Shown one piece after another: positions 1 to 64,000 of a DNA stretch of 64,000 nucleotides. The translations under genes and the position numbers were made by a program. The stretch spans positions 9,608,979 to 9,672,978 of the forward strand of contig CM049321.1 of NCBI GenBank assembly GCA_026874595.1. Direction: 5' to 3'. Within the stretch, counting starts at the first letter, position 1; every line of letters begins with the position of its first letter. The notes under the pieces are model-generated. The model worked only from the letters and a program-made list of their open reading frames with translations. It searched no databases and was not told the DNA's origin. Origin of the DNA: Sipunculus nudus. Its lineage: Eukaryota; Annelida; Sipuncula; Golfingiida; Sipunculidae.

Positions 1-3000
1 GGTAAGATAGTTAAAACACAATAGCGTTCACTATTAAGACAATAATGGGAGGATGTATAGGTAACGCATCATTGCCGCCTTAATGCAGGTATGGTGTCAG
101 CCCTAGACGAGGCTATAGGTAACGTCACCGCCGCTCTGGAGAAGAAGAAACTGATGGACGACCTCGTAATCATCTTCACTACTGATGTACGTACAAATCT
201 CATAGGCTTCCATAGTTTACATTATCCATGGATACATTAATTAATTGGAAAACAAAATTGGATTAAACGTGAGAGACAACAACTGTATTTAGTAAGTTGT
301 TGGAAAATTCTAAAGTTATAATAACGATACAATCTAGAATGAAATCTAACTGCATTGGGTTCTTCCTCACAGAATGGGGGTCCTTCTTACAGCGGTGCCA
401 ACAACTGGCCCCTGAGGGGCTGTAAGACGACAATATGGGAGGGAGGAACCCGAGGGTCAGCCTTTGTGTGGAGCAGAGCTCACCTCAAGAAACAAGGATA
501 CGTCAACGACGGGTACAACATTTATTGAACCGTATCTAATGTCTTAACGTGTGTTTAGACCTGAAGTTTAATAATATATGATCATAATAATTTTTATTAG
601 GTACAGTAAATACTTTATTTTTAAACCATGTACATTTAGAATGAGTTTTACTCATTTCATCAAATCCTACAAACAAAGTGAATCAACTAAAGTACAGGCT
701 GGTAGCCACAGATGCATCTAAAGTTTAGCTGAAAGAATTTTCGATATGAATTTCACAAGATTTCCCAATTTTGGCACCTATCTGTTTTATTTTATAATTT
801 CAAAAAGATTTTGTCTACCCTTTTTCAACGACTCTGTGCAAACATTTCTTGCTAATGTAAAACATAACTTCGAGGTTATGTCATGTTTTATAAGTTTAGT
901 TCGGTTAAGATCACTTTAAATATGTTCAATCAAAAGAGAAATCATCAAACGGATACATTTAGAATATATACATTCTATAAGGTCTAAAAACATGTCTCTG
1001 TAGATCACATAACATTTAACAGTGTTTTGTATTTTGAAAAATATTTGGTTGCACTTAACATATTGCTAAACTAATGGTGCTGTTACATATTTAGTTCAAA
1101 TGTTAAATGCTTTACAGAATGATCCATTCAGTTGACTGGTATCCCACAATCCTCCACGTCGCAGGACTGAAACCAGGTGTGTTGGTTTATTGCATTTAGA
1201 ACGAGTATTAATACAGATCTAAAATGTGATAAATTTGGCGTCATGCAGTACAGGTCACTATCTGAAATATATTGCTGCCAGAGCCCTATGGAAGGGGTGT
1301 ATGGAAATTTCAAGATGGATGTTAAATGTATAATTGACCTCACCATGAACTTTATGTGACCTTCATAGCATATTCAATTATTGAATAATTATAAGCACAA
1401 CTGCTCCGTGCAGCCAATCAGGTCGCCGAGATTACTGTACACCGTCAGTCGCTTTACAATAACCAAATTTTCATAATCTGTGAGACCTCTCCCAAACAGA
1501 ACACGTCTGTACCAGTACTCTAGTCGGCATGTTTTCCGAGATATTTGTTTTATGCAAAGGGGAAATTATAAAAAGATCTAGGGCAAAGGCTGCAGGAGCC
1601 ATTCCTTCGCCTACTGAGTGAATGATAATGTTTTTCCTGGCGCTTAATCGTATGAAACAAACAATCCAAAATATAGCAAAACAGTTCACAATGATTGCAA
1701 TATACTCTACACTTGAGAACAAAGATATAGCGATTCCAGTTAATGACTTCATCAATGCGACGTCATACGTCATCGACCTTTATGATGTTACTATTGTGTT
1801 TTAAAGAGATCTCGCTGCCATGGGCATGAAAGCCTTCTGTGTAGGACCATTTCGGGATCTTATTATCATAATTAGGTGAAAAGGCGGCGCATATAGGCTG
1901 TGGTGGTGAGGTCAATTGGACCATGTGTAATATATAAATGTTTATTTATTGAAGACAAATTATCAGGCCAAAAATATCAACAGAGTAATTGCCATGACTG
2001 AGGCGCCGTCGGCAGGGGACACAGAAATGGTGAGTGTCCGTCCGTCTTTCCGTCCGCCTTTCCATCCGTCTGTCCGTCCGTACCTCACACATTTGTTAAC
2101 ACAATAACTCAAAATAAATCTGAGATACAGTCACCAAACTTGCAGCGTTGGTGCACCGTATCAAGTTCGAACATCGATAAACGCGTTTTTACAAGGTCAC
2201 AGTGGCGATAATGCTTAAATGATGTTTACGCAGTAGCCCGTAAAATAATTCCGGTTACAGTCACCAGACTAGCAGCATTGATGTATCTTATCAAAGGCTA
2301 AGACAAGTTTGAACAAGGATGAACTTGACGCATTCTTCAAGGTCACTACGGCAATAATCCTAAAATGATGTTAACGCAATAACCCGCAAAAAAATTCAGT
2401 TACAGTCATCAGACTTCCAGCATTGATGTACCTTATCGAAGGCTAAAACAAGTTTGAACATGGACTTGACGCTTTGTTCAAGGTCGTAGCGGCGATAATG
2501 CTAAAATGATGTTATCGCTATAACTCGATAAAAGATTTCCAGGTACAGTCACTAAACTTGTTACATTGATGTACCTTATCAAGGGCTAGGTCAAGTCCGT
2601 ACATGGATGACCTGGACATATTTTCAAGATCACAGCAGTGATATTGCTAAAATGATGTTTACGCAATAACACAAAAAGAATTCAAGCACAATTACCAAAC
2701 TTGCAGCATTGACGTACCTCGTGAAGAGCTAGGTCAGGTTTGAAAATTGATGACCTTCATGCAGTTTTCAAGGTTACTGAGGTAATCTTCGTGTGTGACA
2801 TTAACCCAACTCAAATGTCATACATGTGTTCGAACTTTTTTTTCTAAATATTTCCACATCAGGCGGGGGACATACTTAATGTATTCCATGGATCAACTTT
2901 TTCCTTGTCATTTAATTCATTTACCTACTTCACTTTGTTGTTATCTAGAAGAGGGAATCGACGGTATGAACCAATGGGAGACGATCAGTGAGGACCAGCC

Positions 3001-4168
3001 TTCACCCAGAGAGGAGTTTGTCTACAATATCGACGAGATCAACAATAGCTATGGGATCAGGTAATGTTTCGATTTATTAATACACATGGCAGAAACTACT
3101 TAGAACAAGACGGGGCGATCTAAGATGTTGCGCATGAGCGAAAACTTACAAGCAAAGAAAGAAGTGTCATTCAAAATTGAATCAGATACCCTTTTTTGTT
3201 ATGTTTATATTTTCTTTCGCGCGAATAATTGCGCCAGGTGGAAGTTTATTTCTTATGTGTATAGGCATAAGAAATTATTTTTCTGGAACAAAAAATTTGG
3301 CAGATTCTATTACATTTTCCCAGAGAGAACAATGTAATTCATATATAACTAATGAACATACTAATCGAATTGATGATTTTAATAAATCATGCCCTGTCTT
3401 AATAGAATGGGAGACTACAAGTTGATCGTTGGTAGTGCCGGTCACTATAACGGCTGGTATCCCCCTCCTCACTTTGAAGGAGACGCCCCTGAAGAGGCTT
3501 CTGAGGACCTGTCTTATTCAGATTCACTCCCTGTCCAGTTGTTCAATGTAAAAGGTACATTATACATCTATTAACTCACAATATATATCACTGTATATGT
3601 TTCTGGTTCTGTATGTGTAAAATAATATACAAGATTAAACATTTCAATTATGTATGTTTCATTTAAATGTTCATGTTTGTGATAATATTCATATATGATA
3701 TAATTATATCTTTAAAAATATATTGTATAATAAAATATAGTTGTAGCTAATTAATAAAAAAATAAGATAGCTGTACATAATCATATCTAGATTTTTAATG
3801 TTTTTTTTGTCAATTAAATTAAATATTTTATTATATAAATGCAAACATATTTAAAGCATGGCATGCCTAAAAACACACACACACACACACATATATATGT
3901 AGTGTGAAGGTAGTGTAAATCCGTTGTCAATGTGATTTTCCGTAAGCCAGATGCACTACGTAACGTGTTCTGGTATAATTTTCCTGTAGACGATCCGACT
4001 GAGCACCATGACATTTCAAAGCAAAAACCGGAAGTGACGAACAGGATGCAGGAACGTTTGTCAGAGTACATGAAGACTCTACATCCGGCCTTCAACCCAC
4101 CTGATGATCCCCACGCTGACCCAAAGTACTGGGACGGGGTCTGGTCTCCTGGCTGGTGCAAAGCTTAA
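1..4168 (+). CDS. Arylsulfatase B-like sulfatase, 3' part, six exons plus one base
   Basis: Coding exons are base 1 (last base of an upstream exon), 89-186, 373-512, 1118-1176, 2949-3060, 3406-3554 and 3990-4168, which ends in TAA. All introns are GT-AG (donors gtaaga, gtacgt, gtacaa, gtgtgt, gtaatg, gtacat) and all phases match, giving about 245 residues. Visible family motifs, in order: GMVSALDEAIGNVTAAL, the metal-binding FTTDNGG, NNWPLRG followed by the active-site Lys in GCKTTIWEGGTRG, HSVDWYPTILHVAG, the DGMNQWETISE stretch, EEFVYNIDE, RMGDYKLIVG and the C-terminal KYWDGVWSPGW. In the family these enzymes hydrolyse sulfate esters of glycosaminoglycans such as N-acetylgalactosamine-4-sulfate, in lysosomes or after secretion. 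The formylglycine CxPxR site and signal peptide lie upstream of the window. The order of motifs fits ARSB/ARSI/ARSJ; which subgroup cannot be decided. No clear AATAAA follows the stop closely. Confidence 0.93.
2085..2795. repeat. Intronic tandem repeat, ~140-bp units, about five copies
   Basis: The large sulfatase intron (1177-2948) contains degenerate head-to-tail units marked by a recurring CAATAACYCG motif near 2101, 2231, 2377, 2518 and 2663 (spacing 130-146), each followed by TACAGTCACYARACT and later AAGGTCAC. A GTCCGTCC-rich stretch at about 2037-2090 precedes the array. No coding potential seen. Confidence 0.8.
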
Positions 4169-4358
4169 AATATTGATGACGCAGCATGTTAAATTTTATC
4201 AGTCACGTATATTATTATAGTAATATACGGCAGTAAATATATTAAGGGCACAACTGATTTATTGGCTTAAAGGTACAGTGACATTGTACCCTGTCTGATT
4301 AAGAAAATGATATATCTGCAGCTGTCTAACGAATTTTTAAAACTTCCTAGTCAATGAA
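4169..4358. other. Sulfatase 3' flank
   Basis: Probable 3' UTR and flank of the sulfatase gene. I see no other feature. Confidence 0.4.
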
Positions 4359-4586
4359 CAGGGGCGGATTTAGAGGGGACGTAACGGGGTGCGCGATAAA
4401 TATGGAGAATCGAATAATATGTAGCTAGAACCGAAAACCAGCACCAGAATTTACGTATCGCACACTTTTCTTTACTAGTTTTCAGTTTTCGAGATTGTAT
4501 GTATAAAGTCCACAATGCTCCCGCTTGCCTAGTTTACCTGTGTCCGGTTGCTCGGCCCTGTGTATAAAATCCTATATCCGCCGGTT
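4359..4586. mobile_element. Short hAT-like MITE candidate
   Basis: Starts with CAGGGGCGGATTTAGAGG, a typical hAT terminus. The reverse complement of the sequence near 4575 reads ACCGGCGGATATAGGAT, sharing GGCGGATWTAG. About 228 bp with no coding capacity. The flanking 8-mers do not clearly match, so the right boundary is uncertain. Confidence 0.4.
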
Positions 4587-5019
4587 ATATTAGAAAAGAA
4601 GCATCGATAATACCACAGTTATTGAAATAGATATGCCATCTGTTTACAGATGGTTTGCATATAAGTAGTTAATATTGTGAATAAATTTCTCAAACTAATG
4701 CTATTCATCAGATTACTACCTAAGTGTGAAAATGGTTGACTGATATGAATAATAAATTTGAAGTAAAAGAAAATTATGTTGTAAAAAATAATTGCTCTGT
4801 CGAGCATTGACATCTAGATGTCTTTTTATTTGAGAAGCAATTTAAGGGCATGTGTGAGCATGAACATAGTTTGAGTAACGTTTGAGATGGGAAAAAAGCG
4901 CATCTCCTTTATTTTCACACAGAAAATTACCAAAGACAATTAAAGTTGCCTTTTCCAATATCTGACACATGTTAACTTAACAGTAGCCACTAAGCAATAA
5001 ATAAAAATAGGCGAACAAA

Positions 5020-5200
5020 CAGGGGCGGATCCCGGATTTAGGAAAAGTAGTGGCCCAACCAAGGGAAACTAATAAAAAACGTAAAGAAAGGTCAAGAGGA
5101 CAGGAAAAAGGAGGGGGCCAGGCCGCACTAATTAGTTTGAAATCCTTAAGAAACGGTTACGGAGGCTGAAACAATGGAGGGGGTCCGTTTCGTAACAAAG
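5020..5200. mobile_element. hAT-like terminus, incomplete element
   Basis: CAGGGGCGGATCCCGGATTT at 5020 is a classic hAT-type end, followed by a purine-rich stretch with GGAGGGGGCCAGGCC. No matching right terminus was found, so this is a fragment or solo end. The end coordinate is approximate. Confidence 0.35.
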
Positions 5201-5827
5201 CAGAACTTAAGATACACTTGTTGTTAGCTTTGTTTATCACAAAATGGGGCAACATTCTGACAAGAAAAAGAATTTTGCATTTCACGTTTTGCAACTATAT
5301 CTGCTCATGTGTTAACAACCATCTTCAGTTACATGTTTTTGTTTGTCAACATGGGTGCGTTTACGGTGTTTAATATCCATTTGTAAATATACATGGTCGT
5401 ACATCTGTCACAACGGCATTATACGACCAGAAATTACCTATAATATGGTCACAGAGTATGCCAGAAAAACAACAACAACAAATAATACATAACAGGTAGG
5501 TGAATGATGACTTTAAAAGAGTGTCATTACTGAAGGCAGCAATTATCGATAGAAAAAAAAAACAATGGAATATGCATGCAAACCATATCGGTTAACTGAG
5601 TTTTTACGCCGTTAAGCCAAATAATGTGGTTTAATTACTAGGTATCGTGCGCATCAACTCAATCCCCTCCTTTAAAATAATATTTTTGATAGAAGTTTCA
5701 TTATTATCAAGTTGTTTTCTGATCAGATGATTTTTTCTATCATAAACTTTTATTAAATAGGTAAACATATCACCATCCACCACTGATTTCAGGGGGAAAA
5801 AACCTTCCTTAAAAACGTACATTTATC

Positions 5828-6165
5828 TGCTTTAATCTGTTGTTAATATCGTCAGCCGTAGCAGGGTCACTTAAGTTAAAACTTGTTTTTTTGTTATTTA
5901 CTCTCAGTAATGTTTGTTGACTCTCTGACATCATAAATATAGTTACGAGTTACCGGACAATAGACAACGTGTACGCGATATAGGAAATATCTCGTTTTAA
6001 TCTGCTTTTATAATCGTCAGCCGTAGCAGTATCGGTTCACTTAAGTTTAAACTGGGATTGTGTTATTTATTCTCAGTTGTGTTTGTTGAATTCTGACATT
6101 AAGATTATAGTTATTAGTCACTGGACAAAAGCCAACTTGTAGGCGATACAAGATATAACTCGTGA
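5828..6165. repeat. Two tandem copies of a ~165-bp unit
   Basis: The segment with TCGTCAGCCGTAGCAG at about 5849 recurs at about 6014. The copies share CACTTAAGTT, TCTCAGT, GTTTGTTGA and the CGATAYARGAWAT end. Diverged, non-coding. Confidence 0.75.
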
Positions 6166-7060
6166 CCCTAGGGTCGGATTCTCCGATTGTTTGTGAGTTC
6201 GTATGTTTTGTATTGATTCATCACTCTTAGCTTAGTTATAAGATTATGGAGTGTTTTCTAGAACAATGCATTAGTAGCACATTCCTATCTATGGCTTGCG
6301 TAACGACTCAGATTTTCCTTACAAGTCCAGTATTATTGATTACTGAGTCAGGTATTCACGGCCAGGATTTGGTTTATGTAATTCCCATCATGGGCCCATA
6401 ACACCAATGAAACCTAAAATAATGCACTGTGTGCCAAGGAAACTCATGGGACACAATCCCGCTATTAAACTTGCACAGCCCTCATCCTGAATACAGGCTG
6501 ACCGGGAAAAAAAACACCAGTTAGCGTTACAATCTACGTGCTTTGGGTTCTGTGCTCATCCGCTAGAACATATTTTTATTCACGACATTCCTACTTGAAT
6601 TTTCAGTTAAGTCTGTGTGTGCGTGTGCCAATATGGAATGGTTTTTCGTTACACTGTATCGTCAAATGCGTGTTCGACAACGACACAATGCCAGTACTTC
6701 CCTTCCCCGAGACTTGACTTTAAGATAAATAACTCCCAGTCCACGAGTATATCAATGATATTCCTGTTAAAATTCATCAGTGTTCACAAGACAGACTTTG
6801 TCATCTCGATAAGAGCTCTAAACTTTCATCGGGCCTTAGGTTTTTCACTGAGGCAAGTACCCTGTGATTTTCGTGGAACCATCGCGTCCTATCAATATAA
6901 TTAATACGGAGTTTTTTTTTCTAGACCACCGTTTACCTCCTTCCGTTCTAATTTGACTCTCCCAATTCGGCAGACGTATCTGAGGTGTGCTCTCCAAGGA
7001 CAAGTTTGTTTTATTTTGCGGGATTTACCCTATTAAGCATAATAATTAATAATTTTAATA
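6166..7060. other. No feature recognised
   Basis: Unique-looking AT-rich sequence. A 95-codon open frame at 6617-6904 has no recognisable domain and is probably chance. Confidence 0.4.
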
Positions 7061-7074
7061 CTTCCCCATTAGGT

Positions 7075-8545
7075 GCCCCTAAATTTCTTTTGTGCTAAAA
7101 GGTCCCCACCGCCTGTGACGCTTTTTCAGGAGGCGCCTCGGGGATTTTCACTGTCCTGTTAAGACCATGGCCAAAGCGCATGTCCTGCCCATATGGCATT
7201 TCCGTGCAATACGCGGTCACGCGGGTCCACTATAATCCTCATTGATTCCCCATATCCATTGTAACGCGCCTCTACATGAATTTTCTCTCTCAGAAGTAAA
7301 GCTTTTTAAATCAAAGGCCCCATGACTCCACTTTCAATGCGAGGACATTGCAGTTTGGTCAACACTTGGCACTGACTCAGTGTTGTGACCCCGATTTGAC
7401 AAATTGTTTTATGGGTTACAGGTGTGTTGATTTTTTATACATTCAAAAATATTTTTCCATGATAACCATGGATTCAAAAGTTCGGCCGAGTCATGTGTTT
7501 TTATGTTTTTTTTTTTCACAAAGAAGACCCACAACCTAATTATCATCCGAGGTGGGTTGGGGTGGGTGGAGGGGTTCATGGTTAAGATACGTTGTCTGTA
7601 GGGACGGTGAAACAGGAAAAAATATCACCACAACATCCTTAAATTGATAACAAAATAGAATCTGTAGTCTGGGCGTACAGACCTCCACCAAAATCTCCTT
7701 TAGTATAAGTCATGTGTTCACGTGTATGCGTTTTATGTATGAACACTGTTATGCTTCAGTAACACGAGTTCACCTTTCGAGTGGCAGAACAAATAAATAC
7801 AAATGGGTGGCTTCCACACGGGGACAAAGGAATGGTCCTTTGTCATGATGGTTAAAAGAAAATACATATTGTCGTGATTCTTATTACCTCCAAAATGAAA
7901 TGGACTAATTGATATGTCTTTACCCCAACCCTATACAAATGGTCAACAAAACATTTTTCGCCTGTCACGCTTTTTCGGGAGGCGACCTATGATCCCCACT
8001 GAACCCCATTTCCATTATATCGCCTGTTAAGGAACTTTACTCAGTCAAAAGGAAATAAAGATTTTAAATTCAAGCGCTGAAAACATGTCCACATGAATCC
8101 GTTTATAAGGAGCCCTTTTCCCTTGAATGGACACAAAGAGCTGATACCCTTTACACGAGAACCGTTTTATAGGTTTACAAGTATGTTGAATTCTATACAT
8201 TCAGAAGTATCTTTCCAATAACCATGATTTTAATAGTTCGGCCGACATATGGGTTGTTTGAAAGAAAGTTTTTTTTTTCATAAAGGAAGCCCTGGGGGGG
8301 ATTGCACACATTTCTAAGGGTTCTCAATCTCTTATGGACTTTGAAACCCCCGCCAGAATCTAATAATCAGCCGTTCAGTAATTCACCAACTGCATACGAA
8401 TGAGCGGCTTCTACTCTGGGACAAAGGAATAGCCCCTTATAATTATTCCTTTGTGGAATTGTGATTATGGCACTTAAGAAAAAAACATATTCTGGTGATT
8501 CTGATTACCTCAAAATATGTAATGGATTTCGGATGCAGTTTTACT
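7075..8545. repeat. Tandem duplication, two ~0.6-0.85-kb copies
   Basis: Copy 1 (about 7075-7915) and copy 2 (about 7935-8545) share ordered blocks: CGCTTTTTCRGGAGGCG (7119 and 7968), GTTCGGCCGA (7480 and 8236), a poly-T tract before CACAAAG/CATAAAG, and GGGACAAAGGAAT (7821 and 8418). Offset falls from about 849 to 597, showing deletions in copy 2. No coding potential in either copy. Confidence 0.75.
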
Positions 8546-10016
8546 CTACCCCTCTACAAATTTTCAGCAAAGTCTGAATATTACATTTTGCGTTAATTTG
8601 CTGAAAGACTATACAACGAAGCAAGGCTCCATTTGGTTTCATTCCTAAATGTTTTCATCGAAATATATCAACCTGCTTTCCTTTTATCTGGGCGAGTTGT
8701 CAATTTTATATCAGTCTTGCTTATTCCATGACAATTTACAGTACTTAAACCAAAAATTTAACACTGTTGGAATATATTTTTCTGGGTCCATCTTTTTTAA
8801 ATTGGCAGCTATACGTTTCGCGTACAAGAGACTTCAACGACATATGCATGTGTTTACAAATAACGCTTGTGTTGGTTAACATGCCGTAGACTATACCCTC
8901 AACTGACTACAGTGAATAAACATCGTGTTTCACGATGTCGCCTGACCTTCAACTAATACAAATCATCTTTCTTATCATTTCACGGTAGAGTGCTTATTTA
9001 TACAATCGTTATTTCCAGGATAGTTCCCAAGCAATGAAGCTGTTGGACCTATGTTGTTTATCGGAAATAAAACTTCTCACTTAAAAATGCGTACACCCTT
9101 TATATGCCTCATGTCTCTTTCAAAAATTTATTTTTTTGTGTGATTTCTGGAAAAGAATAATTTTTCTATATTTATATTTTGTGGGGAGGGTGTTCCTCGA
9201 TAATTATAGCAGAACTAATCTTTATATCATATAAGTGAAACACAGGACAAAAGTTCCTGCAAAAACCTTAGGATTAAAATATGCGTCGATTAGTTCCTAT
9301 CAGCTCATTACAAAAATATGCATCCAATAAACTGATTATCTTAGAGAACATTGGATTTTCCACGGGAGCAGCTAGTACAGTTTTATTTCAAATTTAAAAG
9401 CAAATTTATTTTATCGATACATTTTGATTTTATTTATTTAAACGACGTATTTTTAATGCACCAACCGTTATGACAATCGTCAATCAAAGCGAAAGATTAT
9501 TTTAACAAAACGGGAAATCTACTCTAAAAAGGAGACAAAAGTTTAAGTAAATATATTCAAGACTTTCCCAGGGTCCACTAGCATCAATTAAAACATACTC
9601 CCCCTCCAGGCAAAATTTATTTCCGTAGAAATGACCAACTTTGAACTCTAGCCGCTCAAATATTTTTTTTTTCTAGAAAATAACAATTATACATTTCCCT
9701 TTAAATAATAAAAAGTTCTTCTAAGTTGACTTTTTAGCCCCACCGGCCCTTAATTTTGACATCATCTAAAAATTGTTTTTAGTAGAAATGTCCCGGATTT
9801 GAGCTTAGGCCTTTCAAAAATTTAAGTTTTTCTTTACTATGATGAATTATGATCCTTGATCTGTATTTACTTTGCATTACGATGGCATAATATTCATGAA
9901 ATTAATGATAACCTGAGCCCCTTAATATAATGAGCGACTCAAGCTGGGACCCATTCATCTTGATGACTGAATTTATGTCATCATCAAGTATTGACGATCA
10001 ACATCGTCTGAAATCT
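8546..10016. other. No feature recognised
   Basis: AT-rich non-coding sequence. A short imperfect hairpin of CTTGATGAC with GTCATCATCAAG lies near 9960-9990, just left of the hAT element. Confidence 0.4.
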
Positions 10017-10024
10017 GTGGTTAC

Positions 10025-10381
10025 TAGGGCTGTATCAATATATCGATATATCGATACGAATCGATACACGACGTCGATACGATAACCGAAATGCGTTTCT
10101 TGCTGTATTGGTCGTATCGATTGATTGCTAATGAATAGAGATATAACTCTAAATATTACCATGACAATTTACCAATTTAAATGCACTGTTCATTTGTTGC
10201 TTTGGCTTTTAAGACTTGTTAATAAATGTACATGTATATACGCATGCAGTACTTTCATGACAAAGCAGGCGCATGTGAGCGATAATAGGAGAATGATATT
10301 GACGTTCCTCTTTATTAATGAAATCGATATTCACATTACATATTGCTACTAAGAACAAGGTAAATTCACGTATATATCCTA

Positions 10382-10452
<71 letters not shown>

Positions 10453-11067
10453 ATATATATATATATATGTATATGAATATCTATTTCAATTCTGTGACCA
10501 GAGCAAGGCACTTATTCGCTTTATGATATGTCATTTTATCTTTAATTCTTTCTTTACGCAGCCGGTCATAGGTTGCTCGGAACTCCCGCGTTCGACATCA
10601 GATGTGAAATAAATGGTTAAAGCCTGGGTAAAAATCCTTTACAAACAGGAGAGTGACTAATGAGATTCATATTCACAGAAATATATAAACCTGTGTAATT
10701 ACATAAAAAATACAGCCTATGATCTTACAAACCAAATGCAATAAAACAAATTTGTGCATGGGGGGGGGGATGCGCAGGGCTCAAAGAAGATCGAGATGTT
10801 GGTAGTCTAGATTAGATAGATTTGATAATTAAAATCAACTGGTCTGTTTATTAATTTAATATCCAGCTTAAGCTGCTTCAGTGCATAGCATACTAAATAT
10901 GTTGTATGTTAGATTAAAAAGAAAACATATTAAAACAAGAAAGAAAGCTTTTATTAAGAAATGATATACAAAGAAAAATAAAACGTATCGTCAATACGTA
11001 TCGGTATCGAATTGACTGTATCGCAATAGGTATTGTACCGGAAGAGGCGGACCGAAACCCAGCCCTA
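10025..11067. mobile_element. Non-autonomous hAT transposon with 8-bp target duplication
   Basis: The left end is TAGGGCTGTATC and the right end, reversed, is TAGGGCTGGGTTTCGG, giving 8 perfect terminal bases. Flanks are GTGGTTAC (10017-10024) and GCGGTTAC (11068-11075), an 8-bp target duplication with one mismatch, as expected for the hAT superfamily. Subterminal regions are dense in TATCGATA/CGTATCG motifs on both sides, which in hAT elements can be transposase-binding repeats. The inside holds a (TA)n tract (10386-10449) and no transposase frame, so it would need an enzyme supplied in trans. Confidence 0.85.
10386..10449. repeat. (TA)n microsatellite
   Basis: About 30 TA units inside the hAT element, followed by a second short TA tract near 10454-10470. 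Confidence 0.95.
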
Positions 11068-14000
11068 GCGGTTACATGGAGAGTTGTTAGAGAAGAAAAA
11101 GATATGGCATAATAAATAACACAAAATCTTATGAGCCGAATGGACTACATCAAACCATGTTGACATTAAACGGAAATACGATGATCTGCGTTATATTTTC
11201 AGGATTTACTTGGCATTGGCAGTGACAAGGCTAATATCTTGCTGGCGGCAAATCAATTTTAGTTTAATCCATTTTTTGTAAATGCTAAATCTAAAAAGAA
11301 AACGAGATATAATGAAGGTAGACGTATTTATTTGATTCTGGACGGAATTGAAAGGAAAGTAGGTGTAGCTGATCTATTAATTCTATAAACTACTTAAAGT
11401 AAAGCACTAGCGCATTCCATGTGGGAACCGATAGTGACAAATCTCACCGAGCTTCCGGCTTTGCTCCTGTGCTCCTCCCTTAGACTACAGAAGCCAGTCT
11501 CATATACTCATATATCATACACTCTATACTTAAAATAGAAGGCGTTGACTGAATATTTTGACCTATTGCTTAAGTCAATCGTGTATAGCAGGAAAAGTTC
11601 CGAATCCCGAATCCAGAAATAATCCGGAAAAAATCCGAAAAAATTCGCCCTGGATCCGTTTTCAAGATATTTTTATAGGTTTCCATTTTGCATTCAGAAT
11701 ACATTCCACTAAGCAACGAGTAGGAAAAACAACCTACACATTAGGAACAGTATGTTTTAGCACACCTCATTATCTATTGATGATATATAAGCTTTATATC
11801 TTTTCCCGACTTCCCAGGTGATTTGGCCCACACAATTGTGAAGGACCCATAAAGTATAAAGATCACTTAACAAATACTGGACTTGTCCTGGTGAGATATT
11901 TATCGCCGGGGAGGGAAATAACAGGAATTATCAGCTGCATGCCTCCCGTAAAATGTGATGTTTTGGTTTTCTCATTTGTGACTTAAGAGCTTCTTCCTTT
12001 TACAATGATTTTTCTTCAACTCATTTGTAACACATTTCTTTAAAATTAGTGACACTGAGTTTTATACATGATCATACATGACCGTGTTAACCAATGAGAG
12101 TGGATGACTCAAACCACATTGACATTAAATTGAAATACAGTTATTTTCGTAATCAGTCAACATTCCATAAAGGAGTATTTAGAAGATTTACCGAAGACAT
12201 TGACGCAACAGTGCTAATATATTCCTGTCGCCAAATCCATTTTGTTTAATTAATGAATAAAAATGTTAAATTATTAATAATTCTCATTGGAAGATCGAAA
12301 CATGAAAATGATTCTGGACGGATTAGCGACAAAATATTAACTTGGAGGAGAACTAAATATTGATGGACCAGCGATTTTGTAAACTAAAACCAATGTTTAC
12401 TCTCTCCGGGCTAAAATATTTTTGAAGCGATAGCATCAAATACGGGATTTGCTCTCTGCGTGTTGTATTTTTGACATTATTTTCTCTTTTCCCTGGTCTG
12501 GTTTACCAAACATAAGTAAGTGACAAACTTATCTTATCAGACTTTAACCATGAAGGTAGTGAATAATATGTGAGCCGCATGGTGTATCTGTGTGTTCACC
12601 TTGCGTGATTTGCCAAGATATCTTTCTGTATGATGTTTATTATTATACTGGAATGTATGTATTTTTACCTATCGGTGCCCGTTTTGTTGGTTATGTGTGT
12701 CTCCTTACACAATCTCCATAAATTACTCAATCCGCGAAAACATTCAATAAATTCTTTCATGACATATATTCCCTGTTCCGGTAGAACTTAATTAAACTGT
12801 TGAAGTATCTAGCTTAATTAAAATCAACTCAAGATTGGCGGGTACATGCGTTCTATAAGTGTTTTCTAGCTTTATTATCTGTTCAAACAACCCTGAATTT
12901 ATATATTTTACTGCTGCTGTCCCCAGTGAACACACCTGAAAACGTTCAGAATGCACACTCCCGGAAAAAAAATATAGAGGACGTACATTGTTTGTCGTAG
13001 GTATATGTAAGTTGTAAACTTATTTGCTACACGGATTTTTAGCAAGTTATGCAAAAAGAAATTCATACCTGTCTAGAAACAATAAAAACTTTGTATCCAA
13101 ATCACGAAGCTTGCATCACATTGAACTCATCCGTCTGTGGTTTTATCTTTAAAATTCCCTGCCCTCTAGTCCGTTGAACGCACATTGAACACACATAAGA
13201 TTATATTTCATACTGATGCCTAACTGGTTGGAATTTGTTGGTCTTTGAGTATATAGAGACGGACTGTACATAGTACAAATGTGATCCATTTGATGTAATT
13301 ATGTTGTGCGAAATCTTGATATAGGAGTCATGCAGATTGTTACAAATCGCTAATATGGTTTTGGCAATTTGGAATGTCATTCAAACTTACACGGGTGAGC
13401 AATCTTTATATATGCATCTAACATAATGAGATGAATTATCCTGACCTTAAGTATTCATTTCCATATAACCTTGGTTTCATATATGTATTTATATATTCAA
13501 TTGAAAACTGCGACCAGCAAAATCGATATTAATTCTGTACAAAAGAACGCTTCTGCAATGTTTCAGAGTATTTTACCCTTCAGGGCTTGTTTAGGCATCA
13601 AATCACTACAAAACTGTGCAAATATGCCGATCTATTTGCGGATATAATTTGGCCGCGATTGGACACTTAGCGACCCCGAAGCGGCCGGAAAAACGGAAGG
13701 GTCCGGCTACTTTTTCCATAATAGTAGGATGTTATAGTACACAGCACTCATATCCAATAAAATATTTAATTAGATTGCGTTATAAGCTGAATGGTTATTA
13801 AAGATAATAAAAACGTTAAAAGCAAAGAGGTACATACAGGCTGAATTACTAGCAAGAAGGTACAGAGACAGACAGGAAGATAAAAAACCGGAGACATAAA
13901 TAAAGAGACACGGTGAGAATTGAGAAAGGGAGAGGAATGAAAACAATTGGGCCTCGACACACAAAAACTGACAAAAAAACGGCAAATCAGAACCATTATG

Positions 14001-16999
14001 TAATGACTCGTACCATGACGTCTATAAGAGGGTTAAAGTGTATTACAACATATTGTATAAGATTGTTAGCGTTTTCGATTTATGTGGTTACCCAAGACAT
14101 CTGAGCAATAAATGTTTAAAAAAATAGCACTATTTGAAATCGCCTGAAAATATATTTCCCCTTTACTTTCTGAAAACAATTGATAAACGTAAAGTGTATG
14201 ACCACATATTAAATTGTGAGTGTATCCGATTTTTGTATGTATCCATAACACCTGAGCAATAAGTGTTTTCCAAAGATTGCACTACTTGAATTCCCTCATA
14301 CGTATTTTCCCCGTTTTGTAATGGACGTACTACTAAATTGGTTTTTACCTTTCTTGTAAAAAAATACAATTAGAGAAAACTTATTCATATGCATAAATCG
14401 GCCTGATTTATCTGATGAAGACAGCAATTAGGAGCAATATTTCAGAAATTGAACGGAACTTCACAACTGATCAACTGAGTAAATACTTGTGTTGAAGCCT
14501 GTTTTTTACTTAGAGCCAATAACATGAAGAGAATGGCCCTTATTTCTCCTCACAACCTAAATGTGATTAGGCCTCGTGGGAGTAGCTTTTCCGAGCGATG
14601 AATCTTTTCATTCAATAAAAAATCAATATTTATTATCTTTTTTTATCTCCACATGCTTTAATGTTTATAGAATCACTATAAAACATAAAATGGTCTTTAG
14701 TCCACTCCATACCTTCAAGTCGAGCTGAAATATACACGTCCAGGTATTCTCTTTTAACTGGTTATGACAGTTATTCATATAGATAAGTCACGCACTGATC
14801 ATTCTTCAACAGAACGAGGATAATTGAAGAAAGGCTTTTAGGGCTATGGCATTTTAATAAAACGTGACTTGCTGTATACTTTCTTATTTTTGTGAAAAAA
14901 AAGTTTGACAGTTATATTGTATAGCTAGGGAAAACAATAATCCTGATTGTAAGTACATTTTGTTGTGTAAACCACCAGGGTTTCGGTAAAATAACATTTC
15001 TGCGAGACAAGCATCGGTCGAAGATATATTGAGTGAGCGGCTTTATTGTTGGCTTGGTTTCGTTATTCAAAAAGATCTGTCGGGATATATAATATGATTT
15101 ATCCGTTTGTTCCAGTAGTCTTTTTGGTTTGTTGACCCTGATGTAGGAAGCATTTTGTTTTTGTTACCTTAGGTTATTTTGTTCTGTAAATTTTTGGTAA
15201 AGGTTTAGGACGGATTTTGATTAAACTGACAACAGTTAGGTAATCACACGCAAAAAATCCATTAATCATTCAGGTCACCAAAATATGATGTTTTCATGGT
15301 GCTCCTCGGGTTAAATTACGGATCAGGGTTATCCTTCAAAACAATTATTTCTCCGTGTATTTACTTCGATTTCCTATAATTTCATTTTTTTTATTAACCT
15401 TAATAGTTTGAATCTGTGAATGCGTTATGCTTGCATGTCATGTGCTTTGCGTTATTAACATTTTGGGCAAATTTTATTCGACTTGTTTAAAGGGTAAGAA
15501 TATATAATTTAATAATTGAGTTGGTAATCTTAACAGTAAGGGATAACCTGCAGTTCGGTTCAGACCACCCCGGATTTATCTGGAACTGATATAACAGGGG
15601 GGGGGGATAGCCTGAAATCGGAGTAACCGCATGATTTTTACACCGGATATGTGATCAATGGGCGCACTCTGGTTGAATGTGGTTTTACGTTAATAAGATA
15701 AAGTTCTTGAATTGGAAAATTCCAAAAAAAAAACTTCATACTATTGGAGGGATACATTTTTATATTCATATATCTGAGCCCCACAAGAGCTTGCATCTGA
15801 TGGAGGCTCTGAATCCCATATATTAGGCAGACTTTCCATGGCGCGTTGCGTTCACCGCGCTGGAAGCCAAGCAAACTTTTTTTTTCTAACAAAGGTTAAG
15901 TCTTTGTAGAGGAACATATTCGGATATCTGATGACTATTAATGAAAGATAATCTCTTGAATCTTGGAAACACCGATCCCGCGATACACAGGATGTTTATT
16001 TTTTTATATCCACATAAACAGCACAATTAACTAAACACTATACACAGTATAAGCCTGCGTCATATGTAATTTCAGTTATATGTGCCCTTTCTCCTTCAAT
16101 ACAAAATAAAGAACACAAACACTGTGAAAAAGGTCGATTGTGTTTTATTTTGTGCTCCTAATTACAGTATTTATGACAGACATTTAAAATAAAAAGAATA
16201 CCAGACCTTACTGATGATATTCTTTAAACTTCAATAAATATATCCTGAACAAACTGCAGCGTATTAATTAAACTTTATCAGATTTTATCAAGACATACCA
16301 ATTGGAGCTGACTTGTTTAGACATCCCTAGATGTAATATCTCAGAAACTAAATATAATTTTCTACCTTCCTAGTATCTTGTGCATTCAATATAAAAAAAT
16401 GGATATTTTAAATATAACACGCTTACTTCTAGGAATGTCCCGCATAGGGTATGGTGCAAAAAAAAGTATAATAAAAAAAATCATTGTTATATTGATATGT
16501 AACACATTTCCCCCTACTACAGCTTTATGTGTAATTGAACAAGTTTATCTGTATAGAAAAGTTTCATATATTGAACGGTTAATTTTCTTTCGAAACACTT
16601 GAAAAGATTCCCTTTTAGTAGGTTACCCTGATTGTCACGTTCGTCTCAATATCACACTTTAGTTCCGTTTCTCTTAAAATAATACAGCTAAAATTTACGA
16701 TATATAATGAAAAATTAAAACATCCAGGCGAGACAAGGTTATACAACCAGCAATAAAACATAAACATCAGAACGAAATTGATCAATGGAATTAAATCAGA
16801 AACTCAGGGCCTATTGTCATTACGAGTTATCATAGATGTGGCAATTTTTACTGTAAACTCTGCATACTCAAGATATCTAGAAACTGAAACCATATGATCG
16901 GTTTCTGTAGAATATAAATTTTAAATTAAATCCAAACTTTATTTATTTTGCATTGATTGTAAAAATAGGTAAATATTATTTCAAGTCATTCTCCATATC

Positions 17000-17170
17000 T
17001 CGGGTGGTGGCGTTAGGTAGTGTCTAATCATGGAGGAAACTGGAGAACCCGGAGAATCCATCGGCCTTTGACGGGCCACAACAACACACTCAAAAATCCA
17101 CGCCGAGGATCAAACCCTGGTCGGCAGTGGGTAACCTACCACTTTACCCCTAGACTGTACAGGGTTGTGG
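17000..17170 (-). mobile_element. tRNA-derived SINE remnant in copy A
   Basis: On the minus strand a box-B-like GGTTTGATCCTCGGCGTGG follows a box-A-like GTAAAGTGGTAGGTTACC. It is followed by a GGCCCGTCAAAGGCC hairpin and a TTCTCCGGGTTCTCC stretch. The same block is at 45010-45175, so insertion predates that duplication. Confidence 0.45.
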
Positions 17171-17472
17171 CAACCCAATACAAAGTTGAAATTTTAAACT
17201 GAATTTTTTTTGTTGCTTTAATATTAGGTGAAAAATAATGAGTGACACTTTTAGGCTGACCTTTTCAAACCTACATAAAATTAAATCATCATTCTTTGTC
17301 ATATATTTATGCAACATATATCTAAAATTCATTTAAGCTATTATTTAAACTCATATTTTTAGGATATTAATGAGTGTTTTTTTTAACGGAAATTACTTTC
17401 ATTTATTCGCATGAATGCGAAGGATATATTATGACAACCCCATCCCGTCTCCGCTTCCTCCTGCTTGAAAAA

Positions 17473-17492
17473 GGGGGGGGGGGGGGGGGGGG
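17473..17492. repeat. Poly-G tract of 20
   Basis: Twenty consecutive G. The aligned place in alpha copy E (about 45470) lacks the run. Confidence 0.95.
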
Positions 17493-18060
17493 AATTGACA
17501 CAAGCGTCCCCTGACCCCGCACTAACTTTCGTCCATGAACTGCATGCAGTAAAATAATATTTTTGGACAGACTCACCTGTTAACGTGGTAGCTTCTCTTT
17601 GCAATTTAAAGCTATGTTAGTCTTCAGCTAACCTTAGTGGCATAATATATTTTTACTGATGGAGGGAAATGAGACGATATTTTTTATGTCTTCCCTTGGC
17701 CTCGCTTATTTCCCTGTGGCTTTCAGATTAATGCTGGCTCTTCGCTTTCCGTGTAACGGTGTACCAGTGCAGAATAAAAAACTCCATCTGTATCAATTAC
17801 CAAAGCAAAAGAAACTATATTTTCCTCTTCTTCCTTTTCGTACCATCATGCATCTTTTATGAGGTTTACTAAAATTGTATATTTACGACATTCCGCAGCA
17901 TTAGGTCCTTTTACGGCATCGAATGAGAAATTGCTCTTGCCTTTAGGAAAAAAATTTAATCACTTCCATGTATATTTTTTTATAAAAAAAAACTTCGTTT
18001 TATATCACGTGTTTTTATAATGTCTTATATATATACCTATGACCTAGTTCACCTTGTTTA

Positions 18061-19990
18061 AACTTAGTTTGATGTGATTTCCACTGTTAATTAATGATGC
18101 TGAAAATGACGTTTATAGTTTCATAATTTTGTTGTGTTTATTTATTTTGTCATTAAAGTTTGAAATCTTGCAATTAAGTGGCTTAAACCTATATCCGTTT
18201 TCAATACTCTTTTATAAAATAATGGTTAAGTAATATTTTTTTATTAATTTCAAAATTTTTAACGAGGAAAGGCCGAGTTATTATACTGTGGGTTCTTTTC
18301 AATTTCGCGTACAACCACAGGAAGTCAAGGAGTACATAAAAAGAGCGCATGAATCAATTAGATAAAATGATGATCCAGGTAATGACATATATTTTGGCAG
18401 AAAAAAATGGATTTAAAACATTATTACAAGTCGAAAATCAAATGAGAAATTTTCTGAAAATCTAAAAAATAGCTATATATATGTAATACAATCAATTTAT
18501 CAGAGATGTAGGAACGGGTAGCTTAAGCAACGAATATCTAAGCTCTTGAAGCTAGGTCAGGGAAAGCTTGTACGGCACTCTTGGAAACTCGTAAGAAACA
18601 AAAAATGGAAACAAAATTGAACTCGGGACAACTCGTAAAGAATCGGCCAGACTTGTACATGACACATTAACAATCTGACACATCTCTGTAAAACTCTATT
18701 TTAACTCAATCCCGTTATGGCGAAACTCGTACAACTCTTTTACTCGTAATTTACTCCTAATGACTGTTTGCCAGTTATAAATCGATGAAATCTTTGATGA
18801 GTAACGCCATTTTTAAATTCGGTGGCACACGTGGCCCATCGCCCTCAAATTTCTGTAACTGTGAGAACCGTTTCAGGAAGACCGTTCAACAATCTAATAC
18901 ATGTTCACAGAAAATCAAGAGAGCGATAACATGCATTTACCAAAAAAAAATGTGGCAAAACGACAACATAACTGTGTACAGATCGCAATACAATCAGAGC
19001 TTACATGTTTTAGGGTAATCTTAAACTGGCCCATTTGGTAAGATTTGAGAGCCTCTAAATTGCATGTTATTTATATCCGGCGACAAATTATGAAACGATT
19101 TTTTCCGATTGTCTTTTTTGTTAAGATTTACCGTAAACATAGGAAATATCGGAATTCTTGAATCAATTAAGACTTTCGACGTGGGGAATCATGCATTACT
19201 TTGCTTATTTAAACGACGATATTATGTAATAAATACAACGACCGTCCGCATTTTACATATAACCCTTAAAACCATTACATTCATGTTATCAGAGAACAAA
19301 TATAACGCCAGACATCTCTTAAAACGACAGCATAGGTGTGTACAAATTACAGATACAATACGCAAGTTGCATTCTAAAGAACACACACACACAAAACACA
19401 TACACAAACTAAACGCATACGAATGCAATCATGTTTATTGATAGACAATGCAAGCGTATCACACGTGTTGATAAAAAAGCGAAATTCTGCTTCATTGGTT
19501 TATTACTTGGTATTAACAGTTTCACTGTGACACTTTGCTAAATACTTATTTTTACTAATTAAATTACAAATTAAATAACAAAATTTCATTAATTTAGTAA
19601 GCAAAAGTTTGGAGGACATATCATGGCACTTACAAAAAGTGTAGGAGGGGAACCTATTTACAACCAAGCTGTGAGTTTATATTCTAGTTTCACCCATGCC
19701 TGGTGTCAACTGCAATGTCCGAGTGTTAACCATCTCCTTTGCTAGATTAGAACGCCCAGGAGCCCCCAGAGAAGCACACTTTCTTACGTGAGTCATGGAT
19801 GTTTGGGCTCATCGTGATCAATCTCGAATTGCTCCCAGCTTCGAGTCCTGTAATATACTCCTGGAATACAGAATCCACTTTACTTAATACTTATATACAC
19901 ATCATGACGCGCACATTCCATTCAAGGTGTTTAAAACATATTTGGACCAAATACTGAAGCCTGTAAAGCAAGCAAATTTGTCCAATGTAC
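18061..19990. other. No feature recognised
   Basis: AT-rich sequence between duplicated blocks; a short (CA)-rich stretch at 19382-19408. Frames at 18785-19018 and 19109-19441 show no domain. Confidence 0.4.
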
Positions 19991-22310
19991 CAAAGAAACT
20001 ATGCGTTTCGAGTCGTTCCGTGAGCTGAACCAATTAAGTCGGCCATTAAACGAGTAAAAAAACAACCTACCCTTAAATTTATAGGGAATTACTTTATCAA
20101 CAAATAAGCTTTATTAACCACTGATAATCAACAAGCTTTTTTATCTATCCCGGACTGAAGGTCTATACGGAATTCAATGGGCATTTGCCCACACGCTTCT
20201 GAGGGACCCATCAAATGCAATCATCAGTTAACAAACATTGGACGTGCCTGGTTGAGATATTTATCGGCGGGGAGGCAACATTACAGGAATTATCAGCTGC
20301 AGGTATCGTGTATAATTTGATGTTTTGGTATTCTCATTAATGATTTAAGAGCTCCTTCCTATAATTGTTTTTCCTTCAACACATTCTTGACTCGTTTCCT
20401 TTAAAGTCCTGCCACTGACTGTTATACATAGAGGTAGGACCGTTTTAGCCATTGAACAGTGGCTGGCTTGGACAAACCATGGCTGACATGGCCGACCCTG
20501 TGTGATTGGATTGAGTTGCTACAGGTGGCTGGCAACAAATGTTTAGAAACAGTCTACGAAAGTTTGAGAATATCACAATGTTGCTTTTATTTTCAGAATT
20601 GGTTAAAACAAAGAGCGCCCGTTATGTTTTGCTGTCCTTTTTGTTTCTCCTTACATATTTTTCAACTGACTCCGGTACAAAATTCACTCAATTTGTCAGA
20701 GGCACATAGTACCTCCTTCGACAGGACTTCGTTAAGTGGTTTATTGATCTGGCTTAGAATCACTGAAACATTGGCGGTGGTATGCTCTCTAAGAGTATTT
20801 CCTTACAAAATTCTGTATCCAGGGGCTTTCATACGTAGGTTCCAACAATCCTGGAATAATAAAGTTTGCTGTTGTTGATTTTGTAAAAACATTTGAAAAT
20901 GTTGTGAATTCATACTTCAATAACAACAAGAAGTGTTAAGGTCGTGCATTATAGTTATTATATTGTTTTCCATACGAATTAATTATGAAGCTTTCATAAC
21001 ATAAAACTGATCAGTCTCTGTTGTTTGCGCAATGCAATTTCCTCCACTCGAGTCCTTGAATATAAAAAACATGAAATTATTCATACATTAAACTGTAGCC
21101 CATGAAATTCTTATAAGAATAATACCAAAAACAGACCCTTTCTAATATGACAACATGGGCCGAAGAAGATATATATATATACTTATAATTAACGCTAAAT
21201 TTGACGAAGTTTCAATGTGTTCACAGGAAAAGACCACTTCATTATGATAAGCTATTGTGTTTGTCACTGACTTTTAAGTTGTGATTATTTGTTAAACAAT
21301 TAAAAATAATAAAGTACGTATCAATAATTGTTTGGCCTTACTCTATGTAAAAAAACACTTGAAAGAAAACTGAACCTCAAAGGTTAGCAATAGAAATGTC
21401 CAGAAAACCCATACCTTAAAATTAATATAATTAGTAACGCAATTAAAAAAGTCCACATCGATAGCTAGGCTCAGAATAACTAGTATATAATCTTGCCAAT
21501 TTTCTGACAATATGTTTTGAGACAAATTAGGCTTTTTTTACAGTTAACTTTGCTCTGTCTGCTTTAACTATGCTTGGTCTTTATCGTTCTACGAAACCAA
21601 ATAATTCTACAAATTGATATATTTATTTGTATCACAATTTTATCTTGATTTATGAAATGTGCTGTTCTCTCGGGCTTTGTGTTTCAGGCTTTGTGTGAAC
21701 TAGTAAGAATTTTTAAGTATGTAAAGACGTACTGTATATGGTATAATCAATATCCATTTGAAAACATTTTGATGTGAGACAGTTTGAAACAGGTTTAATG
21801 CAGATTCCTACGATTGGCTCGTTTATTTTGCCGGTTAAATTTGCCCATCAAACTTACACGGACGAAAAATTCTATTTAATCATCTAGTACAAAGAGATAA
21901 ATTATTCTGTTATAAAATGTTCATTTCTCAATGACCTCGGATTCACACATGTATATACACCTTAAATTAAAAATAGAAATAGGAAAAGCGGGTTTTGGTC
22001 TGTATACAAAAGAACGCTTTACACAGCTTTCCGTTGAATAGACTATTCAGAGATTATCAAGGTAATAAGACACTCCGAAAATAGTGCCAAAGAGACTAGA
22101 CTCATAGTTATTTCCTTCATAAGCCAAAATGATCTTAGAAATATAAAAGATGAAGGGGAAAACGGAGCCACACACTGACAGTAAGACATTCGTGCAGAAA
22201 GACATCGAGAGTAACCAAGAAAAACAAACAAAGAAAACGGAAATGGAACCAACAAGGTGGCGGAGAGAGAGAGACAGAGAGACATAGAGACAGAGAGGTA
22301 AAGAGAGTTT

Positions 22311-22326
22311 GGGGGGGGGGGGGGGG
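22311..22326. repeat. Poly-G tract of 16 after a GA-rich stretch
   Basis: A (GA)n/GACAGA-rich stretch at about 22260-22310 runs into 16 consecutive G. Confidence 0.95.
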
Positions 22327-23436
22327 AGGGTAGCGTAGCAGAGACACACATAGAGAGAAAGAAACTGCAATATCTGTATCTATGTATAATGACACGTACC
22401 ATGACAATATAGGTGTTATTTAGGCCCTGTCTGGTCAAAAGAAACCTTTATGCATAAAGATATACCTTTATAAAAATACAACTGCTGAAATATCACTATT
22501 TTCTATATAAATACTCCAAAGGGTTGAAAAAAAAAAACGAATGGTGTGCAGAAATGTCACTCGTTGTATGTGTATATGTGTGAATACATTTATTCCTCTT
22601 TAAACGGTATCAGTGATGAGATATGAGGTTTAGAAAACAGAAATAGAGGAGAAAATGATAAATATTTACATATTATTCCATGATTAGGGCTCCCGACATA
22701 TTTTAAAATATTTAGATGGTAAATTGAATAGCCGAAAAAGTATGTGTACTACAACAATACACCTTTCGGCTAACAGGTACGATGTTATTTTTATACGTGG
22801 CAAGGGAAGCACGGGTCCAAAAGACAAAGCGTTAACAATAAGCCAGAACAACACGTATACAGATGAAAGTGATAGGTGAAATGCGGTTTAATATCGTGCG
22901 CATTTTTTTAAAATGCCATTATTCAGATATATAACTGGCTCAAGCGGATGGCTAGGTCCTGGTGAAACGATATCGATAATCCTACACTTCTGTTTGTTTG
23001 TGTACTGGGTCCGTTACTAATGACCTGACGTATGTGTTATAACACATGAGGGGATAAGAATGTATGGCTTCATATTCTTATTTCGTTGAGCATTTCCACG
23101 GCACCAGAGCAATAAGTGAATTCCAAAGACAACACTTTTTGAAAGCCGAACCACCTCTGCCAATATCCTTCAGTTTATTTTCTTTTATTCTCTGTAAGTA
23201 AGAGAAAAGGAGAAAGGTTCTTCATGTCTATTAGAATTATAATGATTCACTGATTGAAGATTTGTCTGACATTCATCACCATTTCAGATTCCCTTTAAGT
23301 CGCAAGCCGACGAGGATTTCATCAATCAATTTTAAACCAGATGTTCATAAAAAAGAATATATTGTTCCTTTATATTTACTTTTATCTTACAATATCATAT
23401 AAAAGCATTGAATTTCATGATGTTTATTCCATTCTT

Positions 23437-23640
23437 CTAAGTACCCAGCTTGATTTGCCATGAAGGAAAAAAGAATATTGAGTCACATATAGAAAAACAA
23501 TTACCGTTAAGATCAGAAATTTTACAAGTCCCTGCTATCAAAACAACTGCAAAATCGTTGAGATCAACCCTCGAGTCCTGTTTAAAGTCTGTTGATTGAG
23601 ACTGCCGGTGGCGCTTGTGGCCGGGGATCACTTGATGCAC
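23437..23640 (-). CDS. Candidate ORF with EF-hand-like loop, doubtful
   Basis: A 67-codon frame reading toward lower coordinates. It contains DFKQDSRVDLNDFAVVL, which resembles an EF-hand or dockerin-type calcium loop with Asp at loop positions 1, 5, 9 and 12. The stop at its 3' end is followed within about 12 bases by AATAAA, a possible poly-A signal. The upstream acceptor region is purine-rich and unconvincing, and alpha copy A has no matching block. It could be a terminal exon of an otherwise unseen gene, or chance. Confidence 0.2.
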   Translation of the reverse strand: MHQVIPGHKRHRQSQSTDFKQDSRVDLNDFAVVLIAGTCKISDLNGNCFSICDSIFFFPSWQIKLGT

Positions 23641-24774
23641 GACATCTGCTTAATGTGGTCTCTTTTTTTTCTGATTTCTCATATTTTTTTTTATTTTGAA
23701 CTTTCATTGGGTAACCCATGTAATGAAGTGACCAATCAAGAGTACTATTTCATAGAATGAAAAAGATCCTCCAAGCTGATCACCTAATACAATTCTTGTG
23801 TTGGAACCTTTTTTTTTTCTCACACCCAAAATATATGTGAATAACCTGTTAATTCTCCTTCCCTTTATTTTAGGTGCGAATGTCAGTTTATAATACGTCA
23901 TAAACGGTCAACCGAGAAAAGTGCCCCTACTAGTAGATTTTTCAAGCAATTAATATATTTTCAATTAGAAAAAAATATGAATGATCTTCTATGTATTTCA
24001 ACGTATTTAAGGTATGCTTAAAATCGGATAAACTAGGATACGTTTGATAGTCAACAACATATCTACAGTTCGAGTTGAGGTAAAAATGCAACGGCATTTA
24101 CTCCTAACGGATTATGACAGTTATAAATTGGTCATGCATTGATAATGCTTCACCAGATCCAGAATAGATGAAGAAAACCTTTTAGGGCAAAAGCATTACC
24201 TCCAACCTGTAATATAATGTGCCTTGCTGTATATTTTCATATTTCTGTGAATAAAGCCCCAGAGAACAGTCTCAACAGATTAACTTTTCTTTCTACTTTA
24301 AAGATACGGAGAACAATATATTCCTGTTTTTTTTTAATGGAGTTTTTTTGATGACATAAACTACATCTGTCGGCAGCTGGCGCCTCTAATAGCAGCTGGG
24401 AATCTGTGGTACTCAGTGAATCAATATACTCAGGAGGAATATTAGATCCGACCATACAGATCTTGTCCTTGATACTAGACTACAAGTTCGAAACCTCGAC
24501 CTTTGACCTTTTAGGCCGTTGATATGTTGTGGCGTAACATTGTGCCAAACACCACATTAATCCTTCATAATCCCTCAATATAAACAATTTATTATTTTTA
24601 ACCGACGGCTCCTCCTTAAGACATATCATGCTATAAGACTGGGCTCATTAATACGCAATCAACCAAGTTAAACAACAATCCCGCTCCCCCAACCAAACAT
24701 AATTTCACCAGTGACACCATTATTTTGTAAAACGGCGAATTCCTCTAATGTTAATTTTGAAGATACAATAACAA

Positions 24775-24778
<4 letters not shown>

Positions 24779-24837
<59 letters not shown>
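24779..24837. repeat. (TA)n microsatellite
   Basis: About 29 TA units. The aligned site in copy C (about 63290) lacks the expansion, so it grew after the duplication. Confidence 0.95.
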
Positions 24838-24839
<2 letters not shown>

Positions 24840-26839
24840 ACTATCAATGAGACACAGGCAACCTTTTATATATCTAAAGACGTGTGTCCCTTAAAGAGAT
24901 CAGTAACGACGGCTTCAAATGTTTTTTGTCGACACAGGCGACAGTAGAAAAGTCTGCCGTGATGAAGGGAACAATAAGCCAACAGAGATGAGAAGTAAAA
25001 TAATTCTAAAACCGATTCGTTCTTTTTTGTAAATAGTTTATAGCTTTATGATGGTATTATGTAATCCACATCGGCAGTAACAATGCAAACATGTATATGT
25101 TTTACAGGTAAAGAGTAACAAGGTAGTCATATTGTATATTATATTTTTTATTAGATATTCCCATTTAGACAAAGGTAAGTTTCAAAAGGGATACGTTTAC
25201 ACAATTCTTAATGTTTGTGTGAAATGCACGAATTCTGTTAAGCGTTTAATTATTCATAAATATCTGTTCATAATGAAATCTGAAGACTATATAAACAATT
25301 CCATTTAAATAAATTAAAAAATGTAATTTACCCTAAGCAGATTTTCAAGTTTTATTTTTCTTTTCGTTTAAGATCGCGCATTCAAACTTTTACTGCCGAA
25401 ACACTTATGTTAAAAAAGGAAGACACATCGTCGCATGCAATTTTAAATTAGTTTCAGAAGGAGCAACAAGTAAATAAGATTGGTTTCTCCAATCAAGCCT
25501 TGCTACCGTATCCAATATCTTAAACATTGATGTAGTTTATAAAGCGAAATATATGATCATATGTTATCTTTTTTAGTTCTAATAACACACTTGACCATCG
25601 TGCCCGAGCGTTTTAATTTCTAGCAAAGTCTAAGCCATATTTGAAGGAGACTATTTTAATATCTGACGTCTGTCAACAAAAAATAAAATTATTCAAGATA
25701 ACACTGATCCCATGGTGCCCAGGCTATTCCATTTGTTTATATCCACATACTTAACCCACCTAACCCAACATTTACCAAATAAATTTGGTGCCTAGTCAGT
25801 TTTTGTAAATGGGTCTTTGCAACGAGTGACCTTTCAGAGTCAGCACATAAGCAATTATCCACCTTCATTAATATGTTTTTTACCGCAGAGTAAGCTTTCT
25901 TTAATTCAGTAACGTGAAAAAAGGAGAATTTTATAAGGAGGCCAAGATGCTTGTTATATCAATGTCTTATATAATTCAGTACAGGTCCCCGTGAAATTAG
26001 GTTATACGTTCCCAACCCTTCTTTCATACAATAGCAAGAATACAATCACTGTTAATACAATTCATGGGATACTCTCAATCTGGTGTAACTGTGTGCCTAA
26101 AATTTAATGTTTTATGACACATATATAACATCAAATAAACCAAATGGAAAATCTAACTAACGACATCCTTTGAAATGCCAATACATGTATCTTGTCCCTT
26201 TTTGAACGTTATTCGTGCAACTGTATGTAATATATCAAGGTATTCCATTTGGAAACTGATTCGTTTAGACGTCTCTGGATGCAATATCTTGAGAACTTCA
26301 ATTGGATTATTTAACCTCCCTGGCAAGGAGTGCATTCACTATCTAATCTGGTTTAAAGTTACACGTAATTCGAGATAGATGAGTAAACAGTACAGCGTAA
26401 AATTCAATTGCACTGTCACAAGGGAATTTAATACATTTTCTTCTTGGGCAGCTATACCGCCTGTGTAATTGAAACTGTTTCATTTATTTGTAAAGAATTG
26501 TTTCTCGTAGAAGGGTTCATTTTCTTTCGAAACATCTCTAAATATATCTATTAGAAGTATATCATTTTTATCTTCCTTAAAAAATGGATAATTACCCCTT
26601 GATTTGCATTCTGTATAGTATGTTTCGTCATGTTAGATGCAATATTATAAATGTATGGGTCTGGCCCGGTACATCCATATAACAGCCGACTCAAGAATAT
26701 AGATACAACTATTGTTGCCACTGATAGGCATTAATATAAAAAAAATAATTAAACAAGTAAGCATACACAATATGTTAGGGAGACCAAGATTATTGTTTTC
26801 GCTGAAATTGGTATAAAACAATTGTTCCTATATTATTAG

Positions 26840-26842
<3 letters not shown>

Positions 26843-26887
<45 letters not shown>
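26843..26887. repeat. (TA)n microsatellite
   Basis: About 22 units; the aligned site in copy D (about 33170) has only a remnant. Confidence 0.95.
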
Positions 26888-26889
<2 letters not shown>

Positions 26890-27088
26890 TAAAATAGTCT
26901 GATAATTCACAGAACCATTAATCGTTTTAGATTAGTACTGTGGGTCTCTGATATAAAATGTGATGTCAGATAGGTGCGTCTGTTTATAAAGAGTGTACGT
27001 ACATTTTAAAAAGAAGGTTTGATCAAACATCGCCAATGTTACCTAATGCATCTTGATATGATGTACCAATGGCATCTCGATGTGCCTC

Positions 27089-27210
27089 GGTGTCAACCCA
27101 ATATGTCCCCAGTGTTGATCCGTTGTAAACAGGTGTCACCCCGAAGTGTCCCGGTGTCACCTCAATTTGTCCCAGTGTCACCCCGAAGTGTTCCTGTGTC
27201 ACCCCATTAA
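27089..27210. repeat. 21-bp minisatellite
   Basis: Units of the form GGTGTCACCCCGAAGTGTCC repeat with a 21-bp period, cleanest at 27132-27206 and more degenerate before. Copies D (33360) and E (about 43000) carry only one or two diverged units. Frames across it on either strand are repeat translations, not proteins. Confidence 0.8.
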
Positions 27211-27539
27211 ACATTTCGGACATGTTCAAATGGTTCCCCGATCTCTCTTTCCTCCTTTCCAGGATCCATTCGGGTGTCACCCAGGTGTTTAGCCCATGCC
27301 ACATTGCAGCACTACAGGGACAGCGCCGGCGATGTTGCAGATACATCACTGGGTATGACGATCAAATATTGCAGGGATAGTAAAGTGTTTTTACCACAGT
27401 ATAAGAATAACGGAACGTCTAGCATTGGTGGAACTGTTTTCTCGTCTTCTGATTTTTCGGGTTTATTTCAACTATATCAAACTCGTAAAGATGCTCATTG
27501 TCAACCTAACGCCATTTAAAGGATCAACCTACAAAAACC

Positions 27540-27870
27540 GGCAAATATCACCACACACAGCGCGACACGGACCGACACAGAAATCAGGGGTCCCACATCG
27601 ACACTTGGTTGTGTTTGTTTGCGCCGCCTAGCGTGTCGTGAAGTTTGTCGTGCAGCCAAAATGTCAAAACAATTGACCAACACAATCGCGACATGAAACA
27701 AAGTTCAAGAACCATCGATTGCTGCGTGTTGGCCTGAAATTGTGTCGATTTGCGTCGTCTAGCGTGTCGTGTAGTGTGTAATGTGTGTCGCGAGTCCAAC
27801 TTTTTTTCACGATCGGAGTAGAGATGTGTCGGGAACAAGCCGACGCTACTCGACACGACCTTCCATCTCA
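27540..27870. repeat. GC-richer island dense in GTGTCGTG/CGACAC words
   Basis: GC-richer than its surroundings. GCGCCGCCTAGCGTGTCGTG (27620) recurs as GCGTCGTCTAGCGTGTCGTG (about 27750), and the reverse words CGACAC/CGCGACA occur near 27562, 27598, 27688 and 27855. It could be a mobile-element remnant or a decayed tandem/inverted repeat. No match to any other part of the window. Confidence 0.5.
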
Positions 27871-30800
27871 CGACGAATGCCAGCTAGCATTAAGAATCTT
27901 CTGAACGGACTGACCATAGTAGTCAGAGGGCCAAAGCGAGTAATTTTGAAAAAAAAAATTGCCCGGGTTGATATAAAATTTTCACTTTATTTTTCGTAGA
28001 GGTAGACATCTTGGGAATCAGAAAACCAATGTTGGCAATCAGGACACTCTTGCACAACATTGCAAGGAGCATTTTTTGTAAGAGCTGTATACATTATTGC
28101 GTGATAAGCCCGATTTGGCTCTCTCAATCCTCTAATGAACTGAAACAGCAAGTAATATCTTAAAATGTAGGTATTTATATGCACAAGCATAATAAGATAC
28201 ACAAAGTTGATTAAAAAAAAAAGATCCTTCATTCAAATATGTGTGAACAATTATGGTTTACAAGAACCAAAATATAACCAAATTTCTTTCGAGCAATCTC
28301 ACATAAGTAAACACAGTTTCTGTATGCTTTTACATAAAGACCTTTTTAAAGCATTAAGATTTTATATGATTTAGTTAGGTGCATAAGTTGCTGAGGTAAA
28401 AGACAGATAGGTTGCAATGCCTTTTGTACCCCTACCCCCTTATTCATGAAAATGATCGTTAAAACAGGTAACGGCAGACAACGAGGAACTTAACTTAAAA
28501 CTATATTCATACGAAACTTCTTACATTTGTAAGCATAAAAATAACTAATCAACAAATCAGAATCACTCTACCAAGATAAGTTTTCTCTTTTAAAATTTTT
28601 AAAATACAAGTATATCTGAGCGGAGATGTGCTTAAACCTACCGATGGATGAGAAAAACTAGAACGTGGTTCATGTTTAAAATGTTTATAGTGTCTCTTAC
28701 ATTACTGAAGGGGACCTTTGAAAAGGGCCATATTTAAGGAGGTAGTGGCACCAAAATATGTAAAAAATGTTCGTATGGGTAATTAGTTTAAGTCTGCCCG
28801 ATACTAGTATAAAAAATAAGGGCGTTTTTGGTAAATCGCATCTGTAGATTGGCATGTTTAGGCACAGGAAGAAACATTCGAACTGTCACAGATAAGGGAC
28901 TGGTGTCAGTTAAATGTCCCTAACTTACTTAATATTCAATGTTCTTACTTCAAAATACCCTCTACGTATTACCAAATAAATTCCCTCGAATAGAATGAGG
29001 AGACCAATTGATTAATTATGTACATTTATTTGGTTGGGTAATTGATGTAGGAGCTAATTGAGTAATAACGAAAACCGTTTTTGCTGTGTTTTTAGACTCG
29101 TCTTATTTTTAAATCAGGTCCGATTCAGAAAATACGTATGAGTAATCTTGGGATATCTTTTTACTTGAAGACAACATAGAATTCCATTGATAAGTTATAG
29201 ATAATATTTTACTGCAGCCAGCTGGTGTATGTAAATTCAATAAAATATCGTATATAAATATGGGGTTTATCTCTCTATCATGATACAATATGTATGGACA
29301 CATTATTTATCTCCTAATATATATGGTATTAGTAAAATAGATGTGCACATCACCGCCAGTTCAATAAAGAAATAGTTGTAGAAAATATTACAGATGTTTA
29401 AATCCTTTAACTAGAGGGCACATATTATTGCATAAAAACTCTTCCAATGCAAAATAACCCACTGGATCCGTAATGCGCTTTTTGTACCAATATTCAATGA
29501 TTTTTTAAAAATATTTCATGCCTGGCACTCCACAAAGTTTCATGAAAATCTGTTTTATGCGGGTCTTGATAATGAAGCTACTAATGAGACGATCAGAAGC
29601 CCAGCGCTAACCCAGTGCGAGTTTTCAGTGATATACATCCCAGATGAACCTGCTTGAAAATAATCGGCTGCGAGGGCTAACTGATATTTACATTTGATTA
29701 ATATCAAACGTGTGATTTGTAGAGTGTGTACAGATAAGCAAACAGACAAAGGAAGATAGAGATGTACAAACATAATTGATTCAACTGAACCATAGGCCGG
29801 CCGATTCCAATATTCTAGCTAGCAAGCAATAATCATACCGAGCTTAAAACATAACCTCCTTGGTCGTAGGAGCGAGTCACTTGAATACCGAAGTGTGGTT
29901 TCATTTATTAGTGTATAAATACAAATTATCGGCAGGGCACAAATCGTATCTACCAGACCAAGAATATTCCTGTCAAACCTCTAATCAGATGTTAACTGAT
30001 TCTTCTTGAAAGAACACAGGCCACAGGAATTTATATTCTATGGGTTCAAGGTATAGAAACATAATATGAAACACGTTGGAAGTCACGCTTCTCTTTGTAC
30101 CCAGGGTTGTTTGATAAATAAATTGCCTTGCTTTCTATATAAGAACTAATGGACCGCATTTAAACAAGTATTGCCATCATGAATGTTATAACCCTACTTT
30201 CAGAATAATATTGCATCATCATATTTAGTACAAAATCATAAAGAGCTGATGATCAGATCAAATAAACCTTGATCTTGGAAAGAGTCATCTTTGGCAGTAG
30301 GTCTGTGGCTTAACTTGGATTTTTGTTTCATTATTATCATGATTTGGATAAAACCCTCATTAAATAACAACAAATAACAATTTGTGCCGGGCAAAAAGCT
30401 GGTTTGGAGAGTGATAAATATAATATATCATCAACACCTTTATCCACATCATTTACACCATGCAAGGATAAATGTCAATTGGTTCATATCTTTAACAATG
30501 TCCTGAACTCTAAAGAGCATCTCCGTAATTTTTTAAAATATTTTTTAATTCTTCCGTTCTGCACATCATCGTCATTTTTGTCCCTCTCTCGGAGGGATTT
30601 GGATTTATACGATCAGTTTATGCTGATCAATTGAGGGACATGATTCTTTAGGCTTGTGTGTTTTTATATTTGTACTACTTTTTCAGTTATTTCAACTGAG
30701 TTTGGCAAATATTTCGTCAGAGTTTACTTTCATCTTTTCAATATTTTGCAATGGACCAGACCATAAAAATAAAGTTTGAATAAATTCAAGGCGACCTTTC

Positions 30801-30940
30801 TTTACAATATTTGCCAAGAGTTGTCAAATTTCGATTTGGATGGTCCATTCTGGTTTGTAGGCATGTTCATTTTTTTACATTTCTTAATAAACGAATTCCT
30901 TATATAGGTAGCATGAATTGACCTTGAATTGACTGAACAT
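27871..30940. other. No feature recognised
   Basis: About 3 kb of AT-rich sequence without convincing frames, exon signals or repeats shared with the rest of the window. Confidence 0.4.
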
Positions 30941-30943
30941 ATT

Positions 30944-31110
30944 GATCTTGAATCTAGTTTATCCTTTGAAAGAAAAATGATGACAACCATTAAACGGAAA
31001 AAAATATTCAATCATTTTGATCTTGAATCTAGTTTATCCTTTGAAAGAAAAATGGTGACAACCATTTAAAGGAAAAAAATATTCAATCATTTTGATCTTG
31101 AATCTAGTTT
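30944..31110. repeat. 75-bp tandem repeat, two full copies and a partial
   Basis: GATCTTGAATCTAGTTTA starts at 30944, 31019 and 31094, exactly 75 bp apart. Units 1 and 2 differ at only a few bases, so the duplication is fairly recent. Confidence 0.95.
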
Positions 31111-31405
31111 AGTAATATTGAAAATTATAAATATATCAATAAAACCATTCTACAGTTATTTGTGGTCATTTTATATTTAGCATCAGACCACAAAACTGAT
31201 TTAGAAAATTTCAGTATAACTGGACCACCTTGAATTTAAATTCGCACATATCACATATCCAAGTAGTTACATGGATTAACTTTAAACATCCTAGTTCAGT
31301 ATGAGGAAAAAAGCCATTTCTTAAAACTGCGATATACTGCATGCTTAAGCTTGTTCATAATGGCACCTATTTCAATTTGTTCTTGCATTTTCCTTTTTTT
31401 ACATG

Positions 31406-31408
<3 letters not shown>

Positions 31409-31465
<57 letters not shown>
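31409..31465. repeat. (TA)n microsatellite
   Basis: About 28 TA units just 3' (minus-strand sense) of the Cys-rich remnant. Confidence 0.95.
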
Positions 31466-31467
<2 letters not shown>

Positions 31468-31511
31468 AGAGCAAAAAAGTTTGTGTTGAATGAAAAATAT
31501 AAAATAATTGT

Positions 31512-31720
31512 TTAGTGTACAGTTTCCATATCACGAATGCAGGAACATCCTTTGAAGCATTGTGATGTCCTACATTTACAGGACACAGTTTTGATAATGT
31601 CTGGCTTTGCTTGTTTGGTAATCATTACTGGTAAAAGTTTACCTTTATCTATGGTCTGGCCAAACTCTGTTGGCGGTGGCAGATCTGGGTGACTTGTGGC
31701 CCTTTGTAAAGTGCTATAAA
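31512..31720 (-). pseudogene. Cys-rich C-terminal tail of a mobile-element protein, remnant
   Basis: The C-terminal part of a 157-codon frame (31512-31985) reads DLPPPTEFGQTID, then KGKLLPVMITKQAKP, then SCKCRTSQCFKGCSCI. This order (a PxPTxxGW-like turn, a LxPVxxxxxxxP strand, then CxCxxxxCxxxCxC) resembles the cysteine-rich tail I know from many uncharacterised transposon-linked proteins of invertebrates. The expected Trp is Gln here and the last Cys pairs are missing before the stop. The preceding part of the frame (31720-31985) shows no domain and is AT-biased. Decayed; the family assignment is from memory of its pattern only. Confidence 0.4.
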
Positions 31721-32009
31721 TAATATAAATATATAGTACATGAGAACATAAAATCTTAACGCATCCCCTGTGAGAGGTAGTGCTCCGAGGTCTGGTTTTG
31801 TCAATGCATACGTGTGTTGCCTGAGACTGTCGAGAGAATGAAATCCATTTTTTCCGTATCTGTGCTTTCTGTATCTGTGTTTCTTTAGAGATTATCTTAA
31901 TTATAACCAGCAAAGGCGCTGACCTGCTGAAAATTACAATCTTATAAATAATTTTTCTTATTTGAAGCAAAATTGAAGAAAACATGAAGATTTTAGTTTA
32001 GGTTTTATT

Positions 32010-33398
32010 ATATCATTTTTTAGTTCAAATGACGCAACTGACCATCCCGCCGAAGCGTTTCATTTCAAACAAAGTTTAAGGCCTACTTAAAGGAGCCCAT
32101 ACCAATATCTGACTTCAGTCAATTAAACAGATTCCCTTGAACCTTACATAAAATAGGCGAGAAACCACTGATCACGCGGTACCTAGGCCATTCTATTTTT
32201 TTATTTGCACACAATAGACCCAATTTACCAAACATTCACCAAGGAAATCTTTGGCCAAGTCAGTTTTTGTAAATGGTTCTTTGCAACCAATGACCTTTCA
32301 GAGTCTGCCCATATGCAATTATCCACTTTAAGTAAAACTTTTGTTAGAGTAAGCCAGACATTGCATATACGACGGATAATAATGCGCAACAAGAACACAA
32401 TCGCTGTTGATACTATTAATGGGATACTCTCCGTCTGGTTTAAATTGTGTGACCATTATTTAATGTTTTATGACACACATATAACATCAAATCAATAAAA
32501 TAGCAAACCTTACTAATGATATCCTTTAAAATATAAATACATTTATCTTGTCCCCTTTTTAACCGTTATTAATGCAACTGTATGCGATATATCAAGATAT
32601 TCCGTTAGTAACTGATTCCTTTAGACGTCCCTGGATGCAATATATCGAGAACTTCAATAGGCTTATTTTACCTTGCATTTAGTGCATTCACTCTCTAATC
32701 TGGTTTTAAGGTACACGTAATTCAGATAGACGAGTAAACGGTACAGTGAAAAATCCCATTGTCCTGTCATATGGGAATGTAGTACATTTCCCTCTTGGGC
32801 ATTTTTACCCCCTGTTTAATTGAGTCTGTTTTGGTTAATTTTCTTTCGAAACGCTTCAGCTGCTTCTCCATAAGTAGTATATACTTTTCATTTTTCCTTT
32901 AACAAATGGATATTCACCCTTGCTTTGTATTCTGTTTGGTATGCTCGTCATGTTTAAAGCCATATTTTAAATGCTTGAGTCTGGCCTGGTAAGTACATGT
33001 AACAGCTGGCTTAAGCAAATCGATACCACTTTTGCTGCCGCAGATAGGGATTGATAAAAAAATGATTAAACAAATAAGCCTATACATTATGTTAGGGAGA
33101 GTTTACCAACCAAGATAACTGTGTATGCTGACATTGGTAAAAAAACGATTGTTCCTATATTATTAAACTACATATCTATTAAAATTAAATAGTCTGATGA
33201 TTCACAGTTAGATTTGTACTCTATGTGTCTGATATAATCAGTGATGTCAGATAGGTCCGTCCGTTTATATAGAGGGTACGTACATATTAAAAAGAAGGCT
33301 TGATCACACATCGCCAATGTTACCCTTATTTTCCGGATATGCTGTCCCAATGGCATCTCGATGTGTCTCGGTATCAACCCAACATGTCCTGATGTCAT
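32010..33398. repeat. Segmental duplication alpha, copy D (short)
   Basis: Aligns with 25570-27120 of copy B throughout, e.g. TTTATGACACAYATATAACATCAAAT at 26113 and 32466. Anchor TTTAGACGTCCCTGGATG is at 32620. The copy breaks off where a SINE-like element begins. Confidence 0.85.
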
Positions 33399-33765
33399 CC
33401 CTCGTGTGAGACAGGAATCAGCCCAGGGTTCAAATCTGGTTGATCCTGAGTTCGAATCTCAGCCGGGTATGTGAGATTGTTGGCCCACATCTTAGGTTAA
33501 CGCTCTGCTTGCTTAATGGAAAGGTTGTGTCTCACGATCGTGTTTAACTGACAAACGAGTGCGCCTTTTAAGAGTTCTTTGGTGGTTTGACCCAGCATTG
33601 GGGACGATTACGCATCCAAGGCCCGCAGATGCAATAGTCACTGGGCCTGGCTAACGCCAGGACATAAAATGAGAGGAGCCGAGTGATACTGCCCTGTTAC
33701 GTGGTCCGAAACCCAAATGGAATGCTGCAGATGCATAGTTATAAATAACATAATAAATGAAGTTG
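33399..33765 (+). mobile_element. tRNA-like SINE or composite insertion
   Basis: Contains two box-B-like words, GGGTTCAAATCTGG and GAGTTCGAATCTC (near 33427 and 33450), then a GC-richer body and an A/T-rich end. It sits exactly at the junction between alpha copy D and beta copy F, and the corresponding junctions elsewhere lack it. Boundaries are approximate. Confidence 0.45.
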
Positions 33766-34420
33766 GTTACCTCCACCAATATTATAAAATATAAAAAATA
33801 AGGATATCAAAAATGTTCAAAGAAATCTTCACAACGATAACATGACGGACAATTTGATAAAACTATAGCGCTCACGTGTGCTGATAGCCCTAACAGTACC
33901 GATTTCCATGTTTGGGCCTAAGGTTAACCCCTAAAGTAGCCCAGTTAGTAAGAATTTAATGTTCGTAATAGGGCAATATCTAGGACATCTGGACAATATC
34001 TGGACATCTACTCATCTAACGGATTCTTGAAATGTCATGCTTGTCAAGTTTTATTGTAAAACCTAAATTCTTCAGTCAATTTCGCCTAGTGATGTCTGAA
34101 ACGGCGTGTTTTACTTTACTTTTTACTTAAATGACAAACAGCATTGCATCACCGAATGCCTGGAAGAGTAACCCATCAAACGATGGTCCGGATACTCCGA
34201 ATAATAATCCACAAAATGGCAAAAACACACGTTTATAGATAACACAAAAAAGACCCGCATGTATACAGGTGAACCAAACAACCCAATCCCATGTTAACAG
34301 ATAAGTGAAATTCAGTTTCATTGCTTTATTGTATTGGATTACTATTGTTATACTTTGTACGAGCAGCTGCCGCTCCCTTCATAACTGTGATGTTTTTTGG
34401 ACTTCATTGCTTTGACGTGA

Positions 34421-34557
34421 TCAATATCCGGGTGCTTGGACTTTTTTTTTATCCCCGCACCACTTCTTGTATTGTTTGTCCATCCCGGGAAGAGGACAGA
34501 TGAAGTACCGGTGGTACTCCCCGGGCCTGACCATAAATTCACATACAGTCGGGCTCA
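34421..34557 (-). pseudogene. Shisa-like cysteine domain exon, beta copy F
   Basis: On the minus strand a good acceptor (TTTACTTTGTTTTCAG) precedes an open frame of about 44 residues. It starts SPTVCEFMVRPGEYH, then RYFICPLPGMDKQYKK, WCGDKKK and ends APGY before TGA. The pattern C-x11-FxCP-x-CCG-x-CC seen in copy G matches the Shisa ectodomain (secreted or type I membrane proteins that bind receptors). Here the first Cys of CCG is Trp and the final CC is lost where a run of nine A stands, equivalent to an in-frame deletion. The frame is otherwise intact. No signal-peptide or membrane exon could be attached, so it may be a dead copy, or a living gene with unseen exons. Confidence 0.5.
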
Positions 34558-34689
34558 CTGAAAACAAAGTAAAATTTATCATGGGGCGGGATCGCCTCTA
34601 AAAATAAACGCGTTCAATTGTATGTCCTGGTATATTCCTTACAGGAATAACAATCACGCATTCTTCTTAGCATAACAACAAAGGGATGA

Positions 34690-35060
34690 AACAACTACTA
34701 CTTATGTTCCTAGGACTACTATTACAAATACTACTACTACTATACTGTTACTAATATTACTGTCACAACTACTAGAACTACTTCAACTACTACTACAACG
34801 TCTACTACTCATACTTTTCATACTTCTACTACTACTGTTACTTTACTACTGCTAATACTACTATAATGAATACTAATACTGCATCTGCTACTAATACTGC
34901 AACTTCTACTACTACTATATGTCTACTACTTCTACTGCTCCTACTTTTCCTATTTCTACTACTGTGACTACTACACTGTTTTTACTCCAGCTTCGACTGC
35001 TCCTGCCTCTTGTACTAGTACTACAACTACTTCTTCAACTTCTACTTCTGCTACAAAAAT
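34690..35060. repeat. Imperfect (CTA)n trinucleotide tract
   Basis: Long imperfect ACT/CTA/CTG triplet array. A shorter related tract lies at 50420-50570 in copy G. Leu/Thr/Tyr-rich frames over it are artefacts. Confidence 0.9.
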
Positions 35061-35439
35061 ATAACACCATCAACCAGAAAAAAAATAAAAAAATTCGGAA
35101 TCTAAACCCAACGCTGAAGAAACGAATTTTGCGGAGCTAATCAGTAAACATAATCCGGTCTGCATCAATGGAAGCTTTGTGTTCTTGGCCATGATTATGA
35201 CAACGCATATGCACAAGGAATAAATCTTCGAAACGAAGGCGATCTTCCGGATACTGGCAAGCAAGGAATTTTGAGCAGATTCTACGTTACAATTTACTAA
35301 GATGTCTAAATCATAGTAAGATTTGTTACAGCCGCGTTATGTTATAATAACCACAAATACCTTTAACGCTATACCTAGTGTCGCTATTGTGTGCAACATG
35401 AAGTATGGCGTAAAATTTGAAATTTGTTGAGAGAATTTT

Positions 35440-35680
35440 TAATAATAATAAAAAAAAAAAGAAATAAATAAGTAATCAATAATATTAATGATATTAATAA
35501 AAGACATTATAATAATAAAACAATAAATACAGTAATGATAAATAGAAAAAGTTATAGAAAATGGTTATAATAATGAATAAATATAATATTAACATAAAAT
35601 AATAATCATTAGAACAATAATGAATAATAATAATTATGATAATAATAATAGTAATAATAATACTAATAGAGTATCTAACA
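35440..35680. repeat. Imperfect (TAA)n tract
   Basis: AAT/TAA-rich stretch, matched at 52010-52160 in copy G. Confidence 0.85.
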
Positions 35681-35726
35681 TATCGAGATAAGTCCGCATA
35701 TATGGTAAGGATCAATACAAACTTAC

Positions 35727-35815
35727 ATCAGCGGTCCCTGATAGGTCGCTGTCTCCAGGACTCAATAGCATACAGCCGTCCCGACCTCGGCAGCTTCACC
35801 CATCTCGACTGCACT
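35727..35815 (-). other. Exon-like block b, copy F
   Basis: Conserved with 52238-52326 and followed on the minus strand by a good donor (GAT|GTAAGTTT). In the frame that would join the Shisa-like exon in phase it reads RWVKLPRSGRLYAIESWRQR and hits TGA one codon before the donor. May be untranslated or decayed. Distance to the Shisa-like exon is about 1.2 kb. Confidence 0.3.
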
Positions 35816-35939
35816 GCAGTTGGCCCCACTCAGAAACAGCGCTCATACACGAGCCAAGGTCACACATTGAAACATATCAATTGAATAATGTTATCAAATA
35901 TTTCACTTCAAGATTTAATTTAAGTAAAATTAGATAATT

Positions 35940-36125
35940 ACATTATCAGATATAGTACATATCTTACCACATATCAGATATCTATAATGTGTATATAATC
36001 GGATTTCATATATCTATATTGTGTGGCCTTATCAGATATGAGAGATATATAAGGATCTATGATCAGATATCATATCTATAATGTGTGTATGATCAGATTT
36101 CTGATATCTATAATGTGTGTATGCC
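35940..36125. repeat. Short tandem repeat of ATCAGATATC-type units
   Basis: Words such as GATCAGATATCATATCTATA and ATAATGTGTGTATG repeat every 45-60 bp. Related units occur at 52480-52640 in copy G. Confidence 0.7.
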
Positions 36126-36157
36126 ATATCTCTAGGTCAACGATAAAAAAATAAGTT

Positions 36158-37991
36158 ATCTCCTCCTATTCTCTAATAGTACCACGGTTGAGGTTGAGCT
36201 ACCATTAAAGAATTCCATACTAAGTGAGTTTCAGTGCGTTTCAGAAGCTCATAATGCCAAAATTATATCAGCCATTGCTTGTAAAAGCTGCGACTTATAC
36301 CCATTGCCTACTGATCTTTTTAAGAAGGTAACTCGCTTGCTTTGTTCATTGGTAAGTGCAATCATTAACAAGTCGTTAGCTAGTGGGGAATTTCCAGAGG
36401 ATTACAAGGTAGCATTATTAAATGGTCTGATCAAGAAACGTAATTTAGACCCAGAAATTCTGAAGAACTATCGACCTGTGTTCTGGAAAAAGCGGTGGCT
36501 TTACAGATTTGCAGATATTTGAAAAATAATGACTTGTTAGAACCATATCAATCTGCATACAGGAAAGGGCACAGTGCAGATACAGCTTTAGTACGTATTC
36601 AGAATGATATACTCCGCGCCCTTGGTCATAATAAGGCAGTTTTGTTAATCCTGTTAGATCTCTCTGCAGCTTTTGATACAATTGATCATGATTGTATGAT
36701 AAGAACACTGCAGCAACTTGGATTTACAGACACTGTTTTGAAATGGTTTTCGTCATTTCTGAGAAATCGTTCCCAAATTTGAAGATAAAGGCCAATAACT
36801 CAAGAGCAAAACAATTAAATTGTGGGATACCACAAGGCTCAGTCCTTGGACCTATTTTATTTACAATACATACATCATCCCTTGGTTCCCTTCTTCGTCA
36901 AAATTCGATCAACTATCATTTTTATGCAGATGATACCCAGTTATATGTAGCATTCAAATCTAGTGAACTTGACAGTACCATTCACCAGATGGAACTGGGT
37001 ATTTCAACTGTACAAAAGTGGATGAGCCAGCATCAATTAAAAATGAATGATGAAAAAAAAAACAGAAGCAATATTAATTGCACATAAACATTTGTTAAGA
37101 GAAATTGGTTTACCCACACTTCACATTGGCTTTCATCAAATTACACCATCATCGAAAGTAAGAAATATTAGTGTTATTTTTTATTCACATGCATCTATGG
37201 AAGCCCATGTAATGGCAGTCTGCAAGGCTTCATATATACATATTTGTAATATCACTAAAATAAGAAAGTTTGTGAACAGAGAGTCTTTGGAGCAGATAGT
37301 TCATTCTTTTATAACTTCTAAATTAGATTACTGCAATGCACTCTTGTGTGGAACTCCCTCATCATTAACAAATCGACTGCAAAGTATACAGAATGCTGCG
37401 GGGAGGATTATTAAAGGTGCTTCAAAATCAGAACATATTACTCCAGTTTTGTATCCTCTGCATTGGCTGCCCGTTGCGCAAAGGGTAAAATTCAAAATGT
37501 TTATTCTTGTGTATAAGGCAATAAATAATTTTAGCCTTAGGCCAGCAGCTAAAAACTTACTGGTCGTGCCTCTTTACCAAATCGCCCTGTGTACAAAATC
37601 GGGCATTCAGTGTTGTTGGCCCGAAACTGTGGAATGACCTACCAGATACTCTAAGAGAAACCACCAGTCTCTCAGAATTTAAAAGTAAATTAAAAACTTA
37701 TTTGTTCATGGAATATTTTTATGCCTAGTCATTTTGTATGATATTTTATACTATTGATAGTGAAATGTTTGAACATTTTAGTGGAATTATGGAAGTTTTA
37801 ACAGATAATTGAACTATTGACTTTTATATGTCTTATTTAATACTGTAAGCTTCTGAATGTAATATTTTAGTCAACTGGACTTTAATTTCATATTCTTACA
37901 ATGGTATGTTTAATGATTGCTGATTGTATTCTAGTTATGTAATAGCGTTTTAGAGCATGTATCATCTTGGATTTTACGCTTTATAAAATAA

Positions 37992-38046
<55 letters not shown>

Positions 38047-38048
38047 GG
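36158..38048 (+). mobile_element. 5'-truncated L2/CR1-type non-LTR retrotransposon
   Basis: Comparison with the empty site in beta copy G (about 52660-52730) places the left edge near 36158, after ATAAGTTATC, and the right edge after the (TTA)n tail at 37993-38045, before CGGGTACTTAGG. Only the reverse transcriptase and C-terminal part of ORF2 remain. The 3' end is a short UTR followed by a trinucleotide tail, typical of CR1/L2-like elements. No clear target duplication; some target bases appear lost. Confidence 0.8.
36190..37728 (+). pseudogene. Reverse transcriptase of an L2/CR1-like LINE, frameshifted
   Basis: The coding sequence passes through several frames: about 36190-36490, 36495-36782, 36780-37070, 37047-37580 and 37603-37728 (TAG). 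Motifs in order: EILKNYRPV, YQSAYRKGHSADTAL (RT block 2), LLDLSAAFDTIDH with the first catalytic Asp, CGIPQGSVLGP, FYADDTQLY with the catalytic DD, LDYCNALLCGTP, the ITPVLYPLHWLPVAQRVKFK stretch and LWNDLPDTLRE at the C-terminus. These identify the family. At least four frameshifts make it non-functional. The endonuclease and ORF1 are absent through 5' truncation. Confidence 0.9.
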
Positions 38049-39200
38049 GTACTTAGGCTAAAAAAGGCATATCCTAGGTTTTCTATGTATTTCATACACA
38101 ATTATATAGACATAAATTTCTTAAGGTAAACAGACAGAGTGACAGAAGAAGCGACAGAATATAGTTTAATCAAAAGTTTAATATCGTTAATGAAGCAAAA
38201 ATAAAATGAAGATAAAAAAGCGAACATTTAATGAACCCTCTACCTCTCAGATGATAAAAGACAATATAAAATAAACCGGCTATAGAATGATTTTTCTCAG
38301 ATCGTTTTCCTCAGGAAATGATACCGTTTTGCGTGACTCCGGCTCAAATACGGTATAGAACGTTTAAAACGTTTACAATTCTGGATATGACTAATGGCAG
38401 AGGGACAAAATATGACATTAAAGAAAATGTATTTTCCATTTTAAAATTTCTTCCGTAGGTATTTATTGGACAATTTATCGCACTATAGTTGTAAGTTTTA
38501 AGGAACAAGGTGTCTTGTCTTAGTATAATTAGTATTAATATGTGCTAGTGTCTTGATCTAGGCTATATTTACCTCTTAGAACCAAGGCACCAAATGCATT
38601 ACCGCAGCGCCCCGAACTCAATCTAATTATAAATCCATATGTTAACTCTCTTATATACAAATCTGATTGATGCATTTATCATTTATACGAAACTTTGATA
38701 TAGAACTATTTGGGAGTATGCCTGATGTTATTATAACTGCGGAATACTGCTTCCCTGTGGGTTGCGTCTTTCTATTGCTAAACCTCGCTTCACCAGAGCC
38801 AGTGTGCTCAACCGATGGTCTATAAATCAAATGTTCACAGTCACCGAGCAAGAAGCTTCTCCATGGGAAAATAAGGTTAAGGTCAAACATTTATTTAGAA
38901 TAAAAAAACTGTCACATATGACTAGAGCCAACTGGGATATATAATAAAAACGGTTGATAGATTAGCACACAAGAAGACCCAAATAAGCACGAATATAGAA
39001 TAAAATTTGAAATAGATAAGTAAACCCACACATCCCTACACCCTTTCCCTTTTTACAGTGTGTTTGTGTGTGGGAGGGGGATATAGGTAAGTGACTCTTT
39101 ACTTGAGTGAACGAATTACCCTTTTCTAATTGAGCGTCAACTCACGCCACACCTGGAATAAATTGTTTATGTTAAACAAGGAATCCGCCTTGAATCGGAT
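38049..39200. other. Beta copy F, non-coding stretch
   Basis: Aligns piecewise with 52740-53100 and 55240-55640. About 38650-38880 has no counterpart in copy G. No coding feature recognised. Confidence 0.4.
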
Positions 39201-39254
39201 GTTTTTCATTATGCAACAAAACTTAAATTATAATTTCCGTTTATTCGGTCTGAC

Positions 39255-39462
39255 CGTGGTGTTGTCAGTGTTAGGTCTCCCAAACCGGATCCGGATCCTC
39301 CGTCGTCTTGTCTCCGGAAGAACCCACGTGGAGAGCAGAGCGCCAAACCTGAGCTAGACGAACGGGATGGACGCTCCCTCTGACCGGACTGTACGGGCAG
39401 CAGGCCCTGCAAGAAAAGGTCATTATCTCCTTGGTCCTCGTCATCGCGCTCAGTCAGTTGCA
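39255..39462 (-). other. Exon-like block a, copy F (degenerate)
   Basis: GC-richer block conserved with 55714-55924. A possible acceptor (ACTTTCAG) is present, but the donor is GGTCAG instead of GGTAAG, the frame that looks most protein-like has a TAG, and there is a one-base gap relative to copy G. Probably a dead exon or a non-coding element. Confidence 0.3.
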
Positions 39463-42400
39463 CTGAAAGTAAAAGGTTATTAAAATATACATGGGCGGCA
39501 GTGTCGGGAGTGCGGATATAAACCCCCATTTTTAGCATTGAAAATAAGAAATGATTTACTTATGTCTTGAAGTGTGTGTGTTCATTATGGCCTTAAATTA
39601 TACTGTTTCGAAGATTACGGTTCATCACCTATGACCATTTTTGACAATTCTAGTAATACCGAGTTGAACGTTTTACATTACGTTATGCATAAGAAGGAAA
39701 TACAGACTTACCAGAAGGTAAAACAACCAAACATGATAGCATACACTCCCTTTAGGTGTAGCGGTAAAATCCCCTGGATAATGATGTGATTAGGTAAATA
39801 ATTTAATTTCTCAATATTTAAGAACGAATAACGGGCAGTCCAGGCTGAAACTAAACGTGCATGCTGGTACGAACCAATATAAATTCGGTGTGCCAGTGTA
39901 TGAAATTCAATTACTCTGCCGAAATTGTCATCAAAATAAAAGTTTTATGTCATAAAGTAAATTCAAACTCGTGTTTTGTTGTCAGTAATTTACATTTTTG
40001 TTAATGGCCATTAAGTCCACACAAATTACACACATCAAATAAACTTGGCGACAATGACTCTTTGCCAGTCCCATAATGCTTGAGGAACAGACACTCAAAT
40101 TACATTATCCCCGCCAAAGACCGTTAATCAATGGAAATAATACTGATATAAGTTCACCGTAAAAACAGGATCATTATCAGCGTTCTGGATTTTGTATTTT
40201 GGTCCCGTGAATTGATGCCTTGATCTGCAACTTTTCTATATACGGGCCATTGCCAAAGTCGGGTTTACACCGGTTTGTTAAAGACCGAGGCATTTTTAAT
40301 ATAAAAAGCGCTTGTATTCCAGGGCGCTATTATTATGAGTCCTCACTTTGTATACGTTATTACATGCCCATAATGCTATAGGATTGAACAGACCGATTTG
40401 TGTCGCCATCAGTACCACCAGGTTCACTGTCCTGGACCTGGTCATATTATTGAAGATGTGATAAAAATGCATCAGGTTTTAGTCTTAACCTTGAAGTACT
40501 ATCCAAGATGCTGATTCCCAATTGTCGCTTAATTTTGCACATGTCTACGCCTGCTTATTATTTTGACTTTGAATAATTTTACATTTGCAAAGCCTATTCC
40601 CTGCAACTGTTCTCTTGCAAGTAATCGTTAGGGGATGGGCTCACTCCGGTGTTCCATTGCACACACCTAGTTATATATATGTGTATTTTTTCTCTAACAA
40701 GGATCACATGTCTTCTTAGAATACACGATAATGTTTACATATTAACCTAATTATTCTTTATCATATACAGATATGGAAAGGTAGAAGGAGTATTCAGGTC
40801 AAAATGCTTTTAATACTTTTAACATGTATGAAACATCCATGGTTCTTGAAATCACATCTCCTGTTTCAGTACTTAAGTATGTATTGCCCTGTAATGCGCG
40901 TGGTGCTTCAAAGAAACGCAGGTGTTGACTTTTCACCATAACCTGTTCACCAACCCGAATGCACGAATAAGAAAAAAAAATGCTAATAATCTACCACCAG
41001 AAACACAAAGATTTTTTTTAAGTTTAAGGCCATAACATGTTCCGACGTAAAGAAAAAAACGTGTTTCCTGTGAAAAATTACGTCTCTCTATATTTGTTAT
41101 CTTTTTACAATAAAATGTTATGATTAAACTCAACTTTATCAGCATTTAAAAAAAAAGATTCTTATAGTGAAAGGATGTATTTTACCCAACGCTCATTTTC
41201 AGGTTTCATTTTTATTCTCTTTCAAGATCCCCTAATTAGGCAACTTACTGTGCGCGCAATCATCTTAAAAGAAGGAAACACGTTGTATAATATTTTTTTT
41301 AAGTTTTACAGTAAAACAACATGGAAACAACACTGGGCATTTGATTAAGGTGTGGTTCTTCGCTAGAGATCGATAACATTTCCTTTAAAAAAATACACAC
41401 TTGCGTCCTTGCTACCCTATCCAATATCATTTTACATTAATATAACTTATGAATCGCGATGAAAGCAAAATATATGATCATGTCTTGGTCATTTAAGGTA
41501 TTTTAATAATACAACTGACGGTCTTAAAAAGGCGTTTCCGTTTCTTTAAAATGTTAAGTCATATCAATAGTGGCATTTTACGATATCCGACGTCTATTAA
41601 CTAAATATAAATTTGAACATTTCATAAAAAGTACAGTTAACACAGGCTGTTCGTTTTGTTTATATCCACATGATTGTAACCTGCTAAACTTGCAAAGTAA
41701 ACCAAACCCATAAAACACGGACATGTGGTGCCAAGGTTTTATATACGGCACTTAGCAAATACTGGCCTTCAGCGTCTACACGTATGCAATAAACTACATT
41801 CAGTAATTTTTTAAATGTTGTTTGTCAATATGAGATTATATGCCGTGACAAATATCTTGTAGATAGGACTGAAACGTCGAATGGAGAATAAGCCATCAAT
41901 CTCATATTATATGGATGATGCAGGTTATTATATTTCTTTAGATTAACAACGTTAAAAATTGAATGTCACATGAAGGCTGCTATGCTTTTTATACATTGTA
42001 CATCCAGTGAAGGTCCCTTTGAAAGAAATATGTGTCCCTCCTCGTCCTTGATACAAAAGCAAGAACCTGAACACTGTTACAAGAGTAAATCGTTTATAAC
42101 TGGGTGCTCATAATTACATTTTGGTGTCCCACATAAAGCATCATACAATACTGAACGTTCAAATTTCAGAGCTAGCTGGTAACGTCTATAAAATGCAATA
42201 TAAATGTCTTGTCCGTACTTTTTCTTTATAAACAAAACTGTTGTCTATCTAGACGACATTGTTTAGACGTCCCTGGATGCCATATCTCAGAAACTAAAAT
42301 GGGATTACTTAACCTTCCTGGCGTCCAGTGCATTCGATATCTTATATGGATATATATTACGCTTGCTTCTAGATAGTCGAGCAAATGTTTCAGTAAAAAA

Positions 42401-43500
42401 TTCCATTGCCCTGTCATACGAAAATGTAGTAAATTCTTCTTGGGCGGGTTTACTGGTAGGGTATTGGGACAATAACATTTATCTGTACAAAACGATGTTC
42501 ATATGTAGAACGGTTATTTTCTCTAAGAACACATGAGATGTCCTATTAGTATTATATCAGGCGTATCTATCTCTGCAAAGAATGAACGATTTTCCTTCGG
42601 TTTTATTTGGGCATGTCAGATGCTGTTATAAATGTGTTGGTCTGCCATGATACATAGATTGAACGGCCGGCTCAAGAAAACCGATAAAACGATTGCTGCC
42701 TCGGACAGGAAGTAATTACAGGAGACCTCACCGAGCAAGATTGTTGTGTTTTTCCAAAGGTATTTCTGGAAACTGGTAAAGAGACTTTTTTCCCAATAAG
42801 ACCAATTTCTATGGAAAAAGTAAATGCACATGATATTCACTAAACATTTAATATATCAGTTTTGTAGTTTTGGTTCCGTTTCCACTCCATGTTGTCAGGG
42901 ATACTCCATGTGTCCCTTTATATACAATGCGCTTAGATATTAACCAGAAGAGTGGATCACACATCATTCTGCTGTGTCCTGATATGTGGTTCCAATGGCA
43001 CCCCGATTTGACCTGGTAGCATTCCATTGTGTCTCGCTATTATCTGGATGTGATATGTTCTAATGTCCCGAATGTCTCCTCTCACCTCACTTCCGATATC
43101 ATCCTGAAGTTTCCCTATCGTATAGTCGATGTTACATGGTTGGTCATTAGGGATAGCGCCGGCGACATATGAGAGACATCCTTGGGATAATTTTGGTATA
43201 GGTCAGTAGAAATAAAGTAGTTGTACCACAGCATTAATATCAAGTAACACCTTTCAATGGTAGAACTGGGTTTCTCATAAATACGAGATTTTAATCAACC
43301 ATATTAAATTCATACTGCTACATAATCAGGTGCCATTTAATGGCGCATATTAACTATTTTTTTTATATTTTATGAGAGCCTATATATCTTAACATGCTGG
43401 GTCAACATGTGTAATCTAGCATTATTGGTAAGTGTATAATTAACCGAATTATAAGCCACAGCAAATTTATTGATTTAAAATCGTTCTTTCCTACTTTTAT

Positions 43501-43609
43501 ATGTAAATATTCAATGACCTTATAATCTTATATATATTCCTGGGATAAAACCTCTCAATGCAAATTTGAGCATGTTAAAAAAATTAATTTTATATATAAA
43601 GCAACACAT

Positions 43610-43667
<58 letters not shown>

Positions 43668-43927
43668 CCATTACCTCAGATATAATGGAAACACTTAAAA
43701 AGTATGATACAAAGGGACAGCAGAAAGAACTTAAGTTACTGTCCTGAAGATAAAATGATTAAATGGCACGTTCCTTTCAGTATTGTTTTAATCACAATTT
43801 AGCCTGATACAAATATAATGATGTAAATATTCAATGACCTTATAATCTTATATATATTCCTGGGATAAAACCTCTCAATGCAAATTTGAGCATGTTAAAA
43901 AAATTAATTTTATATATAAAGCAACAC

Positions 43928-43977
<50 letters not shown>

Positions 43978-44051
43978 CCATTACCTCAGATATAATGGAA
44001 ACACTTAAAAAGTATGATACAAAGGGACAAAATATATACAAAGCAACACAT

Positions 44052-44083
<32 letters not shown>

Positions 44084-44355
44084 TATATATAATTTCCATT
44101 ACCTCAGATATAATGGAAACACTTAAAAAGTATGATACAAAGGGACAGCAGAAAGAACTTAAGTTACTGTCCTGAAGATAAAATGATTAAATGGCACGTT
44201 CCTTTCAGTATTGTTTTAATCACAATTTAGCCTGATACAAATATAATGATGTAAATATTCAATGACCTTATAATCTTATATATATTCCTGGGATAAAACC
44301 TCTCAATGCAAATTTGAGCATGTTAAAAAAATTAATTTTATATATAAAGCAACAC

Positions 44356-44391
<36 letters not shown>

Positions 44392-44535
44392 CCATTACCT
44401 CAGATATAATGGAAACACTTAAAAAGTATGATACAAAGGGACAGCAGAAAGAACTTAAGTTACTGTCCTGAAGATAAAATGATTAAATGGCACGTTCCTT
44501 TTAGTATTGTTTTAATCACAATTTAGCCTGATACA
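43501..44535. repeat. Recently amplified ~320-bp tandem array with hairpin and (TA)n
   Basis: Four near-identical units: 43501-43820 (320 bp), 43821-44029 (3' truncated), 44030-44248 (5' truncated) and 44249-44535. Each has a (TA)n tract of different length followed by the perfect inverted repeat TTTCCATTA-CCTCAGATA-TAATGGAAA. Identity outside the TA tract is close to complete, unlike the diverged surroundings. Non-coding. Confidence 0.95.
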
Positions 44536-45009
44536 TCAAAAGTATTCTTATTCACAAGTAAATGATACAGAATCAATAATTATAACATCCAGATGAACTA
44601 GGTGAGGAAATCAGCGACAAAATTCCAACCCCCAGACGGCAGTGATCAATGGACTGATATGTTATAATATATAAATAGAAGACCAAGATAGTACTCTAGG
44701 AGCACTGAACAATTATAAACCGGAAGCCTACAAGTCGCTATATGTAGTATTTGCAATGTATAAATTAACCATAAAAAATAATTAAATGGCTTCAGAAACT
44801 CGATGGCCCAGAGCCAGTTGTCATATATGGATAGTTTTATCTAGAGAAGTCTTAAATATGGTCATTTTCACTGTTTACTCTGTATACTCAAGATACGGGC
44901 AATCGTAATCAATTTATTTTTTTTTGTAAAGAATTCAAATTTGAATTAATTATTTTTTACATAGATCGTATAAATAGTTATTGTAACAAATTGATGCACT
45001 CGCCATACT

Positions 45010-45175
45010 TTGAGTGGCGTTAAGTAACGTCTAGACGTTGAGGAAATCGAAGAACCCAGAGAAAACCAGCGGCCTTCGACGGGCCACTACATCTCACTCT
45101 CAGAGCCACGCCGGGGATCAAAACCGGGCCTGCAGAGAACCGAACGCTTTATCTGTCGACCGTTCATGTCAGTGT
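45010..45175 (-). mobile_element. tRNA-derived SINE remnant in copy E
   Basis: Minus-strand GGTTTTGATCCCCGGCGTGG resembles a tRNA box B. An upstream GACAGATAAAGCGTTCGG may be a decayed box A. Orthologous to the block at 17000-17170. Confidence 0.45.
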
Positions 45176-46185
45176 CACCTGAATAAAAATTCAAATTTTA
45201 AACATAATGAACAAATCAACTTTGCTTTGCTTTGATATTTGGTGACAAATACTGAGTGACGCTTTTAGCTAACTACTTCAAACTAACATATATTGAAACC
45301 ATCATTCTGTGACTGACATGCAGTATCAATCTAAACTCTAAATTAATTATAATAATAAACTCACATTTGTAGGATATAAATCAGTGCTTATTTTGAACGG
45401 AAATTACTTTCTTTCATTTGCTCAAAAGGAAGAAATAGTATGATATCCCCCTTTCTGCCTCCTGGTTGAAAAAAAGTGAAGGAATTGACACAACTGCCCC
45501 TTTGGCCTCGCAGTAATTTTGGTTCCATGAACCGCATGCAGTGAAGAAATTTTTCCTGGACAGATTCATCATTTACCGTGGAAGCTCCTCTTGGTAATCT
45601 TAAGCAAATTTAGTCTTCAACTAACCCTAATGGCATAATTTCTGATGGAGGTAAATAAGGCGTTATTTTTATGGTTTCCCCGGCATTCGATTATTTTTGT
45701 GGCTTTCGTGTTAATGCAGGTTCTATAGCTACCCGTGTAACTGTGTACGGGGCAGAATAAAAAGATTCCATCTATATCAAATAACAAGACAAAAACTATT
45801 TTTTCCATCTTTCTTTTTTGCATCACGATGCATCTTTTATGTGTTTTGCCAAAATTGTATCTTTACGACATTCCGCGGTATTAGATCTTTTTTACGACAT
45901 CGACATCGACATCTTGCTGTTGTGATAAAAAGTTTTTTCTTCCATGTTTATTATTTTTAACATCACGTGTTGTTATTATGTCTCATATATCCCTGTAACC
46001 TACTTCATAAAAACATGGTATTAACATTTTAGTTCTTATGAAATTATATTTTTGTTACTCCGACACTTAAGTCTGATTCACTTTATAAAATAAGACAATT
46101 TATAGATCTTATTTTTTGCCGACGAACAAAACAAGTGCATCTTTAATTTAAACTGTTACGAAGTCTAATTGCTCAGGGGAAACAT

Positions 46186-46262
46186 TGGGCCGATCTCGGA
46201 TTCGAACCCATGTTGGGGGCGCACAAGTCCGGCGTACCGACCGATTCGCAACAAAGTTCGGT
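46186..46262 (-). mobile_element. tRNA-like sequence (SINE head or tRNA pseudogene)
   Basis: Minus strand reads GAATCGGTCGGTACGCCGGA (box A and D-arm-like), then about 18 bases later ATGGGTTCGAATCCGAGAT, a perfect box B. The anticodon-stem pairing is poor and the acceptor stem does not close well, so a functional tRNA is unlikely. Confidence 0.5.
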
Positions 46263-46929
46263 CCGCTTTGATGTTACCCCTAACATTAAGAATAAGGATA
46301 TCGTTAGCAAGTGGTAATTTGTGGTTACACATTGATTAATACAGTTTTCACCAGGTGTCTACTGCCTAAGCCTCAAGCTATAATGATGAGGAAAGGTATT
46401 AGTTGGCTTTATCTCCCTCTTTTCTCTCCGTATCGTTCCCAACTGGACTATGTATACGATACGTATTATCACAAGAGAACAAGTCCAGCACATTGGAGGA
46501 ACTGTTGGCGTCCCCCACCCCCACCCCAACCGCATACCTTAGGCCAATGAGACTCTGAAGCCGGAATATTCCCTGGTATTTTTTAATACCCAAATTGATT
46601 ATAAAGGCTGATTTCTTCAATAAAGATTGAAAAAAAAATCCACACAGTAGAGGCGGATAACCGACCAAACGAAGAACAAACGTGAAGAACTAAAGAGACC
46701 TTAAGTAGCTCTAACATTTTCACGAGTTTTACCGTGATATAAACTGCTGCGTTAACATTTGTTGAAACCCTGACAGCAATCGGGAAATCTTAAACGGTGA
46801 TTTTGCGATATGACCTAGCACGATTTGACGGAGTGCAGCAAGCAATGCATCACTGTCAACCCCGCACCTTACTGAGCTCTGTTGATAAACATAGCTATGT
46901 GCTCTGTGACATTCAGGCCGGGCCAGGCC

Positions 46930-46945
46930 GGGGGGGGGGGGGGGG
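46930..46945. repeat. Poly-G tract of 16
   Basis: Sixteen consecutive G following GGCCAGGCC. Confidence 0.95.
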
Positions 46946-47054
46946 CTCTGCCGCTTGATGCACTAGACACTGAATGAAACTTGCTACTGTTACTAGTACT
47001 ACTAATAATACTTATATAATGTCACTTACCAACATATATTAAAATGAGTATACA

Positions 47055-48789
47055 TCATGAATATATGTATTCCATATATTTTGTCCATATTTCATCTACA
47101 AAAGTGTACATCTTAGGGGGAAGAACTCTTTTCCTTGTTTTCGCCGGGCATGACGTGGATCTTCCCAGCTTTAGACAGAAGTTAGTTCTCTATCATTTTT
47201 TTTCGGTTCCGGTCAAGTACGCCAAGCATTGTTCTTCTGCAGTACTCCTTTGCGCTAAACGCAATTCGTTTGTCATGATATACCAGGAAGGCATTGTAAA
47301 ATGATTCAACGTAATGTGTGTCTCTAAAATGCACATAGTCTTATGGATGGCATTTTTCAAAATTACTTCAGCTTCTGGTTGTGTAATTTTAATTTTGGAA
47401 GGTTTATATAGGGGGTCATTAGGACATGGTGAATCAGAGTGGCATGACCCGTGTTGGTCTTTATAATGATGTACAATATTATCAAGTGTCTGGCGCAACA
47501 TGTATACTGACCCCTTGCAGGTTTTGATTGCCCAATAACAAGGAGTTTTGATAGAGGCTGATTTGTCTGACAGTTCTTCATACCAGGTTACTCTATGTTT
47601 TACTTTCGATCCGTTCGATATATATTTTACTTGTTTTGATATGCCTTGTGTAAGGTGCCATGTATCATTAGCATTAGTTACATCTGGGTGGTAAGCTGAC
47701 ATAAATTTATTGATGTTTTCATTGCGGTCATGGGCATGGACATTAAACTTCCTCCCACTTGTCTTTTGAATACTTGTACAGTCTCTTGGTCCCCACAGTT
47801 TCATGGCGCTGACTGCACATATCATCCTCCCTTGCTACAATTTCTACTCTGATGCATTTTTTTTTGTTTTGTCCCCCAGTGCAACAATATCACTACACTC
47901 TGCATTTTTCCTCCACTGATGTCGTGTATCTGTTAAGATGTCAATACCATGATATGGTAATACTACATATTCCAACTCTGCTGCCGTCATTGCTTGCTCA
48001 TTGCATTTTCTTGTTTTTGTACAGCTTCAGTATGAACAGTGCAGAGTTGTTCAAAATAGTAATTGGAAGGCGTCCCGATAGCTGCATTTTTACAAAGTCT
48101 GTCATACTGGACTTTTCTTAGACCTGAACATTACAAACTATGGCACATCTTCATGTAAGCTAGATAACTTCCACCCTCAATATGTGGTGATGTGTCCCAT
48201 GAGACCTGGTGATGTTGTGCACAGGTAAAGTTCATCTTGCCTACATGTGAAATTCTTGTAACGTCTTTAATTTCAAGGGGCTCTTTAAACTCTAAATAAT
48301 GGTTTTGAATGTGTTGAACAATATGTGACGCTGCTTACAGTGTAGTCGAATAAAATTCATGCCCAGTTTCTTCTTTTGTGCAGTACTGGTAGGCTGGAAT
48401 GGCATGACTATGGTGGGGTACATTTTTCTCTTGGGACTGTTGAAAGTCACTGCTACAGTACTGGGAAAACATAGTTTTACACTTGAGTAATCTGTTCTCC
48501 CAAGGTCAATTTTGCTTTGTCGATCAGATTCAACAGAGCAATTTTCTTCTCTTGAGAATCTGCATATATTTTGATATTTGCAGTGATCGCAGGTTTTCCT
48601 TGTTTCCTTCTCACATTCCTTTGTTTAATCATTTTACCAGAATCTTATACACGCTTACGACCATATTTTTTTTATTCCGTGCACATCCTTTAGTTTACAT
48701 GTCTCAGCTGAAATCACACCAGTTACATCCTTCGCTGTGACTCCTGGACCTTCCTCTGTCACTGGTATGTCTGAATCCTCCGTAGCCAT
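47055..48789 (-). pseudogene. DDE-type transposase-like gene, frameshifted
   Basis: Reads toward lower coordinates from ATG at 48789 to TGA at 47055-47057, about 580 codons with several frameshifts and stops. Order of recognisable pieces: a TCDHCKYQNIC cysteine stretch (near 48580), GKMNFTC and SWDTSPHIEGGSYLA (near 48200), ILTDTRHQWRKNAECSDIV (near 47930), HAHDRNENINKF and NANDTWHLTQG (47740-47660), LDNIVHHYKDQHGSC (47480-47440), then, only after a frame change near 47330, THYVESFYN with HDKRIAFSAKEY, and after another in the A8 run at 47197-47204 the end piece TFVDEIWTKYMEYI. Asp, Asp and Glu in these motifs are candidates for the catalytic triad. I recognise the family from invertebrate genomes but cannot name its superfamily. 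Confidence 0.65.
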
Positions 48790-48984
48790 ATTCTTTCAAT
48801 ATAAGAGATTGAGGGTAATATTACTACATATAATTGTGAATTTGCTAAATGGTAGTTTACAGCAGCTACAATTAACACTTTTTTTATCAGGGCCGTCAAG
48901 CCTTTGCTTGACATTTTGTTTGGGACAATACATTAAATAATTAAGAGGTGACATACAATCTGCAAAATTAGTCATTTAAAAGAA

Positions 48985-49240
48985 GACGCCGGCGATGGAA
49001 CAGATACATCACTTGGTATAGCGTTCTTACATATCAGTTGAGTAACGTGTTATTACCACAGTATAAGAATAACGGAACGCTAAGCATTGGTGGATACTGC
49101 ATTTTTCTTTTACCATCTTGGGCAGATATTGATATCCTTTGACAGTCTAAAGCAAATTTAGTCCTTAGTGGCCTTTCCTCTTGGTTTTTAGGTAAATACA
49201 GGCGCATAATTAGCTCCCCGTGCAACCGTGTACGCAAGCG
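48985..49240. repeat. Alpha-type fragments right of the transposase element
   Basis: CGCCGGCGATG and ACCACAGTATAAGAATAACGG (49054) match 27324 and 27394 in copy B. TTTAGTCCTTAGTGGC and CGTGCAACCGTGTACG match pieces at about 17615 and 17752 in copy A. A short alpha remnant. Confidence 0.6.
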
Positions 49241-49260
49241 CCCCCCCCCCCCCCCCCCCC
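49241..49260. repeat. Poly-C tract of 20
   Basis: Twenty consecutive C followed by ACACACACA. Confidence 0.95.
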
Positions 49261-50134
49261 ACACACACAAGAAATATTAGGTCAAGGGTTCCACTTTATT
49301 TGCTTATTAGCTTCTGAGGCAAGAGGATTTCTTGTTATTTTATATTCAATTTGATTATATTGCTTATTTCCTCGAGGAAATTTGTAAAAGTAAAAACTCA
49401 ACCCAGCAGGAGGTAGATGAGGTACGGAATCAATTAAGAACACACAAGAAGATCCAGCAAAGAAATAGAAAGACCGTCCAACGGTCACATCCATGTTTAC
49501 AGGTAATCCGTATAAGGTAAACAAAAATGATCACGGAATATCCTCACAACGATAACATAACGGGCTATTCGATGAAACTAGGGCGTACACGTGTGCAGAT
49601 AGCCTTTACAGTACAGGTATCAATTTTTACGTTAACCCCTGAACTGGCCGGGTTGATAAGATTTTAATGTTTGTCATACGGCAATATCTGGAAAAAAAGT
49701 TCTCCCAACTCACGTAACGGATTCTCGAAATATCATGCTTTTCCAGTCTAAAGTAAATAATAAACTTTTTTGTCAGTTTCGTCTAGTGGTATCTGAAATC
49801 GTATGTTTTACTTTACTTACTTTACTCACAAAGAACCATTACAACATAAGAAGACCTAGAATATCTTACTAATATGTTACTAAAAATATAGTCCGCAGTC
49901 TCCGCATAATAATCCTCATAACGACAAAATTCACGTTTACATATCACAAAAAAAGAAGCACAAATGGACCCGCATGTTCACAGGTCAGCCAAACAAACTA
50001 ATTCCATGTTAACAAATAATCGAAATTCTATTTCACTGCTTTATTGTTTTGTTTTACTATTGATATATTTTGTACGAGCAGCAGCCGCTCCCTCATCAGT
50101 GCGATGTCTCTGGGACTTTATTGGTGTGACGTCA

Positions 50135-50291
50135 TCAATATCCAGGTGCTCGGACGTTCTTGTTGTTACAGCAGTGTTGGATTTTATCCCCGCAGCACTT
50201 CTTGTACTGTTTGTCCATCCCGGGTAGAGGACAGACAAAGTACCGTGGTACTCCCCGGCCCGGACCATGAAGTCACACACTGTGGGACTCA
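50135..50291 (-). pseudogene. Shisa-like cysteine domain exon, beta copy G
   Basis: Minus-strand acceptor TTCTCTCCCTTCAG precedes SPTVCDFMVRAGEYH. There one base is missing relative to copy F (CACGG against CACCGG at about 50245). Read past this gap the frame gives YFVCPLPGMDKQYKK and CCGDKIQHCCNN, retaining both Cys pairs, then APGY and TGA at 50135. This is the fuller Shisa-type pattern. Over 36 aligned codons I count 13 substitutions against copy F: 10 third-position, 3 first-position and none at second position. The gap is either a true inactivating mutation or a sequence error. The exon may instead end at 50156 at a weak donor (AAC|GTCC). Confidence 0.5.
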
Positions 50292-50644
50292 CTGAAGGGA
50301 GAGAACTGTTTATCAATTGGCGGGGTTGCCCCTAAAAATAAACCCGTTCAACTTTATGTACTGGTATATTTCGTAAAGCAATTCGAATCACGCATTATTG
50401 TAAGAATAACAAAACAGGAGTAAAACTACTACGACGACTGATGCAACTTTTTTCTACTACTACTACTAATGTCCCTACTACTGCTTTTACAACCACTGCT
50501 ACTACTACACACAACTGCTGCTAATTCTTCTGCAATTGCTACTTCTACTACGACTGGTTCTACAATAAAATACCAAGGAGTTTATACGACTGGAGTAACA
50601 AGTCCCAGCGGCCCAGGCCAGCCCTGACACTTAATTGATATTAG

Positions 50645-50739
50645 CACTCGACATCCCCATCAACCCTACTGTGCGCCCATTGTGTGAAGGTGTCAAACAC
50701 GGCACTTGCACTGCCTTTGATCCTTACAGAGTGTCACAG
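50645..50739 (+). other. Exon-like sequence inside the TIR element
   Basis: Preceded by TGATATTAG and followed by a consensus donor CAG|GTAAGT. The open frame between reads LDIPINPTVRPLCEGVKHG then TCTAFDPYRVSQ, 31 codons with codon use unlike the AT-rich neighbourhood. I do not recognise the protein. It may be a captured gene fragment. Confidence 0.35.
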
Positions 50740-51138
50740 GTAAGTGATGGTCATTACGACAAACATGGCTAGCCAGAATAACAAATCCAGTTGCTGAGCA
50801 GTATGTTCCTGGAGTAACATGAACTTAAAACATGTATGTGCAGACAGTTTAAGTTATTTAGAATTATGCGCACGAAATATATTCAGGTAGAGAAAGCGTC
50901 GGGAACACACTTTGGGACAAATGCAGCCATTCATCGTTTATATGTTCTGTCATATACGACGCATCACTGATGAGAAAATGTTCAGTTTCTTTGAATAAAT
51001 GCTTAATCTTCTTTAGTTTCTTAAGTATCAATTGTCATACTCTAAACTGATACTGATTATTCACGAGGTTTATAATAATCCTCTGATGCAGATATTTTAA
51101 AGCACTTATGAGCGCAAGACCATGAATTTAAGTAATTA

Positions 51139-51303
51139 GTAGCGGTGGTCACATTCGGTTGCTTGACAGGTATTATCGCCGTGTGCTTCTTCGCCAAGCG
51201 ACTGATCTGGCGTTTTATGGCAAGGAAGCGGTCTCATGCAGGGATATCCACATTGTTTTTAATGAATTGTTATATGCTTAATTTGAAAATTCGAAACTCA
51301 TAA
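51139..51303 (+). other. Frame with membrane-segment-like sequence inside the TIR element
   Basis: The frame begins VAVVTFGCLTGIIAVCFFAK, a plausible single membrane span, followed by RLIWRFMARKRSHAG, a basic cytoplasmic-like stretch, and stops at 51301-51303. It does not join the exon-like piece at 50645-50739 in phase with the acceptors visible, so the link is speculative. Confidence 0.25.
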
Positions 51304-52009
51304 ATCAAAAACCAAATGTTTAACTTACGTTATGGGAAAATTGGTGGAGTTTCAGAAACGAACGAATGCTTCCGAAGGGCGGTAATTCACGGACCGCGGG
51401 TCTCATCAGCGGCATCTCTTTGTGCCATGGATTAACTAGGTTGCTGCCCCGTCGGGCACATGGGACACGGACCGGGCTTTGACTTTTGACTCCAGTCCTA
51501 TAAACTCCTTGATAATGCCAACAACCAGAACAATATTTATAATAATTCGGGATTTAAACCCCGCACTGAAGTCACTAATTATACGGAGCTAGGCAGTTAT
51601 TCAATTCACGTAATTCTGATCTGGTTATTTAATAATCCTGGTTGAGAACACGCGGCATCCATTGATCCATTCCCACAAGGAGTACATTTTCATAGCGAAG
51701 GCGGTCTTCTAGCGAGCACGGAATGTTCAGCAGATTGAAAGTTATACTTAACCAAGAAGCATTAATCGTAGAACGAGGGGTTCAGGTGTTTATATGTTTT
51801 CAGTCTAAATATTATCATGAGGGGAGCATTTCAAATAACAACAAATACCCTGATCGGTGAACCTAGTGTCGCTATTGTTTGCAACACGCCGAATGGCGTT
51901 CTATTTGAAAATGGCTAGAAGATTAGTGAATAGTAATAAAATAATTTAATCAATAAACAAACTAATATTAAAATGATCATAATAAAACAATAATTACAGT
52001 AATGATAAA

Positions 52010-52160
52010 TTGTTAGAGTAAAATAAAATAAATAATAATAATCATAATAATAATAATAAAATAATAATAATAATAATAATGAATAGATGATGGTAATAAT
52101 ATATATATGTATATATATAAATAATAAGGGTAATGGATTATAATAATAATTATTTTTATT
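52010..52160. repeat. Imperfect (TAA)n tract
   Basis: Counterpart of 35440-35680, with a short (TA)n at about 52100-52119. Confidence 0.85.
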
Positions 52161-52237
52161 ATAAAAATAACAATACTAATTACAAAATCTAACATATCAA
52201 GATAAGATATATTCGATAATAATAAACACACACTTAC

Positions 52238-52326
52238 ATCCGCGGTCTTTGACAGGACGCTGTCTCCAGGACTCAATACCATACAACTGTCCCGACCTCG
52301 CCAACTTCACCCATCTCGGTACTGGA
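52238..52326 (-). other. Exon-like block b, copy G
   Basis: Acceptor TAACTTTTACTTCCAG and donor GAT|GTAAGTG bound 89 bp. The frame that fits the downstream Shisa-like exon reads PVPRWVKLARSGQLYGIESW then RQRPVKDRG and is open in this copy. Against copy F, changes are only moderately biased to silent sites, so coding status is unsure. Confidence 0.35.
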
Positions 52327-53289
52327 CTGGAAGTAAAAGTTAGGCGGGCAGTTGGCCCCACTCAGAAATCGCGCTCATACACGAGCCAAGCTAATCCACT
52401 GACTAACGTTATCAAATATTTCACTTAAAGATTTCATTTCAGTAAATTAGATAAATTACATAATTAGAAATAGTATTTATCTTACCAGATACCAAATATC
52501 TATAACGTGTGTATAATCAAATATCAGAAATCTATAGTGTGTGCCTTATCAGATATGAGATATAAATAACGTGTCTTTGATGAGATATTATATTTATGAT
52601 GTGTGTATGATCAGATAGCAGATATCTGTAAAGTGTGCACGTGATTTCTCCAGGATAGTGATAACAAATAAGTACAAAAAAAAAATAAAACAGATCTAGT
52701 CTGAGTCGGGTTATTAGGTTCATCCTTGCTAAAAGAGGCATAAACTAATTTTTCTATGTATTTTATACACAATTATATAGAGATAAATTTATTAGGACAA
52801 ACAGACAGACTGACATAAACAGTGGCAGAATATAATACAAGCGACAGACGAATTTTGTAAAATGAAGCAAACATAAAATCCTTGAACGAAAAAGGGCGAC
52901 ATTTACTTAATCCTCTTTATCGAGTGTTACTAGAAAATTTCAAGAGGACTGCAACCCCTGCCAAACGGGAAGGTGAGAAATGTGTACACACCTTTACACA
53001 CCCCGTCACAGTCACAGAACTTACCAAAACACTTGATGCAGGTTTAATCAGAGAAACGATCTGCTGCCAAAACGGAAAGTGACTTATAGGATGTAACTTC
53101 TATTTAATAAGAAGTAGAACCAGTTGAACTTTTCGAGGAATATTCGCATGTGAAATGCAAAATATTTTCTATAAAACAATTCATAACACAAGCCCTTCAA
53201 ATATGCATAATACGCCCGTTGTGTAACTGTGACCTCATTTAACAATCTTGAATTTTGATGAGAATGTATAAAGGTGACAAACGCTATTG

Positions 53290-55240
53290 GTAAGTATGTT
53301 TTTAAGCCCAGCTGACTGTAAAAATTTCCATGAAAAGTCTGCTTGGAGACGACCTGAATGGAGGTCTCTGTTACCCATATCCTTTGAGCTATGGGGCTCA
53401 GAAGTTCTCCCCAAATATTAAAAAAAAATGATTCAAAAGCTCCAGTATCTAAACAACGAATGTATTATCATCCTGATTTCTTGCATGTTTATTAATGATG
53501 GTGTTTCATCAGTTCCCACAGATTGGTGGCGCCACCTTGTTTTTAGCTCAGCTGGCTGTAAGTCATCTGAGCTATAGCGATCACTCTTAGTCTGCCGGCC
53601 GTCCGGACATCCGGCCGTCTGCCCGTTAACAAGGCACGAATCGTAACCGCTGGACCTGGAATCCTCTCACTTTACATCCAGAGAGGTACACGAAAAGCCT
53701 CCTTGGAAATCTGGAATTAGGTCTCTGTTACCCATATTCTTCAAGCTATAGGGCTCCGAAGTATCCCCCCCCCCCAGAAAAATGAAAAAATTGATACAAA
53801 AATTCAAGTATCTGAACAACTAATGCATTAATCACCATGATTCTTTGCATGGATATTGATCATGGAGTGTTTCATCAGTTTCTGCAGACTGGTAGCGCCA
53901 CCTATATTTTTTTCGATTCTTTACAATTTTTTTTCTCTATTTTTGAGACCTTAAAAGATGTGGTCATCTCTTACCAGGGCACAAGTCGTAACCGCTGGAC
54001 ATAGAATCTTCTGTCTCGACATGAAGGGAGGCCCATGAAAGTCTTCTTGTAAACCTGGAATTAGGTCTCTGGTACCCATATTCATCAAGCTATGGGGCTA
54101 CGAACTTATGACTTGATCACCATGATTCTTTGCATGGATATTCATAACGGAGTTTTTCATCAGTTTCTGCAGACTGGTGGTGCCACCTGTATTTTTTTTT
54201 TTATTTTTTACGATTTTTTTTCTCTTTTTTTGAGACCTTAAAAGATGCGGTCATCGGTTAACAGGGCTCAAATCGTGACAACAAGACCTAGAATCTTCTC
54301 ACTTTACATCCAGAGAGGTACATGAAAAGTCTCCATAGAAACCTGAAGTTAGGTCTCTGTTACTCATATTCTCTAAACTATTGGGCTTATAAGCACCCCC
54401 CCCCCCCCACCCATCATAATTAAACATATGCTACCAAAGCAGGGAACAAATCATAAACATTGGATCTGGAATCTTCTAACCTAAAATTCTGGAAGGTCTA
54501 TGAAAATCTCCTTGGAAACCTTAAATTGGTACACAGTGAACTATATTCTCAGAGTTTTTGGGGTATGTTTGGGCACCCTAGAAATAATACAAAATACACA
54601 CAAATTGCCAGATTCCTCATGAAAGGAAGGTTAGTTTGTCATCAGATTTGTTGTGCTGATGGGTCTTGATGAACTTAAGCTTATATGCATGAACAATGAT
54701 GCCACCTACATTATCTTAATTAGTTGTCTGTGCAAGGACATATTGTCAACATGTCAGTCGGCTGAGCGTCATGGCCCACAGGTCACTTGTTTTAGTTTCA
54801 TGCGAATCAATATGATTGTTGGTAAGTCACCATGATGCCATAAATGTTTTGTGACCTCTGACCTTATTAAATATGCATCGATTTTGCTAGAAATCGAAAA
54901 AAAGCGATATATTATATTGATTAATATTGATTAATATATTAAGATGAAAATAGTCGTATTCCTCGTAAGTTAACGCGGAGACACCACAAAGTAACCTTGT
55001 GACATCTGACCTCATATGCTGGTATTTTTTTTTATAATTATAAATATAACAAAATCATTCAAGCGTGACCAAAACTCAATCAGCTCTGGAGACCCATCAG
55101 ATACACCTTCTACTATAATTCGTAGTAGATCCGAGTAAAACATTCTGAGATAAAATTGTTTACGGCCCGATGGACGGACGGCTACAGGGAAGGAGCTGGT
55201 CGATAAAGCCCCCGCTCCGCTGAGGCGGGGATAATTAGTA
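53290..55240 (+). repeat. ~2-kb bivalve-type repeat with 290-360-bp internal units
   Basis: Internal units are marked by GGTCTCTGTTACCC-like words at 53363, 53720, 54064 and 54352, with a fifth partial unit near 54490. A GTCCGGACATCCGGCCGTC-rich head (53590) and a GATGGACGGACGG tail (55175) are followed by the hairpin CCCCGC-TCCGCTGAG-GCGGGG. Copy F has no counterpart, so it was inserted or expanded after the beta duplication. Confidence 0.65.
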
Positions 55241-55713
55241 TGTACATGTGATTGTATCTTACTCTGTGTTATTTTAACCGCTCAGAACCAAGGCATCGAA
55301 TGCATTGGCGCACCGCATAGAACTAGACCTGATGAAATATTTTGATGTTAAATATCGTACATTCAAGATATATTTGTATATGACAAGAGCAAACTGGGAA
55401 TTTCAATAAAAACCGTCGACAGTTTAACACAACGGAAGACCAAAGAAAGTACTCATATAGAACTAAATTTACAAACATATAAGCCTACTGTGTGTGTGTG
55501 TGTGTGTTTGGGGCGGGGGTTATAGTGAAATTGGTCTTTAAATAAGCAAATGAACTACCCATTGCTAAGTGTGCGTTTCCTCGCCGTCAGTCCAGCGTTT
55601 AAATCACGACACATATGAAGACAATTGTTTAAGTCAAAATTGGATCCGCCTTTAATTGTTTTTTAAACATGTAACTAAAATAAAATGTTAATATTCCGTA
55701 TATATGCCCTTAC

Positions 55714-55924
55714 CGTGGTGTCGTCCGTGGCTTTGGTCTTCTGAACCGGATCCGAATTCTCCGTCTTCCTCGACTCCGGAACAACCAACGTGGAGAGCGG
55801 GACGCCAAATCTGATCGAGATAAACGGGATGAACGCTCCCTCAGACCGTACTGTACGGGCAGCAGACCCTGCAAGGATTGGGCAGTGTCTCCCTGTTTCT
55901 TGTCATCGCCCTCAGTCAGGTGTA
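55714..55924 (-). other. Exon-like block a, copy G
   Basis: Minus-strand donor CACG|GTAAGG is good. Two acceptors are possible (ATGTTCAG at 55925 or CCAATCCTTGCAG inside at about 55868). With the inner acceptor the frame reads EGAFIPFISIRFGVPLSTLV then PESRKTENSDPVQKTKAT. With the outer it is Arg/Ser-rich. Substitutions against copy F do not favour either frame, so function is open. Confidence 0.3.
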
Positions 55925-56063
55925 CTGAACATAAAAGCTTAATAAATATGCAGGGGCGACAGTGTAAGGAGTGCGGGAATATTTTTTTAGGCATTTGAAA
56001 AAAAAAGAAATAATTTAATTATGTCTTGAGGAACACCCCGTCCCTATGTAATTGTACACTTCA

Positions 56064-56064
<1 letters not shown>

Positions 56065-56106
<42 letters not shown>

Positions 56107-56107
56107 T

Positions 56108-56157
<50 letters not shown>
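56065..56157. repeat. Interrupted (TA)n microsatellite
   Basis: Two long TA tracts separated by CATATATCTT; the aligned place in copy F (about 39560) has none. Confidence 0.95.
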
Positions 56158-56159
<2 letters not shown>

Positions 56160-57560
56160 ATTATGCCCTTCAGTTATACTTTTTCGAAGTGCACAGTCCA
56201 TCACCTACAGACATTCTGGACAATTCTAGTAATCCCGAGTTGAACGTTTTAACTTGGTTCAGCATAAGACGGGAATACAGACTTACCAGACAGCAAAACG
56301 ACCAAACATGCTAGCATACACGCCCTAAAGGCGTCCTGGTAGAATCCCATGGGTTATGATTTGATCTGATAACTCTGAATATTCAAGAGATGATCAGGGA
56401 CAGACTAGGCAGAGGACTTGTTAGGCAGTAACTAAACGTTCATACTGATAGCCGCCAATATAAATTCGGTCTGAAAACGTCTGAAATTTCAATTACACAT
56501 TTTAAAATTGGAAACATTGTTGTCATCAAACAAATAAATGTTTGCATGAGAAAAAAGGAAATTGGAACTTGTGTCTTGTTGTCAGTCATTTACATTTTGT
56601 TAATGGCCATTAAGCCCCCAGAAATGACACCATCAAATTATCTTGGAAACAATGCCTCCCCGCCCTTCCCATGATGGTTCAGGGACAGACATGAAAATAA
56701 CATAATCCCCATCAAAGAATGTTAATCAACAGAAATTATACTGATATATGTTCATCGCAAAATTGGTATCATTGTCAAACTCCCTGGATTATGTACTTTT
56801 GTCCTTTGAATTGATGCCTTGATCTTCAACTTTACTATATACCGGCCATTGCCAAGGTCTGGTTTACACTCGCTTGGAAAGGCCGAGGCGTTTTTATTAT
56901 AAATTGCGCTTGTGTTATTGTGTTCTGAGTCGCTTTTGTTACGAGTTCTCACTTTGTATACGTTATTACATGCCTATGAAGCGACATGATTGGACAGACC
57001 GACGATATGTCGCCATCAGTAATCCCAGGTCCACTGTCCAAATCCGTGTTCTCTGCCTTGGAATCCCGACCGGACTAATTAATTAAAAAATCAATAGACG
57101 AATAGCTGTGGCCAAGATCACCACTTACTAGCCAAAGGTATAGTTAACAAATATTATGAAATGATCTCTTTTTTAACAGTAAACAAACCTGTAAGCCAAA
57201 CATCCTGACAAAGATGTTTTCCTGTCAAAAGCACTAGTCGCACAGATAACATATCTTTCAATACACTTGGACATGAATACCGATCAATCACAAGTTTCCA
57301 GTGTAATGGATTTTCAGACAATGTAATTGGTCATATTTTTTCAGGATGTGATATAATTGCATCTAGTCTTAGTCTTGACCTTGAAGCACTTTCCAAGTTC
57401 GTGCTGATTCCCCATTGTCACTGAATTTTGCACATGTCTACGCCAGATCTCCAGATGCCCGATACTTAAATATCATGTGCAGAATTATTTAATTGTGCAG
57501 TCCTTTGAAGTGACATGTAATAGCTTTGCACTTGCTAATAAATTTTGTGGAGGTAATGAT

Positions 57561-57580
57561 GGGGGGGGGGGGGGGGGGGG
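57561..57580. repeat. Poly-G tract of 20
   Basis: Twenty consecutive G after ATGAT. Confidence 0.95.
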
Positions 57581-58000
57581 CTACTCTAGGGTTCTCTCCG
57601 GAGGTCCGTTACACGGATCTAATCCTATATGGATGTATATGTGTGTACTGGTTTCGCCAACAAGGGCCAGGGGTCTTCCAAGTATACGGGATGATAATGT
57701 TTACATATTATCCTTATTATTCATTGATATATACAGATATGGAAATAAAGAAGAATTATTCAGGGCAAACTGATTTTTTTAACTTGTTTTATGTGTTAAA
57801 ACATTCTATATATATAGCTGTCAAACGTCACTTCACTATATTTGGCGTCTCAAAATTCATGTTTCTTAAAATCACGTGGTGTGTTTCAGTACTTTTAATA
57901 TGTAGGGCTCTACGATGCGCACGGTGCATCATAAAAACGCTTGGGATGATTTAAAAACATTACCTGTTTTAAGAACCCGAATGCAGGTATTTTCAAATGC

Positions 58001-60774
58001 CACCAATGTTCCATTTTGTTATTTAATCTTAAGGTCATAACTTCTGACACCAAAGATGGTGTTTTCAGTTATCAACACTGTGGCAGTTATATTGTCTATA
58101 TAATTTATGTAATTTCTGATTTGCTCTAGGTGCATATTCTACTTTTGTAAATTCTTATTATGAAAAATCCTTATAATGATCCTTAATACAAAGAATGTTG
58201 GTAAACACATCCGAAAAAAAATATTTAAACGTGATTTTGCCTGCATGAGGGATTTTAAAAGTTCACCAGTTGCAAATATGTCATGTGCAAAAGTCTGTGT
58301 CTTCTGACTTGCCGCCTGATACCCCTGTTATTTTTTTTTTTAATTTTTAAAGCCCCAACAGCCTGTAGACAGCCTGTGCGTAGTAGGCTCCTCGTTTTTT
58401 TACCTATTTTCACAAACGGTTAAAAGAATTGCCTTTAATTATTAGACGTAAGATATGGGAATAGGTCCCTTAATATCCTTAAAAGCCAATTTGATTTTTT
58501 TTCTCTCTATTTATATGAAGCTTTACGGAAAAAAAATCACACTTAATATAAATTCTTTCTTTAAAAGGTACCAAAGTGGTATATTAATGTACAGTTTGCA
58601 TATTAAGGTGGCGAGAACATTATTGTCTCAAAGACAAATTTGCTTTTTATAACAGTGGTTGTATGCTTAACAAAATTCCGGGGGGGGGGGGGGGGGGGGC
58701 GGTGGTTGACAGTGTACTGTAGATTAGGTGAGTATCAATAAGGAATATGGGCTGGAGGATGGAGCTTAAGATTATTTTAATATTTTGTTAAAAACGTAAA
58801 AAAATGCAAATTGTTTTAACTTATCATGAATCCTTAGCCGTCAATGGTGGTAAGAATACATACTCCCAATCATCACTACATTATGCTTACAACTTTATGT
58901 TATTCTGTTTCTTTTCGTGCGGAAGACTATACTCATTGATCATAAATGGCGTCTTGATATTTCAATATACGGCCTTCTAATATGTGCGAATATATATATA
59001 TATATATATATAACTTTATCAATATTAACTTGATTGATATTAACGGATGAATGACATTATCATGGTTTATATGAATCACATGAGACGTTAACTGTTAAAG
59101 AATTTTACCAAGATAATTGGCCAACCTCTCTGTGATGGCGACTTTAACTATCATAAAATCATACATTAAATTACGTTCACCTGACAATTAATCCCAGTTC
59201 CGTGAGACCTTCGTGTGAAAGCCCTATGTGCCCTGGAAACAACCGGTAACCCGCTACCCATCAGGTCATAAGTTGCCCTTTCGGAAAACTGGAACATTTT
59301 ATATTTATTTTTCTTGTTAAGATCATGTTTTTCTTTTCACACAGATAGTCTTTCTGTTGGACTGTGCTAGGATAAAGACCTCCATTAGAACCAGTCGTGT
59401 GGGGGCACTTTGTTATACGCTTCATCTGACGTGTAGCTTCATTGAGTGCAGAAATTCTAAACGTATTAGTGGACAAGACAGCTTCCACTTGAAGTTTTCT
59501 TCAGATTTGCATGTGTAAAATATGGCTATAATTGTGCCCAAAGGTCACTTTTGGTTGAAAATCAGCGGCATTTGAGATCTAGCAAAAACACTTTAATAGA
59601 AGAAGAAATAAACAGGTTCAATGTGGTCGAAGTTTTTTTTTCTTGTAGGAGTACCTAAGAGGTACTAAAAAGCTACTAAGATACTAAAACCCGTAAATGT
59701 TTTAAATTTCATAATTAAAAACATGGGAGGATGAGGTGAAACCGACGGAAGTGACAAAGATCTATCACATACCTGTAAAATTCATTAAATGTTGCAAAGA
59801 TAAAGTGCACTTCTAATTGTTTATACAGGATAATAAAGGATCCTGTAGATGATCGTAGACAAAGGACATCCAATGTCCTTGCACAATCAAAGGTACATCA
59901 ACAGTAGTAATATTATGACTATTATTCCACAATTTCAGTCTAGTTAATTATGATATTTTCAAAGTTTTCCAGCTAAACCATCCCAACAAACAATGTCATT
60001 ACATCATCTACGGCTTTTTAACACTTTGTTATTGCTCTGAGTGTTTGTGAACACAGTCAAGGACTGTCTGTTTACCATAACGAGGGCGCGTGATCGGAGG
60101 TCCGATTGCGAGCCCCAACACACAGTGTTTCAGCCAGTGGGCACATGTATTACATTTTATAGGCCAAGTGGTTCAGTGCATCTCCTGATTGACCGAAGTG
60201 GTGGCTCCTCACTTCACACGTCCCCAAGCGCTATGTTTATGTCGACACTTGTGATCGTGCCCGATCCACTGTTTCTAGCACTCATCGACAGACGTAAGCA
60301 AACGGTTTCAATGCAAAAATTTGGCAGCTACCGAATTTTTTATAGGGAAAAGGTTATTTTTGTGTTAATTCTACATGGTTTATACATGATTGGACGCTCT
60401 AAAGAAATATGCGGACAACGAGGAGGATTTATGCATAACACTCTCGTGCAGGAACATAAAGAAACAAATGGGATTTTTATTCTATTGGATTCTAACAAAT
60501 GTTATTCTGTTTCCCAGGTTCTTGGTTTAAAAAAAAAAAAACTATAGGCGCGCCCCTGCTTGATCCCTTATTCCTTCCTTGGTCTACTTCTGGTAATGCG
60601 TAGCTAACGTCGGTAATAAATTTGTGAATCATCAAACCCCTGACTACAGAACATCTATTCTGATATTATCCCAATAGTCAATCTCTTTAATGGTCAGTAA
60701 ACCATGTAGCGCGGACATCCAAATATTAATACATCTATTAATGACTCAGTGTTATAAATCGCTCTATGGCGAAC
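58001..60774. other. Mostly featureless; poly-G tract of 20 at 58680-58699
   Basis: AT-rich. A (TA)n of about 12 units lies at 58988-59011. A 168-codon open frame at 60041-60547 is long for this base composition but shows no domain and ends at a run of 13 A. Confidence 0.4.
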
Positions 60775-60776
60775 TA

Positions 60777-61625
60777 CAGTGAACTCCCGCATGACGACCA
60801 CCCCGTTAATACGACCATTCCGCTAACATGACCATTTTTCTTGGTCCCTGAATTGTTTAACATAAGTTATCTTATAAAAAAAAAAAACTTCGGTAACACG
60901 ACCAACCCGCTATATCGACCTTTTTGGTCCCGACCTTCAGATGAGCCCCCGTATCACGACCACTGGTCCGACCGCGGCCCTTAGAGCAGATAACACGCTC
61001 ATCGCCCAGCTTGGATTTAGATAATAGCCCGTGTTTAATAAGCCGGGCACGTGGGAAAGCCCGCTTTCATCTGCCCAGCCATAGTTAGGCTTGTGTATAG
61101 TGCCGCCCAACCTGTTAGCCAAACTATACGCATCAATTGATATTTAAATGCATGGTCCGTTACAATGTTTGTCGAGTACGGCTGTTAGATTAGCATTAAA
61201 CATACTGAACAAAATGACTTTTGGAAACATAACTGAAACCACAGGCATTTACTCAGGTGAATAAGGTATACTGTGACAAATCACACTTCAATGATCAAGC
61301 AGGAAATATAAAGATGTGTTCATTATGTTCTCATTACGTGTTCGACATCAGACCATCTTCGTGTTAAGAACAACTATTTGTTACGTTTGTGTGTTTTATT
61401 AATATGTGAGTAAAACTTTTGAATCATATTCATGTTTGTTTTAATTTTTCTTTATATTTTAAATTAAACAGAGACAACAAAATCAACATTTACCTGAAAG
61501 ACCAATATTATAGACTGCGTTAATATTGGCAGACTAATGTACAAGCATCCCACTAACACGACTAACCCGCTCACACGACCACTTTGCCTTATCTCTCAGA
61601 TGGGCGCGATAGCGGGGTTTTACTG
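60777..61625. mobile_element. Pogo/Tigger-like non-autonomous transposon, TA target duplication
   Basis: Left end CAGTGAACTCCCGCATGACG and reversed right end CAGTAAAACCCCGCTATCGC share the CAGT start and CCCGC core. TA flanks both sides (60775-60776 and 61626-61627). Inner subterminal copies of CCCGCTA-CGACC words recur near 60905 and 61565. About 849 bp with no transposase frame. Features match the pogo branch of Tc1/mariner. Confidence 0.8.
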
Positions 61626-61627
61626 TA

Positions 61628-62129
61628 TTTAACCCTTTGCTGAAGAATATTTAACAAACTGATACATACTCCGTCGGTCAGCTAAAAAGTGTAGACGTCA
61701 ATTGTGTTAAAGCCTCTTAAGGACACTAGATATATTAATTGCTTCCAAAGGTTTCAAAAACTCCTAGTTGCCAAACAGACATGAAATTATGGCCATTTTT
61801 ATGAACACGGGTTTTTATTCATATATGATATTATTTTATAAGTTATCACTTGGCACATGTGCTATAATTTTTTGCTATTGTTAGATTTAAATGCATTTAA
61901 GGGTTAAATCTTAAGGTCAATTGATCATGGCAAAAGAATATTATTTAATCCAGTTCATTTTATAGTCTTTAAGTTAAATTGACCGATAATTCAACACAAT
62001 ATACAGAAACATTACAGAAATTACAGAACATTTTTAATCTGCACAATCGGAGGCCTGACTGATAAACTATTTTATTCAAGGGGTTATGGGCTTTGAACCT
62101 GGGTTTGCCTTCTGAGCACCTTATGTGTA
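61628..62129. other. No feature recognised
   Basis: AT-rich sequence between the pogo-like element and alpha copy C; possibly a very diverged alpha margin. Confidence 0.35.
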
Positions 62130-64000
62130 TAATTAATAAATTAAACCTGCGGATGAAGAACTAATCTTACAAAATAAAACATGACTTGCTGTTAATGTTT
62201 ATGCTGCTATGAATAAAGCCCCGAACAGTCTCTTGCGTAAAGTCTCAAAGGTTTGACTTTTTTTGCTGTAATATATTTCTTATTTTACGAAGCCTTTGGG
62301 TGTGTCTGCCCTAAGTGTTCGGTAAATAGCATTTCTGTGAGACATGCATTAATCAATTTAGATTTATTGGTTAGCGTTACCTCCAGCTTTACTGTTGGCT
62401 TTCTATTGGCCGTTTTTCCCTCAGATATGTCTGGGTGCAATACGTACTTCAGTTTATCCGGCAGTTAACTACATGTAGGAGATATTACATTTTTTTTCGC
62501 CGCTGGTTGTTTCATGTTTTTTATATGTAAACGTTTCGACTGGAGTTTGAGGCTCTCTGAGGCCAGTAAGGTTATCTCAAGCGAAACAATCCGTTAGATT
62601 TTATGTAATCCTGGTCACCATATCATGTCTTTATGGTAATCCTTCGTACTACAAACCAAAGTTTGATAGGAATGTTGGGCTGGGTATATCAGGGTGTTTC
62701 ACTAATCTGAAGCGGGGTTAATCAATTTCAGATAACCCGTTAGGAACACTTGGGTGTTTGTATATATTTACTAGTAATTCTATTAATTTCTTTTTTAATA
62801 TCTAAAAGAAGGGTTAAATTGTATTGTGAATTTTGTCATTTGTATACAAGTAGTCCCGTGCAAGTAATAGATTTTTAGATAGAGCGTTTAGCACGATCTA
62901 CCTCCTTCGAAAGGTGGCACCTCTTATATCAGCTGGGAATTAGTGATACTCAGTGGATCAATAAAATTCGTCAGAATTTCAGGGGGGTTATGAAATCCGA
63001 CCAGACAGATCTGGTCATTGATACTCGACTACAAGTTCGAAAAATGTACTTTGTTGTGTTGTTGTGGGGTTACATGGTGCCAAACACCACATAAATCATT
63101 CATAACCCCTTAATATAAACAAATTTACCATATTTGCCCGTCGGCTTCTCCTTAAGACATATCGTACTATAAGACAGGACTCATTAACACGCAATCAATC
63201 AAGTTAAATAACGACCACGCTACCGGCACCAAACATTTCATCAAGAGGACCAGTGACACTTCAACTGTTAATTTGACGATAAAAGAAAGTACAAACATAT
63301 TACCTATCAATGAGGCACATATGACCTCAGCTATATCTTAAGAAAAGTGTGCCTTTAGGAGATCAGCGCCGAGAGGTTAAAATATGTTCTATCTGATTGG
63401 TCTATAAACATGAGGTAGACAGATGCCTGTAGAAAAGTACACAATGTTGAAAAGAACAACACCCAAAGAGTTAAGAAATAATATCATTCTGAAACTAATT
63501 GATCTTCTTTCTAAATAGGTTATAGTTTTATGAAGGTATAATGTAACCCACGTCGGCAGTACCAATAAAAAATACAAGTATATGTTTTATAGGTAATGAG
63601 AAACAGGATATTTATTAGATATTTCCTTTGAGACATAAATTAATTTCAAATGTTTACATCATTCTTAATATTTGTGTGAAATACACAAATTCTGTTAACC
63701 GTTGAATTATTCAAAAATAATTTTTACCATTTTACATATTTTCAAAGAATGTAATTTATCCTAAACAGAATTTCAAGTTTCATTTTTCTTTTCATTTAAG
63801 ATCCTGCATTTACACGTTTTTTTTGCCCTCACACACATGTAAAAAAGGACACAATTGTCGCATGTAATCTTCAGTATTTTAGAACAACCTACAAGGATAT
63901 GAGATTGGATTCTCCTTAGGAGAATGAGCATCACTACCATACCTAATATCTCTTCACAGTAATGTATCTGATAAATCGCTATCAAATGTAAATATATATA
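62130..64000. repeat. Segmental duplication alpha, copy C, cut by the window end
   Basis: Aligns closely with copy B 24150-26000: CAGCTGGGAATYWGTGRTACTCAGTG (62930 and 24391), GACTACAAGTTCGAAA (63027 and 24477), CCTTAAGACATATC (63151 and 24614). Its first part also matches copy A 14980-15300. This is the least diverged alpha pair. It continues beyond 64000. Confidence 0.85.

What the first reader, a model, noticed from the sequence alone, without database searches (positions are those of the whole stretch)
34421..50291. Duplicated Shisa-like exon with a clear coding signature in two segmental copies
The two minus-strand exons (34421-34557 and 50135-50291) share a strong acceptor and a C-x-FxCP-x-CCG-x-CC pattern. 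In my hand alignment of 36 codons, 10 of 13 substitutions are third-position, none are second-position, and 9 are silent. That is hard to explain without past purifying selection. The domain does not look like the neighbouring sequence and belongs to no gene otherwise visible here. It may be a lineage-specific Shisa-like gene family expanding by tandem duplication.
Basis: partly seen in the sequence, partly recalled or inferred. Interest (0 to 1): 0.7.

Follow-up and report, generated by a model that had tools for sequence, protein, structure and literature searches.

The report
Decaying secreted Shisa-domain gene array
The two exons are the last exons of two damaged copies of a four-exon gene predicted to make a secreted protein with a Shisa-type cysteine domain; two apparently intact copies lie about 450,000 bases away, so this looks like a small animal gene family being duplicated and lost.

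Summary
The two minus-strand exons are real, have the stated boundaries, and show past purifying selection: 17 substitutions in 42 codons fall 3/1/13 by codon position, dN/dS 0.12. They are not orphans. Each is exon 4 of a four-exon gene whose other three exons also lie in the window, in order, same strand. Two apparently intact tandem copies about 450 kb away have open frames of 182 and 183 codons: signal-peptide-like start, acidic stretch, Arg/Tyr/Ser-rich basic region, Shisa_N-type domain, then a stop. One of those two exons passes Pfam Shisa_N (27.3 bits, cut-off 22); the family profile matches seven other Shisa-type exons of this genome (98.2%). Both window copies are damaged: A lacks the start codon, has stops, shifts and a lost cysteine pair; B has one single-base frameshift inside the domain. 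Two further remnants lie just past the window. Seven of seven other Shisa-type exons have a splice donor soon after the domain; 0 of 4 family copies do, and no transmembrane exon was found. So: a variant predicted to be secreted, not a canonical Shisa. Function, expression and species are undetermined.

The parts
56287..56350 (-). Copy B exon 1: ATG and signal-peptide-like exon ([21 protein letters not shown]), donor GTAAGT; intact
   Evidence: tblastn with the paralogue's exon 1, E 4.7e-9 in the window; boundaries
55714..55924 (-). Copy B exon 2: acidic start then Arg-rich basic region, acceptor TTCAG, donor GTAAGG; open
   Evidence: (E 0.007-0.15, weak); genome-wide search with it finds only copies A-D
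52238..52326 (-). Copy B exon 3 (PVPRWVKLARSGQLYGIESWRQRPVKDRG), acceptor TTCCAG, donor GTAAGT; open
   Evidence: tblastn E 1.5e-6 with paralogue exon 3; boundaries and phases
50135..50291 (-). Copy B exon 4: Shisa-type domain and stop, with a one-base frameshift between GEYH and YFVCP
   Evidence: the part after the break matches the paralogues at E 1e-15 to 4e-16
39712..39773 (-). Copy A remnant of exon 1: no ATG at the homologous place, in-frame TAA, donor GTAAGT kept
39255..39462 (-). Copy A remnant of exon 2: a one-base and a two-base gap against B shift the frame between them; donor GTCAGA
35727..35813 (-). Copy A remnant of exon 3: two bases shorter than B, TGA near its end in the homologous frame
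34421..34557 (-). Copy A exon 4: Shisa-type domain, third cysteine replaced by Trp, 21-base deletion removing the second CC; stop kept
33798..40432 (-). Extent of the copy A duplicated segment (five separate aligned blocks to 49512-57039, 70-77% identical)
   Evidence: self-comparison
49512..57039 (-). Extent of the copy B duplicated segment
   Evidence: self-comparison

Best explanation
The exons are the terminal exons of two tandem, now damaged copies (A and B) of a four-exon gene. Shown from sequence in the apparently intact copies G1 and G2: exon 1 a signal-peptide-like stretch, exon 2 an acidic stretch then an Arg/Tyr/Ser-rich basic region, exon 3 a short linker, exon 4 a six-cysteine Shisa_N-type domain followed within about ten residues by a stop. 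Inferred: the mature protein (about 160 residues, pI about 10, charge about +20) is secreted and soluble; the Shisa domain is a small disulfide-bonded module held by selection, while the basic region varies more freely, as in extracellular-matrix or gland secretions where a charged low-complexity tract binds a surface or polyanion and the cysteine module gives the fold or partner contact. Copies arise by tandem duplication and are lost by mutation: in this array A, C and D are pseudogenes and B is probably a young one. The gene model is well supported (about 0.9); the matrix or secretion role is only the likeliest guess (about 0.35). The confidence below is for gene model, family and decay, not for the role.
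For: All four exons found in order and on one strand in A and B. G1 and G2 splice to 549 and 552 bases in frame with GT-AG junctions and no internal stop. Shisa_N: G2 exon 27.3 bits, cut-off 22; family against seven other Shisa-type exons of this genome, 98.2%, E 3.8e-14; phmmer to solved Shisa-3, E 0.047, weak. Selection on exon 4: A-B 0.117, G1-G2 0.158; exon 2 of G1-G2 0.753. 7 of 7 other Shisa-type exons have a GTAAG or GTGAG donor soon after the last CC, 0 of 4 family copies do (A's last CC is deleted). A hydrophobic exon in phase follows in L031, L032, L035 and L036; L033 gives a doubtful one; L034, L037 and the two family loci give none (about 1.5 kb scanned each). Past residue 30 the highest 19-residue hydropathy is about 0.5 in G1 and G2. 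Genome-wide, G2 exon 4 has G2, G1, B and A as its four best matches of 14, and B-type exon 2 finds only A-D.
Against: No transcript data and no outside species. G1's exon alone, both window exons and both full-length proteins are not listed for Shisa_N, perhaps through biased composition. Exon 4 dN/dS between the two pairs is high: G1-A 0.58, G1-B 0.415, G2-A 0.734, G2-B 0.592, so selection was weaker or shifted between the lineages, or silent sites are near saturation. The fourth and fifth genome matches are not far apart (A 51% identical, E 2.3e-7; L031 49%, E 7.6e-5). B's single frameshift could be an allele or an assembly error. The genome tool calls its counts lower bounds.
Confidence: 0.85

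Rival explanations
1. Copy B is a working gene: the single frameshift is an allele of the sequenced individual or a sequencing error, so the window holds one live and one dead copy.
For: Start codon, open exons 1-3, the six splice-site dinucleotides and the rest of exon 4 of B are intact; A-B exon 4 dN/dS is 0.117.
Against: The frameshift lies inside the conserved domain in the assembly held; the neighbouring copies A, C and D are clearly broken.
Confidence: 0.25
2. The product is a soluble decoy or antagonist: the Shisa domain still meets the partners of membrane Shisa proteins, but in secreted form.
For: Domain conserved within each pair, transmembrane part apparently absent. [quoted passage not shown]
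Against: No partner known; the basic repeat region is not explained by it.
Confidence: 0.15
3. The family is a canonical transmembrane Shisa whose transmembrane exon was missed, and the apparent stop lies in an alternative terminal exon.
For: The domain agrees with other Shisa-type exons of the genome and so does the phase of the entry intron in the six of seven where it could be read; the downstream scan was short and also missed L034 and L037.
Against: All four copies stop at the same place (RAP or QAP plus two residues), with no donor after the last CC where 7 of 7 other exons have one; no hydrophobic exon found within 1.5 kb of G1 or G2 exon 4; AATAAA follows the stop in G1, G2 and B.
Confidence: 0.07
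4. The coding signature is chance or a transposon-borne ORF.
For: The window holds transposon relics.
Against: Open multi-exon paralogues; low copy number; third-position excess P = 3.4e-4.
Confidence: 0.01

Closest known systems
Shisa family (Shisa_N, Pfam PF13908)
   Same: Six-cysteine domain with FxCP, CCG and YCC elements; signal-peptide-like N-terminus; domain exon entered in the same intron phase as in six of seven other Shisa-type exons of this genome, read by eye.
   Different: Domain at the C-terminus behind a basic region, stop close after it, no transmembrane or proline-rich part found. Not filed as a canonical Shisa.
DUF2650 (Pfam PF10853)
   Same: Weak match over the CC...CC half (E 0.0024 for the G2 exon).
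   Different: Below its cut-off (17.9 against 22.9 bits).
Repetitive low-complexity secreted proteins such as shell-matrix proteins (recalled, not tested)
   Same: Signal peptide, charged repeat tract, cysteine module, tandem paralogues.
   Different: No sequence comparison was made; nothing is known here of tissue or species.

Membership tests
Shisa_N domain (PF13908) | Score over the curated cut-off | tested here: met
   Met by one of four family exons: G2, 27.3 against 22 bits. Not listed: window A and the B piece after the break, G1 exon, full-length G1 and G2.
Shisa_N domain (PF13908) | Homology to accepted Shisa domains by profile comparison | tested here: met
   hhalign 98.2%, E 3.8e-14, against seven exons of the same genome, six of which pass the Shisa_N cut-off; L031 does not (13.1 bits).
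Canonical Shisa protein | Cysteine pattern C*C*CC*C*CC*C (as worded in PMC10531659, passages) | tested here: not met
   G1 and G2 have six cysteines, C*C*CC*CC, and so do the seven other Shisa-type exons within the stretch aligned.
Canonical Shisa protein | Signal peptide | tested here: inconclusive
   Hydrophobic N-terminus, best 19-residue window about 2.0 from residue 7; no signal-peptide predictor was available.
Canonical Shisa protein | Cysteine-rich domain at the N-terminus | tested here: not met
   Domain is C-terminal in the G1 and G2 models.
Canonical Shisa protein | Single transmembrane segment | tested here: not met
   None past the N-terminus in the spliced models, none found about 1.5 kb downstream; models not checked by transcripts.
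Canonical Shisa protein | Proline-rich C-terminal region | tested here: not met
   The stop follows the domain within about ten residues. The same paper finds a formal proline-rich domain only in zebrafish Shisa-4, so this feature is loose.

The most novel reading that the evidence does not exclude
A transmembrane Shisa gene was converted into a secreted one by loss of the splice donor after its cysteine-rich exon, so that translation runs on to a stop in former intron, together with gain of a basic repeat exon between signal peptide and domain; the new secreted family then multiplied and decayed by tandem birth and death.
Probability: 0.4. Interest if true: 0.5.

Novelty: new variant of a known kind. 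Interest (0 to 1): 0.4.

Why it matters
It turns an apparent orphan exon into a complete gene model and points to a Shisa domain outside its usual transmembrane adaptor setting. If transcripts and relatives confirm it, the array is a clear case of a membrane-adaptor module reused in a secreted basic protein, with open and broken copies side by side. Six searches of the held open-access library showed no report of such a family, but only listings were seen and the lists were capped: 20 of 353 papers; 20 of 20; 15 of 423; 4 of 4; 8 of 1,032; 2 of 2; a paper could be listed without the word shisa. The one mollusc lead, PMC5549309 (passages), reports Shisa-like annotations over-represented in mussel gills and says nothing in those passages of a secreted form. 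Most subscription papers are not held.

Tried and rejected
Rejected: exon belongs to no gene (upstream exons found); chance or transposon ORF; exon 2 read in the collagen-like GPTG frame: that frame ends in a stop in G1 but is open in G2, and it is rejected because the ATG and length of exon 1 fix the other frame; the substitution pattern of exon 2 (11/7/12 by codon position) does not decide. Led nowhere: taxon by molluscan haemocyanin family PF14830 (no match, but the tool's control also rang nowhere, so uninformative); Pfam on the full-length proteins; byssus lead (the word match was a place name). The Pei and Grishin paper on Shisa-like proteins is not held. Structure prediction was not run. 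Three weak matches (L038-L040) were not pursued. The whole-genome census of PF13908 did not complete, nor were searches with exon 3 of B or G1 exon 2.
Full report
Observation. The window is C16:9608979-9672978 of an unnamed 1.43-Gb genome. Both reported exons are present with the stated boundaries on the minus strand. Two codons at B's frameshift, seven deleted in A and the stop were left out. Exon 4 is 119 of 136 identical, the rest of its block 525 of 701. Across all four exons the A-B differences by codon position in B's frame are 24, 18 and 39, but most of the signal is in exon 4; exon 3 shows none (7, 3, 3).

What it belongs to. A DNA search found a third place, whose exon reads VPTVCNNIYVNGTYHRYFVCPLNNMNAQYKKCCGTTNQYCCNNFNLRAPSH and then a stop and passes Pfam Shisa_N, 27.3 bits against a cut-off of 22. 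Its surroundings showed a second copy in tandem and, upstream of each, a signal-peptide-like exon and an exon rich in Arg, Ser and Tyr. With a third short exon the two genes, G1 (C16:10103485-10106269) and G2 (C16:10108367-10116091), splice to 549 and 552 bases, open throughout, all introns GT-AG, all phases fitting. From exon 4 of B to exon 4 of G1 is about 447 kb. Used as queries, these exons find exons 1-3 of both window copies in the expected order and strand: B at 56350, 55924 and 52326, A at 39773, 39462 and 35813. B's exon 2 was first only a weak match (E 0.007 to 0.15) and is supported by position, phases and splice sites.

State of the copies. A lacks the start codon, has an in-frame stop in exon 1, a one-base and a two-base gap in exon 2, a two-base gap in exon 3, a stop near the end of exon 3, a cysteine-to-tryptophan change and a 21-base deletion of the second CC in exon 4. 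B keeps the start, open exons 1-3 and its splice sites, and is broken by one single-base frameshift in exon 4. Copy C (exon 1 near 76718, exon 2 in two pieces, exon 3 near 74519; numbering continued past the window) has no ATG at the homologous place and a stop in exon 2; its exon 4 was not found, though DNA matching the 3' flank of exon 4 is still there. D (about 100290-100500) keeps parts of exons 1 and 2. Genome-wide, B-type exon 2 gives 5 matches: A, B, D and C twice; it does not reach the exon 2 of G1 or G2, so this census covers the B type only. G2 exon 4 gives 14 matches at E up to 10: the four family exons are the best, seven are other Shisa-type exons (L031-L037), and three (L038-L040) are weak and were not pursued. 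The tool calls such counts lower bounds.

Comparison with other Shisa-type exons here. Six of the seven (L032-L037) pass the Shisa_N cut-off, L031 does not (13.1 bits). The profile of the four family exons matches the seven at 98.2%, E 3.8e-14. Read by eye, six of the seven have an AG acceptor followed by two bases and then the frame of the domain, as the family does (L035 could not be read), and seven of seven have a GTAAG or GTGAG donor within about 14-35 bases after the last CC; none of the four family copies has one (in A the last CC is deleted). A hydrophobic exon in the right phase follows in L031, L032, L035 and L036; L033 gave a doubtful candidate; L034, L037 and both family loci gave none within about 1.5 kb. 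The scan is crude and its negatives are weak. With the stop at the same place in all four copies and AATAAA after it in G1, G2 and B, the family most likely lacks a transmembrane segment.

How it probably works. Shown: architecture; conserved domain within each pair (exon 4 dN/dS A-B 0.117, G1-G2 0.158) and a loosely held basic region (G1-G2 exon 2 0.753; exons 1 and 3 0.149 and 0.406); basic charge about +20 and pI about 10 past residue 22. Against a simple picture: exon 4 ratios between the pairs are 0.415-0.734 over four comparisons, so the two lineages have diverged with weaker or different constraint. Inferred: secretion, disulfide fold, and a role at a surface or in an extracellular material. 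A signalling decoy is the main alternative. Neither is tested. Pairwise dN/dS on 20-80 codons is rough, and A-B divergence includes an unknown span of decay, which would bias the ratio upward.

Limits. [quoted passage not shown] its own results find no signal peptide in Shisa-9b and a proline-rich domain only in Shisa-4 (PMC10531659, passages). The family here has the domain with six of those eight cysteines, as do the other Shisa-type exons of this genome within the stretch aligned, but not the N-terminal placement or the transmembrane segment. It is therefore filed as a Shisa_N-domain variant, not as a canonical Shisa.

Noticed in passing
window 36692-37084 (+): Reverse-transcriptase fragment (Pfam RVT_1, E 8.2e-15) of a retrotransposon lying between exons 2 and 3 of copy A.
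   Followed up: partly
window 47193-47831 (-): ORF with a weak, below-cut-off match to Mutator-like transposase (20 against 26.5 bits).
   Followed up: no
window 53328-54400: Internally repeated stretch between exons 2 and 3 of copy B, related to a larger one downstream of G2 (C16 about 10121450-10125990) and to a stretch about 151 kb past the window; not listed by the tandem-repeat finder at score 150.
   Followed up: no
window 43624-44443: Tandem repeat with TA-rich units, 428-base period, 1.9 copies, 96% matches.
   Followed up: no
L006:4449-4748: C-type lectin domain exon (Pfam Lectin_C, E 8.3e-8) about 3 kb upstream of G1; two further lectin-like stretches nearby gave no family at E 0.001.
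   Followed up: partly
window 26035-27108 and 32390-33389; 16830-18051 and 44850-46007: Further diverged direct repeats about 70-74% identical, outside the gene copies.
   Followed up: no
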